This document shows, in pieces, positions 1 to 64,000 of a stretch of 64,000 bases of DNA. The position numbers and the translations under genes are program-made. Numbering within the stretch: position 1 is the first letter of the stretch; each line of letters opens with the position of its first letter. Under the pieces are notes generated by a model. The model had not been told where the DNA came from and did not search any database. It worked only from the letters and a program-made list of their open reading frames with translations. Source of the DNA: Vulcanimicrobiota bacterium (GTDB lineage Bacteria > Vulcanimicrobiota > Vulcanimicrobiia > Vulcanimicrobiales > Vulcanimicrobiaceae); assembly GCA_003151115.1 (NCBI GenBank), contig PLWS01000005.1, positions 310,001-374,000 on the forward strand, written 5' to 3'.

Positions 1-576
1 ACTGGTGCGGTGGACTTAGCTCCGCAGTACGACGAAGCGGTGCGCGAACGGTTGGTGCGCGAAGCGCGCGTGCACGACGCGGAATTCTTGCACGCGTGGC
101 TGAGCGTGCGCGATCGCGCGCGAGCCGGTACCATCCATCCGCAAGACTCCTATCGCGTGCTGCGGGCGCTCGAAGTCGCGTTAGCGCCGCAATCAGGAAG
201 TCGTCAAGGAGCAATAACATCGCTGCGTTCGGCGAGCATTCCCTACCTCAAAATCTCGCTCGCCGTTGACGAAAGCACGCTGCGCGAGCGCATCGGCGCG
301 CGGACCGGCGCGATGCTGCACGCCGGGTTCGTGGAAGAGGCCGAACGCATCGGTGAGGACGCCGTCGCCGCGAACGCGGTCGGCTATCCGCAAGCGATCG
401 CGTACGCGCGTGGATGGTGCACGCGCGACGAACTGCGCGAATTGTTGATCCGAGCCACGAGGCGCTACGCAAAACGGCAGATAACGTGGTTCCGCGGCGA
501 ACCCGAAATCGTGCAGGCATTGCCCCAAGACGTCGAGCGGCTGGCAAGGGAAAGTCTGCAATGGGTTGAAGCGTGA
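1..576 (+). CDS. miaA: tRNA dimethylallyltransferase MiaA, C-terminal part
   Basis: The reading frame is open from base 1, so the N-terminus (P-loop) lies outside the window. MiaA transfers a dimethylallyl group to A37 of tRNAs that read UNN codons. The visible part has the family segments IHPQDSYRVLRALEV, a central GFVEEAERI region and the ending TRRYAKRQITWFR typical of MiaA C-termini. The stop lies 3 bases before hfq. A miaA-hfq pair is a widespread bacterial gene order and supports both calls. About 191 residues are visible of a family usually near 300. Confidence 0.93.
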   Translation, partial: TGAVDLAPQYDEAVRERLVREARVHDAEFLHAWLSVRDRARAGTIHPQDSYRVLRALEVALAPQSGSRQGAITSLRSASIPYLKISLAVDESTLRERIGARTGAMLHAGFVEEAERIGEDAVAANAVGYPQAIAYARGWCTRDELRELLIRATRRYAKRQITWFRGEPEIVQALPQDVERLARESLQWVEA

Positions 577-579
577 TTT

Positions 580-846
580 ATGCCCGGAAGCCTTCAGGAT
601 ACTTACCTCGCTGAAGTTCGTCGGCAGGGCGTTGCCGTTACGATTTATTTGGTCAACGGTTTTCAATTGCGCGGCGTGGTCAAGGGTTTCGATCCGTTCA
701 CCATATTGATCGAATACGAGCGCAAGACGCACCTGATTTATAAACACGCCGTCTCGACCATCTCTCCCCAAGGTCCGTTTGCGACGCCCGCGGGAGACGG
801 GGGCGCGGCTGCGCCTGAAGCGGCCGCAGAGGTTCCCACTTCGTAA
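580..846 (+). CDS. hfq: RNA chaperone Hfq
   Basis: An 88-residue protein with the Sm-like fold signature. The Sm1 segment carries VNGFQLRGVVKGFD and the Sm2 segment carries LIYKHAVSTI, where the YKH triad normally lines the proximal RNA-binding face. Hfq forms a hexameric ring that promotes small RNA-mRNA pairing. The C-terminal tail of about 20 residues is Ala/Glu/Pro-rich and presumably disordered. It lies directly after miaA, and its last base overlaps the dapF start codon, so the three genes are probably co-transcribed. Confidence 0.95.
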   Translation: MPGSLQDTYLAEVRRQGVAVTIYLVNGFQLRGVVKGFDPFTILIEYERKTHLIYKHAVSTISPQGPFATPAGDGGAAAPEAAAEVPTS

Positions 847-1637
847 TGCCCGGCGTGGCCGTGACCAAGATGCACGGCGCGTTCAACGACTTCGCAGTCA
901 TCGACCGGCGCAATGCAACCGAAACATTCGATTCCCAAACGCTCGCGCGGCGGATCTGCGATCGCCGCGACGGCATCGGCTGCGACGGATTGATCCTGAT
1001 CGAACCATCGAAAGATGCCGATGCGCGCATGCGCATCTTCAATGCCGACGGCAGCGAAGCGGAGATGTGCGGCAACGGATTACGCTGCGCGGCGCGCTTT
1101 TTATCGGAAGCCGGTGAGGGCGATCGTTTGCGTATTGAAACTGCCGCCGGGGTTCTGTCGGCGGAAATCGTGAGCGCCGGAGAGACGTACAGCGTTCGCA
1201 CGCAACTCGGAACGCCGCGCTTCGAACCGCGGGCGCTGCCGTTTGCGAACGCGGCGTACGTGGTGGTCGGAAATCCGCACGTCGTCATCTTCGAGAAGGC
1301 ACTCGATGCTGTCGATTTGAGCCAGGCTGCGGCGAAGCTTCAATCCCTGTTTCTGAGCGGCGTCAACGTGCACGTGGCCGTTGCCGTCGATCGCGGACGT
1401 TTAGATGCGCGCCACTGGGAACGCGGAGTCGGGCTTACGCAAGCCTGCGGAACAGGGGCGGCGGCGTGTGCGGCGGCGGCGATCCGGTTCGGACTGGCGG
1501 ATAGCCCCGTTGCGGTTCACGTTCCCGGCGGCATTCTGACCGTCGAATGGGACGGCGCAGGCGAGGCGTTCTTAACCGGGCCGGCCGTGCGCGTGTTCGA
1601 TGCAAGCGTCGCGGCGTTACATGCAGCTGCCGTCTAA
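846..1637 (+). CDS. dapF: Diaminopimelate epimerase
   Basis: A 263-residue enzyme that interconverts LL- and meso-diaminopimelate in lysine and peptidoglycan synthesis. Both catalytic cysteines are present: Cys75 in MCGNGLRC and Cys201 in ACGTGAAA. The N-terminal signature reads KMHGAFNDFAVID, close to the usual KMHGLGNDF. Length fits the family (about 270-280). It overlaps hfq by one base and the following acetyltransferase gene by several bases, consistent with one operon. Confidence 0.95.
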   Translation: MPGVAVTKMHGAFNDFAVIDRRNATETFDSQTLARRICDRRDGIGCDGLILIEPSKDADARMRIFNADGSEAEMCGNGLRCAARFLSEAGEGDRLRIETAAGVLSAEIVSAGETYSVRTQLGTPRFEPRALPFANAAYVVVGNPHVVIFEKALDAVDLSQAAAKLQSLFLSGVNVHVAVAVDRGRLDARHWERGVGLTQACGTGAAACAAAAIRFGLADSPVAVHVPGGILTVEWDGAGEAFLTGPAVRVFDASVAALHAAAV

Positions 1638-2070
1638 CGATCTCGCCGTTTCGATTCGCGACGCGATGCCCGCCGACGCGGAGCGCATCGTTGCACTCGC
1701 GCTGCAGCTGGGATACGAAACTCCGCTGGCTCATGTGGAAGCCGTCATTCATGCGTCCGGTAAGAACCGGGCGATCCTCGTCGCCGTGGTGCCGCGCGCG
1801 GGCGTTGTGGGATGGATGTCCGTTGCCCGCGAGGACACGCTCATCGCGAGCCGCCGCGCCGAGATTGCGGGTTTGATCGTTGAGGACGAATTTCGCGGCC
1901 ACCGTATCGGCGAGATGCTCGTCGAGGCGGCAGAAGAATGGGCGCGTAAGCAGGGCTGTGCCACGCTGCGGTTGCTGTCGAACGTCGTCCGCGAACGCGC
2001 GCACACGTTTTATGCGCGTTTGGGTTACGAGGCGCTCAAGACCCAGTACGTTTTTCAAAAAAATCTGTGA
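1621..2070 (+). CDS. GNAT family N-acetyltransferase
   Basis: About 149 residues with a GNAT fold. The acetyl-CoA binding motif A region is visible as IVEDEFRGHRIGEMLVEAA, and the C-terminal FYARLGYE motif is characteristic. The substrate cannot be predicted. The start is uncertain: ATG at 1621 overlaps the end of dapF by 17 bases, and another ATG at 1600 would add seven residues. The gene ends in a GTGA overlap with the radical SAM gene, so it is translationally coupled within the dapF cluster. Confidence 0.85.
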   Translation: MQLPSNDLAVSIRDAMPADAERIVALALQLGYETPLAHVEAVIHASGKNRAILVAVVPRAGVVGWMSVAREDTLIASRRAEIAGLIVEDEFRGHRIGEMLVEAAEEWARKQGCATLRLLSNVVRERAHTFYARLGYEALKTQYVFQKNL

Positions 2071-3275
2071 TCGGACTGGCCTACTGCGACAAAGCAGGGC
2101 GCATATTCTACGACGAGAGCGTACAGCCGCTGGCTGACGGCGGCGTCGTCCGCGCGGTTACGCGCGAGGAACTCGTGCCGGCGCCCGCCGGAACCGTGCC
2201 GATGGTTCTGCCCGCGCGCCATCCGCGTTTGACCCACGGCGTCGCGCGCCGTCGCCAGACGCTGGCGGTGATGCTGCCCGCCGGATATACCCGGCTGCTG
2301 CTCCCAGCATACGATCGCGACGACGGCGCGCCGGCATTGCCGCTTTTTGGCTATACTTTCGCCTGCGCGATCGACGAAACGCTGCACGTCGCGGCGATGC
2401 GCACCGACGAAGGGGAAGATTGGCAGCCGCGCACGTTCGCGTCTGGCGAGCTTGAACTGCTGGTCGAGCGCCGCATTAGCGCATCCAACGGTAACCGCGT
2501 GTTGGCGCAGCTGGCGACCTGTTCGCTCGAGTACCATTGTTTCACAGCGCAAAACGTCTTTCTGGAGCGCGGCGAGGCGGCGCTCCCCGTTTCACCGTCG
2601 TGCAACGCACGTTGCGTCGGCTGCATCTCCGAACAGGAACCGGAAACGGGCGTGCCTTCGCCGCATCTGCGAATTGCCGAGGAAATGACGGCGCGCGATC
2701 TTGCGACGATCGCGGTATATCACCTCGAGCGCGTTCCCGATGGAATCGTGTCGTTCGGGCAAGGCTGCGAAGGCGAGCCGCTGCTGCGTTCGATTGCCAT
2801 TGCCCGTGCCATCGAAACGATTCGCGCGAGCCGGTCGAACGGCACGATCAATCTCAACACCAACGGCAGTCTGCCCTCGGCGCTCCAGCGCTGCATCGAC
2901 GCCGGGCTCCAAGCCGTGCGCGTCAGCCTCAATTCGTTTCGCCCTCGCGTCTACGGCGCGTATTACCGTCCTATCGGCTACGCCCTCGAGGACGTCTTTG
3001 CGTCGATCCGGCTGGCGTGCGATGCGGGCTTGCGGGTGTCGCTCAATTTATTGACGCATCCTGGGGTCACTGACGATGTCGACGAACTCGTGGCGATGCG
3101 CGACTTCCTAAGATCCGTTAGCGTCGATATGATCCAAACGCGCACGCTCAACATCGATCCGGAGTGGTACTTCGATACGGTGGGAAGGCCCACGCAGCCG
3201 GCGGGCATGCGCGAGGCGATCGCTGAGATGCGCGCGAGCGGCGTTCGCGTCGGCAACTTCACGCACACGCACTGA
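2067..3275 (+). CDS. Radical SAM protein of unknown function
   Basis: A 402-residue protein. The [4Fe-4S] cluster motif CNARCVGC sits unusually far in, at about residues 179-186 (C179, C183, C186). A TIM-barrel-like part follows, with the glycine-rich stretch FGQGCEGEPLL (near residue 230) and INLNTNGS, typical of radical SAM enzymes of the Elp3/MoaA/viperin-like superfamily. The first 175 residues are not recognised and may form a separate beta-rich domain. The GTG start overlaps the stop of the GNAT gene, and the stop overlaps the antiporter start. The reaction is not predictable from sequence. Confidence 0.8.
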   Translation: MIGLAYCDKAGRIFYDESVQPLADGGVVRAVTREELVPAPAGTVPMVLPARHPRLTHGVARRRQTLAVMLPAGYTRLLLPAYDRDDGAPALPLFGYTFACAIDETLHVAAMRTDEGEDWQPRTFASGELELLVERRISASNGNRVLAQLATCSLEYHCFTAQNVFLERGEAALPVSPSCNARCVGCISEQEPETGVPSPHLRIAEEMTARDLATIAVYHLERVPDGIVSFGQGCEGEPLLRSIAIARAIETIRASRSNGTINLNTNGSLPSALQRCIDAGLQAVRVSLNSFRPRVYGAYYRPIGYALEDVFASIRLACDAGLRVSLNLLTHPGVTDDVDELVAMRDFLRSVSVDMIQTRTLNIDPEWYFDTVGRPTQPAGMREAIAEMRASGVRVGNFTHTH

Positions 3276-4375
3276 TGCAGCTCTGGTCGATTGCGGCGCT
3301 TCTGGTCGCGGGAATCATCACCGGCGCGATATTTCCAGGGAAACTTACCGCTATTTTCGGCGCGGCCACGCTCTACGTTTTTCTTCCCGCGCTGATCTTT
3401 GAGGGCGCTTGGCGCTTGGACTCGCAGACGATGCGGCGGATGTGGGGTCCGATCGCAATGTTGGCGGTGCCCGGCGCCTTTTGCACGGCGGGCATTATCG
3501 CGGTCTGCATTCACTATGTTGGCGGCGTTCCGTGGACGAGCGCGCTGCTGCTGGGCGCGATCCTCGGAGCAACCGATCCGGTCGCCGTGCTCGCGATCTT
3601 CAAGCGGCTGGGATTGCCGCCGGCGCTGACGACGATCGTCGAAAGCGAGGCGCTGCTCAACGATGCCGTGGCTGTCGTCATGTACCGAGCGGTGCTCGCT
3701 TCGATCGTGCTAGCATCGCAGGCGGGCCTAGTTCAAGTCAGCACGCATGCCGCGCTGGGAACGTTGATCGGTGTTGTCTGCGGGATCGTTGCAGCCTGTG
3801 CCGCGGCCGCTCTGCTTGGAAGAACGCAACAAGCGGTTGCGTACGCCGCGCTCACGGTTGCCGGCGCTTATGGATCGTATTATCTTGCCGGCCGTTTCGA
3901 TTGGTCGGGCATTTTCGCGGTCTTAAGTTTTGGCGTTGCCCTGCGCATTTTGCAGCAAAAGAAAATCGATCTGGATTGCTCGGAGCGCACGGGAAAGACG
4001 TGGGACGTCATTGCCGGCATCGCCAACGCCGCACTATTCTTCTTGATCGGCGCGGCACTCGACGTCAAGCAACTGGGCCAGGCCCTGCCGATCTCGCTGT
4101 TGACCCTGACCGCCGTTCTACTCGCGCGGTTTGCAATCGTCTACGGCCTGCTCGAATTCGTCCGGCCGAGGTTGCATGTGGCGTGGATGTCAGTAGTGCG
4201 GCTCGCCGGGATACGCGGTGCGCTCTCGCTTGCGCTGGCCTTGGCAATTCCGCAGGGCATTGCGGGCCGCGAACTCGTCATCAACGTCACGTTCGTCGTC
4301 GTCGTACTTACGCTGCTGGTTGGCTTGCTGACGCTCGAGCGCCGGGTTAAGAATCTGCCGCTGGAAGCTCGGTAG
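3275..4375 (+). CDS. Cation:proton antiporter (CPA1, NhaP-like)
   Basis: A 366-residue membrane protein, nearly all hydrophobic, with about 11-12 predicted transmembrane segments. The signature ATDPVAVLAIFK followed by ESEALLNDAVAVV is diagnostic of Na+/H+ exchangers (PF00999); the Asp of the DP and ND motifs are the usual ion-binding positions. The protein is short, with no cytoplasmic C-terminal domain. It overlaps the preceding gene by one base. It faces two convergent TrkA-type genes, so the neighbourhood is ion-related. Confidence 0.88.
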   Translation: MQLWSIAALLVAGIITGAIFPGKLTAIFGAATLYVFLPALIFEGAWRLDSQTMRRMWGPIAMLAVPGAFCTAGIIAVCIHYVGGVPWTSALLLGAILGATDPVAVLAIFKRLGLPPALTTIVESEALLNDAVAVVMYRAVLASIVLASQAGLVQVSTHAALGTLIGVVCGIVAACAAAALLGRTQQAVAYAALTVAGAYGSYYLAGRFDWSGIFAVLSFGVALRILQQKKIDLDCSERTGKTWDVIAGIANAALFFLIGAALDVKQLGQALPISLLTLTAVLLARFAIVYGLLEFVRPRLHVAWMSVVRLAGIRGALSLALALAIPQGIAGRELVINVTFVVVVLTLLVGLLTLERRVKNLPLEAR

Positions 4376-4385
4376 CGCGCGGCCC

Positions 4386-4560
4386 TCCCTTCGACTCGCT
4401 CCGCTCGCTCAGGACAGGCTGCTCGGTCGTGGTTCGACACGCAGTTCATCCTTACCGGATGAACGGCGGCTCACCATGACACCTACATGGCATTCACCAC
4501 CGCAACACGCCCACCACCGCAATCATTCACCACCGCAATATGCCATTTACCACCGCACCA
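4386..4560. repeat. Palindromic intergenic repeat plus CACCGCAA-type short repeats
   Basis: This gap between convergent genes starts with a GC-rich imperfect palindrome built around CGCTCCGCTCGCTC (about 4386-4420). It resembles dispersed repetitive extragenic elements found in many GC-rich genomes. From about 4490 to 4558 comes a degenerate run of CACCACCGCAA units separated by short spacers. No ORF is supported. I saw no second copy of either element in this window. Confidence 0.45.
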
Positions 4561-4567
4561 GGTGATG

Positions 4568-4984
4568 CTAAACGGAAGCCGTTACGTGCTTGTGGATCGC
4601 GTCCAGGATGACTTCGGTTGACGAAATGACCGTAACGGGATTCTGTTCGTCGAGCGACTCGAAGATCAGTTTGTTGCGAGGATTGTTGACGCGCGCGATG
4701 CAGCGAGCTGTCGAATTTTTCTTGGTGATCAAGCAGACAACCAAGTTGTCCTCGTCGTCTCCGGTGTCGGCGATGACGACGTCGGCGCGTTTGAGGCCGC
4801 CTTGCTCCAGGACGAGCGGGTCGCAGCCGTCGCCGACGAGTGTGACGTTGCGCTCCAAGAGTTGCTCGAGGAGCCGCGCTTTGCGTTCGGCTTTCTCGAT
4901 GATCACGACCTCGTGCCCTTGAGCGACCAACGCTCGCGTTAAATACGAACCGACTTTTCCGCCGCCGACAATTAAAACAAACAT
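4568..4984 (-). CDS. TrkA-N (RCK) domain protein
   Basis: A 138-residue single RCK domain with an N-terminal Rossmann motif (LIVGGGKVGSYL) for NAD(H) and a downstream acidic ADTGDDEDN segment. Such proteins gate K+ transport or sense nucleotides and cyclic dinucleotides. There is no TrkA-C domain. It overlaps the upstream trkA-like gene by one base, which suggests that the two RCK proteins are made together and may form a heteromeric ring. No Trk/Ktr membrane subunit is in the window. Confidence 0.85.
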   Translation of the reverse strand: MFVLIVGGGKVGSYLTRALVAQGHEVVIIEKAERKARLLEQLLERNVTLVGDGCDPLVLEQGGLKRADVVIADTGDDEDNLVVCLITKKNSTARCIARVNNPRNKLIFESLDEQNPVTVISSTEVILDAIHKHVTASV

Positions 4985-5655
4985 CAGCCGACGCCTTGCG
5001 GCACGCGCGCGTCGGCGAACATCTGCGCGAATTCACTGATTGCTTCGGGCGCGACGATCGCATTGATCTCATCGCTCTCGGCCAGCACGGTATCGTTGGC
5101 GGCCACGCGCACGCTCTTGCCGGTGCGGATGGCGGCGATGCGGATGCGCCCCGCGCGCTCGAAATCGGAGACGCGCTTACCGGCGTCGGACGCGCGGATC
5201 GTCGCGGTCAGCGACGTGACCTTTCCAAAATCAAAAGACTGCAGCGTGTCCCACGGCGCCTCCATCAGAACGTCGCGGATCATTTTCGCACCGGTCGTGG
5301 TGGGGCAGACGGTATCTATGCCGAGTTCGCGGTACATCATGCCGCGCGTCGGGTCGTAGATGCGCGCGACGATTTTCTTGATGTGAAACATGCGCTGGGC
5401 GATGAGCGCGGCCATCACGTTCCGGTTGTCGCCGTTGGTCACGGCAATGAAGCCGCCGGCTTGCGCGGCGCCCGCATGCTTGAGCACGTCGTAATCGATG
5501 CCGGTTCCGACCACGACGTGTCCTTTGAATTTTTGGCCCAAGCGCTTGAAAGCGTTGGGGTCTTCGTCAACGACGATGACCTCGTGGCCATCCGCGTCGA
5601 GCAGCTTCGCGAGGGTAGAACCGACGCGGCCGCAGCCGACGATGAGGTATCTCAT
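4984..5655 (-). CDS. TrkA family potassium uptake regulatory protein (TrkA-N plus TrkA-C)
   Basis: A 223-residue protein. The N-terminal Rossmann motif is LIVGCGRVGSTLA, followed by VDEDPNAF, a typical nucleotide-ribose binding end. After about residue 140 comes a TrkA-C-like beta domain. I chose the ATG at 5655 because the family domain begins exactly there; the frame stays open upstream, but that extension runs through a tRNA gene on the other strand and is not coding. Its stop touches the start of the second RCK gene (4568-4984). Likely role: cytosolic gating ring of a K+ transporter encoded elsewhere. Confidence 0.88.
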   Translation of the reverse strand: MRYLIVGCGRVGSTLAKLLDADGHEVIVVDEDPNAFKRLGQKFKGHVVVGTGIDYDVLKHAGAAQAGGFIAVTNGDNRNVMAALIAQRMFHIKKIVARIYDPTRGMMYRELGIDTVCPTTTGAKMIRDVLMEAPWDTLQSFDFGKVTSLTATIRASDAGKRVSDFERAGRIRIAAIRTGKSVRVAANDTVLAESDEINAIVAPEAISEFAQMFADARVPQGVG

Positions 5656-5756
5656 GGGTGTGGAGAAACTTTTCCGATAGCGTTGCGCGTTTTCCCGTCG
5701 CTTCGTCCCGGCAGGAGGGGGAGGGGGCCGACCGAACCTACGGGAGCACGAATTTC

Positions 5757-5830
5757 CGGGGCGTGGCTCAGCTTGGTAGAGCGCTTCGTTCGGGACGAAG
5801 AGGCCGCTGGTTCGAATCCAGTCGCCCCGA
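5757..5830 (+). tRNA. tRNA-Pro (anticodon CGG)
   Basis: A complete 74-base cloverleaf. The acceptor stem CGGGGCG pairs with CGCCCCG (discriminator A), the D arm is GCTC...GAGC, the anticodon stem CTTCG/CGAAG encloses loop TTCGGGA with anticodon CGG, and the T arm is GCTGG-TTCGAAT-CCAGT with one G-T pair. C1-G72 is the usual bacterial tRNA-Pro feature. CCA is not encoded. It lies between the trkA pair and the Clp-N gene. Confidence 0.95.
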
Positions 5831-5888
5831 AATTTTCCCCCAAAAGCGTAAACAATTTTTGGGGCCCCAATAAGTTTAAAAGGCGCTG

Positions 5889-6272
5889 TTGTTTTCAAAA
5901 TTTAGTCCGGCATCGGGGCGCATCTTACGCGCGGCCGAACAAGAGTGCCGAAATCACAACCATTACTATATCGGCGTAGAGCATGTGCTCGTGGCGCTGC
6001 TGCAAGAGCCCGACGGTGCGATCTCCGAACGCTTGAACCGCGAAGGCATCGATCCGGGCGAGGTGCACGCCGAGATCCGCCGCGCGCTCGGGACCGGAGA
6101 AGAGCGCAGCTGGGAAGGCATCCTGGTGACGCCTCGCGTGCGCAACGTCGTCGCGATCGCCGAGAAAAACACGGACGGCCTGATCGAGCCCGTCAACTTG
6201 CTGGAAGCCATCGAGACGGAAGGCGGCAGCCGCGCCGCGGAAGTCCTCAAGCGATCGCGTGCACGCGTTTAG
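5889..6272 (+). CDS. Stand-alone Clp N-terminal (double Clp repeat) domain protein
   Basis: About 127 residues that match the N-terminal substrate/adaptor-binding domain of ClpA/ClpC, with repeat signatures HYYIGVEHVLVALLQ and a second half ending in PVNLLEAI. No AAA+ domain follows, so it is a free-standing domain protein that may modulate a Clp protease or bind its adaptors. The start is a TTG (MFSKFS), chosen because the Clp-N fold starts there. It overlaps the next gene (DedA) by 14 bases. Confidence 0.8.
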   Translation: MFSKFSPASGRILRAAEQECRNHNHYYIGVEHVLVALLQEPDGAISERLNREGIDPGEVHAEIRRALGTGEERSWEGILVTPRVRNVVAIAEKNTDGLIEPVNLLEAIETEGGSRAAEVLKRSRARV

Positions 6273-6870
6273 TCAATACTTCCTTCACCTCATAGACCAC
6301 CTCGGCTATCTCGGCTTATACGTCGTGATGACGCTGGCCAATATCGGCGCGCCCGTCGGGAGCGAACTCGTGCTGCCCGCAGCCGGCGCGCTGGCGGCGA
6401 CGGGACACCTCTCCAGTGCGTGGCTGGCCATCGCCGTAGCCGTCGCCGGCGAACTGACAGGCCAGAGCATTGGCTACGCAGTCGGCCGATTTGGGGGACG
6501 GCCCTTCGTCGACAAGTTCGGGAAGTACGTGCGATTCCATCACGCGGAGCTGGAGCGCGTCGACAGCTTTTTCGCGCGCTGGGGAAGCTTCGCGATCTTT
6601 ATCTGCCGCTTCGTTCCTTTTATAAGAGGCATCATGGGCGTTCCGGCGGGCATAGCGGAGATGCCGCTTTCGCATTTCTATTTCTGGACGTTTTGCGGCT
6701 CGCTGATATTTTGCGCCGGCTTCATTCTGCTCGGGAGCACGCTTGGGTCCCATGCGGAAGTTGTCGGCGACGCCTTCCGCCACTACGCGCTGCTGATTGC
6801 CGGTGCAGCCGTCGTCGCGGTCGCCCTGTACTTCGTTATAAGGAGCCGTTTGGGGAAGAAAACGGTTTAG
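6259..6870 (+). CDS. DedA family inner membrane protein
   Basis: A 203-residue polytopic membrane protein of the DedA/SNARE-associated (VTT) family. It shows the family segments GQSIGYAVGRFGG (re-entrant loop) and FICRFVPFIRGIMGVPAG with the conserved Arg residues. DedA proteins act in lipid scrambling and proton-motive-force homeostasis. The GTG start overlaps the Clp-N gene by 14 bases, consistent with translational coupling. Confidence 0.9.
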   Translation: MHAFSQYFLHLIDHLGYLGLYVVMTLANIGAPVGSELVLPAAGALAATGHLSSAWLAIAVAVAGELTGQSIGYAVGRFGGRPFVDKFGKYVRFHHAELERVDSFFARWGSFAIFICRFVPFIRGIMGVPAGIAEMPLSHFYFWTFCGSLIFCAGFILLGSTLGSHAEVVGDAFRHYALLIAGAAVVAVALYFVIRSRLGKKTV

Positions 6871-6897
6871 GGGTCTTCGTCGAATAAGGGCGGGTCG

Positions 6898-8922
6898 ATG
6901 ACCACGCCACTCGCACAAACCCTGGCACAAGTCCCCGATGCGCCCGGCATTTATATGATGCTGGACAAGAACGGCGACGTGCTCTATATCGGAAAAGCGG
7001 TTTCGCTGCGCAGCCGCGTGCGGTCGTATTTTCAGGAGAGCGCGGCGCATCACGTGCGCACGGCGGCCATGGTCGAGCGCGTGGTCGACGTGCGGACCAT
7101 CGTCGTTACCAACGAAGTCGAGGCGCTGATCCTCGAGGCCAATCTCATCAAGCGCTATCAGCCGCCGTATAACGTGCGGCTGCGCGACGACAAGCGTTAT
7201 CCTTACCTCAAGGTTACGAACGAGTCGTTTCCGCGCGTACTGTTTACGCGGGTGGTCAAAAACGACGGCGCGCGCTACTTCGGGCCATATACCAATGCGC
7301 ACGGCCTGCGCGAGCTCATCGATCTGGTGCGCTTGGTCTTTCCGCTGCGTACGTGTCCCGAACCGATCGACGGACGCCGGCGCCGTCCATGCCTGCAGTA
7401 TCACATCAAGCGCTGCCTGGCGCCGTGCGTCGGGTACCAGAGTCAAGATGAGTACGACCGCATGATCGAAGAAGTCGTGCTCTTCCTGGAAGGCAAGCAA
7501 GAGTCGTTGCTTTCACGTTTGCAGCGCGAGATGGTCACATCGGCGGAGTCGTACAATTTCGAATCGGCGGCGCGCTTGCGCGATCGCATCGTCGCGGTGC
7601 GCCGCGTGACCGAAGCGCAGCAAGTCGTCTGGCGGTCGCGCATCGACATGGACTTACTGGGGCTCGCGCGCGCGCAAGGCCAAGCCTGCGTACAAGTCTT
7701 TATGGTGCGCGCGGGCAAGCTGCTGGCGCAGGAGCACTTCATTCTCGACGGCGTGGCCGATCAGCCCGACTCGGAGCTTTTTAGCCATTTCTTAAAGCAG
7801 TTTTACACCGCGCGAACGGCGGGAGCACCGGAACCGCCGGGCATTTCACCTTTGGCGTCGATACGCACCGCGCGCGGAGTGGAATCGCCGGTTCCGTTGC
7901 CGCGCGCGAATGCCAAAGCGGCACGCACGGCCGCCAGTGCGATTCCAAAGGAGATTTTGGTGCAGGCGCTGCCGGCCGATGCCTCGGTCATCGAGGCGTG
8001 GCTCACGGAATATAAAGGAACGCGCGTGCGCGTACTGTTGCCCCGGCGCGGCGAGCGCTCGCGCTATCTCAAACTCGTGCAGAAGAACGCCGAGCAAAAT
8101 CTTAAAGCATTTCTGGCGCACCAGGAAGTGCAAGAGACGGCGCAGGCGCAATCGCTCACGGAGCTAGCCGACGCGCTCGAGCTTCCCGAGCCCCCGCACC
8201 GCATCGAATGTTACGATATCTCGAATATCCAGGGATCGAACGCGGTCAGTTCGATGGTCGTCTTCGTGGAGGGCCGCGCGAAGAAGAGCGACTACCGCAA
8301 ATTCAAGATCCAGTACGACAAGGGCCCCAACGATTTCGCGATGATGCAAGAGACGCTGCGCCGGCGCTTGCGCTATTTGCGTACGAAAACCGATATCGAC
8401 GTTGCCGTGCATGAAGGTGAAGCGACGAAGGAAACGACGCAGAGTAAGCTCGTGGATGAGCTTGCGCGCAAAGAGAAATTCAACAAGAAGCCCGACCTCT
8501 TACTGATCGACGGCGGCAAAGGCCAGTTGAGCGCAGTGATGGAGGTGCTCGAAGAGATGGACATGACGGGTCTCTCCCTCGCGGGCCTCGCGAAAGAAAA
8601 CGAATGGCTCTATGTGCCCGGCCAGTCCGAGCCGATCGTGCTGCCACCGAATTCCGCCGCGCTGCATTTGGTGATGCGGATTCGCGACGAGGCACATCGT
8701 TTTGCGGTAACGTACCACCGCCAGCGCCGTGGCAAAGAGATGACGCGCTCGGCCGTGGACGCGCTGGCAGGGGTCGGTCCGGTTCGAAAGAAGCGCTTGC
8801 TCACTGCCTTTGGTTCCGCGGCCGGCATTCGGCGCGCCAGCGTTGATGAGATCGCGGCGGTGAAGGGCATGACCCCGGCTTTGGCTTCGCGGGTGAAAGC
8901 CGCACTGGAGAAGTCGCCTTAA
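6898..8922 (+). CDS. uvrC: Excinuclease ABC subunit C
   Basis: A 674-residue UvrC of nucleotide excision repair, which makes the 3' and 5' incisions flanking a lesion. Domain order: GIY-YIG nuclease (GIYMML at residues 17-22, VLYIGKA near 28), a UVR UvrB-binding motif near residue 205, an RNase H-like second nuclease domain (CYDISNIQG, then LLIDGGKGQL), and C-terminal helix-hairpin-helix repeats (ALAGVGPVRKKRLL). Compared with typical UvrC (about 600 residues) it has an extra linker of some 50 residues around residues 300-350, rich in Ala and Pro. Confidence 0.96.
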   Translation: MTTPLAQTLAQVPDAPGIYMMLDKNGDVLYIGKAVSLRSRVRSYFQESAAHHVRTAAMVERVVDVRTIVVTNEVEALILEANLIKRYQPPYNVRLRDDKRYPYLKVTNESFPRVLFTRVVKNDGARYFGPYTNAHGLRELIDLVRLVFPLRTCPEPIDGRRRRPCLQYHIKRCLAPCVGYQSQDEYDRMIEEVVLFLEGKQESLLSRLQREMVTSAESYNFESAARLRDRIVAVRRVTEAQQVVWRSRIDMDLLGLARAQGQACVQVFMVRAGKLLAQEHFILDGVADQPDSELFSHFLKQFYTARTAGAPEPPGISPLASIRTARGVESPVPLPRANAKAARTAASAIPKEILVQALPADASVIEAWLTEYKGTRVRVLLPRRGERSRYLKLVQKNAEQNLKAFLAHQEVQETAQAQSLTELADALELPEPPHRIECYDISNIQGSNAVSSMVVFVEGRAKKSDYRKFKIQYDKGPNDFAMMQETLRRRLRYLRTKTDIDVAVHEGEATKETTQSKLVDELARKEKFNKKPDLLLIDGGKGQLSAVMEVLEEMDMTGLSLAGLAKENEWLYVPGQSEPIVLPPNSAALHLVMRIRDEAHRFAVTYHRQRRGKEMTRSAVDALAGVGPVRKKRLLTAFGSAAGIRRASVDEIAAVKGMTPALASRVKAALEKSP

Positions 8923-8933
8923 AGGAGTGACGA

Positions 8934-9299
8934 ATGCATTTCATAATCCGCCTGCTGATCAACGCGCTGGCCTTATGGCTGATCGCGAAGTACGTGCCAG
9001 GCTTTTACATGGCGGGTGGCGTTTGGACGCCGATCATCGCCGCGCTGATCTTCGGTATCGTGAACGCCCTCGTGCGGCCGATCGTGCTGCTGCTGACGTT
9101 GCCGATTTCGATTCTCACGCTCGGCCTGTTCGTCATCATCGTGAACGCGCTGATGTTCTGGCTGGTCACGTGGATCACGCCGAATTTCAAAGTATCCGGA
9201 TTCGTTCCGGCACTGATCGGCGCGCTCATCATGATGGTGGTGTCGCTGATCGTCAACGCGATCTTCAAGGCGGAAGAAGCACCCCGCGCGGCCGCGTAA
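8934..9299 (+). CDS. Phage holin family-4-like small membrane protein
   Basis: A 121-residue protein with four hydrophobic helices and the pattern of PF04020 (holin 4 superfamily): WTPIIAALIFGIVNALVRPIV in the centre and a conserved LGLFVIIVNALMFW stretch. In most bacteria this family is chromosomal and of unknown function, not phage lysis. A good ribosome site (AAGGAG) lies in the 11-base gap after uvrC. Transcription ends at the terminator downstream. Confidence 0.8.
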   Translation: MHFIIRLLINALALWLIAKYVPGFYMAGGVWTPIIAALIFGIVNALVRPIVLLLTLPISILTLGLFVIIVNALMFWLVTWITPNFKVSGFVPALIGALIMMVVSLIVNAIFKAEEAPRAAA

Positions 9300-9315
9300 G
9301 CAATCGCTTCCTACG

Positions 9316-9346
9316 GAAAAGCCCGCGCCGGAGCCGCGGGCTTTTC
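9316..9346 (+). terminator. Rho-independent terminator
   Basis: A perfect hairpin GCCCGCG / CGCGGGC (9321-9327 and 9335-9341) is flanked by AAAA upstream and TTTT downstream, extending the stem and giving the U-tract. It lies 20 bases after the membrane protein gene and can serve both strands, ending the uvrC transcript and the convergent propeller gene. Confidence 0.88.
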
Positions 9347-9361
9347 CTTTCTTCTTTGTCG

Positions 9362-10402
9362 CTACGGAGTGACTTCTGCGACTTTGTTTCCGCTGCTTTC
9401 GACGAACCAGAGATGGCCGTCGGGGCCCTGCGAGATGACCTGGGGTTGCGAATTGGGCGTAGGAATCGGATATTCGGTAATTACGCCGTTAGGTGTGATT
9501 CGTCCGATTTTATTCGCCAAGGATTCTGCAAACCACATATTTCCATCCGGCCCGATCGAAATGCCGCTGGGCGCTGAGTCAGCCGACGGAATACGGTACT
9601 CGACAATGGTTCCGGTCATCGTGATCTTAGCGATTTGATTGTCGCTGTGTTCGGTAAACCACATGTTGCCGTCGGGACCCGCTGCAATGCGTTCCGGACC
9701 GGCGCCGATTCCGCTGTCCGTAGGAATCGAATATTCGGTGATGGCTCCGCCGGGGGTAATCCTTCCTACCTTGCTAGCCGCCTCTTCGACAAACCACATA
9801 GCACCGTCCGGTCCCGGCGCTAGGCCGCGCGGGCCCGAGCTCGCCGTTGGAATCGGATACTCCGTGACCGTGTCAGTCTGTGCGTTGAACTTGCCGATGT
9901 TATTTCCGCGGTTTTCCGAAAACCAGATCGCGCCATCCGCGCCCTCGGCAGTGTTATAGGGCCACGCGTTTGCGGTCGTTAGCGCAGTTTCGGTGATCGC
10001 GCCGTTCGGCAGAATCTTGCCGATCTTGTTGCCTTGGCTTTCGGCGAAATAGAGATTGCCATCGCTGCCCAAGGTGATTCCCTCAGGACTCGAGCTGCCC
10101 GTCGGAATGGCGTATTCGCTGATCGTGCTGGTCACGGTGATCTTTCCAATCGCGTCGGCGCCGCCTTCGGTGAACCAGACGTTCCCGTCGGAGCCCTTCG
10201 TGATGCCGTACGGAAACGCTCCGCTCGTTGGTATCATGTATTCAGTAATCTGGCCGATGTTTGAAACGACCGGCGCTATCGGCAGCATGGCTTCCCCGGA
10301 ACCGCCCGCTCCGCCACCGCATGCGGTTAGTGTCATTCCCAAAATGGTGAGAACTGTGGCCGCGCGCGTAAGGCGGCCGGTTGTAAGAATCAGATTTGAC
10401 AT
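9362..10402 (-). CDS. Vgb-like seven-bladed beta-propeller lipoprotein
   Basis: A 346-residue protein with a lipoprotein signal peptide (lipobox LTACGGG) and about seven repeats of some 42 residues of the form GPDGNMWF(T/A)E...KIGRITP.G.ITEYPIPT. This is the streptogramin/virginiamycin B lyase (Vgb) propeller family, but the lipid anchor and multiplicity of paralogs argue for an extracytoplasmic binding or structural role rather than antibiotic cleavage. The ATG at 10402 is preferred over the GTG at 10411 because AAAGG then sits 10 bases upstream. Paralogs lie at 28327-29307, 38005-39873, 48557-50422 and 50459-52366. Confidence 0.85.
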   Translation of the reverse strand: MSNLILTTGRLTRAATVLTILGMTLTACGGGAGGSGEAMLPIAPVVSNIGQITEYMIPTSGAFPYGITKGSDGNVWFTEGGADAIGKITVTSTISEYAIPTGSSSPEGITLGSDGNLYFAESQGNKIGKILPNGAITETALTTANAWPYNTAEGADGAIWFSENRGNNIGKFNAQTDTVTEYPIPTASSGPRGLAPGPDGAMWFVEEAASKVGRITPGGAITEYSIPTDSGIGAGPERIAAGPDGNMWFTEHSDNQIAKITMTGTIVEYRIPSADSAPSGISIGPDGNMWFAESLANKIGRITPNGVITEYPIPTPNSQPQVISQGPDGHLWFVESSGNKVAEVTP

Positions 10403-10474
10403 CGTTGCCACGCCTTTTCAAGGTAGTTGTAGTTTGCGCAGTATAGCGAACGATTGAGAACGTCGCGAGAATAA

Positions 10475-10546
10475 CTAAGTGTTTTCTTAGGTGTTTTAAG
10501 AAACGCGCATTAGAGTATGCGTATACATATAAAAAGATATGTACGC
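10475..10546. promoter_or_regulatory. Inverted repeats in the propeller gene promoter region
   Basis: Upstream of the minus-strand propeller gene are CTAAG/CTTAG arms (10475-10479 and 10486-10490) and a longer imperfect palindrome, GCGTATACATAT with ATATGTACGC (10519-10530 and 10537-10546). The neighbouring TetR-type gene, read in the same direction just upstream, is an obvious candidate to bind here. This is inference; no operator is proven. Confidence 0.4.
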
Positions 10547-10555
10547 GTGAAGCTA

Positions 10556-11161
10556 TTAATCGCTAGTCGTCAAAAACGTACCGACGTACTGAGCAACGGA
10601 TGCGAGGAAATCGTCGAATGAAAAACCCTTCAGCGGTTCCGCGCCGATGCGTTCGTAAATGAAAACAACGTTGAAGATCGCCCCGAGGAACGCGCGTATG
10701 ACCACTTCGGGCTTGACGTTCCTGCGGTAATCGGGCATGGCTGCGAGTCGTTTGGCGATCGCCGGATACAACCGGTCGAACAACTTTCGCGTGTGCGCCG
10801 GCATCAGGTCTTTATTCATGAACCAGAGCACGAAGTAATGATGGGTCTTCTGAATGTAATCCGCATAAGCGCGCCCCACGCCGATCAGCAGCTCTATGCA
10901 CGTGTTGCTGGTGCGTGCCGCCTTCACGATGGCATCCAAGAGCCACCGCCTCTGTTCATCGCTGCGCTTCACAATCGCCGCGAGCAGGGCAGACCGGCTT
11001 CGAAAGTAGCGGAAAAGCAGCGAGCTGCTGATCCGCGATTCGCGCACCACGTCGGCCATCGACGTCCCGTCCCATCCGTTTTTGCCAATCAGGATGACGG
11101 CGACTTGAAGTATCTCCTCACGCCGCTGCAGATTTTGAGGTCTGCCGCGTTTGGCGGGCAC
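10556..11161 (-). CDS. TetR/AcrR family transcriptional regulator
   Basis: A 201-residue regulator. The N-terminal DNA-binding domain (residues about 12-60) has the TetR helix-turn-helix signature GTSMADVVRESRISSSLLFRYFRSRSALL. The C-terminal half is the variable ligand-binding and dimerisation domain. It sits upstream of the Vgb-like lipoprotein gene in the same orientation and downstream of a secreted LolA-like gene, either of which may be its target. Confidence 0.88.
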   Translation of the reverse strand: MPAKRGRPQNLQRREEILQVAVILIGKNGWDGTSMADVVRESRISSSLLFRYFRSRSALLAAIVKRSDEQRRWLLDAIVKAARTSNTCIELLIGVGRAYADYIQKTHHYFVLWFMNKDLMPAHTRKLFDRLYPAIAKRLAAMPDYRRNVKPEVVIRAFLGAIFNVVFIYERIGAEPLKGFSFDDFLASVAQYVGTFLTTSD

Positions 11162-11167
11162 CGCCCC

Positions 11168-11659
11168 TTACGGCTTCGTGGCGAAAAACGTTGGGTTGTT
11201 ATAGTCGCCGTAGAGGACGTCCATCGATTCGCCATATGCTTCGACGTGCATCGCTACAGGTAGCGCCTTCGCATTCACCCATAACGTTTCAATGGCTCCC
11301 GTTTGATCGATCAGGCGATAGCCGTCGACCGGCATACCGTAGAGCGATTTATGGCCGAGCGACGTTACCGTGAATTGATCGGCGACTTCGCTCGAGAGAT
11401 CGCCGCCGGGCTGCGTCGCGTAATCCAGCAGAAGCTGGTATTTCGAAACGCCGGCGGTCGCGATCCGGGCGGGCGCAGACGGCGAGAACTGCACCGTCGC
11501 AACAGCGCCGCTCGGGAATTTCTCCACCAGCTGCACGGATTGCACGTGCGAGAAGGCGGTTCGCACTTGCGAAATGGCCGTATATGGGTCGCCGGCCGCT
11601 CGAGCCGCAATCGGGGCGAGCGCCAGCAGGGTGATAGTCACTGCACAGGCCATACGCAT
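11168..11659 (-). CDS. Secreted protein, LolA-like outer-membrane lipoprotein carrier fold (tentative)
   Basis: A 163-residue protein with a cleavable signal peptide (ends ARAAG). The body shows a pattern of alternating beta strands with VQLVEKFPSGAVATVQ, followed by VDGYRLIDQTG and a LWVNAKALPVAMHVE segment. These resemble the LolA/DUF2092 lipoprotein-sorting superfamily, but no invariant motif proves it. It ends 6 bases before the TetR gene start and is probably co-transcribed with it. Confidence 0.5.
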   Translation of the reverse strand: MRMACAVTITLLALAPIAARAAGDPYTAISQVRTAFSHVQSVQLVEKFPSGAVATVQFSPSAPARIATAGVSKYQLLLDYATQPGGDLSSEVADQFTVTSLGHKSLYGMPVDGYRLIDQTGAIETLWVNAKALPVAMHVEAYGESMDVLYGDYNNPTFFATKP

Positions 11660-11713
11660 GGTTGGTTCCTCCGGGTTTCCTGGGGCTGCATACAGCTTGT
11701 ACCCACTCCGTGT

Positions 11714-11719
11714 TATACT
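11714..11719 (+). promoter_or_regulatory. Probable -10 box (TATACT) of the tmRNA gene
   Basis: TATACT lies 33 bases before the mature 5' end of tmRNA, leaving room for a short leader that RNase P would remove. I see no good -35 box at 17 bases spacing, so this assignment rests on the -10 match alone. Confidence 0.45.
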
Positions 11720-11751
11720 CTACGGCGGTCTTCATGGAAGGCCAAACTCGT

Positions 11752-12106
11752 GGGGCTGAAATAGGTTCGACGGGAAGATCCGCGGTCAACGTAAGCAGGC
11801 GGAGTTGCGAGCACTCCTAAAACGATCGCAAGCGTTTTACACGCAAATAACCAATACGCACTGGCTGCCTAATCTAGGTTAGCCACCGGACGCGAAGAGT
11901 CGGCCCGAACTACTTCGCACTCCGGTCACGAATTCGGGCTGGCACGGTCGACCGACTCTAAGGCCGTGTAAGAAACAGAGTCTGCTGCGAACGGTAATCC
12001 ACGCTTTGAGGAGTACGTTCGAGTAAGTAAAAATCGAAGCTGAGCCTGGAGAAAGCTTTGGTCCGGCTTTTCGGACTCGGGGGGCAGCACCCCGACAGCT
12101 CCACCA
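11752..12106 (+). ncRNA. ssrA: Transfer-messenger RNA (tmRNA)
   Basis: A 355-base one-piece tmRNA. The 5' end GGGGCTG pairs with CAGCTCC before an encoded A-CCA at the 3' end; the conserved tRNA-like starts GGTTCGACGGG and the closing T arm are present. The tag reading frame starts at the resume codon GCA (11843) and encodes ANNQYALAA followed by TAA (11870-11872). The ALAA ending is the usual degron for ClpXP-type proteases. tmRNA with SmpB rescues stalled ribosomes. The tag has nine codons, one shorter than that of E. coli. Confidence 0.96.
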
Positions 12107-12128
12107 ATTTTCCAATTTTCCAATATAA

Positions 12129-12232
12129 GCAAAATCCACTTTTTTTCATTATAAAAGTGGATTTTGCGTGTTTCGCGCGCGCGCGAGTGGATTATGCAAG
12201 TTTCAAGAAAAAAGTGGATTCTGCGTGTTTTG
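12129..12232. repeat. Inverted repeat followed by three near-identical direct repeats
   Basis: Just after tmRNA is a perfect 15-base inverted repeat, GCAAAATCCACTTTT (12129-12143) and its complement (12153-12167), with a 9-base loop; it could terminate tmRNA transcription. The right arm begins a series of three direct repeats of about 19 bases on the pattern AGTGGATT-TGC-GTTT, starting at 12156, 12186 and 12213 (30- and 27-base spacing). No gene is supported between 12107 and 12371. Confidence 0.7.
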
Positions 12233-12371
12233 GGGCTTGGCGCTGCATCTCTTACCGGGCCGACTAGGTAAAATTCGCCTTCTCTAAGTTGCGCTGCCCG
12301 CAGACGCCTCGCAGCTCCTCCAGTGGCCGCGCCTGAGTGGGACGCGCTATGCGCCCGATGAACGATTACGT

Positions 12372-13337
12372 ATGGTGAGCCGACAAGTCAGGTACCCCGA
12401 TATAGAACCCTATGATCAAGGGCTGCTTGCCGTTGGCGACGGGAACTCTATCTATTGGGAGTGCAGCGGCAACCCGAAAGGTAAGCCAGCCGTATTTCTC
12501 CACGGCGGACCAGGCTCTGGCTGCACATCACGCGACCGGTGCTATTTCGACCCAGAATCTTACAGGATCATCTTGCTTGACCAGCGGGGCTGCGGTCGCA
12601 GCCAGCCGCTTTTGAACCACCGATCGCAACTAGAATTCAATACGACGCAGCACCTCATACGGGATCTCGAGTCGATCCGCGCCCATCTCTCGATCGAGCG
12701 CTGGCTCATGCTCGGCGTTTCCTGGGGCACGACGTTAGTACTTGCTTATGCGCAAGCACATCCTCAACGCGTCGCGGCCTTAGTCTTAGCGTGCGTTACC
12801 ACGACATCGCGTCGAGAGGTTGAATGGATCACGTGCGATGTCGGCCGCATCTTTCCGCAGCAGTGGGAACGGCTTGCATCCCACATTCCAACATCCCTTA
12901 AGGGCATGCGCATCGTCGATGCCTATGCCTCACTCTTATTCGACGACGATCCCTCGGTCAGTGCAGCGGCCGCTGCCGAGTGGTGTGCGTGGGAAGATAG
13001 TCATGTTTCGCTAGTTCCAGGCCATGCGCCAAGCCGTCGATTCCTGAATCCCGATTTTCGGCTTCGCTTTGCTCGGATTGTGACCCATTATTGGAGGCAT
13101 GCTGCGTTCCTCGAAGACGACCAACTCCTGCGAAATGTTGCTTCCTTAACCGCAATCCCAGGCGTCTTACTACACGGCCGTTACGATGTCAGCAGTCCGT
13201 TGGAAACTGCCTGGCAATTGCATCGTCGGTGGCCGGAGAGCGAATTACGCGTTGTGGACGATTCTGGTCATGGCTATGGCTCTCTTTCCGAGCACGTTAT
13301 CGCGACTTTGAATCAGTTTAGGGCAACTGCTACCTAA
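12372..13337 (+). CDS. Proline iminopeptidase-like alpha/beta hydrolase (peptidase S33)
   Basis: A 321-residue protein with the full prolyl aminopeptidase pattern: HGGPGSGC oxyanion segment (about residue 44), DQRGCGRS, nucleophile elbow GVSWGTTL, the acid in LLHGRYD and the catalytic His in DSGHG. The family removes N-terminal proline from peptides. The final motif is GHG rather than the common GHS, otherwise the site looks intact. It is a cytoplasmic protein (no signal peptide). The start ATG at 12372 precedes the conserved YPDIEPYDQGLL motif by a usual distance. Confidence 0.9.
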   Translation: MVSRQVRYPDIEPYDQGLLAVGDGNSIYWECSGNPKGKPAVFLHGGPGSGCTSRDRCYFDPESYRIILLDQRGCGRSQPLLNHRSQLEFNTTQHLIRDLESIRAHLSIERWLMLGVSWGTTLVLAYAQAHPQRVAALVLACVTTTSRREVEWITCDVGRIFPQQWERLASHIPTSLKGMRIVDAYASLLFDDDPSVSAAAAAEWCAWEDSHVSLVPGHAPSRRFLNPDFRLRFARIVTHYWRHAAFLEDDQLLRNVASLTAIPGVLLHGRYDVSSPLETAWQLHRRWPESELRVVDDSGHGYGSLSEHVIATLNQFRATAT

Positions 13338-13609
13338 GCCGCTTCCTCGTCCGGCGTGTAGATTTCGAGCGGCGGCAGAGGTTCATCGTCCTGAAACGTG
13401 ATTTTCACACCGGTCAAGTGTTCAAGCATCACGAGCCGTCGAAGATTATAGACGATCATAATCATCAGCGCCTCGTTGAGACGCGCGATTCCGACTTCAG
13501 AGGTGGCGACCTCGAATATCTCCGCGAGTACGTCTTCAGGCAACTCGCTTACGCGCACCTTAAGCCCATCGCCAAATATGCGCATAAGTTCCGACACGCG
13601 CTCGGTCAT
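13334..13609 (-). CDS. Hypothetical protein, 91 residues
   Basis: A small acidic protein with no family I recognise, converging on the iminopeptidase gene with a 4-base overlap. The centre (LNEALMIMIVYNLRRLVMLEHLTG) looks helical and amphipathic; the C-terminus is Pro/Asp/Glu-rich. Coding status is supported only by the intact frame, a clean ATG and coding-like composition. Confidence 0.5.
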   Translation of the reverse strand: MTERVSELMRIFGDGLKVRVSELPEDVLAEIFEVATSEVGIARLNEALMIMIVYNLRRLVMLEHLTGVKITFQDDEPLPPLEIYTPDEEAA

Positions 13610-13783
13610 TGTGGATCATCATGTGCTCCCACGCCATCTCACCCGGTGAATTCGTTTGTATGGATGGAGCGAGATCGCGAAAGCGCGCCGAACACGATGC
13701 GGACGCGAGTTTTGGTAGCCCCAACGGTGAACGCGGCTCCAACCGGGCGGGTCGCCGCCTTTTGGCGCTTACCGCCTGCGATC

Positions 13784-14317
13784 TCAGTGAGGGCCGCGCC
13801 GGTCGTGTCGATCGGCGTTGCGATTTGCTGAAGCCGTGTTAGGTAGGCTGTAGGCGGATCTGCGGTTACTATACGGCGCTGTCGCTACGTTATTATAACG
13901 CGTAGCGTTTGCCCGATTGTAGCCCGAGCCGTTGTAGCCGTAACCGCTATTGCTAGAGCCGCCAGTGCCATAGCCGTAGCCGTACGCGCCATTTCCGCTG
14001 TTGGTGATCGTGCAGTATTGATTGCTGCATGCGACGGTCTGGCCATTGTTACCGGGATACCAGGTTTGACCGTTCCGCGAGACGACTCGCCCGTCTTGGT
14101 AGACGGTTGAACCGTCGGGCAGGTAGCCTTCCACGGCGTTTGCGAGTTGCTGCTTGTGTTCCACGTTGTAAAGCGTGAACGCCGCAATGGCCGCGGCAGC
14201 GCCGTAAAGGAGGTTGTTGGTTGTCGTATCGGCCTTCGCCGGCAATCCCATTGAAGAGACCAGCACCGCGCCGAGGGCGAGTGCTGCTAAGCCGGAACGA
14301 ACGATGTTCTTTTTCAT
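13784..14317 (-). CDS. Secreted Gly/Tyr/Asn-rich hypothetical protein
   Basis: A 177-residue protein with a clear signal peptide (MKKNIVRSG..., cleavage after PAKA). The middle holds a compact region with QDGRVVSRNGQTWYPGNNGQ, and residues about 105-150 are low-complexity, with repeated GYGYG, SGYN and NSGYG units. Such regions often mediate surface or biofilm interactions, but no function is claimed. The last residues are Arg/His-rich and could come from a late frameshift, since another frame stays open beyond the stop. Confidence 0.6.
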   Translation of the reverse strand: MKKNIVRSGLAALALGAVLVSSMGLPAKADTTTNNLLYGAAAAIAAFTLYNVEHKQQLANAVEGYLPDGSTVYQDGRVVSRNGQTWYPGNNGQTVACSNQYCTITNSGNGAYGYGYGTGGSSNSGYGYNGSGYNRANATRYNNVATAPYSNRRSAYSLPNTASANRNADRHDRRGPH

Positions 14318-14394
14318 GCGTTTAGCGTACGCCGATAGTCTGCTAATTTAATGAGAGTGCTGCTCTAGGCAGCAAGGTTAGTGCTAACCGTTTA

Positions 14395-16763
14395 CTATGA
14401 TGGACACGGCAGCGGCGTGGCCGTCACGGTCGGCGTCGCTCGGCTGTACGTGGGAATGTTCCAGACCGTGATCTGCAGCGGTTGGGTCGGGTCCGACGTG
14501 AACGTGGGTGCCAATCCACCCGGCTCGTCGTACTGAAGCGCATACGTGCGATTTCCAATCATGTACTTGTGCACGAGATACGCATACTGGTTGAAGGCTG
14601 GGTCGAGATAGAAACTGCTCAGCGGCGCGGGCGTCGGAGGCGAAGTGTCCCATCCGCCGATCGGGTGCGTGCCGTTCTGCAAGGCGACGCCGCGAGCGAT
14701 GTCGATTACCATAGCCTTCCACAGATAGAACTGGGTCTGGTTGGTGAACGGCGTGGTACCGCCGCTTCCACTGTACGGCATTTGGAAGATCGCGCTGGGG
14801 CAGACGCCGTAACTGTCCGTGGGGCCCACTCCTTCGAGCGTATTCGCTATGCCCATGGTAATCGGCGTGCCGGAGAGTCCCGAGCACGACGTGCCTGCAA
14901 CCGAATAGAACAAGACGTTGCTGCTGCCGTCGGACGTTGCGCAGTAGTTCCCGCTAACGACGTTTAGGCCGTTCAGCGTGTACAGCTGTGGCGTCGTTTG
15001 GTATTTCTGGAGAACGTAGCCGACGTACCCCTTACTTAACGCGGAATACGCCGAGTTGAAGGTTGAGTTGTACCACCAGTCTTGCGGGAATCCCCAATCT
15101 TCGCCGTTTGAGGGTGAGAGAATACGCGCCAGGACGCTGCGGCCGTTCAACTGTGAGGAGGCCGCGAGCTTGTTGTAGGTGGGATCCGCGGTGATCGCGC
15201 TGAGCAAGTTTTCATATTGACCGGAGGCAAAGCCGATGGTCGTGCTTCCCTGCGTAACTTGCAGCGGCAGCCCCACTTTGTCGACTTGCGTAACGTCGGT
15301 AATGCCGTGCGGAAGCGTGTACTCGACGTAATCCCAAGGCACGGAGACGTATGACGGGACATTCCAATCGAGATTGGGGCCCGCATCACCGACCTGGGTG
15401 CCGGCTGTGACGCCGGTGAATGTCAGCGGGTTGGCCACTCCACCGCCGGGAGGCGGCGTCGCGTAGGCAATATAGAAGCCCGCGCTTTGGACGGCATTCG
15501 TTGGCGGCGGAAGCTCGAACGTCAGACCGTTGCCCTGATGCGTGCTTCCGGGGAAGCACTCAAGCGGGAATGGCGCGGCGGTTGCTCCGACGGTGAAGTT
15601 CGTGAGCGTTCCGTTGGCCGCCAAATACTGGGTTTGCGTGCCGCTTGGACCGGCTGGAGGCGCAGGCGGTGCGCCGGTAACGACGTAGAGGACGACGCGT
15701 GCGCCCGTGTTGGAGTTGTCGGTGATCCAGACGGGCTGCGGCGAGCTGTTCGCGTTCGGCGAGGGCGTCGAGTATGCCGAACAATATGCCGGAAGCGTCT
15801 GCTGCGGAAGCGCCGCAGAGTAGATCGCGCCGGACGAACTCGTCAGATATAAATTCTTATAAGCCGAAATGCTGAGAAGGCCGGAGCCTGGTTCCGCGGT
15901 CCACCCCGGGTTATTTAGATCGTAGTAGTATATCTGATTTCCGCCGGCCGCACTCGGGTACCCCAAGACGAAGACGCCGCCAATGGCTGTCGGCGCGATT
16001 GCGGATGCCGAGCCCGGGAGACGCGCAAAGCTCTTGTCTGAGTAATTCTCATACCAGATCCCGCCGGCGGAGTTCACGATGTAAAAACCGCCCGGATTGA
16101 TCGTGCCGCTTCCGCCGGCGCCGGGTGTGAAACTGGTGGTATCCCAGTTCGCGGCCAGCGCAGTCCCGGAACCGCTCTGCTGCACCCATCCGGTACCGGA
16201 AGAGTAGTACCAAATCGCCCGATCGCTGCCGGAGCCGGCGTTGGTCAGAACGTAGATGCCGCCCGATGAGTCGGTAGTGATGCTGTTGCTGGCGCTGCCG
16301 CCCAGCGGAGTCCAGGTGCCGCCGGTGTAGTGGTAGATGCCGCCTCGGCATTGATCGCCCACAGCGAGCCGTCCGGCGCAGCGGCGATCGCCGAGGCCAT
16401 GCCGGAAATATTCGTCCACCCTCCGTTGGCGTAGTGCCAGATGTACTTGTCGGCGCCGGCCGGCTGGTCGGAGAGCACCCAGAGCGATCCGTCAGGAGCG
16501 GCCGCGACGGCGCTCGCGGTGCCCGGGACCTGCGACCAACCGAGTGTTGAAACCGGAATGTTTGGGTGTACGGGCGACTTCATGGCGCCCGGCGGCAGGA
16601 TCTCCGTTTGCGCCATCGGCGGCGGCTTGATGAGTCCCGGCGAAACGGATTTCGGCGTCAGTAAGCCCGGGGAAGACGCGCCTGGAAGCAGCCCGGAACC
16701 GCCGTGTGAACACGCGGTCGCGAAAGCAGCGAGAAGCAAACCGTAGTAGGCAAGCCTGCGCAT
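14395..16763 (-). pseudogene. Tectonin-repeat lipoprotein fused to a GH64-like beta-1,3-glucanase domain, frameshifted
   Basis: Two overlapping frames together make one protein. The first (from the ATG at 16763 or the GTG at 16784) gives a lipoprotein signal (lipobox near ATACSHG) and tectonin-like propeller repeats up to WAINAE; the second continues with GGIYHYTGGTW to the stop at 14395. Paralogs at 38005 and 48557 show the two pieces are contiguous, so one base is missing near 16341-16346. The C-terminal 400 residues resemble glycoside hydrolase family 64 (laminaripentaose-producing beta-1,3-glucanase): WDYVEYTLP, QVDKVGLPLQV, and a late QYAYLVHKYMIGNRTYALQYDE block. It may be a real disruption or a sequencing error. 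Confidence 0.72.
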
Positions 16764-16783
16764 GGGACGATGGTTCCAGGTCA

Positions 16784-17161
16784 CTAGCGTCGTTCCTCGC
16801 CACGTTGCAGTGAGCGATTTTTTCTTTTTCTCGCCATCGTGAGCGTTATGCCGCGCGGGAGCCGAGCGGCGCTTAGGTCAACACGTTTGCCTCGCAGCGG
16901 TACGCCTTCCTTTCGAAGTCGCTCGAGCTGCCTTCGCCCCTGAGTGACCGCGCCGTCGGCGCGCACGACGCGGTGCCACGGAACCGTGTGATTCGTTGTC
17001 GCCAAGACGTGTCCGACTAGGCGCGGCGCGTGCGGATCGATGTCGCCATACGTCTGAACGAAGCCCTTCGGAATTGCGCGAACGAGATCGAGGATGCGCG
17101 CAGCGCGCGTATCGATCGTTAGCCTCCGGGACTCTCGACGCCGCCTTCTAATGCCGCGCAC
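16784..17161 (-). CDS. Alkyltransferase-like protein (ATL)
   Basis: A 125-residue protein of the O6-alkylguanine-DNA alkyltransferase fold: IPKGFVQTYGDI starts the domain and VPWHRVVR occupies the active-site loop. The alkyl-acceptor Cys of the usual PCHRV is Trp (residue 62), the hallmark of ATLs, which flag O6-alkylguanine for nucleotide excision repair instead of reversing it. uvrC is encoded in this window. The ATG at 17161 overlaps the upstream small gene; the domain proper starts about 18 residues later, so the first residues are doubtful. Confidence 0.85.
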   Translation of the reverse strand: MRGIRRRRRESRRLTIDTRAARILDLVRAIPKGFVQTYGDIDPHAPRLVGHVLATTNHTVPWHRVVRADGAVTQGRRQLERLRKEGVPLRGKRVDLSAARLPRGITLTMARKRKNRSLQRGEERR

Positions 17162-17259
17162 TCGCCGCCATCGCGCTCACAGTCCTTGCAGTGATGGCCG
17201 TGATGACTGCTCATCGGATGACCGCAGGCCGGGCAATCCGTGATTTGAATCTCTTCCAC
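17119..17259 (-). CDS. Small zinc-ribbon-like protein, 46 residues
   Basis: A GTG-started reading frame preceded by AGGAG at 10 bases. It encodes two CxxC pairs, CPACGHP and HHCKDCER, separated by a His-rich SSHHGHH stretch, plus one more Cys. This looks like a tiny metal-binding zinc ribbon. It overlaps the start of the ATL gene by 43 bases and reads in the same direction, so the pair could be co-translated. Confidence 0.5.
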   Translation of the reverse strand: MEEIQITDCPACGHPMSSHHGHHCKDCERDGGECAALEGGVESPGG

Positions 17260-17487
17260 TCAGCGACGCTCCTTAGACGGGAGGATGGATTCTCCTTACC
17301 CGAATGAATGAGGGATGAACATCCGCAAGAGCGGCGGTGCGCGTTCATGTTACAATAAGAATGGCTCGCCAAAGAGTGCATTTCGCACGAAGAATCTCGC
17401 GGAGCGCGCGATTCCGCGCACTACTGCGGGGCTCGCGCCGTACTCATGTGCCAAGCACGGCTGGCATCTGGGTCACGGGCCGTGACT

Positions 17488-18675
17488 ATGCATCGGGCAA
17501 CATATGCGATGGCTTTGTGTTTGACGGCATTGCTAGGCTGCTCGCCCGGCAGTCTCTCGCCGCAGACTTCGCTCACCGGTGCGCTGACGCAAGACCTGCA
17601 GCAGTACTTAGTCGCGCGCGGAGCGATCGAACACATCTCTGCGGTCTCGCTTTCGGTGAGCTTGCACGGGCAGACGTCCACGATCGATGCCGCGGCCGGA
17701 ACGACGACGTTCGGCGGAAGCACGCCGGTGACGCCCGGCCACCTGTTTCAGATCGGCAGCAATACCAAGGCCTTCACGGCTGCGATCATCCTGCAGCTCG
17801 AAGCCGAGAACACGTTGAACATCAACCAAACGGTCGGCCTGTGGTTGCCACAATATCCGGCTTGGTCGAGTGTGACCATCCGGCAGCTGCTCAATATGAC
17901 CAGCGGCATCGCAACCTATGACGACACCACCGCGTGGGGACACGACTATGCGGCGAATCCCACGGGGTTCTCGAGCGCCGCGCAGTTAATTGCGTACGTC
18001 GATCAAAACGCGCCGCTGCAGCACGGCTGGGTCTATTCGAATACCGGGTACGAACTCGCGCAGCTCATCATCGAGAAGGCGTCCGGGAACAGTTACGCAA
18101 CCGAAATTCAAAACCGCATCATCGGCGCGCTTGGCCTGCACAATACCTATTACGACGCGAACATCTATCCCGCGAGCGTTCAAGACCAAATGGTCTCGGG
18201 CTATTTCAATAACAACGGGCCCGGCGACGAGGAGCTGGCCCCGCTGTTGGGACGCGACGTCAAGCCGTTTAGCGTATCGTGGGCGCAAGCCGCGGGCGGC
18301 GTGGTGTCGTCGCCGAGCGATCTCACGCGTTGGGTGCGCGCGCTGTATCAAGGGACGCTGCTCGCCCCGGCTCAGCGTGCCGAACTCTTAAGCTTGGTTT
18401 CGCAGGCAACGGGGACGCCGATTGCTCAAGTCAGTGCGAGCGACCCGCGCGCGTTTGGCCTGGGTGCCGCGCAAACGTTTCAGCCGGCCCTGGGCGGTCC
18501 CATCTATTTCTATGAGGGAGAGACGCTGGGTTATCGCATGCTCTACGCGTACTTGCCGGCGCAAGATGCGGTTCTGGCGATCGGCCTCAACAGTCAGCCG
18601 GTGGGTTCGGACGATCAGGTCGGCCAGCTCGTGCTGAGCGTTTACAATACGCTGAAAGCGTACAACGCGCTCTGA
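17488..18675 (+). CDS. Serine hydrolase, class C beta-lactamase / PBP-like (S12), lipoprotein
   Basis: A 395-residue protein with a lipoprotein signal (lipobox LLGC at residue 18). The catalytic S-x-x-K is SNTK (residues 91-94) and the second motif is YSN (183-185). The family includes AmpC-like beta-lactamases, DD-peptidases and esterases; the third motif (KTG/HxG) is not obvious, so a beta-lactamase role is not implied. The ATG at 17488 begins the signal peptide; an upstream start at 17446 would add an unlikely N-terminal extension. Confidence 0.87.
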   Translation: MHRATYAMALCLTALLGCSPGSLSPQTSLTGALTQDLQQYLVARGAIEHISAVSLSVSLHGQTSTIDAAAGTTTFGGSTPVTPGHLFQIGSNTKAFTAAIILQLEAENTLNINQTVGLWLPQYPAWSSVTIRQLLNMTSGIATYDDTTAWGHDYAANPTGFSSAAQLIAYVDQNAPLQHGWVYSNTGYELAQLIIEKASGNSYATEIQNRIIGALGLHNTYYDANIYPASVQDQMVSGYFNNNGPGDEELAPLLGRDVKPFSVSWAQAAGGVVSSPSDLTRWVRALYQGTLLAPAQRAELLSLVSQATGTPIAQVSASDPRAFGLGAAQTFQPALGGPIYFYEGETLGYRMLYAYLPAQDAVLAIGLNSQPVGSDDQVGQLVLSVYNTLKAYNAL

Positions 18676-18741
18676 CCGATCTTTAAACTGACGTCGCCAT
18701 AATCGGCGAAGACGGCGTAGGCATGCACCGGGATTACTCGT

Positions 18742-19140
18742 TCAGCCGCCGCAAGATTTGGTCGAGGTCAGCGACGCATCCGAGCTTCCCGTGAATGCGT
18801 GAATCAAGCCGGGGGCGATGGCGAGCGGCACGCCTTTGGAATGGATGCTGCAAGCATCCGGCACGCCGCCGATGGCGCCCGTCGAATGCCACGCGCCACC
18901 TTTGCGCGCGAAGACCCACACGGCTGCTATATCGCAGGCGCCGTGCTGCTCGACGGTCGCCAGGCCATAGTTGCCACTGACCGAAACGTGCGAGACGCGC
19001 TGCGGACAGCGGCCGTTTGAAACCGTTGCCAGTTTTCGTATCGCGGCGGTATCGGAGCCCGGCCCGGTATCAGCGCGAGCGCCAGCCGTTGCGCAAAACA
19101 CGAATGCCGCAGCGCAAAAGGCTGCAAGAGATTTTTTCAT
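18742..19140 (-). CDS. Secreted hypothetical protein with conserved-looking cysteines
   Basis: A 132-residue protein with a signal peptide (cleavage near ARADT). The mature part has four Cys, with RCPQRVSHVSVSG, HGACDIAAVWVF, PDACSI and a terminal SCGG, which suggests two disulfides. The pattern GNYGLATVEQ-WVFARKGGAW-GTG hints at a small beta-sheet domain of the kind found in secreted SH3-like or ubiquitin-like folds. No family identified. Confidence 0.55.
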   Translation of the reverse strand: MKKSLAAFCAAAFVFCATAGARADTGPGSDTAAIRKLATVSNGRCPQRVSHVSVSGNYGLATVEQHGACDIAAVWVFARKGGAWHSTGAIGGVPDACSIHSKGVPLAIAPGLIHAFTGSSDASLTSTKSCGG

Positions 19141-19207
19141 AACGCCTCCTCGCGCGGCGATTCTCGGGCGCCCCGGAATTCCCCGCGAGGAGACGCCTGT
19201 GCTACCC

Positions 19208-19510
19208 TTACTTTTTCTTGCGTGTCCGCTTGGTGGCTCGCTGCGCCAGCGTGTCCACGATATCCGCGGTTTGTTTGATCACTTCGCCCGCGCTGACGAC
19301 GGTTTCGCCGACCTGACGCGCGCGCGTTGCCGTCTTCTGCACGCTTTTCGCCGCTTTGCGAACCGTGCGTTTGCGGTTCTTGACCGCACGCTTGGCGCGT
19401 TTTACCAGGCCCCCGGCGGTCTTGCGTGCTTTCCGTGCCGCGCCTTTAGCGCGCTTTGCAACAGTTTTTTTGGAGGACGCTTTTTTGCGCCCACGTTTTT
19501 TTCTTGCCAT
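19208..19510 (-). CDS. Histone H1-like Lys/Arg/Ala-rich protein
   Basis: A 100-residue, extremely basic protein (MARKKRGRKKASSKK..., ending RTRKKK) with repeated KKTVAKRAK, RKARKTA and VKRAKRA segments. Composition and length match bacterial histone H1-like/HctB-type nucleoid proteins or AlgP-like tails. A less basic stretch at residues 65-90 (VGETVVSAGEVIKQTADIVDTL) is predicted helical. DNA binding is inference from charge alone. Confidence 0.65.
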   Translation of the reverse strand: MARKKRGRKKASSKKTVAKRAKGAARKARKTAGGLVKRAKRAVKNRKRTVRKAAKSVQKTATRARQVGETVVSAGEVIKQTADIVDTLAQRATKRTRKKK

Positions 19511-19554
19511 GGATGCACTCTTTCCCTAACGCGACCATGCCAAACGAGCGCCCC

Positions 19555-20421
19555 TCACGCTGACGGACAGCGCGAACCGTATCTGCGGGCGTACACGTGC
19601 GTGAACTCCGCGCCGAAAAGCATGATCTGCGCCGAATAGTTCACCCAAACCAAGAAGACGACCAGCGATCCGAAAGCGCCGAAGCCGGTCGAGATTCCGG
19701 CGCGTCCTAAGTACCAGCCCAGCAAGAATTGGCCGATGACGAAGAGCAACGCAGTCGCCGCGCCGCCCAGCCACACGTCACCCCATTTGATCGCGCTTTC
19801 GGGCAAGTACCGGAAGAGCAGTGCAAAAAGTACCGTGATAACGGCGAACGAGAGAATAAAGTCCACGATCTTGATCAGCGTTGGAAAAAGCGGGAAGACC
19901 TGTTCCATCGCGCCTGAGGCTATCGTTAGCACGGCGTTGAGGCCTAGCGAGACGAGCAGCACGAACGCGATGGCGAGTACGACGCCGAACGACGTGGCGC
20001 GATCCCGCACGAGAGCAACCAGAGTTTTCTTCTCGGGCTGGACGTCCCACACGGTGTTAAGCGCTTGTTGTAGCGAAGAGAACAGCCCAATCGCTCCGAG
20101 TACGAATACCACCCAGCCGATAATCTGCGCGATGATGCCGGCGCGATGCTGACTGAACGATGCGTCCACCATCGAGCGGACACTGCTCGCAGCCGCTTTC
20201 CCCGCGGTGTGCTGCAAATAGCCGATGATGTCGTCGAGCGCGGCGCGGTGGTGTCCCAGGAATAGGCCGGAGATTTCCACGATGACGATGATCAGCGGCG
20301 CGATCGCGAACATCGTGAAGTACGAGATGGCCGCGGCGAGCCATTGCGCCTGATGGCGCCCGAACTCAGCCCACGTTTCCTTTAATAAGGGAACCCAGTC
20401 TCCGCGCTTAACGGACTGCAT
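19555..20421 (-). CDS. YihY/BrkB family inner membrane protein
   Basis: A 288-residue membrane protein with about six hydrophobic helices. Family features: KETWAEFGRHQAQWLAAAISYFTMFAIAPL at the N-terminus, the FSSLQQALNTVWDV loop and the C-terminal GAFGSLVVFLVWVNYSAQIMLFGAEF segment. The family (PF03631) was once thought to be RNase BN; it is now regarded as a membrane protein of unknown transport role. Confidence 0.9.
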   Translation of the reverse strand: MQSVKRGDWVPLLKETWAEFGRHQAQWLAAAISYFTMFAIAPLIIVIVEISGLFLGHHRAALDDIIGYLQHTAGKAAASSVRSMVDASFSQHRAGIIAQIIGWVVFVLGAIGLFSSLQQALNTVWDVQPEKKTLVALVRDRATSFGVVLAIAFVLLVSLGLNAVLTIASGAMEQVFPLFPTLIKIVDFILSFAVITVLFALLFRYLPESAIKWGDVWLGGAATALLFVIGQFLLGWYLGRAGISTGFGAFGSLVVFLVWVNYSAQIMLFGAEFTHVYARRYGSRCPSA

Positions 20422-20449
20422 GGCCTGGTGTTACCAACTTGCTCAACGG

Positions 20450-21409
20450 TTAAGGCTCGCGAAGCGCGGGCACGCCGCTTTCCTCGTTTACCGCAAAGTT
20501 CGAAATGCGCATGATTGGCGGAGCTCGATGAGATCTCAGATCGGTGAACGCAATCGCAGCGGAGTCGTACGCGCGGCGCGCCACCGTGAATGATTGCGTC
20601 GTCGTTTCGGAGGCCACGTACATCGCGCCGTTGATATCGCGGAAGTCCACCGTCCATCTGATGCCGGTCATGCCTCCTTCGGTAAAGTTCCCTTGGCTCA
20701 CGAGCCGGTCCGTGGCAAACGTTTGCGCGTCGACCCAAACCTCGCGCAATCGGTAACGTCCGGGATCGCTTATCGGCCGTAAGCCGAGATCGTAATCGGC
20801 ATGGCCGTTTATGCGCGTGAGGCCGTTCAATTCGATGATGTAGGCGCGCCGGACGATCTCAATGGACGCGATCGTCTTTAGGCCCGAATCCGGCGGCGCA
20901 TTCTTGGATGGAGCGGGATCGCAAAACTCCCGCCGGATTTCGGCTACGAGCTCTAAGTTGTTTGCGTCAGGCGCGTGCGGCACCGAGCTTGCAATTCCGA
21001 AGGAATAATTCGGCGCCAATACCGGAACGCCCAGATAATCGAACGTTCGTTCCGGCGAACTGAGCGGGATGTGCGCGCCGAACGGCGTGAAAAATACGTC
21101 GATTCCGTGCGGGGTGTACGGGTGAGCGATCTCTTCGTCGCTGACGGCGTTGACGTCGACACGGTTTTCGACCGAATCGTAATACGAATGGTAGTGCGCT
21201 TCGGAGTTCGTGCCGTTATGGCGCACGGTCACTGCAACTGTGTAAGAGACTTGCGAAGGATACCGCGCGGTTTCCCAATGCGTGCGGGCGGCAGCAAAAA
21301 TAGCGTAGGGATCCGTCAGCGCGGGTGGGGGCGGCGCGCCGGACCCGGCCAAACATGCGCCGGCCAGTGCTAGGAAGATCATTCCGTGAGCTCCTTCGAG
21401 GGCTCGCAT
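20450..21409 (-). CDS. Secreted hypothetical protein (319 residues)
   Basis: Signal peptide at the N-terminus (hydrophobic core FLALAGACLAG, possibly starting at the internal Met at 21382). The mature protein is beta-rich: YTVAVTVRHNGTNSEAHYH, DYLGVPVLAPNYSFGI, RLREVWVDAQTFATDRL and ISNFAVNEE. The pattern of a strand pair ending in 'W-DA-T--T-RL' recalls the LolA/DUF-type lipoprotein localisation fold, but I cannot assign it. It diverges from the thymidine kinase gene across 25 bases. Confidence 0.65.
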   Translation of the reverse strand: MRALEGAHGMIFLALAGACLAGSGAPPPPALTDPYAIFAAARTHWETARYPSQVSYTVAVTVRHNGTNSEAHYHSYYDSVENRVDVNAVSDEEIAHPYTPHGIDVFFTPFGAHIPLSSPERTFDYLGVPVLAPNYSFGIASSVPHAPDANNLELVAEIRREFCDPAPSKNAPPDSGLKTIASIEIVRRAYIIELNGLTRINGHADYDLGLRPISDPGRYRLREVWVDAQTFATDRLVSQGNFTEGGMTGIRWTVDFRDINGAMYVASETTTQSFTVARRAYDSAAIAFTDLRSHRAPPIMRISNFAVNEESGVPALREP

Positions 21410-21434
21410 ACCCCGCCTCCGTAGGTAGGCGGGA

Positions 21435-22001
21435 ATGGCGAAACTTTACTTCCGCTACTCGGCGATGAATGCCGGCAAATCAACGGCGCTGCTGCAAGTG
21501 GCGCACAACTACGAAGAGCACGGCCGGAAGGTGCGCATCTTTACGGCCGCTATCGACCGGCGTTTCGGTGACGGCGTGGTGACGTCGCGCCTCGGTCCGC
21601 AGCGTGACGTCGAAACTTATGACGACAAGACGGACTTTGCCAAGGCGTTGGGCCCGGATGCGACGGAGCTCTCATGCTTACTCGTGGACGAATCGCAATT
21701 CCTGACGGTCGCCCAAGTCCGCGAGCTGCATCGCATTGCCCATGTCACCGGCGTGCCGGTGATCTGCTATGGACTCCGCAGTGATTTCCAGGGAAATCCG
21801 TTTCCCGGTGCGGCGCATCTGCTGACGCTCGCCGACAGCATCGAAGAGATCAAGACGATATGCGCGTGCGGACGAAAGGCGACGATGAACGTGCGGATCG
21901 ACGAGCAAGGAAAACGCATCACCCAAGGCGCGCAAATTGCCATCGAAGGCGAGACGCGGTATATCCAAACGTGCGGACGATGCTTTTACAGCGAGGCTTA
22001 A
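21435..22001 (+). CDS. tdk: Thymidine kinase (type II)
   Basis: A 188-residue salvage enzyme that phosphorylates thymidine with ATP. The P-loop is AMNAGKST (residues 10-17), the Walker-B-like element is LLVDESQFL, the lasso/substrate region is GLRSDFQGNPF, and a zinc site is formed by CACGRKA plus CGRC near the C-terminus. All features of the tetrameric TK1-like family are intact. The stop overlaps the end of the convergent protease gene by four bases. Confidence 0.95.
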   Translation: MAKLYFRYSAMNAGKSTALLQVAHNYEEHGRKVRIFTAAIDRRFGDGVVTSRLGPQRDVETYDDKTDFAKALGPDATELSCLLVDESQFLTVAQVRELHRIAHVTGVPVICYGLRSDFQGNPFPGAAHLLTLADSIEEIKTICACGRKATMNVRIDEQGKRITQGAQIAIEGETRYIQTCGRCFYSEA

Positions 22002-23140
22002 GAGCCTTGAAGCACCATGCGCATCGCGTCGAAATCGATCGTCCAAGCGAAATGTTCGAGAAATTGGTGCGACACGATGCCGGCCACTTTGAACGGAAAC
22101 ATTTGCAGCGGAGAACCTTGCGGCGTGTAGAGGCCATTCACGTTTGCGCGGCAGGCAGTGCCCAGGCACAGCCGGTCTAACGTAAATGGAATCACGGTAA
22201 CGGCTCCGCCGCCGCCCACTCCGGTCCCGCTGCGCATTTCATCCAGCCCGATATTTGCATCGGCGACGGTTTGTTGCGATGGTCCAAACCCGCCGCCGGC
22301 CATCCCGCTGTCAACAAGAAATAATTGATCGTTCAGCGCGTTGACGCTGCCGCGCGCCAACAGAAAGTGGTCCGGCACGTACCAGAACGGTACGGTCGTC
22401 GCGCTTGGCGGAAGTGATTGCTCGAATGCTGCCGACGCCGAGCGCGGACGCAGCACCAGCCGCGCGTTCGGATAATCGATTGTCGACAAGAACTGGGAAA
22501 GAAAGATCGTACCGATGATTCCGTCCACGCGCTTCTCGCCGAAGAACGGGATCGGGCGCGTTGGGAGCACGGATGAGTCGACGTGGTGCAGCGTGACGCT
22601 GCCGATCCGGAACGTTGGTACGAGCACGTCGCGGACGGTCGCATGTTTGCCGCCGGCAAACGTTCCGGTAAAGCCTCCCGTCATCGCTAGCCCGAGCTCT
22701 TTGGCGAAATCGGGGTCGATGATGAGATTGGGCGCACCCGTGTCGAGCATGAAATAGGCCTGCCGCCCGTTGACCTGAACCGAAAATAACGGCAGCGGAT
22801 CCACCGCCGCCATCGGAATGCTGACGATCCGCGAGATGGGTTGCGCCTGCTGCATGCGGATGCGCGACTGCACCTCGCCGAGCAAGACTTTTACGGGTGT
22901 GATCTGTTTACTATCAGCCAGCACTTGCGCGTCGTCCAAATACTCCGTGGCGCTGTGCAAGTCGTTGGCATAAAGCGCGGCTTGGGCCGCGCCGAAATAG
23001 GCTGCAAAACTCTTGCCGTCGTGCGCGATCGAACTCCGGTAGCCGGCCAGCGCTCCGGCAAAGTCTCCAGCGGCAAAGGCGGCGTTGCCTTGTGCCAGCG
23101 CGGTCGCAAGCGCGACGGCGACGATCGGCGCGCCCATCAA
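21998..23140 (-). CDS. Aspartyl protease family protein with N-terminal TPR-like region
   Basis: A 380-residue protein with a signal peptide, about 80 residues of TPR-like helices (GDFAGALAGYRSSIAHDGKSFAAYFGAAQA), and then two retropepsin-like halves. Active-site motifs are MLDTGAPNLI and LVDSGMAGG, each followed by the hydrophobic-Gly IIGT-type segment (VDGIIGTIFL). The ATG overlaps the stop of the upstream protease-like gene by four bases, so the two are translationally coupled. Likely periplasmic or surface-exposed. Confidence 0.82.
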   Translation of the reverse strand: MMGAPIVAVALATALAQGNAAFAAGDFAGALAGYRSSIAHDGKSFAAYFGAAQAALYANDLHSATEYLDDAQVLADSKQITPVKVLLGEVQSRIRMQQAQPISRIVSIPMAAVDPLPLFSVQVNGRQAYFMLDTGAPNLIIDPDFAKELGLAMTGGFTGTFAGGKHATVRDVLVPTFRIGSVTLHHVDSSVLPTRPIPFFGEKRVDGIIGTIFLSQFLSTIDYPNARLVLRPRSASAAFEQSLPPSATTVPFWYVPDHFLLARGSVNALNDQLFLVDSGMAGGGFGPSQQTVADANIGLDEMRSGTGVGGGGAVTVIPFTLDRLCLGTACRANVNGLYTPQGSPLQMFPFKVAGIVSHQFLEHFAWTIDFDAMRMVLQGS

Positions 23141-24645
23141 ACGTTCGTTCTCAAATAAACGGCATGACCTTCGTAATCGAAATACATCTTGTAATACTCC
23201 ATAATATTTCGTCCGATGATGCCGTCGTAGTCCTGATCGTCAACGGAGGTGTCGGGTGGAACGGCGATGCTCGCGTGCTTAAACTGAGCCGGACCCATCG
23301 CAAGATCGTCGACAGAATATGCCGCCATGTCGACGATGCCGCCGACCCAGCGCGTCTCCAGCGACTCGTCCAGCGGCGCCTTTGACCGCAACTGCACGAA
23401 ATAATGGCGATAGAAGACGGTTGACGCAGAGCCCGTGTCGAGCAAGAAATACCCCTGCACGCCTTCCACTGAGACCCGCGCGCGCGGCACGCCGTCGTCG
23501 AGCGAAATCGGCAACGCACTCAAGCTCGCGACATCCGGGGGGCTCGTGTTGGCGGGGTAGAGCGTGACCGTTTTGTTCTTGAAATCGATCCCGACGATTG
23601 CACTCGACCAAAAATCGAGTCCCAGCTCGCCGACGATTTGGCTTTTATCGTAGGGCTGATCGATCGGAGCCACGCTGAAGACTGCGTTGGTCAAGTGTAA
23701 GTCGCCGATGCTCAGATCGGGCACAACGGTCTGCGACACGTCGAAGTCGCCGGCAATGTTCGCTGTGCTCAAGCCATAGCGTTTGTAGCCGAGTTGAGCG
23801 GCGATTCGCGGAGAGATCGTGAGGCTGTCGGACCCGCTGTCGAGTACGAAATTGTACGTACCCCCGGCGATTTTCACGGGCACGATAATTCCGTCTTCAT
23901 TAAAAATCGCGGGAATCTCGACGGGTTTCTTTTGCGAAGCGAGCAGCAGGTTTCGACTAGCCGGAATGCCGCCGACGGAAACGGACGATGCCGCGAATGA
24001 CGTGATTTGCGTCACGCTGTCGTTGGCGGGACGACCGTCGCTATAGCGCACCGTGTACGGAATCAACTCGTCGAAGACCGGCCGGTAGCGCGAGAACGTC
24101 CAGACGCGCGTGCGGCCGTCGCTGCCGGTAATTTCCGACCGGTTCAGCAAATAGGTTTGCACGTCGTAATAGCGCCGTTCGCGCGAACCGCTGGGAGGCG
24201 CTATTTCAAGAACGTACTGCTGCGGCGCGTCGTGGGTCACGCCGAGCACGCGCAATGCAGTCGAGCTGTCGGCGTGCGACAGCGCGTTTGCATCGGGATC
24301 GGCGGTGTCGTGAAATCCGCTCAGTAAGATGACGACACCGTTTTCATTCTGCCGCCACTGCTGGCCGTGAAAGATCCCGAACGCTGTCGTAAACGGACCC
24401 GTGTGCTCTACGGTTTCGCGATCGTCACCCGAGATGTTCGTCGTGCCGTCGGTGTGTAGGCCGCCGCCGTCGGACGTATAGGTTCGCACGTAATTTCCCG
24501 GCTTGAGCGTGCCGGTTGTCTTGTCGGCACGTTCGAGCAGCTGCGCGGGAGTCATCGAGGTCGCGTCGAGTTGTTGCACTGGTGTGGCAGCCGCGGTTGT
24601 CAGCAATGCAACAAGAGCAGCCAAAGCAAAGCGAGCGGGCATCAT
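23137..24645 (-). CDS. Aspartyl protease family protein, two retropepsin-like domains
   Basis: A 502-residue exported protein (signal peptide ending TAAATP). After an N-terminal region with an outer-membrane lipoprotein-like beta pattern (residues about 30-230), two retropepsin-like domains follow, with active-site motifs VLDSGSDSLT and LLDTGSASTVF and C-terminal YDGIIGRNIM. It is the first gene of a coupled pair with 21998-23140. The tandem pair suggests duplication and division of labour. Confidence 0.82.
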   Translation of the reverse strand: MMPARFALAALVALLTTAAATPVQQLDATSMTPAQLLERADKTTGTLKPGNYVRTYTSDGGGLHTDGTTNISGDDRETVEHTGPFTTAFGIFHGQQWRQNENGVVILLSGFHDTADPDANALSHADSSTALRVLGVTHDAPQQYVLEIAPPSGSRERRYYDVQTYLLNRSEITGSDGRTRVWTFSRYRPVFDELIPYTVRYSDGRPANDSVTQITSFAASSVSVGGIPASRNLLLASQKKPVEIPAIFNEDGIIVPVKIAGGTYNFVLDSGSDSLTISPRIAAQLGYKRYGLSTANIAGDFDVSQTVVPDLSIGDLHLTNAVFSVAPIDQPYDKSQIVGELGLDFWSSAIVGIDFKNKTVTLYPANTSPPDVASLSALPISLDDGVPRARVSVEGVQGYFLLDTGSASTVFYRHYFVQLRSKAPLDESLETRWVGGIVDMAAYSVDDLAMGPAQFKHASIAVPPDTSVDDQDYDGIIGRNIMEYYKMYFDYEGHAVYLRTNV

Positions 24646-24717
24646 GATCCGTTTCTTAAAGTGTTCTGTGAAACACCCTTCCCGAGGGCGACGTTTCTCG
24701 CTCGAGGTACTCGCAAC

Positions 24718-25191
24718 ATGATACGCACCCTTCGCTTTTTGGTACTCTCGGCAATAGCGGTTGCATTGGCGAGCTGCAGCGGCTCCGGCGGCTTATTGGG
24801 CAACGGCGGACTCGGCGGCATTCTCGGATCGTCAACAACGTGTAATCCCGGCACCGACGTGCAGCTGGCCAATCCGCTGCCGTTTCAAAGCGGCGTGAAT
24901 CCGAACATCGGTCAGATTACGATCGTCGTCAACGGTAACAACAACGCTTTGAGCCAGAACTATCAATCGCTGAACATCACGCTGATTGACAATTTCGGCA
25001 ACCGGATCACCGGCAACGCGCTGCAGCCGGTCGCCGATCCGAACGGCCCGCATCCGTATGGCTCGGATTTTTACTATCAGTCGGGATTCGGCCCGCTGCA
25101 GTCGGGGATGACCTACACTGCCGAGCTGACGGTGGTGAACGCCGGCACGTTCAACTCGTGTGCCTACACGCTTCAGTCTTTTAGGACGTAG
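24718..25191 (+). CDS. Small lipoprotein, paralog of 45067-45513
   Basis: A 157-residue lipoprotein (lipobox ALASCSGS), with a Gly-rich linker (LLGNGGLGGILGS) and a beta domain marked by NPGTDVQLANPLPFQSGVN, ITIVVNGNNNAL and the conserved-looking block ADPNGPHPYGSDFYYQS. The same block recurs in the minus-strand gene at 45067-45513, so this is a two-member family in this window. Function unknown. The gene starts at the ATG at 24718 and overlaps the convergent MFS gene by 11 bases. Confidence 0.75.
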   Translation: MIRTLRFLVLSAIAVALASCSGSGGLLGNGGLGGILGSSTTCNPGTDVQLANPLPFQSGVNPNIGQITIVVNGNNNALSQNYQSLNITLIDNFGNRITGNALQPVADPNGPHPYGSDFYYQSGFGPLQSGMTYTAELTVVNAGTFNSCAYTLQSFRT

Positions 25192-26341
25192 CGCTTCGCC
25201 GTTTGCGGCCGGCGAGTACCAGAAGAGGAAGCCCGCCGGCCTGCAACGCGAGTGAGAACACGACCAGCGCAACAAAACTGCGGTCGTAGAGCAAACCCAT
25301 CACCGTGCTTCCGGCGAACCACGCGATGCCGTAGATCGCATCGAAGGTACCAAGCGCGGTCGCGCGGCGCTCCGGCGGTGCGAGCTGCACGATAGCGGCC
25401 GGAAACAGCGTATCTTGCGCGGCCATTCCAAAACCCCATAACAGCACGCCCGCGATCGCCATCCAGGGCGTTCCGAGAAATGAAAGCGGCGCAAAGAGCG
25501 CGCTCGCCGCGAAAGCGATGACGAGGACGCGGCCGCCGTAGCGGTCGTAGGCTTTCCCCAGCACCGGCGAACCGAAGGCTCCCATCAGCATCGCGGCGGC
25601 GTACAAGAGCGGAATGACGCCGAGCGCAAAGACATGCGTTTTGCTGAAGTGGAACGAGATGAGCGCGAAATCAGCGAACCCCGCACCCAGGCACGCTCCC
25701 CCTACCGCGTAGAGCCAGAATGAGCGCTGCTGGTTGCCGCCGACCGCGATCGGCTTGGTCTCCAAGTGTTGCGGCACGGGAAATTTCCGCCACGCGATGA
25801 TTAACGCGATCAGCGCGAGCACCGCCGGCACGAAAAGCGCACCGAACGCGCGCGCGAACCCGCCGTGATAAAAAAGAATGACGGCGACGAGGATTGGACC
25901 GATTGTCGCACCGGTTTGGTCCATCGCTTCGCGAAATCCAAAAACCCAACCGTGGCCGAGCTCCGATCCGGCGTAGGAGATGAGCGCGTTTGATGCCGGT
26001 TTGCGAATGCCCCGGCCGATGCGCTCCCCAACCACGAGCGCAGCTGCGCCCGGCACGGTGCGCGCGAGCGCGAGCGCCGGCACCGCCAGCACGTTGACAG
26101 CATAACCGAGCAGCGCGGTTCCCCAGTATTTTCCGGTGCGATCCGCCGTTACACCCGAAACGTAGCGCAGCCCAAAACCCAGCAGCTCGCCGAAACCCGC
26201 GACGAAACCGACGACAGCGCCGCTCGCGCCCAGAAAAGCGAAGAACGGTCCGGTGACCGAACGCGCGCCTTCGTACGTCATGTCGGCAAACAGACTGACG
26301 ACGCTCATCAAGAAGACGAAGCGGAACGCTCTTGCTTTCAC
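25181..26341 (-). CDS. MFS transporter
   Basis: A 386-residue, 12-helix major facilitator protein. The loop 2-3 region reads LRYVSGVTADRTGKYWG, and GERIGRGIRKPASNALIS is a recognisable motif of a broad MFS subgroup annotated as drug or metabolite exporters. The GTG at 26341 is the start, overlapping the OsmC stop (GTGA) and giving a proper first helix. Substrate unknown. Confidence 0.85.
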   Translation of the reverse strand: MKARAFRFVFLMSVVSLFADMTYEGARSVTGPFFAFLGASGAVVGFVAGFGELLGFGLRYVSGVTADRTGKYWGTALLGYAVNVLAVPALALARTVPGAAALVVGERIGRGIRKPASNALISYAGSELGHGWVFGFREAMDQTGATIGPILVAVILFYHGGFARAFGALFVPAVLALIALIIAWRKFPVPQHLETKPIAVGGNQQRSFWLYAVGGACLGAGFADFALISFHFSKTHVFALGVIPLLYAAAMLMGAFGSPVLGKAYDRYGGRVLVIAFAASALFAPLSFLGTPWMAIAGVLLWGFGMAAQDTLFPAAIVQLAPPERRATALGTFDAIYGIAWFAGSTVMGLLYDRSFVALVVFSLALQAGGLPLLVLAGRKRRSATS

Positions 26342-26805
26342 GATACGGTAACGGGTTCGCAGCGGACGGGGAAGTTTACCGAGCGGGCGATGAAGCAGAC
26401 TTCGTGCGCGCGTGCATGCAGCCCATCGGCTTCGGCGGCGCGAGCGGGATCGGTGATCTGCACGCGCGGACGCAGCGTGACTTCGACGAATTCTCCGCTG
26501 CCGTCGGGGTTGGTGCGCATCGAACCCTCGGCAGCATCGCCGTACGCGGTAACGACGATGCCGGCGTCGGCGCATAGGTGCAAGTACGCCAGCAAATGGC
26601 AAGACGACAAGGCTGCGACCAGGAGTTCTTCGGGGTTGTAACGCGCGGCGTCGCCGCGATAGGTTTTGGCGCTCGAGCCGGCGATGGCCGATGCTTTTTC
26701 GGGCGCCGAGAGCTCGTAGTCACGTCCGTAAGCGCGGTACGAGCTCGTTCCGGTCCCAAGGTTTCCCGTCCAGCGAAGCGTCGTCTGAAAGTTGTGATTC
26801 GTCAT
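26338..26805 (-). CDS. OsmC/Ohr family protein
   Basis: A 155-residue protein with the two redox Cys of the peroxiredoxin-like family: the first in LSSCHLLAYLHLCADAGI (SSC), the second in HEVCFIARSVNFPV. OsmC/Ohr proteins reduce organic hydroperoxides. The NPEELL motif is intact. It is translationally coupled to the downstream MFS gene, so the two may work together in detoxification. Confidence 0.88.
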   Translation of the reverse strand: MTNHNFQTTLRWTGNLGTGTSSYRAYGRDYELSAPEKASAIAGSSAKTYRGDAARYNPEELLVAALSSCHLLAYLHLCADAGIVVTAYGDAAEGSMRTNPDGSGEFVEVTLRPRVQITDPARAAEADGLHARAHEVCFIARSVNFPVRCEPVTVS

Positions 26806-26821
26806 CGCCCGACGACCTTTA

Positions 26822-27127
26822 TTACCTGACGGTGAGCATGCCTTTCATGTTCGGGTGGTATGAGCACGTCAGCGCGTAGGTTCCGGCTTTTTTGAACGTG
26901 TAGCTCCACGATTTGTGCTCGTCGAGGTTGCCGGAATCAAACGCACCGCCCGCCGCCGTCACGGTGTGCGGGAAGGAGTCGTCGTTGACGAATTCCACCG
27001 TGTCGCCGACGCTCACCGTTGCCGACGCGGGCTTGAACGAAAAATCGCTCAAGTGGATCACGAGTGCGGGCTTCGGCGCGACTGCGGTTAGCAAGGCAAG
27101 CGCGAGAATTGCGGTTAGGGATTTCAT
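26822..27127 (-). CDS. Cupredoxin (plastocyanin-like) exported protein
   Basis: A 101-residue protein with a signal peptide. The type 1 copper ligands are visible: His in FPHTVTAAGG, and Cys, His and Met in the closing CSYHPNMKG loop. It is probably a periplasmic electron carrier of the plastocyanin/amicyanin class. The ATG at 27127 is chosen because it begins the signal peptide; an upstream ATG would add 11 non-hydrophobic residues. Confidence 0.88.
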   Translation of the reverse strand: MKSLTAILALALLTAVAPKPALVIHLSDFSFKPASATVSVGDTVEFVNDDSFPHTVTAAGGAFDSGNLDEHKSWSYTFKKAGTYALTCSYHPNMKGMLTVR

Positions 27128-27333
27128 ATCACCACGTAAACGAGGAGCCGAGATATCCACTTATTACGCGCTGGTTTGAGGCTTGATCCTTTCCGATCCA
27201 CGTTTCGCCATTCAGTCCGAGTTGAATGATTGCGGAAATGAGGGCGGTCAGAATAAACCGTCTGTTCATCAGAGCCTACCTCCGCCGGAAACCTTATGCC
27301 CCCTGGCCCCGGCGTCCTTTGGAAGCGAGCGCC

Positions 27334-27678
27334 CTACGGTAAAACTTTGCTCAAACTTTCGACGATCGAAATCCGCTGGTCTAGACTCGTGATGCGGAAG
27401 ATGCGGTGAATCACGCTGGCTTCAGGGACGATCACGACGAGCCGGTCTCCATGGCGCTGATGTGCCCGGACGACAACTTGCAGCGCGGTCGAATCCAAGA
27501 AGGTGCAGCTTCCCAGGTCGATCACCAAGAGGCGCTCCGCGCCCAAATCGGGTTCGGCGCCTTCAACGGCAGCTTCAAAATCTTTCGCGTTGGCGATGTC
27601 GAGCTCGCCAAAGACATGCAATGCGATGACCGCATCAAAATCTTCGCGTATAAAAGCCGCGCTCTGATATGAAATGAT
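27334..27678 (-). CDS. STAS domain protein (anti-sigma factor antagonist-like)
   Basis: About 114 residues forming a STAS domain: VIALHVFGELDIANAKDFEAAV, then LLVIDLGSCTFLDSTALQVVVRAHQ, where the Ser of DST is the usual phosphorylation site. Likely a cytoplasmic member of a partner-switching signalling pathway. The start is uncertain: no ATG, GTG or TTG stands at the beginning of the domain. ATC at 27676-27678 or ATT at 27673-27675 follow an AAAGG-like site. The frame stays open upstream inside the neighbouring gene. Confidence 0.7.
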   Translation of the reverse strand: MISYQSAAFIREDFDAVIALHVFGELDIANAKDFEAAVEGAEPDLGAERLLVIDLGSCTFLDSTALQVVVRAHQRHGDRLVVIVPEASVIHRIFRITSLDQRISIVESLSKVLP

Positions 27679-27683
27679 TGCGC

Positions 27684-28136
27684 CTACCTTTCGTCCTCTA
27701 GTATGGGTGCCGAGCGGGCAACATACAAGTTGTGATCCGAAACGGGACGCGGATTGAATGCACGCGCGGCGGCCATGAGCGGACCTTGGATATCGCTCAG
27801 CTGGCGTTCGCGCAGCAAAAGGAGCGGTACGGCGTCGTTCAAGTGCGGGTTCAAGGCTTGAAACCAGGCGCGCGCAATATTGCGATCGCCTTTCTCGCAA
27901 ATCAACCACGCGAGCTGCAAAGCAAAGCGCAAAACATGCGGCCGTTGCGGCTCCCGGTCGGTCATCCACTGCTTGACGGCGCGCGTTTCGCTGACTCCCC
28001 CGATGGCGGCGACCATCGTCGCACCCAGCGCATCGACCAATTCCCTCACGACTTCCCGAATGTCGCTGGATATGGCGTTCTCGTGGGCCCGAATTTCGAT
28101 GGGCCGGTCATCCTGAGGTTGAGGGGTTCCTTGCAC
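27684..28136 (-). CDS. Antitoxin Xre/MbcA/ParS-like (DUF2384-type) protein, tentative
   Basis: A 150-residue protein whose middle (VRELVDALGATMVAAIGGVSETRAVKQWMTDREPQRPHVLRFALQLA) has a helix-turn-helix-like 'GVSETRAVKQW' block followed by a long helix and the phrase ALNPHLNDAVPLLLLRE. This order recalls Xre/MbcA/ParS-type antitoxins, whose C-terminal DUF2384 binds the toxin. No toxin gene (RES domain) is next to it. It precedes the STAS gene and the two are probably co-transcribed. Confidence 0.5.
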   Translation of the reverse strand: MQGTPQPQDDRPIEIRAHENAISSDIREVVRELVDALGATMVAAIGGVSETRAVKQWMTDREPQRPHVLRFALQLAWLICEKGDRNIARAWFQALNPHLNDAVPLLLLRERQLSDIQGPLMAAARAFNPRPVSDHNLYVARSAPILEDER

Positions 28137-28326
28137 GCCGCCCTATATACCCACCTAAATCCCAACCAAAATACCAAACGAGCATTCGTACAGTTCCGGA
28201 CCCATCGACTGGGCGTTTCGCCGCTATGGCCTGACGAGCGGATTCGGCTTCACCCACACGATCAGATCCCAGGTCGAAGGCATATCGAAAACGGTGACGA
28301 TGGATGCTGCGCTCTTTGCGCGGTCT

Positions 28327-29307
28327 CTAAGGCGAGATCGTTCCGATCTTGTTGCCGTAGTTTTCAGCGAACCAAAGTTTGCCGTCCGAGCCGGCGGTGA
28401 TTCCGTCGAGACCGGCGCCGGCTGTCGGAAGCGCATACTCAGTAATCGCACCGTTCGTGGTGATCTTTGCGATCTTGTTGCCCTTGCTCTCGTTAAACCA
28501 GAGGTTGCCATCGGGCCCCGCCGTGATGCCGTAAGGACGTGCATTGCGCGTCGGAATTGGATACTCGGTGATCATGCCGCTTGGGTCAAACTTCGCGATC
28601 CTATCGCTGTCGTTTTCCGTGAACCAGAGATTGCCGTCGGGGCCCGCCGCGATGTCAATTGGCTCCGCGCCGCGGGTCGAGAGCAGATACTCCGTGATCG
28701 TGCCGCCCGTGGTGATCTTCCCGATCTTACTGTCGTTGGGACCGGGCCCGCTGCTTTCGTTAAACCAGAGGTTGCCGTCTCGTCCTGCGGCGATGTCGGT
28801 TGAATTCGCGCGGGCACTCGGAATTTTATATTCGGTGATCGCGCCGCGCGGGGTGATTTTCCCGATCTTGTTCGCGCGGTTCTCGGTAAACCAGAGGTTG
28901 CCGTCCGGGCCTGCGGCGATGCCATACGGCCAAGCTCCGCGCGTCGGAATCGCATACTCGGTGAACGAGCCACGCGTGCCGATCCGACCGATCTTGTTGG
29001 CCTGGGTTTCAGTAAACCAGAGGCTGCCATCCGGGCCGGCGGCGATATCCTCCGGACTGGCGCTGCCGGTCGGAATCGCATACTCAGTGATCTTGCCGCT
29101 CGTGGTGATCATGGCAATCTTGTTCCCGGCATCTTCGGTGAACCAGACGTTTCCATCCGAGCCTACGGCAAGGCCGCCGGACAGCGCGTGAGCCGTCGGG
29201 ATCGCATATTCGGTGATGATGCCGGTGCTGGAGCCGCCGGCAGCTCCGCGGGCAAAAACCGCTAGGCCTAGCGTTAGGGCCGACGTAACTGCAAAAACGC
29301 GGTTCAT
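28327..29307 (-). CDS. Vgb-like beta-propeller, secreted
   Basis: A 326-residue protein with a signal peptide and seven repeats of the form GPDGNLWFTE---NKIGKIT--GAITEYAIPT. There is no lipobox Cys, unlike the paralog at 9362-10402, so it is probably released. The repeats are more regular than in the other paralogs. Same family remarks as for 9362: the Vgb fold is clear, the lyase activity is not. Confidence 0.85.
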   Translation of the reverse strand: MNRVFAVTSALTLGLAVFARGAAGGSSTGIITEYAIPTAHALSGGLAVGSDGNVWFTEDAGNKIAMITTSGKITEYAIPTGSASPEDIAAGPDGSLWFTETQANKIGRIGTRGSFTEYAIPTRGAWPYGIAAGPDGNLWFTENRANKIGKITPRGAITEYKIPSARANSTDIAAGRDGNLWFNESSGPGPNDSKIGKITTGGTITEYLLSTRGAEPIDIAAGPDGNLWFTENDSDRIAKFDPSGMITEYPIPTRNARPYGITAGPDGNLWFNESKGNKIAKITTNGAITEYALPTAGAGLDGITAGSDGKLWFAENYGNKIGTISP

Positions 29308-29401
29308 CTACACCTGGTCCTCCAGTCGTAGCCTTCCCCGGAATCGGCCGATCTCACGGAGCTAACGTAAAGACTTCGTTTCGGGGAATAGGGAGCTTAC
29401 G

Positions 29402-29770
29402 ATGGTCGAAAGCGCGAAGCGCATAACCGCGGCTTTCTTGCTGGCCGGTGCTTTGGCGGGCTGCACAAATCAGCAAGCCGTGCAGACGCAGCAGCGGGTG
29501 ACGCGCGAAACCACGCAATCGTTCAATGCGGTGAACGGCGTGTTGAAGAAGGTAGACGCGAAAGACGCGGCGCTAAAGGTCCAGGTCACGGCGGCGATGG
29601 CCGAGCAGGCCGGGGCCAACGTTTTCCGTATCGGAACCGACGTGCGCGCGGGCGTGGTAACGTTAAGCGGAACGGTGCCGAACGATCAAGTCGAGCAAAC
29701 CGTCATCCGTGCGGCTGCCGGTGTGTCCGGCGTCAAGCGCGTTGATAATCATTTAACGATCAGTTCGTGA
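29402..29770 (+). CDS. BON domain lipoprotein
   Basis: A 122-residue lipoprotein (lipobox LAGCTNQ) with a single BON domain near residues 55-120: IGTDVRAGVVTLSGTVPNDQVEQTVIRAAAGVSGVKRVDNHL. BON domains bind membranes or ligands and are common in osmotic-stress proteins such as OsmY. The ATG has a good context after a short gap from the divergent propeller gene. Confidence 0.85.
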   Translation: MVESAKRITAAFLLAGALAGCTNQQAVQTQQRVTRETTQSFNAVNGVLKKVDAKDAALKVQVTAAMAEQAGANVFRIGTDVRAGVVTLSGTVPNDQVEQTVIRAAAGVSGVKRVDNHLTISS

Positions 29771-29783
29771 GAACGCCGGAAGT

Positions 29784-31016
29784 CTAGCGCGTCTCGGTAC
29801 GGATTGCCGGGATCGCGAGAACGAAGACGGCCGCCAGCAGATACCCGATCGCCGAAATCCCCATCGCGAGCCGCGCGCCCCAGTGATCGGCCGCATAGCC
29901 GAAGCCGACCGCTGCTAACGGTATCCCACACAGTACGAAAAGCCGGACGGCGCCGAAGACACGGCCGACATACTCCTCGCGTATCACGCGCAGGCGAAAG
30001 CCGATGATCTGCGAGATCTCAAACTGCACCACGGCGTTGCTGATCGCCCAAAAAATGCCGGCGACCCACAGGTTGCGCGTGAAGACGACGGGCAGAAAGA
30101 TGAGGGCGTCGATGAGATACGCGCTCGTCAGTGCGCGACCGAAGACCCATCGCCTCGCGAACTTCGTCGATAAGACCGAACCGCAGATCGCGCCGGCGGC
30201 CGAGATGCCGAAGAAGATGCCGACATCGCGATCGCTTGCGCCGAAATCGCGTTTGAGAAACGGCACCAGCACGGCATACGCTCCGAACCCGAGCATGTTG
30301 ATGGCGAGCCCCGAAAACGCAAGCGCGCGCATTGCGCGATCGCCGAAGAGCAGCGCAAAACCCGTACGAATGTCGGAGAGGATCTCGCGATGCGTCGGCA
30401 AGCCCGACGCGTCGTCCGGCCCCAGCGACGGAATGCGCCACAGCGAGATCATCGAGCCGAGATAGCCGGCTGCCGTGATAAGCAGCGCCGGCAAAGCCCC
30501 GAACAGCGCAAAGAGCGCGCCGCCGATAATCGGCGTCACGAGATTCGCGAAGTTTTCGGCGCCGCCGAGCGCAGCGGTGGCTTCGGTGCCGCGTTCTTTT
30601 CCCAGCAGAAACGGAATGCTCGACGTTTGACCGCCCAAGAAAAGCGCCGCCGCGATCGCGACCACTATCAAGCCGGCATAAATATCGGCCACCGTCAGCA
30701 CGTGCAGCGCATAAAGTGCGGCGAATAAAAGCATCATCGCGCAACGAACGGCGTTCGAGACGAGCATGACCGCGCGCCGGTTCCACCGATCGGCTAACGA
30801 TCCGGCAATGACGCTAAAGAGCGCAAACGGCGCCAACTCGCATAGGTACGCGACGCCCGTCGAAAGCGCTGAATGCGATAAGCGGAAGACCAGCAGCGGA
30901 ATCGCGAGCAAACGGAAACCGTCGCCGAGCAAACTCAAGGATTGCCCGATGTAATATTGACGAAACCGCTGAACTGAAAATATGCTGCGCCGAACTTGCG
31001 CGTCCGCGAATGCCAT
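29784..31016 (-). CDS. MFS transporter (enterobactin-exporter-like, MFS_3 type)
   Basis: A 410-residue, 12-helix protein. It begins FRQYYIGQSLSLLGDGFRLLAIPLLVF and contains SLADRWNRRAVMLVSN, typical of the MFS_3 family (EntS-like, macrolide efflux). The ATG at 31016 starts the first helix; the frame continues upstream without support. Export of a small molecule is likely, but the substrate cannot be told. Confidence 0.85.
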   Translation of the reverse strand: MAFADAQVRRSIFSVQRFRQYYIGQSLSLLGDGFRLLAIPLLVFRLSHSALSTGVAYLCELAPFALFSVIAGSLADRWNRRAVMLVSNAVRCAMMLLFAALYALHVLTVADIYAGLIVVAIAAALFLGGQTSSIPFLLGKERGTEATAALGGAENFANLVTPIIGGALFALFGALPALLITAAGYLGSMISLWRIPSLGPDDASGLPTHREILSDIRTGFALLFGDRAMRALAFSGLAINMLGFGAYAVLVPFLKRDFGASDRDVGIFFGISAAGAICGSVLSTKFARRWVFGRALTSAYLIDALIFLPVVFTRNLWVAGIFWAISNAVVQFEISQIIGFRLRVIREEYVGRVFGAVRLFVLCGIPLAAVGFGYAADHWGARLAMGISAIGYLLAAVFVLAIPAIRTETR

Positions 31017-31181
31017 GCGACGAGAACCTCCGTGCCGGTAGAGTAGGGATGGGGTCCAGGTCGCTAGCGCATAACGGCACGATTCTACCCGATCATTTGG
31101 CGCCGCGCAAATCGGAGCGCCGGGTGTGGCCCTAAAGCCAGAGGGGGAAACTGCCGAAAGACGACAATGGAGGATTTTACT

Positions 31182-31571
31182 ATGCCGTTTCGCCCGGCCG
31201 CGCTTGCGCTGCTTTTGCTCGCCGGCGGCTGTGCTCACCGGATTTGCTGCGACACCTACACCTACGGGCCGCCGGCATCTTATCCGATTAGTGTGAGCCC
31301 GTCGGGGACCGCGGCGAATCCCGTGAACAAGCCGATCTCGCAGTCGTTCACGATCACGGCCAGCGAACAGAACTACACGGGCAACTTCACGGCCGCGCGC
31401 GTGCAAGGCTCGTGCTGGATCGTGCAAAATCCTACCGCGGCCGCACCGGCGTCCTTTACACTGATGGCGACCGGCCAGTCATGCGCGAGCGGGCAAGGTT
31501 TTGAAATCGACGCCTTCCAGATTACCGATTCGTTCGGGCAAGCCGTCACCACGTACATCCGCTCCACCTAA
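31182..31571 (+). CDS. Small secreted Cys-rich lipoprotein
   Basis: A 129-residue lipoprotein with lipobox AGGC. A typical Shine-Dalgarno (TGGAGG) precedes the ATG at 31182. The mature part has a beta pattern (ISQSFTITASEQNYTGNF, GSCWIVQNPTAAAPASFTLMATGQSC) and two Cys that may pair. The arrangement 'QNYTG-F--A---GSC--V' resembles small beta-sandwich proteins often seen in this kind of genome. Function unknown. Confidence 0.6.
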   Translation: MPFRPAALALLLLAGGCAHRICCDTYTYGPPASYPISVSPSGTAANPVNKPISQSFTITASEQNYTGNFTAARVQGSCWIVQNPTAAAPASFTLMATGQSCASGQGFEIDAFQITDSFGQAVTTYIRST

Positions 31572-31630
31572 CTCGTCCCGGCCGTCGCGCCAAAAAGCAT
31601 TCCCAACGTTTTCCGGAGAATGCGGTCCGC

Positions 31631-33538
31631 ATGCAGCGAACCGCTATTTTTCTCTGCGCCGCACTGGTTTTTGCGGTGCAGGCACCGGCGCGCCCGGCCA
31701 CGCTTCAAGCGGCGCTGGCGACCAAGAGCAACCCGATGACCGTCGTTCTGGACGAGCGAACCGCTCCACGCGGCTTCGCGTACTCGCATATGACGATTCC
31801 TGTCAAGCCGGGGCCCTTTACGTTGACGTATCCGGAATGGATTCCGGGCGAGCACGGTCCGACCGGGCCGCTCAACGATCTCGCCCAGCTCAAGATCAGC
31901 GCGGGCGGTCAAGCGATCCCGTGGGAACGAGACCGCGTCGACATGTACGCCTTTCATATCAACGTTCCGAGCGGTGTGACGACGGTCAACGTCGATTTCA
32001 CGGTGCTGCTGAATCATCCGAACAATTTCGTCGACGGGCAGCTCGCAACGCGCAATATCATGGTCGGCAACTGGAACCGCTACATTCTGTACCAGCCCGA
32101 TATCGACAACCGTTATTATTACGTGCGCGCCAACCTTATTTTGCCGCCGGCGTGGGACTACGCAAGCGCGCTTCCGGTCGCATCGCGCAGCGGAAGCCGG
32201 ATCGACTTTAAAACCGTAACGCTGGAGACACTGGTCGATTCGCCGACCGATTCCGGACGGTACTATCGCCACATCGTCGGGTGGACCGGACAAGGCACGC
32301 ACACCTACATCGATCTCTTTGCCGATCATCCCGAAGATCTCAAAATGCCGGCGAGCGAACTGGCGGCTTACAAACGGATGACGCCCGAGGCGATGGCGCT
32401 TTACGGCGGGCGCCATTGGAACGTCTATCATTCCGAACTGACGCTGAGCGATCTGATTCCGCCGCAGGGAATCGAGCACCACCAGTCGAGCGACGATCGC
32501 AGCGACGACACGTTCTTGACCAATCATGCCGAGCAACTCGCGGGCGGCGATCTGCTGACGCACGAGTTTTCACATTCGTGGAACGGAAAATACCGGCGGC
32601 CGTTCGATTTGCAGCAGCCCAACTTCAATCGCCCGTTCCCCGAGCACACCGAGCTGCTTTGGGAGTACGAGGGCATGAACCAGTACATGGGCGACCTGCT
32701 CGCGTTCCGCAGCGGTATAAAAGGAAGGCCGGCGGATTATCCGGAGTACTTCGCCTCGATTTACTCGGCGATGGCCTACGAGCCGGGACGTAATACGACG
32801 CCGATCATCGACGTCACGACCGGCGCGCCCTATTATTACCTCGCAGACGGGCCGTACGGGTCGCTGCGGCGCGACGCCGGCGATTTCTATGTAGAAGGCG
32901 AGCTGATGTGGCTCGACGCCGACACGATTATCCGGCAACTCACGCATGGCAAGAAATCGATCGACGATTACGCTAAGGTGTATGCAGGCGGCACGTCGGG
33001 TCCTCGCGTGGTCACCTACACGCGCGCCGACTTGGAACGTTACCTTGGCGAAGTCGCTCCGTACGACTGGCACGGGTTTTTTGAAAAATACGTGTACTCC
33101 ATTTCGCCCAAGCCGCCGACCGATGAGATCGGGCGCGCGGGATACCGGCTGGTTTTCACCGCCAAGCCGAACATGTATGAGGCCAACAGAGAGACGTTGA
33201 GAAAAACGATCGGGTCTTGGTACGACGTCGGCCTGAACTTAAAGGAAGACGGCACCATCACCGACGTTCGCGAGGGTTCGGCCGCATGGAACGCGGGCTT
33301 GGGAGACGGTATGCAGATCGTGGCGATGAACGGCCGCGAATTCACGCCGGACGCCTGGGCTTCGGCGGTTGCTGCGACCTCGGCGAGTTTTTCGCCGATC
33401 GCGCTGCTCGTGAAGCAAAACGGTTACTTTCAAAACGTCACGCTGAACTATCGGGGCGGCGCCAAGCATCCGCATTTGGTCCGAATACCAGGGACCACGG
33501 ATATGTTCGCGCAGATCATGCGGCCGCACGCGAAATGA
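31631..33538 (+). CDS. M61 family metallopeptidase with PDZ domain (copy 1)
   Basis: A 635-residue exported protein. The zinc motif is HEFSHSWNGK (His311), followed by the M61-specific RRPFDLQQP and ELLWEYEGMNQYMGD. The C-terminal 100 residues form a PDZ-like domain (VREGSAAWNAGLGDGMQIVAMNG). The family includes glycyl aminopeptidase. The signal peptide ends around QAPARP. It overlaps the start of a close paralog by four bases. Confidence 0.9.
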   Translation: MQRTAIFLCAALVFAVQAPARPATLQAALATKSNPMTVVLDERTAPRGFAYSHMTIPVKPGPFTLTYPEWIPGEHGPTGPLNDLAQLKISAGGQAIPWERDRVDMYAFHINVPSGVTTVNVDFTVLLNHPNNFVDGQLATRNIMVGNWNRYILYQPDIDNRYYYVRANLILPPAWDYASALPVASRSGSRIDFKTVTLETLVDSPTDSGRYYRHIVGWTGQGTHTYIDLFADHPEDLKMPASELAAYKRMTPEAMALYGGRHWNVYHSELTLSDLIPPQGIEHHQSSDDRSDDTFLTNHAEQLAGGDLLTHEFSHSWNGKYRRPFDLQQPNFNRPFPEHTELLWEYEGMNQYMGDLLAFRSGIKGRPADYPEYFASIYSAMAYEPGRNTTPIIDVTTGAPYYYLADGPYGSLRRDAGDFYVEGELMWLDADTIIRQLTHGKKSIDDYAKVYAGGTSGPRVVTYTRADLERYLGEVAPYDWHGFFEKYVYSISPKPPTDEIGRAGYRLVFTAKPNMYEANRETLRKTIGSWYDVGLNLKEDGTITDVREGSAAWNAGLGDGMQIVAMNGREFTPDAWASAVAATSASFSPIALLVKQNGYFQNVTLNYRGGAKHPHLVRIPGTTDMFAQIMRPHAK

Positions 33539-35442
33539 GAAGAAATATGATCGCAACGCTGGTTTTTTCGCTCGCGCTAACCGTCACGGCGCCGGCCCAA
33601 CCGATGCCGCCGCCGCAATTCGACCGGCCGCTCGCGACGCAGAGCAACCCCATGACCATCACCCTCGACGCGCGCAAAGCACCGCTCGGACGCGCCTACG
33701 CGCACATGACGATCCCCGTAACTCCCGGACGGTTCACGATCGACTACCCGCAGTGGATTCCGGGCGAACACGGCCCGACCGGTCCGCTCAGCGACATTTC
33801 GGAACTGCGCGTGAGCGCCGGCGGCAAACAAATACGGTGGCAGCGCGATCAAGTCGATCTCTACGCGTTCCATCTCAACGTGCCGCCTGGCACGTCGGCC
33901 GTCAACGTCGATTTCACGGTGCTGCTCAACGGGGGCGGCGACACGATGGCGACGCGCAACATTCTCGTCGGCAACTGGAACCGCTACATTTTTTATCAGC
34001 GCAACATCGACAACACGCAATACTTCGCGCGGGCGGCGATCATTCTGCCGGCCGGATGGGATTTTGCGTCCGCACTGCCGGTGGCGTCGCGTTCGGGCGA
34101 TCGCGTCAATTTCGATACTGTTTCGCTGGAAACGCTGGTCGATTCGCCGACCGACATGGGCGCGTATGTGAAGCACATTACAACGTGGACCGGTGACGGT
34201 GCCACAACATACCTCGATCTGTTCGCTGATGCACCCGAAGACCTGAAGATCGACGGCAAAGTGATCGATGCGTACAAACGGCTGACGCCCGAAGCCATGG
34301 CGCTCTACGGCGGCCGGCATTGGAACGTCTATCACGCCGAGCTGACGCTCAGCAATGCGCTAGGATTTCAAGGCATCGAACATCATCAGTCGAGCGATGA
34401 CCGCGCCTCCGACGATTTCTTGACAAATCCGCGCGGGCAAATGCTCAGCGGCGACCTGGTACCGCACGAATTCTCGCATTCATGGAACGGGAAGTATCGC
34501 CGCCCGTTCGATCTGCAGCAGCCCGACTACAACGATCCTTATCCGGAACGGACCGAACTGCTTTGGCAATACGAAGGCATGAACCAATACATGGGCGACA
34601 TGCTCTCGTTCCGGGCGGGAATTCGCGATCCGAAAGACTATCCGGAATACTTGGCAGCGCTGTATTCCAACCTCGCGTACGAATCCGGCCGCAACAGCAC
34701 GCCATTGATCGACACGACGACGGGCGCGCCGTACTATTATTGCTGCGCGCGCGGCGTCTATCCGAGTTTGCGGCGCACGTCGGGCGATTTCTACCGCGAG
34801 GGCGAGTTGGTATGGCTCGATGCGGATACGATTATCCGCGAACAGTCCCACGGCACTAAGTCGCTCGACGACTACACGAAGATCTTTGCGGGCGGCGTTT
34901 CGGGTCCAAAAGTCGTGACGTACACGCGCGAAGACCTGGAGGGCTACCTCAACCAAGTCGTTCCTTACGACTGGCACGGATTTTTCGAGAAATACGTTTA
35001 TTCGATCGCGCCGGTGCCGCCAAGCGACGAGATCGAGCGGGCCGGCTACAAACTGGTTTTTAACGACACGCCGAACAAATTCGTGAGCGGACGCGGCGGA
35101 CGCGGAGTCGCCGCATGGTTTGACGCAGGGCTGCAGATTGGCGGAACGGGCGCGATCGGCGACGTACGCGAGAATTCTGCCGCATGGAAAGCCGGGCTCG
35201 CGCCGGGCATGGAAATCGCCGGCGTCAACGGCCGCGAATTCAGCGCCGATCTTTGGACGCAGGCGATCAAAGACGCGAAGGGCACAAACACGCCGATTCA
35301 TTTACTCATCAAGCAAGGCCACTGGTATCAAACGATCGATCTCGCGTACCACGACGGCTTAAAATATCCGCACCTCGAGCGCATTGACGGAACGCCGGAT
35401 ATGCTCTCGGAGATCATGCAACCTCACGCGCCCGGCCCATAG
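33535..35442 (+). CDS. M61 family metallopeptidase with PDZ domain (copy 2)
   Basis: A 635-residue paralog of the previous gene, the same length and layout, with the motif HEFSHSWNGKYRRPFDLQQP conserved. It begins at the ATG at 33535, which overlaps the TGA of copy 1 (ATGA). The signal peptide (MRRNMIATLVFSLALT) is convincing. Notable differences include a CCARGVYPSLRR loop with two adjacent Cys where copy 1 has none. The tandem pair looks like a duplication with coupled expression. Confidence 0.9.
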   Translation: MRRNMIATLVFSLALTVTAPAQPMPPPQFDRPLATQSNPMTITLDARKAPLGRAYAHMTIPVTPGRFTIDYPQWIPGEHGPTGPLSDISELRVSAGGKQIRWQRDQVDLYAFHLNVPPGTSAVNVDFTVLLNGGGDTMATRNILVGNWNRYIFYQRNIDNTQYFARAAIILPAGWDFASALPVASRSGDRVNFDTVSLETLVDSPTDMGAYVKHITTWTGDGATTYLDLFADAPEDLKIDGKVIDAYKRLTPEAMALYGGRHWNVYHAELTLSNALGFQGIEHHQSSDDRASDDFLTNPRGQMLSGDLVPHEFSHSWNGKYRRPFDLQQPDYNDPYPERTELLWQYEGMNQYMGDMLSFRAGIRDPKDYPEYLAALYSNLAYESGRNSTPLIDTTTGAPYYYCCARGVYPSLRRTSGDFYREGELVWLDADTIIREQSHGTKSLDDYTKIFAGGVSGPKVVTYTREDLEGYLNQVVPYDWHGFFEKYVYSIAPVPPSDEIERAGYKLVFNDTPNKFVSGRGGRGVAAWFDAGLQIGGTGAIGDVRENSAAWKAGLAPGMEIAGVNGREFSADLWTQAIKDAKGTNTPIHLLIKQGHWYQTIDLAYHDGLKYPHLERIDGTPDMLSEIMQPHAPGP

Positions 35443-35450
35443 GGGACGCC

Positions 35451-36887
35451 ATGAAGCTAGCTCCGCTGCTCTTGCTGCCTGTGGTCTTGGCGATCGCTGC
35501 GTGCGGCGGCGGAAGTACGGCGCCGCCGCTGACGCCGGTGGTTCCGGTGCCGGCCGGCACCCCCATCGCCGGCAGTCCAATTCAGCACGTGATCGTCGTG
35601 ATTCAAGAGAATCGCACGTTCGACAATCTGTTCAATGGTTTCGCATATGGGTTCACGACCCCGGCGAATTATCAGACGTTCGGCTTCGACCACAACGGCA
35701 ACAAGGTCAATCTCGTTCCGCGAGGTCTGGAATGGCAATTCGATCCGAGTCACGCGCACGCGTCGTTAGTGACCGAATATAACAACGGCGCGATGAACGG
35801 CTTCGATCTCGACACGTGCGACTACAATCCGTTGGGGCCCGGCGGAGATTGCAGCGGCCTTTTCGATGGACCACCCGCGAATTTTACGTACGCCTTCGTT
35901 CCGGGACCGACCAATCCAACCGACATCTCATCAGAAACGACGACGTTGTGGCTGCTCGCGGGGTACGCACCCGGGAAAGGCTACGGCATCGCGGACAACA
36001 TGTTTTCGTCGCGGCAAGTCCCGTCGTTTCCTGGGCATCAATTCCTGATTGCGGGACAAGGGCCCGCCGACGATCCTAACAATTCGACGGGGTTGACTGC
36101 GGGCAATTGGGGATGCGATTCACCGGCCGGTACGACGGCCAATATCTTCGGCGCGACATACACCGCGCCGCTCATTCCCACATTCCCCTGCTACAACTAT
36201 CAAACGATCGGCGATTTGCTCGATGCGAAACATGTGTCGTGGAAATACTATACCGGTGCGCTAAACACGCTGGACGGACTGATCTCGGCATACGATGCGA
36301 TCCAGCATATACGCTTTGGGGCAGACTGGACGAACAATATTTCAACGCCGATGACGAATATCTTGAGCGATCTGCAGAACAGCACGCTGCCGGCCGTGTC
36401 GTTTGTGACGCCGGCGGGTCCGGCTTCGGATCATGCGGGCTTCTTGAGCACCGCCGGCCCCGGATGGGTTTCCACGATCTACCTCTACTTGGCGCAGAAT
36501 CCGAAACTGTACGCAAATACGGTTATCCTGGTGACGTGGGACGATTCGGGCGGCTGGTACGATCACGTGCCGCCGCCGAGCGACGCTTTCGGGCCGCTGG
36601 GCTTTCGCGTGCCGCTGCTCGTCATCTCCCCGTATTCGGTCCAGGGAATCTCGCACGTGCAGCACGACTACGGCAGCATTTTGCATTTCATCGAAAAGAA
36701 TTGGAGTCTCGGCACGCTCGGCCAACGCGACGCGGTCGCCGACGATCTGAGCGACATGCTCAACTATTCGCAGACGCCGATCCAGCCGCTCACCAAGGAG
36801 CCTGCATTCGAACAATCCGCGCGCAAGTACACGCAGAGCTACTTTGTGAACCTGCACGGGGACCATCCGGTCGACGACGACCGGTAG
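35451..36887 (+). CDS. Phosphoesterase family lipoprotein (acid phosphatase / phospholipase C-like)
   Basis: A 478-residue lipoprotein (lipobox IAACGGG) of the PF04185 phosphoesterase family: VIVVIQENRTFDNLF at the start, a central Ser/Pro-rich part, and VTWDDSGGWYDHVPPP with the metal-binding Asp and His near the end. The family includes phospholipase C and acid phosphatase AcpA. It follows the M61 pair within 8 bases and may belong to the same transcript, suggesting secreted nutrient scavenging. Confidence 0.85.
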   Translation: MKLAPLLLLPVVLAIAACGGGSTAPPLTPVVPVPAGTPIAGSPIQHVIVVIQENRTFDNLFNGFAYGFTTPANYQTFGFDHNGNKVNLVPRGLEWQFDPSHAHASLVTEYNNGAMNGFDLDTCDYNPLGPGGDCSGLFDGPPANFTYAFVPGPTNPTDISSETTTLWLLAGYAPGKGYGIADNMFSSRQVPSFPGHQFLIAGQGPADDPNNSTGLTAGNWGCDSPAGTTANIFGATYTAPLIPTFPCYNYQTIGDLLDAKHVSWKYYTGALNTLDGLISAYDAIQHIRFGADWTNNISTPMTNILSDLQNSTLPAVSFVTPAGPASDHAGFLSTAGPGWVSTIYLYLAQNPKLYANTVILVTWDDSGGWYDHVPPPSDAFGPLGFRVPLLVISPYSVQGISHVQHDYGSILHFIEKNWSLGTLGQRDAVADDLSDMLNYSQTPIQPLTKEPAFEQSARKYTQSYFVNLHGDHPVDDDR

Positions 36888-36889
36888 CA

Positions 36890-37003
36890 TTAGCGTTTGG
36901 CTACGTGTGCCTCGATCGCAGCGGCCGATTTTAGGGCGAGCGCTGCAATAGTGAGCGTTGGATTCGCCGTAGCAGGTCCGTGACGATTCTCGATGTCTTC
37001 GTG
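36890..37003 (-). pseudogene. GMC oxidoreductase C-terminal remnant
   Basis: A minus-strand reading frame ends in the block ATANPTLTIAALALKSAAA, which strongly resembles the C-terminal flavin-adjacent segment of GMC oxidoreductases (the NPTLTI motif). Only about 37 residues remain, followed by a normal stop; the rest would lie to the right, where the plus-strand DUF167 gene now sits. I read it as a decayed remnant. Confidence 0.5.
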
Positions 37004-37204
37004 AAACCCGGCTCGAAAAACGCCGGCGTCGCGCTGGAGAACGGGCGGATCGTCGTTCGGGTCCGCGAACGTGCGGTTGACGGTGCCGCGAATGCGGCTT
37101 GCTTACGCGCGCTCGCAAAAGAGTACGGCGTGGCGCCGTCCCGCGTTCGCCTGATTCGTGGGGAGCGTTCGCGGCAGAAGCGATTCGCGATCGAACTCGA
37201 GTAG
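36980..37204 (+). CDS. DUF167 (YggU) family protein
   Basis: A 74-residue protein with the whole DUF167 domain: DVFVKPGSKNAGVALENGRIVVRVRERAVDG, then NAACLRALAKEYGVAPSRVRLIRGERSRQKRFAI. Small conserved protein of unknown function with a simple alpha/beta fold. The GTG start overlaps the remnant of the GMC gene on the other strand. Confidence 0.88.
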   Translation: MTILDVFVKPGSKNAGVALENGRIVVRVRERAVDGAANAACLRALAKEYGVAPSRVRLIRGERSRQKRFAIELE

Positions 37205-37238
37205 GTGATAGACTCTCCAACTGAAAGGGAGGTTCTCT

Positions 37239-37739
37239 ATGCAGCCGCGCATTTCACGTAAGGCATTGCTTGGCGGCGTCACGTCGGTTGGATTGGCCGC
37301 AGCAACAAGATCTATCGGCGATGCCGCTCAGTCCGCGGTTGTCGGCGCATGGAAGTTGGAAAGCTTCGACGAGCGCGTCGCCAACGGATCGTTCAAGCCC
37401 CGGTTCGGCTCCAATCCGGTCGGCTATCTCATTTATACGGCCAGCGGACGCGTGTCGGCCACGCTCTCGGGCATACATCGCCGTCCCTTCTCATCGGGCG
37501 GCACACCATCGGCGGCTGCAAACTGCAATGAGTCCGTGCATGATTTTTTAGCGTACGCCGGTACATATGAGATTAAGGGCTCGACGGTTTTTCATCACAT
37601 AGAAACGAGCGTCTTCACCAATCTCGTCGGGGTGACGCTCAAGCGCGGATTTCAGCTGCGTGGCGATACGCTCACAATCCGTACGCTGCCTCCGTATATT
37701 TGGGGCACGCAAAGCGTCCTGGTTTGGCGGCGAAGCTAA
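37239..37739 (+). CDS. Lipocalin-like domain protein (exported)
   Basis: A 166-residue protein with an N-terminal signal beginning RISRKALLGGV (an RK pair is present but not a full twin-arginine motif). The body fits the lipocalin-like PF13924 pattern: VVGAWKLESFDERVANG, VGYLIYTASGRVSATLS, YAGTYEIKGSTVFHHIE and RGDTLTIRT. Possibly a ligand carrier or enzyme of the lipocalin superfamily; no substrate indicated. Confidence 0.75.
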   Translation: MQPRISRKALLGGVTSVGLAAATRSIGDAAQSAVVGAWKLESFDERVANGSFKPRFGSNPVGYLIYTASGRVSATLSGIHRRPFSSGGTPSAAANCNESVHDFLAYAGTYEIKGSTVFHHIETSVFTNLVGVTLKRGFQLRGDTLTIRTLPPYIWGTQSVLVWRRS

Positions 37740-37749
37740 CAGCGGATCG

Positions 37750-37960
37750 TTATTTCGGTCCCAGCGTAATCGCGATCGTCACCGTCTACGCCTTGCTTCC
37801 CGTTACGACAAACGGAATGAGAAGCCGGTTTTCCGATACGTCTTTAGAAATCGTTCGGACAACCGTCGCTTGCCCCGGGACCTTGGCTTCGACGGCGTGC
37901 GCCTTTACAGAGGCTGCTTCCTTGCTTGGTAGGCTTCACCGTAAATAGCGCTTTGCCCCA
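37750..37960 (-). pseudogene. Decayed paralog of the carboxypeptidase-regulatory-like protein at 46253-46696
   Basis: On the minus strand a frame reads EAKVPGQATVV, then FVVTGSKA, an in-frame TAG (37786-37788), then TVTIAITLGPK and stop. This matches the C-terminus of the intact gene (INVPGQATI, FIVSGDK, TVAATITQGAGAK). A further frame break lies upstream near 37930, where another frame holds ALFTVKP. It is therefore a broken copy with at least two defects. Confidence 0.55.
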
Positions 37961-38004
37961 CGGCAGGCGCGGCGTCTTGGGCGCTGAAAGGACGAAGAGT
38001 CTTT

Positions 38005-39873
38005 ATGAGCTTGCGTTCTTATACACTTGCGGCGCTGGTTTTTGGCGTCACCTTATCGGCATGCTCCGGTTCGGAACACGCGACGCCGCAGAGTGGCGCG
38101 ACGCTCGGAACTCCGCGGTCGGTTTCGCCGGCGCTCATTCCCGCCGCGCCGATGGCCAAGACCGCCATTCTTCCGGCGAGTGTCATGAACGTTCGGCCAC
38201 AAAGTGCAATTCAGGGCTTGAATTGGACGCAGATTTCCGGGACTGCGAGTCTCGCGGCAGCCGCTCCTGACGGTTCGCTCTGGGTACTCGCGACTTCACC
38301 AGCGGGCGCCGACAAAAACATTTGGCACTACGTCAACGGAACGTGGACAAACATTAGCGGCATGGCGTCACGGATCGCCGTTGCGCCCGACGGTACGCTC
38401 TATGCGATCAATTCCGGCGGCGGAGCGTATTCTTACAGCGGCGGCACATGGACGGCGCTTGGCGGCGGGTGCAGCGATATTACCGTAGCGTCGGATGGCT
38501 CGATTTATGTGCTCTCCAATGGCAATTCGGCAGGCAGCGATCAGGCGATATGGCACAATGTGAGCGGAACATGGTCGCAGGCGCCCGGCAGCGGAGTACG
38601 CATCGCTGCGTCGTGGGACACCGGCAGCTACACGCTCTCGAACGGCACGATCTCGGCCGGTGGCTTATACATTCTTAATTCGGCCGGCGGCATTTATTAC
38701 GAAAACACCAACAACAGCTTTGTGCAGTTGCCCGCGAGTGCGTCCGACATTACAGCGACGACCATCGGCGGCATTTTCGTTTTGGGTTATCCTGCCAACT
38801 CGAGCGGTAGTTCGATTTACTACTACGATCTGAACACGCCTGGTTGGACGCAACAGAGCGGTCTGGGCGTCGGCATATCGACCGACAGTGCGCACCTCTA
38901 CGCTATCGCAAGCAACGGCGGCATCTACTCTACGCCGGTCAAAACGACGACCGGCACAATCGTAGAATATGCGCTTCCAAAGACCGGAGTCTATCCGTTA
39001 GGCATCACGGCGGGCCCCGACGGCAACCTCTGGTTCACCGAATTTGTCAGCAGCGGCAACAAAATTGGCAAGATCACGCCTGGCGGAACCATCACTGAGT
39101 ACGCGGTCCCAACAAACCCAGCAGCCCTGTGGGGCATTGCGGTCGGCTCCGACGGCAATCTCTGGTTCACCGAAGGTGATGCTCCCCTCTCAAGCTCCAC
39201 TCATCATATCGGGAGGATCATTGCGAGCGGCCCGATGATGGGCACGATCACGGAGTTTCCAATTCCGTCGGGGTACGTGGTTCCGAGAGGTATCACTGCA
39301 GGCCCGGACGGCAACCTTTGGTTTACCGAATTCAACGGCAACAGGATCGGGGCGATCACCACGGCCGGCACGATCACCGAGTATGCGATTCCGACGGCTG
39401 TTTCGAGACCGGAAGGCATCGTTGCGGGGCCTGATGGCAACCTCTGGTTTACCGAAAGCGGCGCAAACCAGATCGCGAAGGTCACCACGACCGGTACGTT
39501 TACCGAGTACGGTATCCCGACCAGTAACTCGGCGCCGACAAGTATTGCGGTCGGCCCCGATAACAATCTCTGGTTCACCGAACTCAATGGATCCAAGATC
39601 GGGAAAATCACAACGAGCGGCGCGATAACCGAATATACGATTGTCAACACCGGTACGCCGCAGCCGTGGGGCATTGCGAGCGGCCCCGATGGTAACCTTT
39701 GGTTTACTGAATCCGGCGGCAACAAGATTGGGAAGATTACGACCGGCGGCACGATTACCGAATACGTGCTTTTGACGACCAACACTCATCCTTCAGGCAT
39801 TGTGACAGGCCCCGACGGCAATCTGTGGTTCACTGAATCCAATCTCAGCAAGATCGCAAGGATCACGCCGTAA
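38005..39873 (+). CDS. Dual-propeller lipoprotein: tectonin repeats plus Vgb-like repeats
   Basis: A 622-residue lipoprotein (lipobox LSACSGS). Residues about 65-315 are tectonin-like repeats (APDGSLWVLAT, WHYVNGTWTNISGMA, YSYSGGTWTALGGG, SAGGIYYENTNNSF), and residues about 315-620 are seven Vgb-like repeats (GPDGNLWFTE...GKITPGGTITEYAVPT). The two propellers are joined at GGIYSTPVKTTTGTIVEYALP. Paralogs at 48557 and 50459 share both halves; 46883 and 14395 share only the first. Likely surface-displayed binding protein. Confidence 0.85.
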   Translation: MSLRSYTLAALVFGVTLSACSGSEHATPQSGATLGTPRSVSPALIPAAPMAKTAILPASVMNVRPQSAIQGLNWTQISGTASLAAAAPDGSLWVLATSPAGADKNIWHYVNGTWTNISGMASRIAVAPDGTLYAINSGGGAYSYSGGTWTALGGGCSDITVASDGSIYVLSNGNSAGSDQAIWHNVSGTWSQAPGSGVRIAASWDTGSYTLSNGTISAGGLYILNSAGGIYYENTNNSFVQLPASASDITATTIGGIFVLGYPANSSGSSIYYYDLNTPGWTQQSGLGVGISTDSAHLYAIASNGGIYSTPVKTTTGTIVEYALPKTGVYPLGITAGPDGNLWFTEFVSSGNKIGKITPGGTITEYAVPTNPAALWGIAVGSDGNLWFTEGDAPLSSSTHHIGRIIASGPMMGTITEFPIPSGYVVPRGITAGPDGNLWFTEFNGNRIGAITTAGTITEYAIPTAVSRPEGIVAGPDGNLWFTESGANQIAKVTTTGTFTEYGIPTSNSAPTSIAVGPDNNLWFTELNGSKIGKITTSGAITEYTIVNTGTPQPWGIASGPDGNLWFTESGGNKIGKITTGGTITEYVLLTTNTHPSGIVTGPDGNLWFTESNLSKIARITP

Positions 39874-39965
39874 GTCCGATTCCGGTGTTTTCGGCCGAAA
39901 CAGCTGAGGCGTTCTCCAGATACTTTAAGGTTCAGGGCCTAGGATGCGGAAAAGGAGTGCACCTC

Positions 39966-40313
39966 ATGCAACGTTCTGTCGTTGGAAGTATCTACGGCTA
40001 CCTCGTGTGCCTGCTCGCCATCGTGATCTTCGTCCACAGCTCGGCGGGAATCGTAAACAGTGTCTTCGGCATGGCGAGCCCGGCTTCAGGATTCGGCGCC
40101 CCGGTGGGCGCGCGTGGCGGACCGGGCAACATTTTCTTTCGCACGCTGCCGCCGCCTAACATCAACGTGCGCGAAAATTCCAGGATAACCGTGCGCACTG
40201 TATTCGCCGGCGAGGGCCGTCTACAGGCTGCACGCATGCTCATCGTTAGCCTCGTATTGCTTGGCATTGCCATTTTGCTATTCCGCTGGCACTGGCGCTG
40301 GCTGCATAGTTAG
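39966..40313 (+). CDS. Two-helix membrane protein, hypothetical
   Basis: A 115-residue protein with an N-terminal helix (YGYLVCLLAIVIFVHSSAGIV) and a C-terminal helix (MLIVSLVLLGIAILLFRWHWRW) that flank a Gly/Pro-rich extracytoplasmic-looking linker (GFGAPVGARGGPGNIFF). Ribosome site AAAGGAG precedes the ATG at 39966 by 9 bases. No family recognised. Confidence 0.6.
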   Translation: MQRSVVGSIYGYLVCLLAIVIFVHSSAGIVNSVFGMASPASGFGAPVGARGGPGNIFFRTLPPPNINVRENSRITVRTVFAGEGRLQAARMLIVSLVLLGIAILLFRWHWRWLHS

Positions 40314-40708
40314 GGACGCTGCAGTCGAAAAACGACATTTTTGCCGTTAGCAAGAACGACGATGCCGATGTCCGCGCTGCTTCCCGGTGGTTCGTCGAGC
40401 GCGGCTTCAAAGGAGCCGTCGACGTTTTTGACGGCCGTAATGGCTCTTGCTCCTGCGGACTGAACGGCAACCTCCGCTCCAACGATAGGTTTGTGCGAGA
40501 GCGCGTCCCGCAATCCCACCGTTACCATGCGCAGATTGGGATGCTGCAGATTGCGGTGAAGGGTCGCGGTGACCTCAAGACCGTTTTGAACGATGACAAA
40601 GGTTCGGCTGCGTGGCGCACAAGCCGTGAACGCGAACAGCAGCAAAAGAGCCGGAAGCAGGCGCACGAGATCCTTAAGCGGGCGTGACGTAGTGCGTAAC
40701 CTTTGCAT
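40310..40708 (-). CDS. Small lipoprotein, hypothetical
   Basis: A 132-residue protein with a lipoprotein signal (lipobox FTACAPR). The mature part is a beta-sandwich-like sequence (TFVIVQNGLEVTATLHRNLQHPNLRMVTVGLRDA, then DGSFEAALDEPPGSS) resembling FixH/YtkA-type domains by the pattern L-DA-G-P--GA-V-V, without a firm match. Its 5' end overlaps the decayed MFS gene upstream by 35 bases. Confidence 0.6.
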   Translation of the reverse strand: MQRLRTTSRPLKDLVRLLPALLLLFAFTACAPRSRTFVIVQNGLEVTATLHRNLQHPNLRMVTVGLRDALSHKPIVGAEVAVQSAGARAITAVKNVDGSFEAALDEPPGSSADIGIVVLANGKNVVFRLQRP

Positions 40709-40955
40709 CGCCCTTTAGAAATCCGCGAATGAATTGTTGCAGCGCGAGGTCGGTAGCGGTCACGCGCTCGTGCTCGAGAGAAACGAGGAACGGGTCGGTC
40801 GTGAGATTCGTCATTAGCCAGGCGGCAGCCGTCGTGTACATCCAGGTACCGACGTTCGAAACGACGGCGGCGCTCCAAACGATCGCGAACGCGTTATACT
40901 TGAACGGTTCCCACGCGCGAGCTATGGCGGGTAACCTTACGATTCGCCGCTTGGT
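40674..40955 (-). pseudogene. MFS transporter with large in-frame internal deletion
   Basis: One unbroken minus-strand frame reads WEPFKYNAFAIVWSAAVVSNVGTWMYTTAAAWLMTNL, the first transmembrane helix of an EntS/DUF894-type MFS protein, and then jumps directly to a C-terminal tail ending FLKGDAKVTHYVTPA. Helices 2-12 are missing, about 1.1 kb in a normal gene. There is also no usable start codon upstream. The fragment is therefore dead. Confidence 0.7.
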
Positions 40956-41950
40956 ATCGCGGCGTCGTCTTCGATCAGGTCTTCAGATCGAAGATCCGAC
41001 CAAAAAGCATGCGGAATTGTAGTCTTGAGCGACGTGTAGTCCGCGAGCACCTGCTGCGGATTCGCGCAGCCGACAACCAATGCGACCGCGACGTCCGGTG
41101 CAATCGAAAACTGTAGTGCCGCCGTGCGAAGGTCGACACCGTAACGCGCCGCAACCGCACGCAGCCGAGCCCGCTTTTCGATGGCCTCTGCCGGAATCAT
41201 GTAGTTTCGCTTGCCGTAATTGAAGCGCGCGCTACCGCTGATGAAGCCGGCGTTGAGTGACGAACCGACGACAAAGGCCATTCCGCGCTCGCGTGCCTTT
41301 GGAAAGACCTGGTGTAGCGCATTCTCATGATCGATTAACGAATATTGACGCGCCAGGAGACAGACGTCCGCATCTGCGACATCTATCAGCTTGAGGATCG
41401 GTTCGGGCGAGTTGACGCCAAGCCCCCAGCCTTTGATCACGCCCTCGTCGCGCATCCTACTCAACGCCGGGAACGCGCCGTTGCGTGCGATTTCAAATTG
41501 CTCTTCCCACGGCCCCGGCAGCCACGGATTATCCGGTGAGAGATCGTGAACGAAGACGACGTCGAGGGCGTCTACACCTAACCGCTGCAGGCTGTCTTCG
41601 ATCGAACGCTTGACGCCGTCGGCGGTGTAATCGTAACGGAGATTGTTCGGCGAAGGGGTGAATGGAAAGTACTCCTTCGCATTGTTGTCGCGCGACGCCG
41701 TAAGTAATTTACCGACCTTCGAGGATAGTACGTACTCGCCGCGCGTTTGTTTGTGCAAAAAGGTGCCCAGACGCCGCTCTGCGAGCCCCAACCCGTACCA
41801 TGGAGAAGTGTCGTAGTAGCGCACCCCGGCGTTCCATGCGGCTTCGATTGTAGTGTACGCGACTTCATCGGTGACGTACGCGAACTCGTTGCCGAAGGGT
41901 ACGCCGCCGACGCCTAAGGGTTTTCCCTGGAAGATTTCAAACGCGTTCAT
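40937..41950 (-). CDS. Aldo/keto reductase
   Basis: A 337-residue NAD(P)H-dependent oxidoreductase. The catalytic tetrad is visible in order: Asp and Tyr in RYYDTSPWYGLG, Lys in VLSSKVGKLL, His in DVVFVHDL. The sequence resembles the D-threo-aldose 1-dehydrogenase/L-fucose dehydrogenase branch. The ATG at 41950 starts the conserved N-terminus (LGVGGVPFGNEF). The stop abuts the MFS remnant. Confidence 0.88.
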   Translation of the reverse strand: MNAFEIFQGKPLGVGGVPFGNEFAYVTDEVAYTTIEAAWNAGVRYYDTSPWYGLGLAERRLGTFLHKQTRGEYVLSSKVGKLLTASRDNNAKEYFPFTPSPNNLRYDYTADGVKRSIEDSLQRLGVDALDVVFVHDLSPDNPWLPGPWEEQFEIARNGAFPALSRMRDEGVIKGWGLGVNSPEPILKLIDVADADVCLLARQYSLIDHENALHQVFPKARERGMAFVVGSSLNAGFISGSARFNYGKRNYMIPAEAIEKRARLRAVAARYGVDLRTAALQFSIAPDVAVALVVGCANPQQVLADYTSLKTTIPHAFWSDLRSEDLIEDDAAIPSGES

Positions 41951-42024
41951 GCGCCTAGTTTCCCGAGTCCAGAATGGAGCCCCGCCGCACAAGCGCTCTG
42001 AGCGCTCGGCGGAAGCGCTGCGGC

Positions 42025-43497
42025 TTACGTTGGAACGGGTTCTCGCAAATCCAGGCCACGTGCGATGCCGTCACCGAAAGTGGGATCGGCTTTGCGGAAA
42101 TTCTCTATTGCGCGAAACTGAATCTCTTTCTTCGCCGGGCCCATGTGTGCCACGATGTTGCCGATCAGACGCTCTTTTTCATCCGCCTTCATCAAACGAT
42201 AGAGATCACCGGCCTGCTGGAAGTCGTCGTTTTTACCTGACTTTTGATCGTAGCGTCCGACCGCGCCGCTCAGCGCAAGAACCTCCGGTTCCGCGCCGGC
42301 TCCGGTTTGAACCGGGCCACCGAGACTATTCGGCTCATAGTTGACCGAATTGCCGCCGTTATCGTCAAGACGCATGAAACCGTCGCGTTGATAATTGCTC
42401 ACCCTGGCATTGCGTGCACGGTTTACCGGGAGCAACGCATAGTTGACACCGATGCGATGGCGATGCGTATCAGCATACGAGAAGATGCGACCCTGCAGCA
42501 TCTTGTCAGGCGAGAACCAGATCCCGGGAATCATGTTCGACGGTTCAAAACTTGCTTGCTCGATCTCCGCAAAGTAGTTCTGCGGGTTTTTGTTAAGCAC
42601 CATCTTACCGACTTCGATCAGCGGATAGTCTTTGTGAGAAACGACTTTCGTGACGTCGAAGATGTCCCACTTGTAATTGAAGCCCTCTTGATACGGAATG
42701 ATTTGGACGTACATCGTCCATTGCGCGACGTCGCCGCCGTCGATCAAACCGTAGAGGCTTTGGAGGTGATGGTTCGGATTTTCGCCGGCCATCTGCGCTG
42801 CTTCTTCGCGGGTGAAATTCTTGATGCCCAGATCGGTCTTGACGTGGTATTTCACCCACGCTGGTTTGCCTTCGCGATTGATCCACATGAACGTGTGGCT
42901 TCCGTAGCCGTTCATGTGCTGCCAGGCCGCTGGCGTGCCGCGATCGCCCATTAAATACGTCACTTGATGCGTCGATTCTGGTGAAAGTCCCCAAAAATCC
43001 CACATCATGTTTGGATCTTGCACGTGCGTTTGCGGATGGCGTTTTTGCGAATGGATGAAATCGGGAAACTTCATCGCATCGCGAATGAAGAAAATCGGCG
43101 TGTTGTTGCCGACGAGGTCATAGTTGCCTTCTGCAGTGTAGAACTTCAACGCAAAACCGCGCGGATCGCGTACGGTGTCGGCAGACCCGAGTTCACCGGC
43201 GACCGTCGAAAAGCGCGCAAGCATTTCCGTACGTTTGCCAAGCTTGCTCAAGAAATCGGCTTTCGTGAATTCGGTGACGTCGTTTGTTACTTCGAAATAT
43301 CCGAACGCGCCGCCGCCCTTGGCATGGACCACGCGTTCGGGCACGCGCTCGCGATCGAAGTGCGCCAGCTTTTCGATCAGATGTACATCTTCAAGCGTGG
43401 CGGGGCCATGCGTTCCGGCCGTACGCGAGTTCTGATTGTCCCCAACCGGTGCGCCGAAGTTTGTGGTTAGCCGGCTGTCGCCGCTTTCAGAAGCCAT
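42025..43497 (-). CDS. katA: Monofunctional heme catalase
   Basis: A 490-residue catalase that decomposes H2O2. Catalytic His58 lies in [11 protein letters not shown], the Asn lies in the [12 protein letters not shown] segment, and the proximal heme Tyr is in [14 protein letters not shown]. Length and motifs fit a small-subunit (clade 3-like) catalase. The ATG at 43497 begins the conserved N-terminus; an earlier in-frame start is unlikely. A perfect Fur/PerR-like palindrome lies 69 bases upstream. Confidence 0.94.
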
Positions 43498-43565
43498 ATC
43501 GTTCCTTTCATATGCCGTTTCCGGTAAACTGAACCAGGCAGTGAGCGGGCAAGCGGCAGCTCTGC

Positions 43566-43588
43566 TCAAGAATGAGAATCATTCTTGA
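43566..43588 (-). promoter_or_regulatory. Fur/PerR-type operator upstream of catalase
   Basis: A perfect palindrome with 9-base arms, TCAAGAATG-AGAAT-CATTCTTGA. The core AATGAGAATCATT matches the Fur-box pattern of Fur-superfamily regulators (Fur, PerR). Catalase genes are classic PerR/Fur targets. It stands 69 bases before the catalase start, a suitable promoter position. Confidence 0.75.
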
Positions 43589-43797
43589 AGACGCCGGTAC
43601 CTTCTTGTGGCTTCGGCATACACGCTTTGGCCGGTCGACGAAGTTGTCCCGTCCTACCGAATAGTCCGTAAAATAAGAAATTCCGCCCGCTGCGGTTCTT
43701 AGGATTCATCGTGCAAGAGTGGTTAACCGTATCGTCGAGTGTGGCAATTTTCCGCGAACGATCGAAATTGGTGTAACGAGCAACTAGAAGGTGTAAT
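43589..43797. other. Non-coding gap with one dispersed repeat
   Basis: No gene is supported between the catalase operator and the STAS gene. The segment 43646-43703 matches 52455-52514 over about 59 bases with some ten differences; shared parts include CCGTCC, AGTCCG and AAAATAAG. Nothing else was recognised. Confidence 0.55.
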
Positions 43798-44193
43798 TTA
43801 GATTTTGCTGTGCTGGCGTATTAGCCGTAGCGGCACGAGCGACTCGCCCGCGGGCAGCTCAACCGAATCGAAGACTCTGAAGAGCCGGCCGAAACCGGAG
43901 AGTTCCAGCAGGTTACGAACGAAGGGCCAATTCACGACGATTAGCGCCGCTTCCAGCCCGCGACGCTCGCGGTGATTTCGCAGCTCAAGTAACTCTGCCA
44001 GAAGCGTGTCGGTGACGTGCCGGGCGCCCGCGAGGTTGATGAGGAGCCGTTTTACGGCGTAAGCCGGCTCGATTTGCCGATGCAGTTCCTCCGGCCTATA
44101 CGAATCCCACGCGCCAGGCACAGAGATCATCATGGAGCTTCGGGGATATTTAGTGTCGTTTTTTGCCATCCTGGCGAGATCGTCTCTATCCAT
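43798..44193 (-). CDS. STAS domain protein
   Basis: About 131 residues with a STAS-type core: LLINLAGARHVTDTLLAELLELRNHRERRGLEAALIVVN followed by ELSGFGRLFRVFDSVELPAGESL. The normal phospho-site Ser is replaced (VTDT instead of DSS), so phosphorylation may occur at Thr or be absent. The start is uncertain: ATG at 44193 or 44169 would both keep the domain; an upstream start at 44238 is also possible. Confidence 0.65.
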   Translation of the reverse strand: MDRDDLARMAKNDTKYPRSSMMISVPGAWDSYRPEELHRQIEPAYAVKRLLINLAGARHVTDTLLAELLELRNHRERRGLEAALIVVNWPFVRNLLELSGFGRLFRVFDSVELPAGESLVPLRLIRQHSKI

Positions 44194-44336
44194 AGGTACG
44201 TTCAATGTACCCGGACAGACGAACTTTGCCGCAAGCAACCCAATGGCAACCTTGTCGCAAACGGAATTGTGACAAGACTTGTGGGGTCGGGTTTTGGTGT
44301 CGTCGGGCCGGGTAAGACCTTGCTGGTGAAACGACC

Positions 44337-45029
44337 ATGATAGTCGCCATTCCCGCCGTTCCCCCCATCGTACAACGTGCCTCCAAAGCCTACGTCGCGA
44401 AGCTGCACGGCTATGTTGGCATGCAACGGCATTTTACAACCGACATCAAGGGTGGAGTGGTCTTTCACAGCGAGCAAAGCGACAGTGGAGTTCTGCTTCA
44501 CAACGGATACTTTGCGGCCGCGCAATATTATCGCATCGCGCGGGATGGAAAAGTTTACGATGCCAAACAAATCGCCGATCGGACGAAACAAACCGATGCA
44601 GATTGGCTAGCCGGAAAAGTCTTCTTCAAGGAGCCCTACGATCCGCGGTTTCTGCGCGATTATTCGTTCGCCGAAAGCATGCCATGCGCGGCGTGCCGTT
44701 CAGGTACTGCTGTAGTCACTTTCAGCAGCTCCCTGGCCGATACTCAGCACGGACGCGGTACCATGTGGATCGATCGCGCGACCGGGCGCGTGTCACGATT
44801 GACGTACAGCCCGAATGCGCTGCCTCAACATGCCACGTCCGGCAGCGTCACCGAAACCGGCGGAGCAGCATTACCTGGCCTGTGGTATGTCGTGCGGATC
44901 GACGAAACCTATCACGGACACGTGTTGATATTGAGTGGAGTTGGCACTTTCACTGGCATATTCGATCATTTTCGCCGCTTTTCAACCGCTGCCGCCGCGC
45001 GTTTCGCACTAAGTTCTAAAACGATCTAG
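44337..45029 (+). CDS. Hypothetical protein, 230 residues
   Basis: An intact frame with no recognised family. Features include VAKLHGYVGMQRHFTTDIKGGV near the N-terminus, AESMPCAACRSGTAVVTFSSS with a CAAC pair, and MWIDRATGRVSRLTYSPNALP followed by LPGLWYVVRIDETYHGHV. The pattern 'MWIDRATG-V-RL' resembles DUF/LolA-type outer-membrane lipoprotein proteins. No signal peptide is evident at this start, so the true N-terminus might lie elsewhere. Confidence 0.6.
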   Translation: MIVAIPAVPPIVQRASKAYVAKLHGYVGMQRHFTTDIKGGVVFHSEQSDSGVLLHNGYFAAAQYYRIARDGKVYDAKQIADRTKQTDADWLAGKVFFKEPYDPRFLRDYSFAESMPCAACRSGTAVVTFSSSLADTQHGRGTMWIDRATGRVSRLTYSPNALPQHATSGSVTETGGAALPGLWYVVRIDETYHGHVLILSGVGTFTGIFDHFRRFSTAAAARFALSSKTI

Positions 45030-45066
45030 TTTCTTTCAGCGAAGATCTCGCCGATCTATCCGCTTC

Positions 45067-45513
45067 CTACGTCGAGAAACTTCCCAACGGAACGGCGCTG
45101 CAGCTTCCGGCGTTTTGTTCCGCCAGGAAGGCATTCCACGTTTGCCCCTGCGCCAGTGTTTGCTGCAACTGCGAGCTGTAGTAGAAGTCCGAAGCGTACG
45201 GATGCGGCCCGTTCGGATCCGCGACCAGATTCAATTGACCGCCCTGGATCTGCGTGCCGAATCCGTTGCTGACGTAGACGTACCAGTTCTGGTACGTGCT
45301 ATATAGGTTGTTGCTGTTGCCGTTCGCCACCAGCGTTATTTGGCTCAAGTTTGATACGCCGCTTTGACCGGCTAGCGGACTCGCGAGTTGAACCTGCGTG
45401 CCCGTGTTGCATGGCAGGATGCCACCGATGCCGCCAATGAGGCCGCCGGTGCCGCTGCATGCAGCTACGCTCACCGCCAGCGTGAGCAAGATCGCCAATC
45501 GTCCAAGGGACAT
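45067..45513 (-). CDS. Small lipoprotein, paralog of 24718-25191
   Basis: A 148-residue lipoprotein (lipobox VAACSGT). It has the same layout as the plus-strand paralog: Gly-rich linker (GGLIGGIGGIL), ITLVANGNSNNL, and the block ADPNGPHPYASDFYYSS. Overall similarity is moderate and spread over the whole length, so the pair is an old duplication. Function unknown. Confidence 0.75.
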   Translation of the reverse strand: MSLGRLAILLTLAVSVAACSGTGGLIGGIGGILPCNTGTQVQLASPLAGQSGVSNLSQITLVANGNSNNLYSTYQNWYVYVSNGFGTQIQGGQLNLVADPNGPHPYASDFYYSSQLQQTLAQGQTWNAFLAEQNAGSCSAVPLGSFST

Positions 45514-45714
45514 GTCGCTAGTCCTCCGGATCTATAATAAGTTCTACATATCCAGGTTTCCTGAGAAGCGCCCAGTCCGTTTGCACATCCACCTTTTTCG
45601 TACGCAGGCAAGGCTGCTAAGCGTCTGCTAAGCGTCTGCTAAGCGTCTGCTGTCAGGGTCATCCACTCAGAGCCTGTGACGTCGGGCGGTCAACTAGAGT
45701 CTCACACGAACACC

Positions 45715-45744
45715 AGAAAGCCCCGCGTTCCTGCGGGGCTTTCT
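45715..45744. terminator. Bidirectional-type terminator hairpin
   Basis: AGAAAGCCCCGC (45715-45726) and GCGGGGCTTTCT (45733-45744) form a 12-bp stem with a 6-base loop. The flanking A and T runs fit a rho-independent terminator in either direction. It separates the lipoprotein gene at 45067 from the small secreted gene at 45860. Confidence 0.75.
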
Positions 45745-45779
45745 ACGAAAACGCCCTTCACATTAGGGCGAAAATTTGT

Positions 45780-45804
45780 GTAGCCCCAACGGGATTCGAA
45801 CCCG
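45780..45804 (-). other. Partial tRNA 3' end (att-like scar), copy 1
   Basis: Read on the minus strand, this gives a T arm with loop (CGGGTTCGAATCCCG) followed by TTGGGGCTAC, the 3' acceptor half of a tRNA. No 5' half pairs with it. Close copies lie at 52410-52436 and 54440-54464. Such truncated tRNA ends are typical of tyrosine recombinase attachment sites left by integrative elements. Confidence 0.65.
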
Positions 45805-45859
45805 AACTCAGGGGCGTTATATTTCTGTTAGTAGATCTAAAACCAGAAGTGCATTATGG

Positions 45860-46207
45860 TTAGTCACACTGGTAGACGAATTCGCCGTTAAATGGTAGGG
45901 AGATTTCGTATCTCGGGTTGTGCGTAAGCGGGGCAAACCCCGTGTTGTCGTTGTGAATGGTGTAGCCATTGGAACACACGGGGGGTTTGCTCGAGCACGT
46001 GTACACGTGAGGTTTATTGCCGGCTAAAGCCGTGAACCCGCTCGTGCAAGTCTGCGTAAGCTTGGTGGCTCCGGTGTATAGGTGCGCAGGCGCAGCAGAG
46101 GCGCCCATGGTGATTCTACTGCCGGTGATCATTCCTACAATCAATGTACACGTCGCTAGGGTGAAAATCAGGCCAAATTTTGGCCCGAAGGCGATCAGTT
46201 GTCTCAA
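45860..46207 (-). CDS. Secreted Cys-rich hypothetical protein
   Basis: A 115-residue exported protein: an N-terminal hydrophobic segment (FGLIFTLATCTLIVGMITG) and a mature part with five Cys (TQTCTSG, YTCSSKPPVCSNGY, YQCD). Disulfides are likely. The motif HVYTCSSKPPVCSNGY is the most distinctive. Unknown family. It begins 45 bases after the neighbouring carboxypeptidase-regulatory-like gene and reads in the same direction. Confidence 0.6.
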   Translation of the reverse strand: MRQLIAFGPKFGLIFTLATCTLIVGMITGSRITMGASAAPAHLYTGATKLTQTCTSGFTALAGNKPHVYTCSSKPPVCSNGYTIHNDNTGFAPLTHNPRYEISLPFNGEFVYQCD

Positions 46208-46252
46208 ATTAGGCGCTCCTTACAAAGCACAAAGAACGAAGGTTAGAACTGG

Positions 46253-46696
46253 CTATTTCGCTCCCGCTCCCTGCGTAATCGTTGCTGCCACGGTCTGCAG
46301 TTTGTCTCCCGATACGATGAACCGAATGGAAAACGACAGCTGTTCCGCGTTCATCGAACGGGTGTTGGGTATAGGGGACTCGTTCTCAGAGATTGTCGCT
46401 TGCCCCGGAACATTGATTTTGATAACGACCGTCGGCTTCTTGGAGATCGGCGCGCGCGCCGTGGAGCCGTCTCCCCAATTGATCGTACCGACTGTAAGCC
46501 GATACTTTCCGGGCTTCACATTTTGAAATACGGCCACGCCCGCGCGATTCGTTTTCGCCTGTGCGATGAGCACGCTGCCCGGGTCGCCCTCCAAGCCGAT
46601 GGGTACGCCGGGAATTGGGTCACCTTGTTTTGCAAACACCGGCGAAGCGATCAAGCCTGCCGCAAGGAACGCGCCAACAACGAAGGCAGCTTTCAT
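46253..46696 (-). CDS. Secreted protein with carboxypeptidase-regulatory-like (Cna-B-type) domain
   Basis: A 147-residue exported protein (signal peptide ending PVFAK). The mature region is a beta-sandwich of the transthyretin-like/CarboxypepD_reg class: IPGVPIGLEGDPGSVLIAQAKTNRAGVAVFQNVKPGKYRLTV. The second half, KINVPGQATI to TVAATITQGAGAK, adds more strands. A broken copy lies on the minus strand at 37750-37960. Confidence 0.75.
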   Translation of the reverse strand: MKAAFVVGAFLAAGLIASPVFAKQGDPIPGVPIGLEGDPGSVLIAQAKTNRAGVAVFQNVKPGKYRLTVGTINWGDGSTARAPISKKPTVVIKINVPGQATISENESPIPNTRSMNAEQLSFSIRFIVSGDKLQTVAATITQGAGAK

Positions 46697-46882
46697 CTGG
46701 ACTCCTTGTGCGTTTCACTGCCGACCAAAGCAAACCAATCCACGAGCTGCGCGTGGATGTTCACGACGTGCACAGATTGGCGGACGGCGATCCAAATGCT
46801 ACGGCGTGAGCCCAACTTCGAATGCTTCATCGAACCCACGGGTGAGAAAGTGTGTCAGGTTTCTTCCCGTCCATCTGCGCCG

Positions 46883-48400
46883 TTAATGGCAGTAAGGTGC
46901 GACGTACTGATCCTTCCCGGCAAAAAAATCGACCGTTCCACTGCTCGTTGTCGCCGCAGGCACGGTAAACGAATTGCCGGATGGCGTTACTTCATTTATT
47001 CCAAGATTCGTCATGCTTGCCCATTGCGGTGGGGCATTGCCCCCAAGCGATGCATAGATCGCGTAGCCGCAATGCGTTCCCGGAAAAGAGCCGGTAGTGG
47101 TCATGGTAACGGCGGGTGTTTGGCTGAACTTTAAATCATAGGTCGGATAGACGTAGCTTGAAGTTATATCGAGATAGATCAGTACCGTGCCGATCGAACT
47201 CGGTAACGCGCCGGGGCGGAAGGTTCCTGTGATTTGCGAGAACGTTCCCCAGGCCATCGTCATATACGAGGACGACGTTGCGTCATTCGATCCGAATGTC
47301 ACCGTTCCAGTATACGTATTATCCGCGGGCAATATCGACATCGGCTGAGAACCGGTAGGGGTTACATTACCCGATGTTCCTCCGCCGGTAAGCACCGACG
47401 TGCTGGTGGCGGGCGTCGAGAAAATGCCGCCGTTGGCGGCCAAAACGTAGAGCACTGGGCCGCCTTGGTTTGAGTAGCCGACGGTAAGTCCAACTCCGGC
47501 ACCGGGCTGGAGCAACCACCCGCCCGAGTTCAGATCGTAATAGTAGATGCTGCTACCGTTCGCATTGGCGGGGTAGCTCAGAACGAACAGGCCGCTGTTG
47601 AGCGTAGGCGCGATCGCCGATGCCGAGCCTGCAATCTGCGCGAAAGTCGCATCGGCTAAATTTTCGTACCAAATGCCGCCGGCAGAGTTTAAAATGAAGA
47701 GGTTGCCGCTCAAAGTATTGCTGCCGACGGATCCACTGCCGATCGAGTACGGAGTGTTCAGATCCCACGAGCCCGCGAGCGTCACGCCGGAGCCCGGCAC
47801 TTGGCTCCAGCTCCCGTTGTAGTTCCAAATAGCTTTATCGGCGCCGCTGCCGCCGTTTGTTGTCACATACACCGACCCGTCCAGCCCCGCCGTTACCGCT
47901 GCGGCGCCGCCGCCCAGTGCGGTCCAGCTGGTACCGTTATACGTATAGACGCCGCCGCCCGAGTTAATGACGTCGATTTGATTGCCGGCGGGGCTTCCGG
48001 CCGTGGCGACGGGGGCGACGGCTGCAATATGCTGGGCGAGCCCGGAGATGTTCGTCCACGTTCTGTTGGAGTAGTGCCAGATATACTTATCAGGACCACT
48101 CGGTAGAGTTGAGAGCGCCCATAACGTTCCGTCCGGAGCGGCTGCAATTTCGCTTGCCGAACCGGCGATTTGCGTGAAGTGCAAGCTTTGAAGCGCAAGA
48201 GCGTTGGGTTTGTCCGGCGGCAGCATCGCGCTTGATGGAAGGATCGCCGTGTGCGCCATAGGCGCAGCCGGAATCGACGCAGGCGAGATCGATTGCAGCA
48301 TAAGCTGTTGCGGTGGCAGAGTCGAATGAGCGCCACCCGAACACGAACTCAGACCGATTGCGAAAACGATGGGAGCTAAACGAATCGCGCGTACAGACAT
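46883..48400 (-). CDS. Tectonin-repeat lipoprotein with a distinct C-terminal domain
   Basis: A 505-residue lipoprotein (lipobox LSSCSGG). Residues about 60-325 are tectonin-like repeats (APDGTLWALST, WHYSNRTWTNISGLA, VYTYNGTSWTALGGG, SAGGIWYENLAD, IYYYDLNSGGW). After a short linker the C-terminal 150 residues form a domain unlike Vgb or GH64: FGSNDATSSSYMTMAWGTF, IYLDITSSYVYPTYDLKF, HCGYAIYASLGG. So this is the same anchor and propeller with a third kind of C-terminal module. It diverges from 48557. Confidence 0.8.
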   Translation of the reverse strand: MSVRAIRLAPIVFAIGLSSCSGGAHSTLPPQQLMLQSISPASIPAAPMAHTAILPSSAMLPPDKPNALALQSLHFTQIAGSASEIAAAPDGTLWALSTLPSGPDKYIWHYSNRTWTNISGLAQHIAAVAPVATAGSPAGNQIDVINSGGGVYTYNGTSWTALGGGAAAVTAGLDGSVYVTTNGGSGADKAIWNYNGSWSQVPGSGVTLAGSWDLNTPYSIGSGSVGSNTLSGNLFILNSAGGIWYENLADATFAQIAGSASAIAPTLNSGLFVLSYPANANGSSIYYYDLNSGGWLLQPGAGVGLTVGYSNQGGPVLYVLAANGGIFSTPATSTSVLTGGGTSGNVTPTGSQPMSILPADNTYTGTVTFGSNDATSSSYMTMAWGTFSQITGTFRPGALPSSIGTVLIYLDITSSYVYPTYDLKFSQTPAVTMTTTGSFPGTHCGYAIYASLGGNAPPQWASMTNLGINEVTPSGNSFTVPAATTSSGTVDFFAGKDQYVAPYCH

Positions 48401-48556
48401 TCAAGCCTCCGCCAAAGAGAATGGGCCCGCCGAATAACTTCTAGTGGGTCGCAGACGGGCTCGCTTAGCCGTTTACAGTAAAATCTCCCGCAACGGCCGG
48501 TCCCGGCGTATATTAAGGAAGGCGAGCCACGTTCGGCGGGGAAAGCTCGAGCGGCT

Positions 48557-50422
48557 ATGAGTGTCCGTCTCTATTTCATTTCCGCACTTGCGTTTACCGT
48601 CGTCCTGGCGGGATGCTCAAGCTCACGACAGATGACTCCGCAGACCGGCGGCGTCATGCTCGCTACGCCGCAGTCGGTTTCACCTGGCTCCATCGCCGCC
48701 CCGCCCATGGCCAAAACCGCGATTCTTCCGGCCAGCGTTATGAACGTCAAACCGCAGAGTGCGATTCAGGGTGCGAATTGGACGCAGATTTCTGGTGCGG
48801 CAAGTTACGCCGCCGCCGCTCCGGACGGTTCACTCTGGGTGCTCTCAACGGGGACCTCAGGAACCGACAAGTACATCTGGCATTATGTGGGCGGAACGTG
48901 GACGAATATTTCCGGGCTGGCCTTGCGGCTATCGGTGGCGCCCGACGGCACGCTCTACGCGATCAACTCTGGCGGCGGAGCTTACTCGTATAGCGGCGGA
49001 ACATGGACCGCGCTGGGCGGCGGATGCAGCGACATCACCGCTGCTTCGGACGGCTCGATCTACGTGCTCTCCAACGGCAATTCTGCCGGCAGCGATCAAG
49101 CGATTTGGCATTACACTTCCAGTTGGTCCCAAGTGCCGGGTTCGGGCGTACGCATCGCCGCGTCGTGGGATCCGAATAGTTTCACGCTGTCGAATGGCAC
49201 CGTATCGGCCAATGGTTTGTACGTACTCAACTCCATCGGCAGCATCTATTATAAGAATCCCAATAACAGTTTCGTGCAGCTCCCCGGGAGCGCATCGGCA
49301 GTCGCACCGACGACCATCGGCGGGGTCTTCGTGCTCGGTTATCCCACCGATAGCAGCGGCAACGTTATCTACTATTACGATCTCAACGCTCAGGGCTGGA
49401 GTGCGCTGAGTGGATCCGGAGTCAGCATCTCGACCGACGGCGCGCACCTTTATGCGATCGGAAGCTCGGGCGGTATTTTTTCGACGCCGGTCAAGACAAC
49501 GAGTGGCACGATCACCGAGTATGCAATCACGCCGTTCTCTCAGCCGATGGGCATCACCGCTGGTCCGGACGGGAACCTCTGGTTCACGGAGTCTGCTCAG
49601 GTCGCCAATAAGATCGGCAAAATCACGCCGGGCGGCACGTTGAGCGAATATGTGATTCCAACGAGCAATGCCGGCGCTTCCGGAATCGCCGCAGGCTCCG
49701 ATGGCAATCTTTGGTTCACCGAATCGTCGACGAACCTTTTTGGCGGAACCGCCAGTAATAAGATCGCAAAAATTACGGTCGGCGGCGCATTCACCGAGTA
49801 CGTAATCCCGACGGCCAACGCGCAGGCGACAGGTATCGCGGCGGGCCCCGACGGTAATCTCTGGTTTACCGAATACAACAGCAACAAGATCGGCAGGATC
49901 ACGACAAGCGGCACGATCACGGAATTTGCGATTCCGACAAATACGTCAGGGCCGGCGGGCATCGCGGCGGGCGCCGACGGTAACCTCTGGTTTACCGAAA
50001 GCTCTAGCAGCAAGATCGGGAAGATCACCACGAGCGGCGTGATCACCGAGTTTTCGATTCCGAGCGGTTCGGGGGCTTCAGGCATTGCTGCAGGACCGGA
50101 CGGCAATCTGTGGTTCACGGAAAACGGTGGGCTCTTCGGAAGCAGCAGCGAGATCGGAAAGATCACGACTGCCGGCGTCTTCACTGAATATGCGATTCCG
50201 ACCGCCAACGCGAACGCTGGAGGCATAGCTGCGGGCCCAGACGGGAACCTCTGGTTTACTGAAAGCAGCGGCAACAAGATCGCTAAGATCACCCCGACCG
50301 GCACGATCACCGAGTACGCGTTTCCGACAAGCGGCCAAAAGCCGAATGCCATTGTGGCGGGACCGGACGGCAACCTTTGGTTCACGAGCCTTGCAAACAA
50401 GGTGGGGAAGATTGCCCCGTAG
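48557..50422 (+). CDS. Dual-propeller lipoprotein: tectonin plus Vgb repeats (copy B)
   Basis: A 621-residue lipoprotein (lipobox LAGCSSS). It is very similar to 38005-39873, including the segment PASVMNVKPQSAIQG (NVRPQSAIQG there), the tectonin repeats and the C-terminal Vgb repeats. The Vgb half has about eight repeats, each with NLWFTE. A close paralog follows directly at 50459 in the same orientation, with 36 bases between. Confidence 0.87.
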   Translation: MSVRLYFISALAFTVVLAGCSSSRQMTPQTGGVMLATPQSVSPGSIAAPPMAKTAILPASVMNVKPQSAIQGANWTQISGAASYAAAAPDGSLWVLSTGTSGTDKYIWHYVGGTWTNISGLALRLSVAPDGTLYAINSGGGAYSYSGGTWTALGGGCSDITAASDGSIYVLSNGNSAGSDQAIWHYTSSWSQVPGSGVRIAASWDPNSFTLSNGTVSANGLYVLNSIGSIYYKNPNNSFVQLPGSASAVAPTTIGGVFVLGYPTDSSGNVIYYYDLNAQGWSALSGSGVSISTDGAHLYAIGSSGGIFSTPVKTTSGTITEYAITPFSQPMGITAGPDGNLWFTESAQVANKIGKITPGGTLSEYVIPTSNAGASGIAAGSDGNLWFTESSTNLFGGTASNKIAKITVGGAFTEYVIPTANAQATGIAAGPDGNLWFTEYNSNKIGRITTSGTITEFAIPTNTSGPAGIAAGADGNLWFTESSSSKIGKITTSGVITEFSIPSGSGASGIAAGPDGNLWFTENGGLFGSSSEIGKITTAGVFTEYAIPTANANAGGIAAGPDGNLWFTESSGNKIAKITPTGTITEYAFPTSGQKPNAIVAGPDGNLWFTSLANKVGKIAP

Positions 50423-50458
50423 GTTCGATCGCATCGCGCGCGCTATATTGGAGCGTTT

Positions 50459-52366
50459 ATGAGTGTTCGTTCTTTCTTATTTTCCGCACTTGCATTTACC
50501 GTCGTCTTGGCGGGATGCTCGGGCTCAAGACACGTGACGCCGCAGACCGGCGGCGTCATGCTCGACACGTTGAAGTCGGTTTCTCCCGGTTCAATAACAC
50601 CGGCGCCGATGGCGCACACCGCGATTCTTCCGGCCAGCGTCATGGCCGTAAAACCGCAAAGCACCATTCTGGATCCGACCTGGACGCAGCTTCCCGGCGC
50701 CGGTATTTTCGCAGCCGCCGATCCCTATGGGACGCTGTGGGTACTTTCAAGTCAGCCCAGCGGTCCGGATAAATATATTTGGCATTACGCGAACGGAGCG
50801 TGGACCAATATTTCTGGGCTGGCATCGCGCCTTGCGGTTTCACCGGCTGACGGAACGTTGTACGCGCTGAATTCCGGCGGCGGAACATACCACTACAGCA
50901 ACGGGGTATGGACGGCTCTCGGCGGTGGCGCAACCGACATTTCAGTCGCCGTTGACGGCTCGTTTTACGTGCTCTCCAACGGAAATTCCGCGGGCAGCGA
51001 TCAAGCGATATGGCATTTCGCGAATGGTTTCTGGAACCAAGTACCCGGCTCCGGAGTGAAGATTGCCGCTCCTTTAGATATTCAGAGTTACACGCTTTCG
51101 AGCGGAGCCATATCGGGCTTCGGCTTGTACATTCTTAATTCGATCGGCAGTATCTACTACGAAAATTCAAATAACAGTTTCGTGCAATTGCCGGGGAGTG
51201 CATCGGCGGTGGCTCCGACGACAAACGGCGGTGTTTTCGTGCTCGGTTATCCCTTCAGCAGCAGCGGCAATTCACCGTACTATTTTGACTTAAGCGCTCC
51301 CGGCTGGACATTGCTAAGCGGCTTGGGTGTTAGCATTTCGGCTGACAGCACGCACCTCTACGCCATCGGTTCGACCGGAGCTATTTACGTTTCTCCCATT
51401 ACGCGCACAACCGGGACTATTGCCGAGTATTCGCTTCCAACGACCACGTGGGCCGATCACTCAGTATCTTCGCCTCGAGCTGAAAGCCTCGCCGCAGGGC
51501 CGGACGGTAATCTCTGGTTTACGGAGGGTGAGCGTTATGCGTCCACTTGTTCTAATCATATCGGAAAAATCACCACGGGCGGCACCGTGACCGAGTATCT
51601 CCTGCCCAACGTTAACGCCGACCCCTGCGTAATCGCCACGGGCTCGGACGGCAACCTCTGGTTTGCCGAATTCAACCAGAACAAGATCGGGAAGATTTCC
51701 ACTGGGGGAACGGGGGTCTCAGAGTATCCGATACCAACGGCTAACGCATGTTCGTGCTTCATCGCTGGGGGGCCCGACGGGAACGTCTGGTTTACGGAAA
51801 CCAACAGTAACAAAATCGGCAGGATCACTACAAGCGGCACGATCATTGAATTTGTGATCCCCACGGCGAACGCGCTTCCGGGCGGGCTGGTGGCCGGCCC
51901 GGACGGCAACGTGTGGTTTACCGAAGAGTCTAGCCGCAAGATCGGGAAAATCACCCCGAGCGGCACGATCAGCGAGTATCCGCTTCCAACGACGAGCACG
52001 GGTGCGCCGCTTGAAATCACTGCGGGTCCTGACGGCAATTTATGGTTTACCGAAAACGTCTTGTATGATTACAGCAACATTGGCAAAATTACGACCGCAG
52101 GGGTGATAACCGAGTATGGAGTGCCGACAGTTAACGCGCAGCCCTTCGGGATAACGGCGGGTGCGGACGGTAACCTGTGGTTTGCCGAAAATGGCAGCAA
52201 CAAGGTCGGAAGAATCACAACAAGCGGGTCATTTGCCGAGTACCCACTTCCGAATGGGGACTCGCAACCGCGTGAAATCGCAGCCGGGGCGGACGGTAAA
52301 GTCTGGTTTACCGAATGGAATGCGAATGTGGGCGACGCTTTCCGGATCGGAAAGATCACTCCGTAG
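50459..52366 (+). CDS. Dual-propeller lipoprotein: tectonin plus Vgb repeats (copy C)
   Basis: A 635-residue lipoprotein (lipobox LAGCSGS), tandem partner of 48557. The first 60 residues are nearly identical to copy B; the propeller halves have diverged more. The Vgb blades here include variants such as NVWFTE and ANGSNK. Repetitive codons make the DNA rich in internal direct repeats of about 126 bases, a potential site for recombination with copy B. Confidence 0.87.
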   Translation: MSVRSFLFSALAFTVVLAGCSGSRHVTPQTGGVMLDTLKSVSPGSITPAPMAHTAILPASVMAVKPQSTILDPTWTQLPGAGIFAAADPYGTLWVLSSQPSGPDKYIWHYANGAWTNISGLASRLAVSPADGTLYALNSGGGTYHYSNGVWTALGGGATDISVAVDGSFYVLSNGNSAGSDQAIWHFANGFWNQVPGSGVKIAAPLDIQSYTLSSGAISGFGLYILNSIGSIYYENSNNSFVQLPGSASAVAPTTNGGVFVLGYPFSSSGNSPYYFDLSAPGWTLLSGLGVSISADSTHLYAIGSTGAIYVSPITRTTGTIAEYSLPTTTWADHSVSSPRAESLAAGPDGNLWFTEGERYASTCSNHIGKITTGGTVTEYLLPNVNADPCVIATGSDGNLWFAEFNQNKIGKISTGGTGVSEYPIPTANACSCFIAGGPDGNVWFTETNSNKIGRITTSGTIIEFVIPTANALPGGLVAGPDGNVWFTEESSRKIGKITPSGTISEYPLPTTSTGAPLEITAGPDGNLWFTENVLYDYSNIGKITTAGVITEYGVPTVNAQPFGITAGADGNLWFAENGSNKVGRITTSGSFAEYPLPNGDSQPREIAAGADGKVWFTEWNANVGDAFRIGKITP

Positions 52367-52843
52367 ACCCCTGCGCCATAAGAAAAGCTCGTGGTTACGC
52401 GGTTAAATTCGTAGTCCCAACGGGATTCGAACCCGCGATTGGCGGTCCCGGCCAGCCCCGTCCGCTACCGAACAGTCCGGAAAATAAGGGATTCCGCACG
52501 CTTCGGCTGTTAGGCGTTCCCGCCCAGTCCCGGCCGCTCCCGACCCGTCCGTGACAAAGTGTGACACGCGAGCCTTCAGACGATCTCTGTGAGGCGCCAC
52601 TCACGTTCATGCCGCTCTTGGGGATTGCGGCTTAGATAGCTTGCAGGATGGGTGGGGTCGGTACAACCTCCGGCTTCCACGCCCTGAAGGCCGCGTGCTA
52701 TTGATTCGGTGACGGTCGAGAGCCGTGATGCCTTTGTGGGGTTATTGCTGTTTGGCGAGAATTGGGACCGCTCGACTTTCGGTCGCCGGAACAAAACGCC
52801 GGCGCCGTGCGAAGACGGCGCCGATCCGATGTGGTGGTGACAT
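52367..52843. other. Intergenic 477-base region holding repeats, no gene
   Basis: It holds the tRNA-remnant repeat (52381-52436), the dispersed repeat shared with 43646-43703 (52455-52514), and a GC-rich inverted repeat near 52796-52823. A minus-strand frame at 52576-52794 exists but has no recognisable protein features, so I do not annotate it. Confidence 0.6.
52381..52436 (-). repeat. tRNA 3'-end remnant with shared flank, copy 2
   Basis: Minus-strand T arm GCGGGTTCGAATCCCGT followed by TGGGACTAC, plus a 25-base flank (AGAAAAGCTCGTGGTTACG) that is repeated at 54407-54464. Copies at 45780 and 54440 share the tRNA part. No complete tRNA can be folded here. Confidence 0.65.
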
Positions 52844-53443
52844 ATGAATACTGAATCGCAGTTGCTTAAACAGCTCCGCGAGCGGATCGCCGAACACGCC
52901 CGGACTGCGGAAAACTACGAACGCAAGGGCATCGGTCCGTTGCTCGACGATCCGGTACGCAACCACGCGGAGATCGACGCGAGACGCGTGGAGCTTGATA
53001 AGATCACGAACACGCGCATCCGGCCGACGCTGCTGGAGTGGGAAAAATGCGCAAACACAGCTCGCGCTCGATCTTCGGAAGACGCCCTTGTAAATGGCTG
53101 GGGCAAAGCTTCGCCGGCGGAGCTGCGCAAAGATGCGCAAAAGTTCTGCGATGACGTCGACGACGATTCCCGGCGAGGCGCGAAAGGGCAAGAGCGTCGT
53201 CGACCAAGTATAGAGGTCGTGACCTACGGTCGACCAAGCCTAGCGAAGTTGGAGAAAGAGCATCAGCAGAGACTCGCCGAGAGGAATCTGAGTACCCACG
53301 AGCTCGCGGTCGAGCTCGACATAGATTTGCGCGTACGCGAAGTCCGCGGACCTAGGGAGCACGCGCTTCTCGCGGAGATCGAGATCGAGCGCGAGTGCGA
53401 AATCCGCGGAATGAGCCGTAGCGAGATCTTGGAGGAGAGCTAA
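52844..53443 (+). CDS. Hypothetical charged protein in repeat-flanked segment
   Basis: A 199-residue protein, strongly charged and probably helical or coiled coil (LLKQLRERIAEHARTAENYERKG; KLEKEHQQRLAERNLSTHELAVELDIDLRVREVRGP). No family recognised. It lies between two direct repeats (52381-52436 and 54407-54464) that resemble attachment sites, so it may belong to a small mobile segment. The ATG start is clear. Confidence 0.55.
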   Translation: MNTESQLLKQLRERIAEHARTAENYERKGIGPLLDDPVRNHAEIDARRVELDKITNTRIRPTLLEWEKCANTARARSSEDALVNGWGKASPAELRKDAQKFCDDVDDDSRRGAKGQERRRPSIEVVTYGRPSLAKLEKEHQQRLAERNLSTHELAVELDIDLRVREVRGPREHALLAEIEIERECEIRGMSRSEILEES

Positions 53444-53453
53444 GCGCCTTCCT

Positions 53454-53627
53454 TTGGTATTCGCTCCGCGCCACTTATCGCGGCTGCCGAACTTCGATTA
53501 CGCCGCGCGCGAATTCCGGAAGTTCGTCCAAGAAGAGTACGGGTTTTACCGGGAGGCAACCACATTACGAACGCTCGTTGATTGCCGACGCTTAGAAGCC
53601 GAGGTTTCAGAGCTGATCCGTCGTTAA
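53454..53627 (+). CDS. Small hypothetical protein (57 residues)
   Basis: Starts with TTG ten bases after the preceding stop and encodes a basic, helical-looking sequence with NFDYAAREFRKFVQEEYGFY and a C-terminal LEAEVSELIRR. It reads in the same direction as the preceding gene and may be part of the same transcript. Low support. Confidence 0.35.
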   Translation: MVFAPRHLSRLPNFDYAAREFRKFVQEEYGFYREATTLRTLVDCRRLEAEVSELIRR

Positions 53628-53751
53628 TGCGCTCGTCGCCGACGTGTCATTTTTGAAATGGCGGGCCAATTACTAGTATATAAAGGAAAGAGCCCGATGA
53701 AATCTAGCTTGCGCCGCGGTGCCTGGGCCATCCACAAGCACTTACGCGCAG

Positions 53752-54216
53752 CTACATATGAAAATGGTAGGTGTAGCTGAAATCTTGGTCACGGCCATAG
53801 CCGCTTGGCGTGTCCACGAAGCGGAAAAGCTTCAAGGCGTAACCGGAGGGGCAGTCGGCGTCGCCGTTGTCTCTCCGCCCGACAGCAAGTGTAAATGCGT
53901 TATTGGGATCGACGCAATACCAATCGTCTTCACTCGTGCTGCCCCTCCAATTCGTGCCGTCCGCCGCTTGCGCATACACGTTGAAGCCGACGGCATAGGT
54001 TAAAAAGCTGCCCACGTACGTGCAGGCTCCGCCTTCAATCTTCCACCATCCTTGGGAAGCGACCGCGCCGGCCGCAACCCAAATCGGAAAGGTTGTATCG
54101 TTACAGGCCGTCAGCAGAACGTGCTGGGTTGGGGTTTGCGCGGCCAGTGGTGCTGAGGCGAGCACAGGCAAGGCTAACGCCAGGCATATCGCAGAAACGT
54201 GAGTGATAAGACGCAT
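53752..54216 (-). CDS. DUF1036-like secreted protein
   Basis: A 154-residue exported protein (signal peptide LALALPVLASAPLAAQ). The mature domain starts LTACNDTTFPIWVAAGAVASQGWWKIEGGAC, which fits the DUF1036 pattern of an N-terminal C-N/N-x-T/V then GWW-I--G-C. Other Cys occur at EDDWYCVD and DADCPSG. It sits inside the repeat-flanked segment 52381-54464. Start chosen at the ATG at 54216. Confidence 0.7.
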   Translation of the reverse strand: MRLITHVSAICLALALPVLASAPLAAQTPTQHVLLTACNDTTFPIWVAAGAVASQGWWKIEGGACTYVGSFLTYAVGFNVYAQAADGTNWRGSTSEDDWYCVDPNNAFTLAVGRRDNGDADCPSGYALKLFRFVDTPSGYGRDQDFSYTYHFHM

Positions 54217-54406
54217 CTTGGGACCTTTCGAATGAAGCATGCCGTTCGGGCGGCGTCTCCGGGAATCTTGCGAAGTCCGGCACAACTCCGCGAATGCTGA
54301 TCGTGGGGCGGTGCTTGGTGATGCCATTGCTAGCGCGGTCACGGTTCGCCGGATGCGCTTTTGACAAGCTCGGCGCCACAACGGTGCCACGCACCGATGG
54401 CCATCA

Positions 54407-54464
54407 AGAAAAAAGCCCGTGGTTACGTTTCGAGATTGGTAGCCCCAACGGGATTCGAAACCGC
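54407..54464 (-). repeat. tRNA 3'-end remnant with shared flank, copy 3
   Basis: Minus-strand reading gives GCGGTTTCGAATCCCGT followed by TGGGGCTACCA, so this copy ends with an acceptor-like CCA. The 20-base flank (AGAAAAAAGCCCGTGGTTAC) matches copy 2. The tRNA body is absent. Together copies 2 and 3 bracket a 2-kb segment. Confidence 0.65.
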
Positions 54465-54907
54465 TGGCTGGTTACCATGCATTCACATGGATTGGCATGG
54501 GCTCAATGAGGATCGAGGAATCAGCCCTTTCGGTTACCATGGATTACCATACGTTATAGCCTGTAAGTAGAAGACGAAGTAGAAGGCCCGCCAGACCTGT
54601 GGCGTGATCTTCCCGAACTGTTGACGCGCGACCGAAACGAGCGGTTTGCCCAACGATTACGGCGTTTCGATTTCCGACACGTTTGCGGGCGTCTTCAAGT
54701 TCGATACGCGCGGTCATGCAGCCGGGAACGTCTTCGTCCGTTTTCAACCTCGCTGACAGATCACGTCAGAGCGGTAACATGGGTTCGGAATTACGATAAA
54801 AGTCGCACCCGCGGACCGCCGGCCGGATTACTCATCGATGATCAGGCGCACGTTCCAAGGATCTTCTTCGGATCGTCGCACCGGAACGTTACATTGAAGC
54901 ATCCGGC

Positions 54908-55105
54908 TTAACATACCGGAGAGCGTTCGACCGTCCGCGCCAGCAGGATGTGCGGACACCGTTTCTCCGACGCGGCGATGCCCCACGCGTTCGCGTCACC
55001 GGTCGGAATGGGGTACTCGGTGATGGTGCCCGCTCGTCTGACGAGCGAGGAGTAAATACCGCCTGAGCCGGGCAGCGGCTTGTGTATCGCGTGAACGCCT
55101 CGGCT
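54908..55105 (-). pseudogene. Remnant of a tectonin/Vgb dual-propeller gene
   Basis: A minus-strand frame contains GSGGIYSS, then GTITEYPIPTGDANAWGIAA before it runs into unrelated sequence and a stop at 54908. This is the joint between the two propellers of genes such as 38005 and 48557 (GGIYSTPV, GTITEYAI). Only about one blade is left. Confidence 0.65.
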
Positions 55106-55304
55106 AGCGAGGTATCCTCATTTAAGTATCGGCCGTATGGTCAACCTCGCTACGGGATAGTGGATAGGGCGCCCGAAAACGACGCCCCCCGCCCGAAGAG
55201 TCCGGTGTAGTGCCGACTTTTTTTCTGTTGTCGTGAGGGGCAAGCGAGCGGCTGCGCCGCAGAAATTCTTTTCGACTTCACAAAAGCGGCGTAACATTTA
55301 CCGG

Positions 55305-55709
55305 ATGAAGACAAGAATAGCGAACGAACCATATGCGGCCGACGTACAACAGCTCGCACGCCGCAATTCCGACTTCCGGCGCGTGCTGAATACAACCGAA
55401 CGTTCCCAACTCGTTCTCATGTGCGTGCCGGCCGGCGGCGAGATCGGAGAGGAAATCCATGCGGGGACCGATCAAATCCTGGCCTTTGTCGAGGGCAGCG
55501 GAGAAGCAATATTTGTGAATGGGCGACGGCCGGTTGCCGCTGGTGATGTCGTCGTCGTACCCGCGGGTACGCAGCACAATTTTGTGGCGGACACCGGCGG
55601 AGCGCTTAAACTGTTTACGGTATACACACCACCGCATCATCGCCCGGGAACCGTTCACGCAACCAAAGCCGACGCAGACGCGGACACATCCGATTCGTTT
55701 GCGCTTTGA
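55305..55709 (+). CDS. Cupin domain protein
   Basis: A 134-residue single-domain cupin. Motif 1 region is GGEIGEEIHAGTDQILAFVEGSGEAIF (a single His, with Glu residues before it); motif 2 is DVVVVPAGTQHNFV with its His. Family members bind a metal and may be enzymes or sensors. The ATG at 55305 begins the conserved region; a longer frame upstream lacks support. Confidence 0.8.
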   Translation: MKTRIANEPYAADVQQLARRNSDFRRVLNTTERSQLVLMCVPAGGEIGEEIHAGTDQILAFVEGSGEAIFVNGRRPVAAGDVVVVPAGTQHNFVADTGGALKLFTVYTPPHHRPGTVHATKADADADTSDSFAL

Positions 55710-55734
55710 CGATTAGAGTCTGCGCGCAGGGCCG

Positions 55735-56007
55735 CTAAACTGGTGGCTTCGAGGCAATCACCGCGTTATAGACTGCGGCCACGATCGCACCCGCGATTGC
55801 GCTTACGATGACTGCCCATCCGCCCACGAAAAACGCGATGCCGACTCCCATCCTATAATAACCGGCACCGCCCATCATGCCGTAGCCGTGCATGCCGAAC
55901 ATCGAAAACCCCATCGGCGCGCAAAAAAGAATCGCGGCGGCCAGAGCGGCAACGCCGAAGGCGGCGGCGAGTCCGAGCGGATTGAGTTGAGCATATCGAG
56001 TTCCCAT
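55735..56007 (-). CDS. Small membrane protein, Gly/Met-rich
   Basis: A 90-residue protein with two hydrophobic segments (LGLAAAFGVAALAAAILFC; GIAFFVGGWAVIVSAIAGAIVAAVYN) separated by a Gly/Met/Tyr-rich loop (FGMHGYGMMGGAGYYRMG). Such loops may bind metals, but no family was recognised. Confidence 0.55.
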   Translation of the reverse strand: MGTRYAQLNPLGLAAAFGVAALAAAILFCAPMGFSMFGMHGYGMMGGAGYYRMGVGIAFFVGGWAVIVSAIAGAIVAAVYNAVIASKPPV

Positions 56008-56136
56008 TGTCTTGCGTCCTTAGCGGTCTGGGTGTGCAACCTTGCACCCGCAGGCTGAGACGGCCTACAAACGTATGTTCGAGCAGTGGCCTAGCCTAGT
56101 GGCTTTGCTCGAAAAGTGGTATGCTAAGCTTAATTC

Positions 56137-56152
56137 GAGCGAACGTTCGATA
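56137..56152. promoter_or_regulatory. Palindrome upstream of the TetR gene, candidate operator
   Basis: CGAACGTTCG (56140-56149) is a perfect palindrome lying 28 bases before the TetR start codon at 56178. Its position in the leader of the regulator gene and of the aromatic operon fits an autoregulatory TetR site, by inference. Confidence 0.45.
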
Positions 56153-56177
56153 GAACAGGACGAGCCGAGAACGAGGC

Positions 56178-56750
56178 ATGCAACAGCCCGCATACGACCG
56201 CCGCTTCGAGGATGCGCTGGACAGCGCGGAAGCGCTCTTTGCCGAAAAAGGGTTTCACGCTGCGAGCATGCGCGACATCGCCGGCGCTGCCGGGGTGAGC
56301 GTCGCGGGCCTGTACTACTATCTTCCGAGTAAACAAACGGCGCTCTACATCGTTTGCAATCGGACCTTCGACGATCTGGACGCGGCCACGCGGGAGTCGA
56401 AATCGATTAAGGAACCCAAACGCGCGCTCTACACTTTCGTACGCGGGCATCTGCGCTATATGGTTGACAACCACAGCGCATATCGCGTGCTGCTGCGAGA
56501 CATGGAAGCGGCGGAAGGCGAGTTTCGCGAGAAGCTTCGCGCGCGCAGACGGCGCTATTTTTCGACGGCGTCCGGCTTGGTGAGTCGCGTGCAGCCCAAG
56601 TCAGGCGCTGTTTCGGCGCGGATCGCCGCCGGCGCGCTCTTCGGAATGCTGAATTGGGCGCCGATGTGGTACCAAAGCAAATTGGACGGCGAGGTCGACG
56701 ATCTGGCCGGCAAGATGGTGGCGCTCTTCCTGAGCGGTGTCGCATCGTGA
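56178..56750 (+). CDS. TetR family regulator of the benzoyl-CoA operon
   Basis: A 190-residue regulator with the TetR helix-turn-helix (residues about 15-60: MRDIAGAAGVSVAGLYYYLPSKQTALY). The GTG of the following hydratase gene overlaps its stop codon (GTGA), so it is encoded in the operon it is likely to control. The effector may be an aromatic acyl-CoA, by analogy with other aromatic operons; no direct evidence. Confidence 0.88.
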   Translation: MQQPAYDRRFEDALDSAEALFAEKGFHAASMRDIAGAAGVSVAGLYYYLPSKQTALYIVCNRTFDDLDAATRESKSIKEPKRALYTFVRGHLRYMVDNHSAYRVLLRDMEAAEGEFREKLRARRRRYFSTASGLVSRVQPKSGAVSARIAAGALFGMLNWAPMWYQSKLDGEVDDLAGKMVALFLSGVAS

Positions 56751-57511
56751 CCGGCGAGCGCATTGAGTGCGGCACCGAAGGCGCATTGGGTCATATTCGG
56801 CTTCATGCCGGCCCGCTGAACATCCTGAACACGGACGATCTGCGTGCGCTACACGACGCGGTGCGCACTCTTGACAGCTGCGCCGTTATTTTGCTCGAGG
56901 CGGAGGGCGAGCGTGCCTTCTGCGCGGGGGTTGAAATTGCAGATCACGTGCCGGACCGCGCGGACGCAATGCTCGATGCGTTCAACGGTGTGGTATTGGC
57001 GTTCCGTGAAGCTTCGCCGGCGATCGTTTGCGCGGTGGGCGCCCCGGCGCTGGGCGGCGGATTTGAAATCGTGCTACTCTCGGATCTAGCCATCTGCTCG
57101 ACGCGCGCTCACTTCGCGCTTCCCGAAGTGCAGCTGGCGGCGCTCCCGCCGATTGCATGTGCGGCGTTGCCGCGAATTGCCGGCGAGCGGCGTGCCTTCG
57201 ATGCGATCCTCACCGGAAAGCGCATCGATGCGGAAACGGCCCTCGCATGGGGTTTGGTTTCGGAAATAACGGCACCCGAAACGCTTCGGGTTCGCGCACG
57301 AGCGATTTGCGAACAATTGCTTTCGTATTCGCGCGGGGCACTGGTGGCGTGCAAGCGCGCTCTGCGCAGCCGCAGTCTTGCGGATTCCATGCATATCTAT
57401 CGTGACGAACTGTTGCCGACGGATGATGCGGCCGAAGGCATAAAAGCATTTCTCGAAAAGCGTCCGCCGGTTTGGACGCATACCGATAACCCTGTGGAGG
57501 TTTCCTCATGA
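56747..57511 (+). CDS. dch: Enoyl-CoA hydratase family: probable cyclohexa-1,5-dienecarbonyl-CoA hydratase
   Basis: A 254-residue crotonase-fold protein: FCAGVEIADH, then GAPALGGGFEIVLLSDLAIC with the oxyanion-hole glycines. In ring-reduction pathways this enzyme adds water to the diene made by benzoyl-CoA reductase. The assignment rests mainly on position just before the OAH- and Had-like genes and the four reductase subunit genes. Alone it could be any enoyl-CoA hydratase. Its GTG start overlaps the TetR stop; its end overlaps the next ATG by four bases. Confidence 0.78.
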   Translation: MTGERIECGTEGALGHIRLHAGPLNILNTDDLRALHDAVRTLDSCAVILLEAEGERAFCAGVEIADHVPDRADAMLDAFNGVVLAFREASPAIVCAVGAPALGGGFEIVLLSDLAICSTRAHFALPEVQLAALPPIACAALPRIAGERRAFDAILTGKRIDAETALAWGLVSEITAPETLRVRARAICEQLLSYSRGALVACKRALRSRSLADSMHIYRDELLPTDDAAEGIKAFLEKRPPVWTHTDNPVEVSS

Positions 57512-58344
57512 GCGTTGCGGCGCAAGCCCCCCGCCAAACCGAATCCGACATCCTTTATAAGGTAGAGGACCGAGTCGCCACCGTCACGTTCAATAGGCCG
57601 GAGGCTTATAACGCTTACACGACCGAGACACTGGTTCGTTTGCATGAAGCGCTGCGGCGAGCGATGTGGGATGACGAGGTCGGCGTGGTGGTCCTTACCG
57701 GTGCGGGACGCGCGGCCTTTTGTACCGGCGGCGACGTCAAGGAATACGCGGAGCGCTACATCGAGCATCCCGAGCAGTTCAGGAAGTACATGGTGCTTTT
57801 TCAAGACTGCTTGGACGCCATTCGCGCTATGGGCAAACCGACAATCGCCAGACTCAACGGCATGGCGGTCGGCGGCGGAAACGAGATGAACATGGCGTGC
57901 GATCTGGCGGTTGCCGCGGATCATGCGACGATTCGGCAAGTCGGTACGCGGGTGGGTAGCGTTGCGGCGGGCGGCGGAACGCAGTGGCTGCCGATTATGG
58001 TCGGCGACCGCCGCGCGCGCGAGATGCTCTTTTTGTGTGAGCCCATCACCGCGGCGCAGGCACTCGATTGGGGACTCGTCAACCGCGTCGCGCCGTTCGA
58101 AGCTTTGGATTCCGTCGTGCGCGATCTATGCGACAAGCTGCTCGAGAAGTTTCCCGAGTGCCTCAGCTACACGCAGTGCCAAGTCAACTACTGGAAGGAC
58201 CAGGCGTGGTACGCAACGATCGGTCACGCTCGCGAGTGGCTTGCGCTCCACTTCGCACATGAGGAAACCGCCGAAGGCATGCGCGCCTTCGTTGAAAAGC
58301 GCGCGCCGGACTATGCGGCGATCCGGAGCCGGCGGCGCTCGTGA
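57508..58344 (+). CDS. oah: 6-oxocyclohex-1-ene-1-carbonyl-CoA hydrolase-like protein
   Basis: A 278-residue crotonase-fold protein. The segment FCTGGDVKEYAERYIEHPEQFRKYM followed by GMAVGGGNEMNMACDLA resembles the OAH/BamA ring-opening hydrolase as I recall it, and the residues after it (RQVGTRVGSVAAGGG) also resemble BadI, the 2-ketocyclohexanecarboxyl-CoA hydrolase. The protein lacks a segment of roughly 50-80 residues that I remember in canonical OAH (about 370 residues). It may be a shorter OAH or a BadI-like ring-cleaving enzyme. Translation overlaps both neighbours (ATGA and GTGA). Confidence 0.75.
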   Translation: MSVAAQAPRQTESDILYKVEDRVATVTFNRPEAYNAYTTETLVRLHEALRRAMWDDEVGVVVLTGAGRAAFCTGGDVKEYAERYIEHPEQFRKYMVLFQDCLDAIRAMGKPTIARLNGMAVGGGNEMNMACDLAVAADHATIRQVGTRVGSVAAGGGTQWLPIMVGDRRAREMLFLCEPITAAQALDWGLVNRVAPFEALDSVVRDLCDKLLEKFPECLSYTQCQVNYWKDQAWYATIGHAREWLALHFAHEETAEGMRAFVEKRAPDYAAIRSRRRS

Positions 58345-59366
58345 AAGCCGCGCTGTTCTACGGACCGCACCGGCCGCTCGAGCTGGAAGAGCGTCCGATT
58401 CCGAGAGCCGGACCAGGCGAGATTGTGATCAAAGTTGCTGCCTGTGGCTTATGCCACACCGATCTTCACTATATCGATCACGACGTTCCAACATTTGCAA
58501 AGCCGCCGCTCGTGCTCGGGCATGAGGCGTCGGGCATCGTTTCGGAAGTCGGTGCCGGCGTAGAGGAATGGCACGCCGGAGACCGCGTGCTCATTCCAGC
58601 CGTGCTCTCTTGCGGCAGATGCGAAGCGTGCCGCCGCGGACGGGAGAACATCTGCGAACGCGGTGTGATGCTCGGCAACCATGTGGACGGCGCCTATGCC
58701 GAATACTTGCGCGTACCGGCCAAAGACGCACTCACGCTGCCGATGGATCTGCCGCTCGAGGAAGCGTGCCTGATCGCCGATGCCGTGTCGACACCGTACC
58801 ATGCGGTTGTCAATCGCGGCGAAGTTCGGCCCGGCGAGCGCGTTGCCGTCTTCGGCTGCGGCGGTGTCGGCATCAATGTCGTGCAGATCGCGTCGGCCAT
58901 TGGAGCCGACGTGTGGGCGGTCGATCTCAAGCCCGAACGGCTTGCCTTCGCGCAAGAATTCGGCGCCGCGCATGTTGTGGACGCCGGCAGCGCGCCCGAA
59001 CCCGGGAAAGCCATACGGCGTGAAACCGGCGGTGTCGACGTCGCATTCGAAGCGATCGGCAGCCCAGCCACCATTCGGCAGGCACTCGAGTCGCTGCGCC
59101 GCGGCGGACGCTTGATCATCGTCGGCTTCAGTATGGAATCTGTCGAATTGCCCGCGGGCAAGATCATGTTCCAAGAGCTCGAGATTCGCGGATCGCTCGG
59201 CTGCAGGCCGGTCGACTATCCGCGCATTATCGAGTTGGCGCGCACCGGAAAGATCCGGGTCGCACAGCTCGTCACAAACCGCGTATCGCTTGCGCAGATC
59301 AATAGCGGTTTCGACGCGCTACGCGAAGGTCGCGGTTTGCGTACCATCGTCGTTCCGTCCGCTTAG
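58341..59366 (+). CDS. had: 6-hydroxycyclohex-1-ene-1-carbonyl-CoA dehydrogenase-like zinc alcohol dehydrogenase
   Basis: A 341-residue medium-chain dehydrogenase. Catalytic zinc ligands: the Cys in ACGLCHTD and the GHE motif (residues 60-62); structural zinc Cys91, 94, 97 and 105 (CGRCEACRRGRENIC); nucleotide fold VFGCGGVGINVVQ. In the benzoyl-CoA pathway Had oxidises the hydroxy product of Dch. The role is inferred from place: between oah and the reductase subunit genes. GTG start overlapping the oah stop. Confidence 0.82.
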   Translation: MKAALFYGPHRPLELEERPIPRAGPGEIVIKVAACGLCHTDLHYIDHDVPTFAKPPLVLGHEASGIVSEVGAGVEEWHAGDRVLIPAVLSCGRCEACRRGRENICERGVMLGNHVDGAYAEYLRVPAKDALTLPMDLPLEEACLIADAVSTPYHAVVNRGEVRPGERVAVFGCGGVGINVVQIASAIGADVWAVDLKPERLAFAQEFGAAHVVDAGSAPEPGKAIRRETGGVDVAFEAIGSPATIRQALESLRRGGRLIIVGFSMESVELPAGKIMFQELEIRGSLGCRPVDYPRIIELARTGKIRVAQLVTNRVSLAQINSGFDALREGRGLRTIVVPSA

Positions 59367-59368
59367 AA

Positions 59369-60556
59369 ATGCACCACGTGGATACGCTCATCGGGAACGA
59401 GAGTCTGGAAGAAATCGTCGAGAGTTGCGTTCAAACGATCGAAACGCCGGGCTTTGCCGACGCGCAGGCATGGAAGGCAGAAGCCCCCGGCCGCGCGATC
59501 GCCGGCTGCTTCCCGGTCTATTCACCGGTCGAAGTATTTGACGCAGCGGGGATGCTCGCCGTCGGTTTGGCCGGCGGCGGCAATCGCATGGAAATCGCGC
59601 ATGCGGACTCGCGCTTTCAGTCTTTCGTCTGCTCGATCGTCAAGAGCACCCTCGAGCAAGGTATGACCGGAATGCTCGCAGAGTTCGATGCGCTCGTTTT
59701 TCATTCTATCTGCGATCCGGCGCGTAATTTGGCCAGCGTGTATCAACGCAACTTCCCCGACAAGAGAGTCGAGTACATCCACTTTCCGCAGAACCTCGGT
59801 GTTCCGGAGGCGATCGTCTTCTTGACCGGCGAGTATGCTCGGGTCGCGACCTCGATGTCCGAGCTGACCGGAAAGTATCCCAGTGCCGATGCTCTGCGCG
59901 GGAGCATTGCAGTTTACAACGAGGTGCGCGCGTTGATTCGGCGTTTATATGCAATACGCAGCGAGGCGCCGCACCGGTTGAGCGCGCGCGAACTCTATCC
60001 CCTGGTGCGCTACGGCAACCTCGTGGCACCGGAAATTCACATCGACGTGCTGACGCGCGCGCTGGCAGGCGTCCTGCAGCGCGAAGGCCGCCCACGCGAT
60101 CGCGTGCGCGCGATCCTGGCGGGATCGTTTTGCGAGCAGCCGCCACTCGACTTGATCGCGGCGATTGAAGATGCCGGTTGCTATTTGGTCGACGATGATT
60201 TCCTCATCGGTCGCCGCTTCTTTTACGCCGATGTGGATGCTTCAGCGGAAGATCCCTATCGCGCGCTGGCGCAGGCCTACGTTGACGGCAGCGTCCCGGT
60301 AGCGGTAAAGCACGATCTGCGCATTTCCAAGTCGGAGGCGCTCGTTGCACGCGCCCGAGCCCACAAAGCGGACGCCGTGATCGTGCTGTGCGCCAAATTT
60401 TGCGAACCGGCGCTCTTCGAATACCCGCTCTATCGGCGCGCACTCCAAGCTGCCGAGATTCCGCACATCTTCCTGGAGTTCGAAGAGAAGATGTGGATGT
60501 TCGAGCGGACCAAAACCGAGATCGAGACCTTCGTTGAGTCGCTGCTGTTTGCGTAG
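59369..60556 (+). CDS. bzdN: Benzoyl-CoA reductase subunit, BzdN/BcrC-like
   Basis: A 395-residue protein of the HgdB/BcrB/BcrC dehydratase superfamily that carries the substrate-reducing part of the enzyme. Conserved-looking Cys that could bind [4Fe-4S] clusters: AGCFPVYSPVEV (Cys47), HSICDPARN, GSFCEQPP and CAKFCEPALFEYP. Its size fits the smaller of the two such subunits (BcrC/BadD/BzdN). It starts 2 bases after had. Which of bzdN and bcrC it resembles more must be settled by phylogeny. Confidence 0.85.
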   Translation: MHHVDTLIGNESLEEIVESCVQTIETPGFADAQAWKAEAPGRAIAGCFPVYSPVEVFDAAGMLAVGLAGGGNRMEIAHADSRFQSFVCSIVKSTLEQGMTGMLAEFDALVFHSICDPARNLASVYQRNFPDKRVEYIHFPQNLGVPEAIVFLTGEYARVATSMSELTGKYPSADALRGSIAVYNEVRALIRRLYAIRSEAPHRLSARELYPLVRYGNLVAPEIHIDVLTRALAGVLQREGRPRDRVRAILAGSFCEQPPLDLIAAIEDAGCYLVDDDFLIGRRFFYADVDASAEDPYRALAQAYVDGSVPVAVKHDLRISKSEALVARARAHKADAVIVLCAKFCEPALFEYPLYRRALQAAEIPHIFLEFEEKMWMFERTKTEIETFVESLLFA

Positions 60557-60558
60557 GA

Positions 60559-61830
60559 ATGCCGATGACTGAACTTCAGTATCAGGGACATCTGCATCAG
60601 CTGCAAAAACAGCTGATGGCCAACTATTACGCCGCGCTTACGGCGTCGGCCGAAGGCAGCGGCGAGCCGGCTGCCTATCTGCTCATCGGTGGAAATCCGG
60701 TCGAGTTGCTGCGCGCGTTCGATATCCTGCCGGTTTTTCCCGAAGTGAACGCCTTGCAGCTCGCGGTAAAGAAGCAATCGCTCCCGCATATCCAGGCCGC
60801 CGAATTCATGGGATATTCGTCGGACAACTGCGCATATGTCAAAGCCGATATCGGCCAGTATTTCGCCGGCCGCAAGACGCCCTTTGCAACCATTCCCGAA
60901 CCGTCGCTGCTGCTTTGCAACTACGTTGGATGCAACGTCTATCTCGATTGGTTCGGACACTTATCCGAATACAGTGGTTGCCCTGCGTTTCAGTTGGACA
61001 TTCCGTTCATCCGCTCGAAATCCGGCTTTCCATCCAAAGATGACGTCGACTACGTGATGCGTCAACTCCAGCGTTTAATCGAACGCTGCGAAGAGATCAC
61101 CGGCAGGCAGCTCGACGAAGATCGCCTTCGGGAGTGCGTGCGTCTTTCGTCGCTGACCGGCGAGCTGTGGTCGAAGATCAAACATCTCACCAAGCACACT
61201 CCGGCTCCTTACGACGCGTATTTCGATTCGGTAACGATGATGGCTCCGCTGTACTGTTTGCGCGGCACGCCCGAAGGGCTCGTGTTTTTCGAAACGGCCT
61301 ACGCCGAGATGGCCGAGCGGGTAGCCGCGAATCGAGGACCGCTCGAAACTGAGCGTTTCCGCTACGTGATCGAGGGGCCGCCGCCGTGGCCGCACCTGCG
61401 CACGTTCCGCGACATGTTTTCGCGCTGGAATGCGGTTGCGGTGGCGTCGACGTACTCGACCGTCGGTGGCCTTTGGGAGTTCGGATTCCGGCACGATCCC
61501 GATCATCCGCTGGAGTCAATCGCGTGCCATCTGCTCGAATGGAATCTTACCAATAGGAATTTCCTGCAGCGCTACGAGCAGATAGAACGCTATTTGGACG
61601 AGTGGCACGCCAGCGCACTCATCATCCATTCGGTCAAGAGCTGCCGTCTTTTCTCCGCCGGGCAAGGCGATATGCGTGAGTATTTCACCAAGCTCGGCGT
61701 GCCGACGTTATTGATCGAATCCGATCTCGAAGATCCGCGCTACTTCTCCGAGGCGCAAATGCGTACGCGCATTGACGCCTTCTTCGAATCCCTCGGCCAC
61801 CGAGCGCTCGTGCAAGAGGCGAGCGCATGA
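60559..61830 (+). CDS. bzdO: Benzoyl-CoA reductase subunit, BzdO/BcrB-like
   Basis: A 423-residue protein of the same superfamily, the larger partner of the catalytic half. Features: YLLIGGNPVELLRAFDILPVFPEVNALQ near the N-terminus, LLCNYVGCNVYLDWFG in the middle and HSVKSCRLFSAGQGDMREYF near the C-terminus, each with Cys that may ligate clusters. It follows bzdN by 2 bases and overlaps the next ATG by four (ATGA). Confidence 0.85.
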   Translation: MPMTELQYQGHLHQLQKQLMANYYAALTASAEGSGEPAAYLLIGGNPVELLRAFDILPVFPEVNALQLAVKKQSLPHIQAAEFMGYSSDNCAYVKADIGQYFAGRKTPFATIPEPSLLLCNYVGCNVYLDWFGHLSEYSGCPAFQLDIPFIRSKSGFPSKDDVDYVMRQLQRLIERCEEITGRQLDEDRLRECVRLSSLTGELWSKIKHLTKHTPAPYDAYFDSVTMMAPLYCLRGTPEGLVFFETAYAEMAERVAANRGPLETERFRYVIEGPPPWPHLRTFRDMFSRWNAVAVASTYSTVGGLWEFGFRHDPDHPLESIACHLLEWNLTNRNFLQRYEQIERYLDEWHASALIIHSVKSCRLFSAGQGDMREYFTKLGVPTLLIESDLEDPRYFSEAQMRTRIDAFFESLGHRALVQEASA

Positions 61831-62618
61831 AATATTTCGCGGGGGTCGACGTCGGATCGACTCAGGCAAAGTGCATCATCGTCGACGAGCAGCGGACGAT
61901 CAGCGCCCGCGCGTTGGTCGAAACCGGTGCGAACGTCGCGCGCGCCGCCGATCGCTGCTTCGCCGCGGCCCTCGAAGCCGGCGGGATCGCGCGTGAAAGC
62001 ATCGCATGCGCCGTCGGCACCGGGTACGGCAGGTTCAAGGTTTCGTTCGGGGATCTGCAGATCACCGAGATCACCTGCCACGCCAAAGGCGCGAGCCTGC
62101 TTTTCCCTCAGACGAGAACGGTCATCGACATGGGCGGGCAGGACGCCAAGGCGATCAGCGTGCGCGACGGCGAGGTAGTCGATTTTGTGATGAACGACAA
62201 GTGCGCGGCCGGCACCGGCCGCTTTCTCTCGACGGCGGCCGAAACGCTGGGCCTTGGACTCGAAGAGATCGGCGAGATCTCGCTGCGCGCGCGCAATCCC
62301 GTGCGGTTATCGACGGTCTGCACCGTCTTCGTCGAGTCGGACATCATGGCATACGTTGCACAGGGCAAGAAGATCGAAGACATTTTGGGCGGCATCCACA
62401 GCGCGATCGCGGCGAGAACGATTGCGCTAGTGCGCCGCGTCGGCCTCGAACCTCAGTTCACGTTTACGGGCGGCGTCTCGCTCAACGTGGGCATGGTCAA
62501 AATGATGGAAGAGAAGCTGGGGCAGCCGCTCAACGTATCGGCGGATTCGCATTACATGGGAGCGATCGGAGCGGCCCTGTTCGCATCCGAGCACGCTTTA
62601 GTTCCAGCCGGAAACTGA
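61827..62618 (+). CDS. bzdP: Benzoyl-CoA reductase ATPase subunit, BzdP/BcrD-like
   Basis: A 263-residue ASKHA-fold ATPase of the BadF/BadG/HgdC family, which couples ATP hydrolysis to electron transfer. The phosphate-binding motif is AGVDVGSTQAKC, the second is VIDMGGQDAKAI, and the bridging [4Fe-4S] cluster Cys are Cys126 in NDKCAAGTGRFL and Cys165 in STVCTVFVESD. Its partner (next gene) is about the same length, unlike the unequal BcrA/BcrD pair. Confidence 0.87.
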   Translation: MKYFAGVDVGSTQAKCIIVDEQRTISARALVETGANVARAADRCFAAALEAGGIARESIACAVGTGYGRFKVSFGDLQITEITCHAKGASLLFPQTRTVIDMGGQDAKAISVRDGEVVDFVMNDKCAAGTGRFLSTAAETLGLGLEEIGEISLRARNPVRLSTVCTVFVESDIMAYVAQGKKIEDILGGIHSAIAARTIALVRRVGLEPQFTFTGGVSLNVGMVKMMEEKLGQPLNVSADSHYMGAIGAALFASEHALVPAGN

Positions 62619-62638
62619 TCGGAGGGATTTTTACGGAA

Positions 62639-63424
62639 ATTATTGCCGGTGTCGATGTAGGCGCGCGAAGCACAAAAGTCGCGCTGATCGACCGAAACGC
62701 CACGCTTCTCGCAATAGTCGTGACGCGAACGCGTCCGCCGCTTGTGGAATTGCTCGATCGGGCGCTCGACGAAGCGCTGCAACGTGCCGGCGCCGGCCGC
62801 GAGGCGCTTCGATACGTTGCCACGACCGGCTTCGGCCGCTCGAATTATCCCGAACGCGACCTGCAGTTGACGGACGTCACCGCCGCCGCCCACGGTGCGG
62901 CCCACCTGTTCCCGCAAACGCGCTGCGTGGTCGATATCGGCGCGCAGAGTTCGCGCGCGATGAAGATCGAGCCCGGCGGACGCGTGCGCGAGTTCAAGTC
63001 GAACGACAAGTGCGCCGCCGGAGCGGGCGGTTTCGTGGAACGCGCGGCGCGTTACTTGGAGACGACGCTCGAAGCGGTCGGTGATCTGTCGTTGCATGGC
63101 GAAGCTCCCGTCACCATATCGAGCGTCTGCGCAGTGCTGGCGGAGTCGGAAATTATCAACCACGTCAGCCAAGGGGAAAGCACCGAAAATATTCTGCGCG
63201 GCGTTCACAACTCGCTGGCCGAGCGAGCGGTCTTATTGCTCAAGCGCGTCGGCATCGAGCCGGAAGTGACGCTCGTCGGCGGCATGGGCCGGCAAGCCGG
63301 CATGGTGCGCGCGCTCGAAGAACTCCTGGGTTTGCGCATAAATGTTGCGCCTGAGCCGGAGATGGCCAACGCGCTAGGTGCCGCCCTGCTTGCGAAGCGC
63401 CGCTTAGAGAAAGCGGCCGCGTGA
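62639..63424 (+). CDS. bzdQ: Benzoyl-CoA reductase ATPase subunit, BzdQ/BcrA-like
   Basis: About 261 residues, a second ASKHA ATPase with AGVDVGARSTKVAL, cluster Cys125 in NDKCAAGAGGF and Cys164 in SSVCAVLAES. The usual DxGGQD motif reads DIGAQSSRAM here, so the Asp of GGQD is replaced by Ser. The domain begins without ATG, GTG or TTG; a strong GGAGGG (62621-62626) precedes candidate starts ATT 62639, ATT 62642 and ACG 62633. The stop overlaps the next start (GTGA). Confidence 0.85.
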   Translation: MIAGVDVGARSTKVALIDRNATLLAIVVTRTRPPLVELLDRALDEALQRAGAGREALRYVATTGFGRSNYPERDLQLTDVTAAAHGAAHLFPQTRCVVDIGAQSSRAMKIEPGGRVREFKSNDKCAAGAGGFVERAARYLETTLEAVGDLSLHGEAPVTISSVCAVLAESEIINHVSQGESTENILRGVHNSLAERAVLLLKRVGIEPEVTLVGGMGRQAGMVRALEELLGLRINVAPEPEMANALGAALLAKRRLEKAAA

Positions 63425-63888
63425 ATACGGGAATCGCGTCGCTGCGAGCCGAGCACGAAACGATCCTTGGAGTGGTCGATCAATTGGAGGGCGTTGCTTG
63501 CGGCTTTGCCGGCGGCCAAGCGCCGGCCGCGTACGTACTGGCCGCGATAGAGTTCTTGCGTGTCTTCGTCGATCAGAATCACCATGCCAAGGAAGAGCGT
63601 GTGCTTTTTGCGGCGATGGCTGCCGATCCGGGCCTTGCGGGCATGGCCGAGGCCCTAACCGCCGATCACTCGGAGGGGCGCGCTCTGGTTGGAGAGATCG
63701 ACGCTGCCTTTCGCGCCGGCCGTCCGATCGATAACCTTGTCGTCGCCTACGCGGCTTTTATTCGAGAGCACATACGGCGTGAAAACGAAATGGTGTTTAA
63801 GGCGGCCGAAAACACATTGGATGAATCCGTCTTAGCCGGTTTCGATGCGAAGTTCCTCGAAATTGAAAACGAAGCTGCTACGGCATAG
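63421..63888 (+). CDS. Hemerythrin-like (HHE) domain protein
   Basis: A 155-residue four-helix protein with the HHE metal-binding pattern: His12 (AEHETIL), His54/His55 and Glu58 (NHHAKEERVLF), His83 (DHSEGR), His117 and Glu121 (EHIRRENEMVF). A diiron site would bind O2 or other small molecules. The GTG start overlaps the preceding ATPase stop, so it is co-translated with the oxygen-sensitive reductase and may sense or scavenge oxygen. Confidence 0.85.
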   Translation: MNTGIASLRAEHETILGVVDQLEGVACGFAGGQAPAAYVLAAIEFLRVFVDQNHHAKEERVLFAAMAADPGLAGMAEALTADHSEGRALVGEIDAAFRAGRPIDNLVVAYAAFIREHIRRENEMVFKAAENTLDESVLAGFDAKFLEIENEAATA

Positions 63889-64000
63889 CCGGGCGATAGA
63901 GAACGATCAGATCGGCGACGCAGACGGGTTTGGCGGTGCCTTCAGCTTCAATCGTCACGTGATTCACGACACGCAGTCCGCGGTCGCTAGGCTTCGCTTC
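63878..64000 (-). CDS. MaoC/hotdog-type protein, C-terminal fragment at window edge
   Basis: A minus-strand frame runs from base 64000 to a TAG at 63878-63880; the N-terminus is outside the window. The 40 residues visible (GLRVVNHVTIEAEG, then VCVADLIVLYRP) resemble the closing strands of a MaoC-like acyl dehydratase or thioesterase. It converges on the hemerythrin gene with an 11-base overlap. Confidence 0.4.
   Translation of the reverse strand, partial: EAKPSDRGLRVVNHVTIEAEGTAKPVCVADLIVLYRPAMP

Follow-up and report, generated by a model that had tools for sequence, protein, structure and literature searches.

The stretch of DNA analysed here (the window, 64,000 nucleotides) corresponds to positions 310001–374000 of contig C4 in genome G000, which comprises 2.55 Mb in 8 contigs; coordinates below refer to G000 where no other genome is named. 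Its right-hand part very probably belongs to an array, accreted at tRNA-Glu, of small mobile elements with site-specific integration, most of them non-autonomous and moved in trans by tyrosine integrases. Three motifs in the window are displaced tRNA-Glu 3′ ends. The motif GGGATTCGAACCC occurs on the plus strand at 45791–45803 and 52422–52434 without mismatches and at 54450–54462 with one mismatch. It forms part of a 25-base repeat, GTAGCCCCAACGGGATTCGAACCCG, with 96–100% identity between copies, and the minus-strand reading of this repeat, GGGTTCGAATCCCGTTGGGGCTAC, corresponds to the T-arm and acceptor 3′ strand of a tRNA. Copy 1 (45780–45804, found by motif and repeat searches and nhmmer), copy 2 (52411–52435, with one mismatch, GGGACTA) and copy 3 (54439–54463, with one mismatch, GGTTTCGAA) are all on the minus strand. 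As the initial annotation had noticed, the copies near 45780, 52410 and 54440 overlap no tRNA gene in the window according to ARAGORN and Rfam, and copies 2 and 3 have a common flank, which extends over 54 nt at 81% identity (52383–52436 versus 54411–54464). ARAGORN predicted a single tRNA in the window, at 5757, and Rfam added only a tmRNA at 11752; these ordinary RNA genes, tRNA-Pro(CGG) (5757–5830) and tmRNA (11752–12106), lie outside the finding. In a chance test on the window, the 13-base motif at two mismatches was not significant by itself. A 24-base pattern with up to three mismatches matched the 2.55 Mb genome 15 times, versus none for the reversed control pattern; a shorter 20-base pattern was found at 21 places.

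The initial annotation had proposed looking for an intact tRNA with the same 3′ end. Such a gene, tRNA-Glu(CTC), is located at C8:16555–16627 on the minus strand, and its 3′ 20 bases are identical to those of the displaced copies. Displaced ends in the orientation of this tRNA are found on C8 at 1595, 6233, 9880, 10380 and 12808 and on C4 at 379312, 378147, 364440, 362412 and 355781, which supports the earlier reading of the motifs as attachment-site scars left by tyrosine recombinases. With its end at 379572, 0.24 kb beyond the last core, contig C4 breaks off inside the array. Judging from synteny with a congener, C4 and C8 join into an island of about 49 kb with at least ten displaced ends in a single orientation. 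The island would start somewhere at about 36.9–45.8 kb of the window and continues beyond the right end of the window onto the second contig. The initial annotation had proposed a genomic island at 45.8–54.5 kb; the kind of region was recognised correctly, but the island is far longer, spans two contigs and consists of about ten or more cassettes rather than a single unit.

The congener in question, G002, has counterparts of the upstream flank of tRNA-Glu(CTC) (from C8:16600 on) and of the left-hand part of the window on one contig, only 11.8 or 4.4 kb apart. The left-flank homology reaches C4:345441 or 346887, and the corresponding interval in G000 (C4:346.9–379.6 plus C8:1–16.6, in kb) is about 49 kb long; the comparison with close relatives advised in the initial annotation thus reveals an expanded and a much smaller version of the same site. 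The two G002 distances belong to two versions of the tRNA-Glu(CTC) locus, at G002:C1:65000–104000 and G002:C2:300000–319999, which, together with 7% contamination, suggests two strains in a mixed-strain bin. A second intact tRNA-Glu, with the anticodon TTC, is located at C3:9327–9401 on the minus strand and also carries an island. In G002 and G006, single contigs span both of its flanks (from C3:10407 and from C6:4755 onwards).

Cores were collected from the fetched contigs of G000 and eight relatives, 108 in total. There are 43 in G001, 14 in G006 and three in G003; among congeners, one contains up to 43 copies and another is nearly empty. In a wider set of 60 relatives, copies are present in the majority of members of the family and of its sister family, with none or one in remoter members of the class. 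All 26 contigs with at least two cores have a single core orientation (three of the cores, on G000:C6, are far apart). Cores of the CTC type and the TTC type are intermixed within arrays, and four are CTC/TTC hybrids. A core variant with an extra G (TTCGGAATCCCG) was observed at G000:C8:10380, G000:C5:285744, G001:C74:3140 and 5829, G001:C84:4192 and G006:C32:11274; it accompanies both A and C arms and is spread over three genomes, as though halves of cores had been swapped. All the genomes are draft MAGs, in which arm repeats of about 150 bp can break short-read contigs, and several G001 contigs terminate at cores; the order of cassettes across such breaks is therefore a reconstruction.

In the proposed mechanism, the element would form a circle carrying attP, composed of a P arm of about 130 bp with tandem putative integrase-binding repeats, a core equivalent to the tRNA-Glu 3′ end and a P′ side, often with a terminator-like hairpin. 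A tyrosine integrase would recombine the core of the circle with the 3′ end of an intact tRNA-Glu gene; the incoming cassette would rebuild the tRNA, and the former 3′ end would be shifted downstream together with all earlier insertions. Repeated insertion would produce a row of cassettes separated by displaced tRNA ends, with the youngest cassette adjoining the tRNA, and recombination between cores could delete cassettes or change their order. In this genus hardly any cassette has an intact integrase; the others would have been moved in trans by the integrases of autonomous relatives. The circular intermediate, the action in trans, the pairing of integrases with arm families and the route between cells are reconstructed from the patterns described below.

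Each cassette closes in one of several recurrent modules of about 130 bp that resemble attP arms and start with tandem repeats of 10–12 bp. Clustering of the 95 bp preceding the cores (link score of at least 32 versus a shuffled maximum of 14.5) yielded families of 21, 16, 5, 4, 4, 3, 3, 2 and 2 members plus singletons, and 16 intact tRNAs formed a separate cluster. The repeats at the module start are CTTCTACTTCGTCTTCTACTT in family A, TGTACCATTTTTGTACC in B, TATAACAGAAATATAAC in C, TGTCACATTTTGTCAC in C′ and GGTTGCAGTTTGGTTGCA in E. Tandem repeats of period 10 or 11 and at least 8/9 matches are present in 31 of 88 arms, versus 1.5% of comparable stretches within cassettes. Homology between members of family A stops sharply (105 pairs, quartiles 147–155 bp including the 20-bp core), and their cargo differs. 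In the 11 genomes searched, the family-A repeat was found with at most one mismatch at 14 places, all 99–106 bp (about 104 bp) from a tRNA-Glu core; one further place, with three mismatches, in G035, is tied to none of the collected cores. This layout is that of an attP arm with arm-type integrase sites, to which an integrase would presumably bind.

Two modules in the window are complete and, like the cores, are on the minus strand. The module beside copy 2 (52432–52564, nhmmer E 9.5e-37) belongs to family B/C and starts with tandem GTGTCACACTT–TGTCACGG repeats at about 52551–52567; that beside copy 3 (54460–54592, E 3.4e-52) belongs to family A and contains a CTTCTACTTCGTCTTCTACTTAC repeat at 54563–54585. 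Copy 1 is the farthest-distal core found, and its arm remnant is limited to the last 14 bp or so of a B/C-family arm (to about 45814). A probable B/C-family arm relic that lacks a core is located at 43646–43701 on the minus strand (nhmmer E 1.4e-4, together with the sequence itself). On the other side of copy 2, the stretch 52383–52410 (minus strand) is the putative P′ side of a 6.6-kb cassette, with the terminator-like sequence GTAACCACGAGCTTTT; it is common to 54411–54438 and resembles the sequence after the intact tRNA-Glu(TTC). The stretch 54411–54438 (minus strand) is the putative P′ side of a 2.0-kb cassette beside copy 3, with the terminator-like flank GTAACCACGGGCTTTTTT, as at copy 2. 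General sharing of a repeat unit by the P and P′ sides is unsupported (2 of 26 versus a 1.7% background), and since such sharing is rare, some cassettes may be composites.

The 68 core-to-core segments range from about 0.2 to 30 kb (median 2.35 kb). Of these, 54 are shorter than 5 kb and 16 shorter than 1 kb; in 14, no gene was called. Mini-elements of about 0.2–0.5 kb, hardly more than attP, recur among them, and gene direction is balanced (90 forward versus 97 reverse). In the window, the 6.6-kb cassette from copy 2 to copy 1 (45781–52431, minus strand) encodes virginiamycin-B-lyase-like and tectonin-like propellers and a small CarboxypepD_reg-like protein, and contains no integrase. The duplicated propeller genes and decayed fragments mentioned in the initial annotation are indeed present, the propeller genes being duplicated inside one cassette. 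The 2.0-kb cassette from copy 3 to copy 2 (52412–54459, minus strand) encodes a DUF1036 protein and an ORF with no Pfam match; the corresponding tRNA locus of G006 contains pieces with 90% identity to it. A 13.7-kb cassette occupies the rest of the window (54440–64000, minus strand) and reaches C4:378147. Its genes at 56178–62618 encode a TetR regulator, two enoyl-CoA hydratases, a Zn-ADH, two HGD-D subunits and a BcrAD/BadFG ATPase, an acyl-CoA gene cluster of anaerobic type, and a propeller gene lies in the part of the cassette outside the window.

Array cargo is ordinary in general and includes Vgb-lyase-like propellers, PDZ/GAF proteins, a glycosyl hydrolase 1, an SDR, a hemerythrin, an Na/H antiporter, a sigma factor and a multicopper oxidase. 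Secreted Vgb-like propeller lipoproteins occur in several arrays (window 46883–52366, G000:C3:922–2685, G000:C5:289137–290966 and C4:376136–377917); those on C3 and C5 constitute one-gene cassettes of 2.3–2.5 kb. The propeller protein has one relative in viral contigs, 41% identical. A PADLOC scan for defence cargo detected restriction genes in G032 elements only and none in the tested elements from G000 and G001. The one-gene propeller cassette on C5 is part of a cluster of three tRNA-Glu ends with arms, enclosing two cassettes (C5:285744–291486), which is far from any detected tRNA and may be either a moved array or a secondary site.

There is also indirect sequence evidence that cassettes have passed between species. 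The 4.64-kb cassette between the cores at C8:6233 and C8:1595 is 99.2% identical over 4663 bp to G006:C32:20728–16087, and backbone identity between the two genomes is 84.7%. The alignment opens on the first base of one core and closes on the final base of the other; beyond it the sequences are unrelated on either side, and the boundaries are contig-internal in both genomes. Both copies contain the same integrase stub, so the transfer came after the loss of the integrase. The tRNA-proximal cassette of G000 (C8:16555–12808) has a counterpart, with 94% identity over 2.1 kb, in the G006 cassette that follows the shared 4.64-kb one, and the order of neighbours around the shared cassettes differs between the two genomes. 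Pieces of other cassettes have 92–97% identity between genomes with 78–85% backbone identity. According to these sequence comparisons, related peat bacteria appear to exchange cassettes across species, though the cassettes have no working integrase gene of their own.

Neither a PF00589 search nor tblastn detected an intact integrase in the tRNA-Glu arrays of G000. The loss of the integrase suggested in the initial annotation thus holds as far as an intact gene in the array is concerned, but a trace survives outside the window: a C-terminal stub of about 47 aa at C8:5988–6131, directly after a core, is 57% identical to the integrase of a relative. Stubs of this kind were found beside cores. Matches of the L101 frame at cores, obtained with tblastn, were dismissed, as this frame reads through the core itself. 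The four PF00589 genes of G000 are an XerD-like gene, a gene by tRNA-Sec, a gene by a displaced tRNA-Asn end (C6:621582) and a gene near the end of C1. Since no intact tRNA-Glu integrase was found in G000, its array may be immobile today. In the relatives G032 and G035, intact integrase genes are located about 90–100 bp from tRNA-Glu(TTC), convergent with the tRNA, with open frames of 413 or 433 codons; the proteins contain SAM-like and catalytic domains, and the G032 integrase also has a sub-threshold Arm-DNA-bind match. The integrase-bearing interval of G035 closes in a B/C-family arm with GTCTAAC repeats. In the genomes searched, no integrase partner was identified for several arm families, A and D among them, and family A was never found adjoining an integrase. 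Pattern scans of viral contigs for a helper phage gave no match to the arm repeats of families A, B, C and C′.

Part of this evidence would also suit a single large tRNA-Glu island that once had an integrase and later decayed, with the internal ends produced by tandem duplication or rearrangement: there is no intact integrase in the array, some arms are decayed, gene fragments occur and the propeller genes are duplicated within one cassette. Such an origin is nevertheless improbable, since successive ends differ in arm family and cargo, mini-elements of about 0.2–0.5 kb recur, one cassette moved alone between species with exact core boundaries, and G000 and G006 have their shared cassettes in a different order.

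An integron, in which an IntI-type integrase captures cassettes at attI and the repeats are attC sites, would likewise give rows of cassettes that lack an integrase, mostly hold a single gene and have a conserved site module at one of their ends. Here, however, the array begins at an intact tRNA-Glu, not at intI/attI, with no PF00589 gene there in G000; the core is a tRNA T-arm and acceptor end, gene orientation is unbiased and the site-adjacent integrases are of the SAM_3/Arm-DNA-bind phage type, making an integron very unlikely. Least likely of all is that the motifs are part of a regulatory RNA resembling a tRNA, or of a dispersed tRNA-derived repeat that multiplied by copying with no site-specific integration. 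The sequence is tRNA-derived and of high copy number, and many copies are followed by terminator-like hairpins, but the copies are lined up behind tRNA-Glu genes in one orientation, and interspecies homology spans unrelated cargo and ends exactly at two cores. Rfam has no match at the motifs, so the objection foreseen in the initial annotation, that all copies might be parts of one regulatory RNA, does not apply; nor does the other, presence at the same place in distant relatives, as the content is not conserved in place.

Accretion at tRNA-Glu is of a kind already known from additive islands of Methylophilaceae, from IME/CIME accretion and from Islander tDNA islands. The fGI-2 of Ca. Methylopumilus (Betaproteobacteria) is described, in the excerpted account, as an additive island with recurring tRNA-Lys ends (PMC10872708). 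As in that description, recurring tRNA 3′-end repeats border segments of variable size and content (68 here), but the present array is at tRNA-Glu in Eremiobacterota. Arm modules, bare attP mini-elements and exact-boundary exchange, all measured here, do not appear in that excerpted account of fGI-2 (PMC10872708). The same source characterises the tycheposons of Prochlorococcus, in a secondary description, as tRNA-targeting tyrosine-recombinase elements of 4–200 kb that carry host-like cargo and form genomic islands (PMC10872708); as far as that description goes, they resemble the present elements in target, recombinase type and cargo.

CIMEs are cis-mobilizable elements that retain att sites and lack integration and transfer genes, and in IME/CIME accretion each incoming element inserts at the att site holding the gene end (PMC5704250). 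Tandem elements at one target gene, with att sites retained in decayed ones, are common to that process and the array described here. Same-orientation displaced ends downstream of an intact tRNA, smaller sites with conserved flanks and apparently attP-like arms all fit it. Unlike IMEs and CIMEs, the present arrays have up to eight ends per contig, elements down to about 0.2 kb and ordinary chromosomal cargo, and one element moved between species after integrase loss. Islander marks each tDNA island by an intact tRNA and a same-orientation displaced 3′ fragment (PMC4383910), a combination also found here. It requires an integrase per island and a length of at least 2 kb, and reported four arrays of at least three islands in 2168 genomes (PMC4383910); given these requirements, arrays of the present type would be missed.

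With integron arrays, the tRNA-Glu array has in common small, mostly one-gene cassettes, a site module at one end, long rows and, presumably, movement by an integrase in trans; unlike integrons, it has no attI/intI and no orientation bias, and its entry site is a tRNA gene. Although similar in operation to an integron array, it does not belong to that class, as neither of the two defining integron features tested was found. It differs from the known kinds in its density, in having bare mini-elements and several arm specificities, and in the sequence evidence that an integrase-less cassette moved between species. A literature search of limited coverage found no paper on tRNA-fragment cassette arrays or on non-autonomous islands moved in trans. 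A wider reading can be offered tentatively: the arrays could represent an integron-like cassette pool on tRNA genes, that is, a stock of non-autonomous cassettes shared among species, whose short attP arms have several specificities and which trans-acting integrases capture and shuffle at tRNA-Glu and, to a lesser extent, at tRNA-Asn. On this view they would be an ongoing exchange system, not only the scars of decayed islands.

Such arrays escape island-finding programs that expect an integrase in each island. If trans-mobilised tRNA-end cassettes are common in uncultured phyla, ordinary metabolic genes have a second way, besides integrons, of being captured and passed between species. The arm modules provide a sequence handle, as arm plus core can be searched for in any genome, and the arm families predict which integrases would pair with which cassettes.

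Displaced 3′ ends of tRNA-Asn were also observed, at G000:C6:615302, 621187, 639947 and 642374, in one orientation, with eight in G001 and five in G006; accretion is accordingly not confined to tRNA-Glu. Among the tRNA-Asn ends on C6 is an intact integrase gene (C6:621582–622748), with a small HTH_17 gene just before it.
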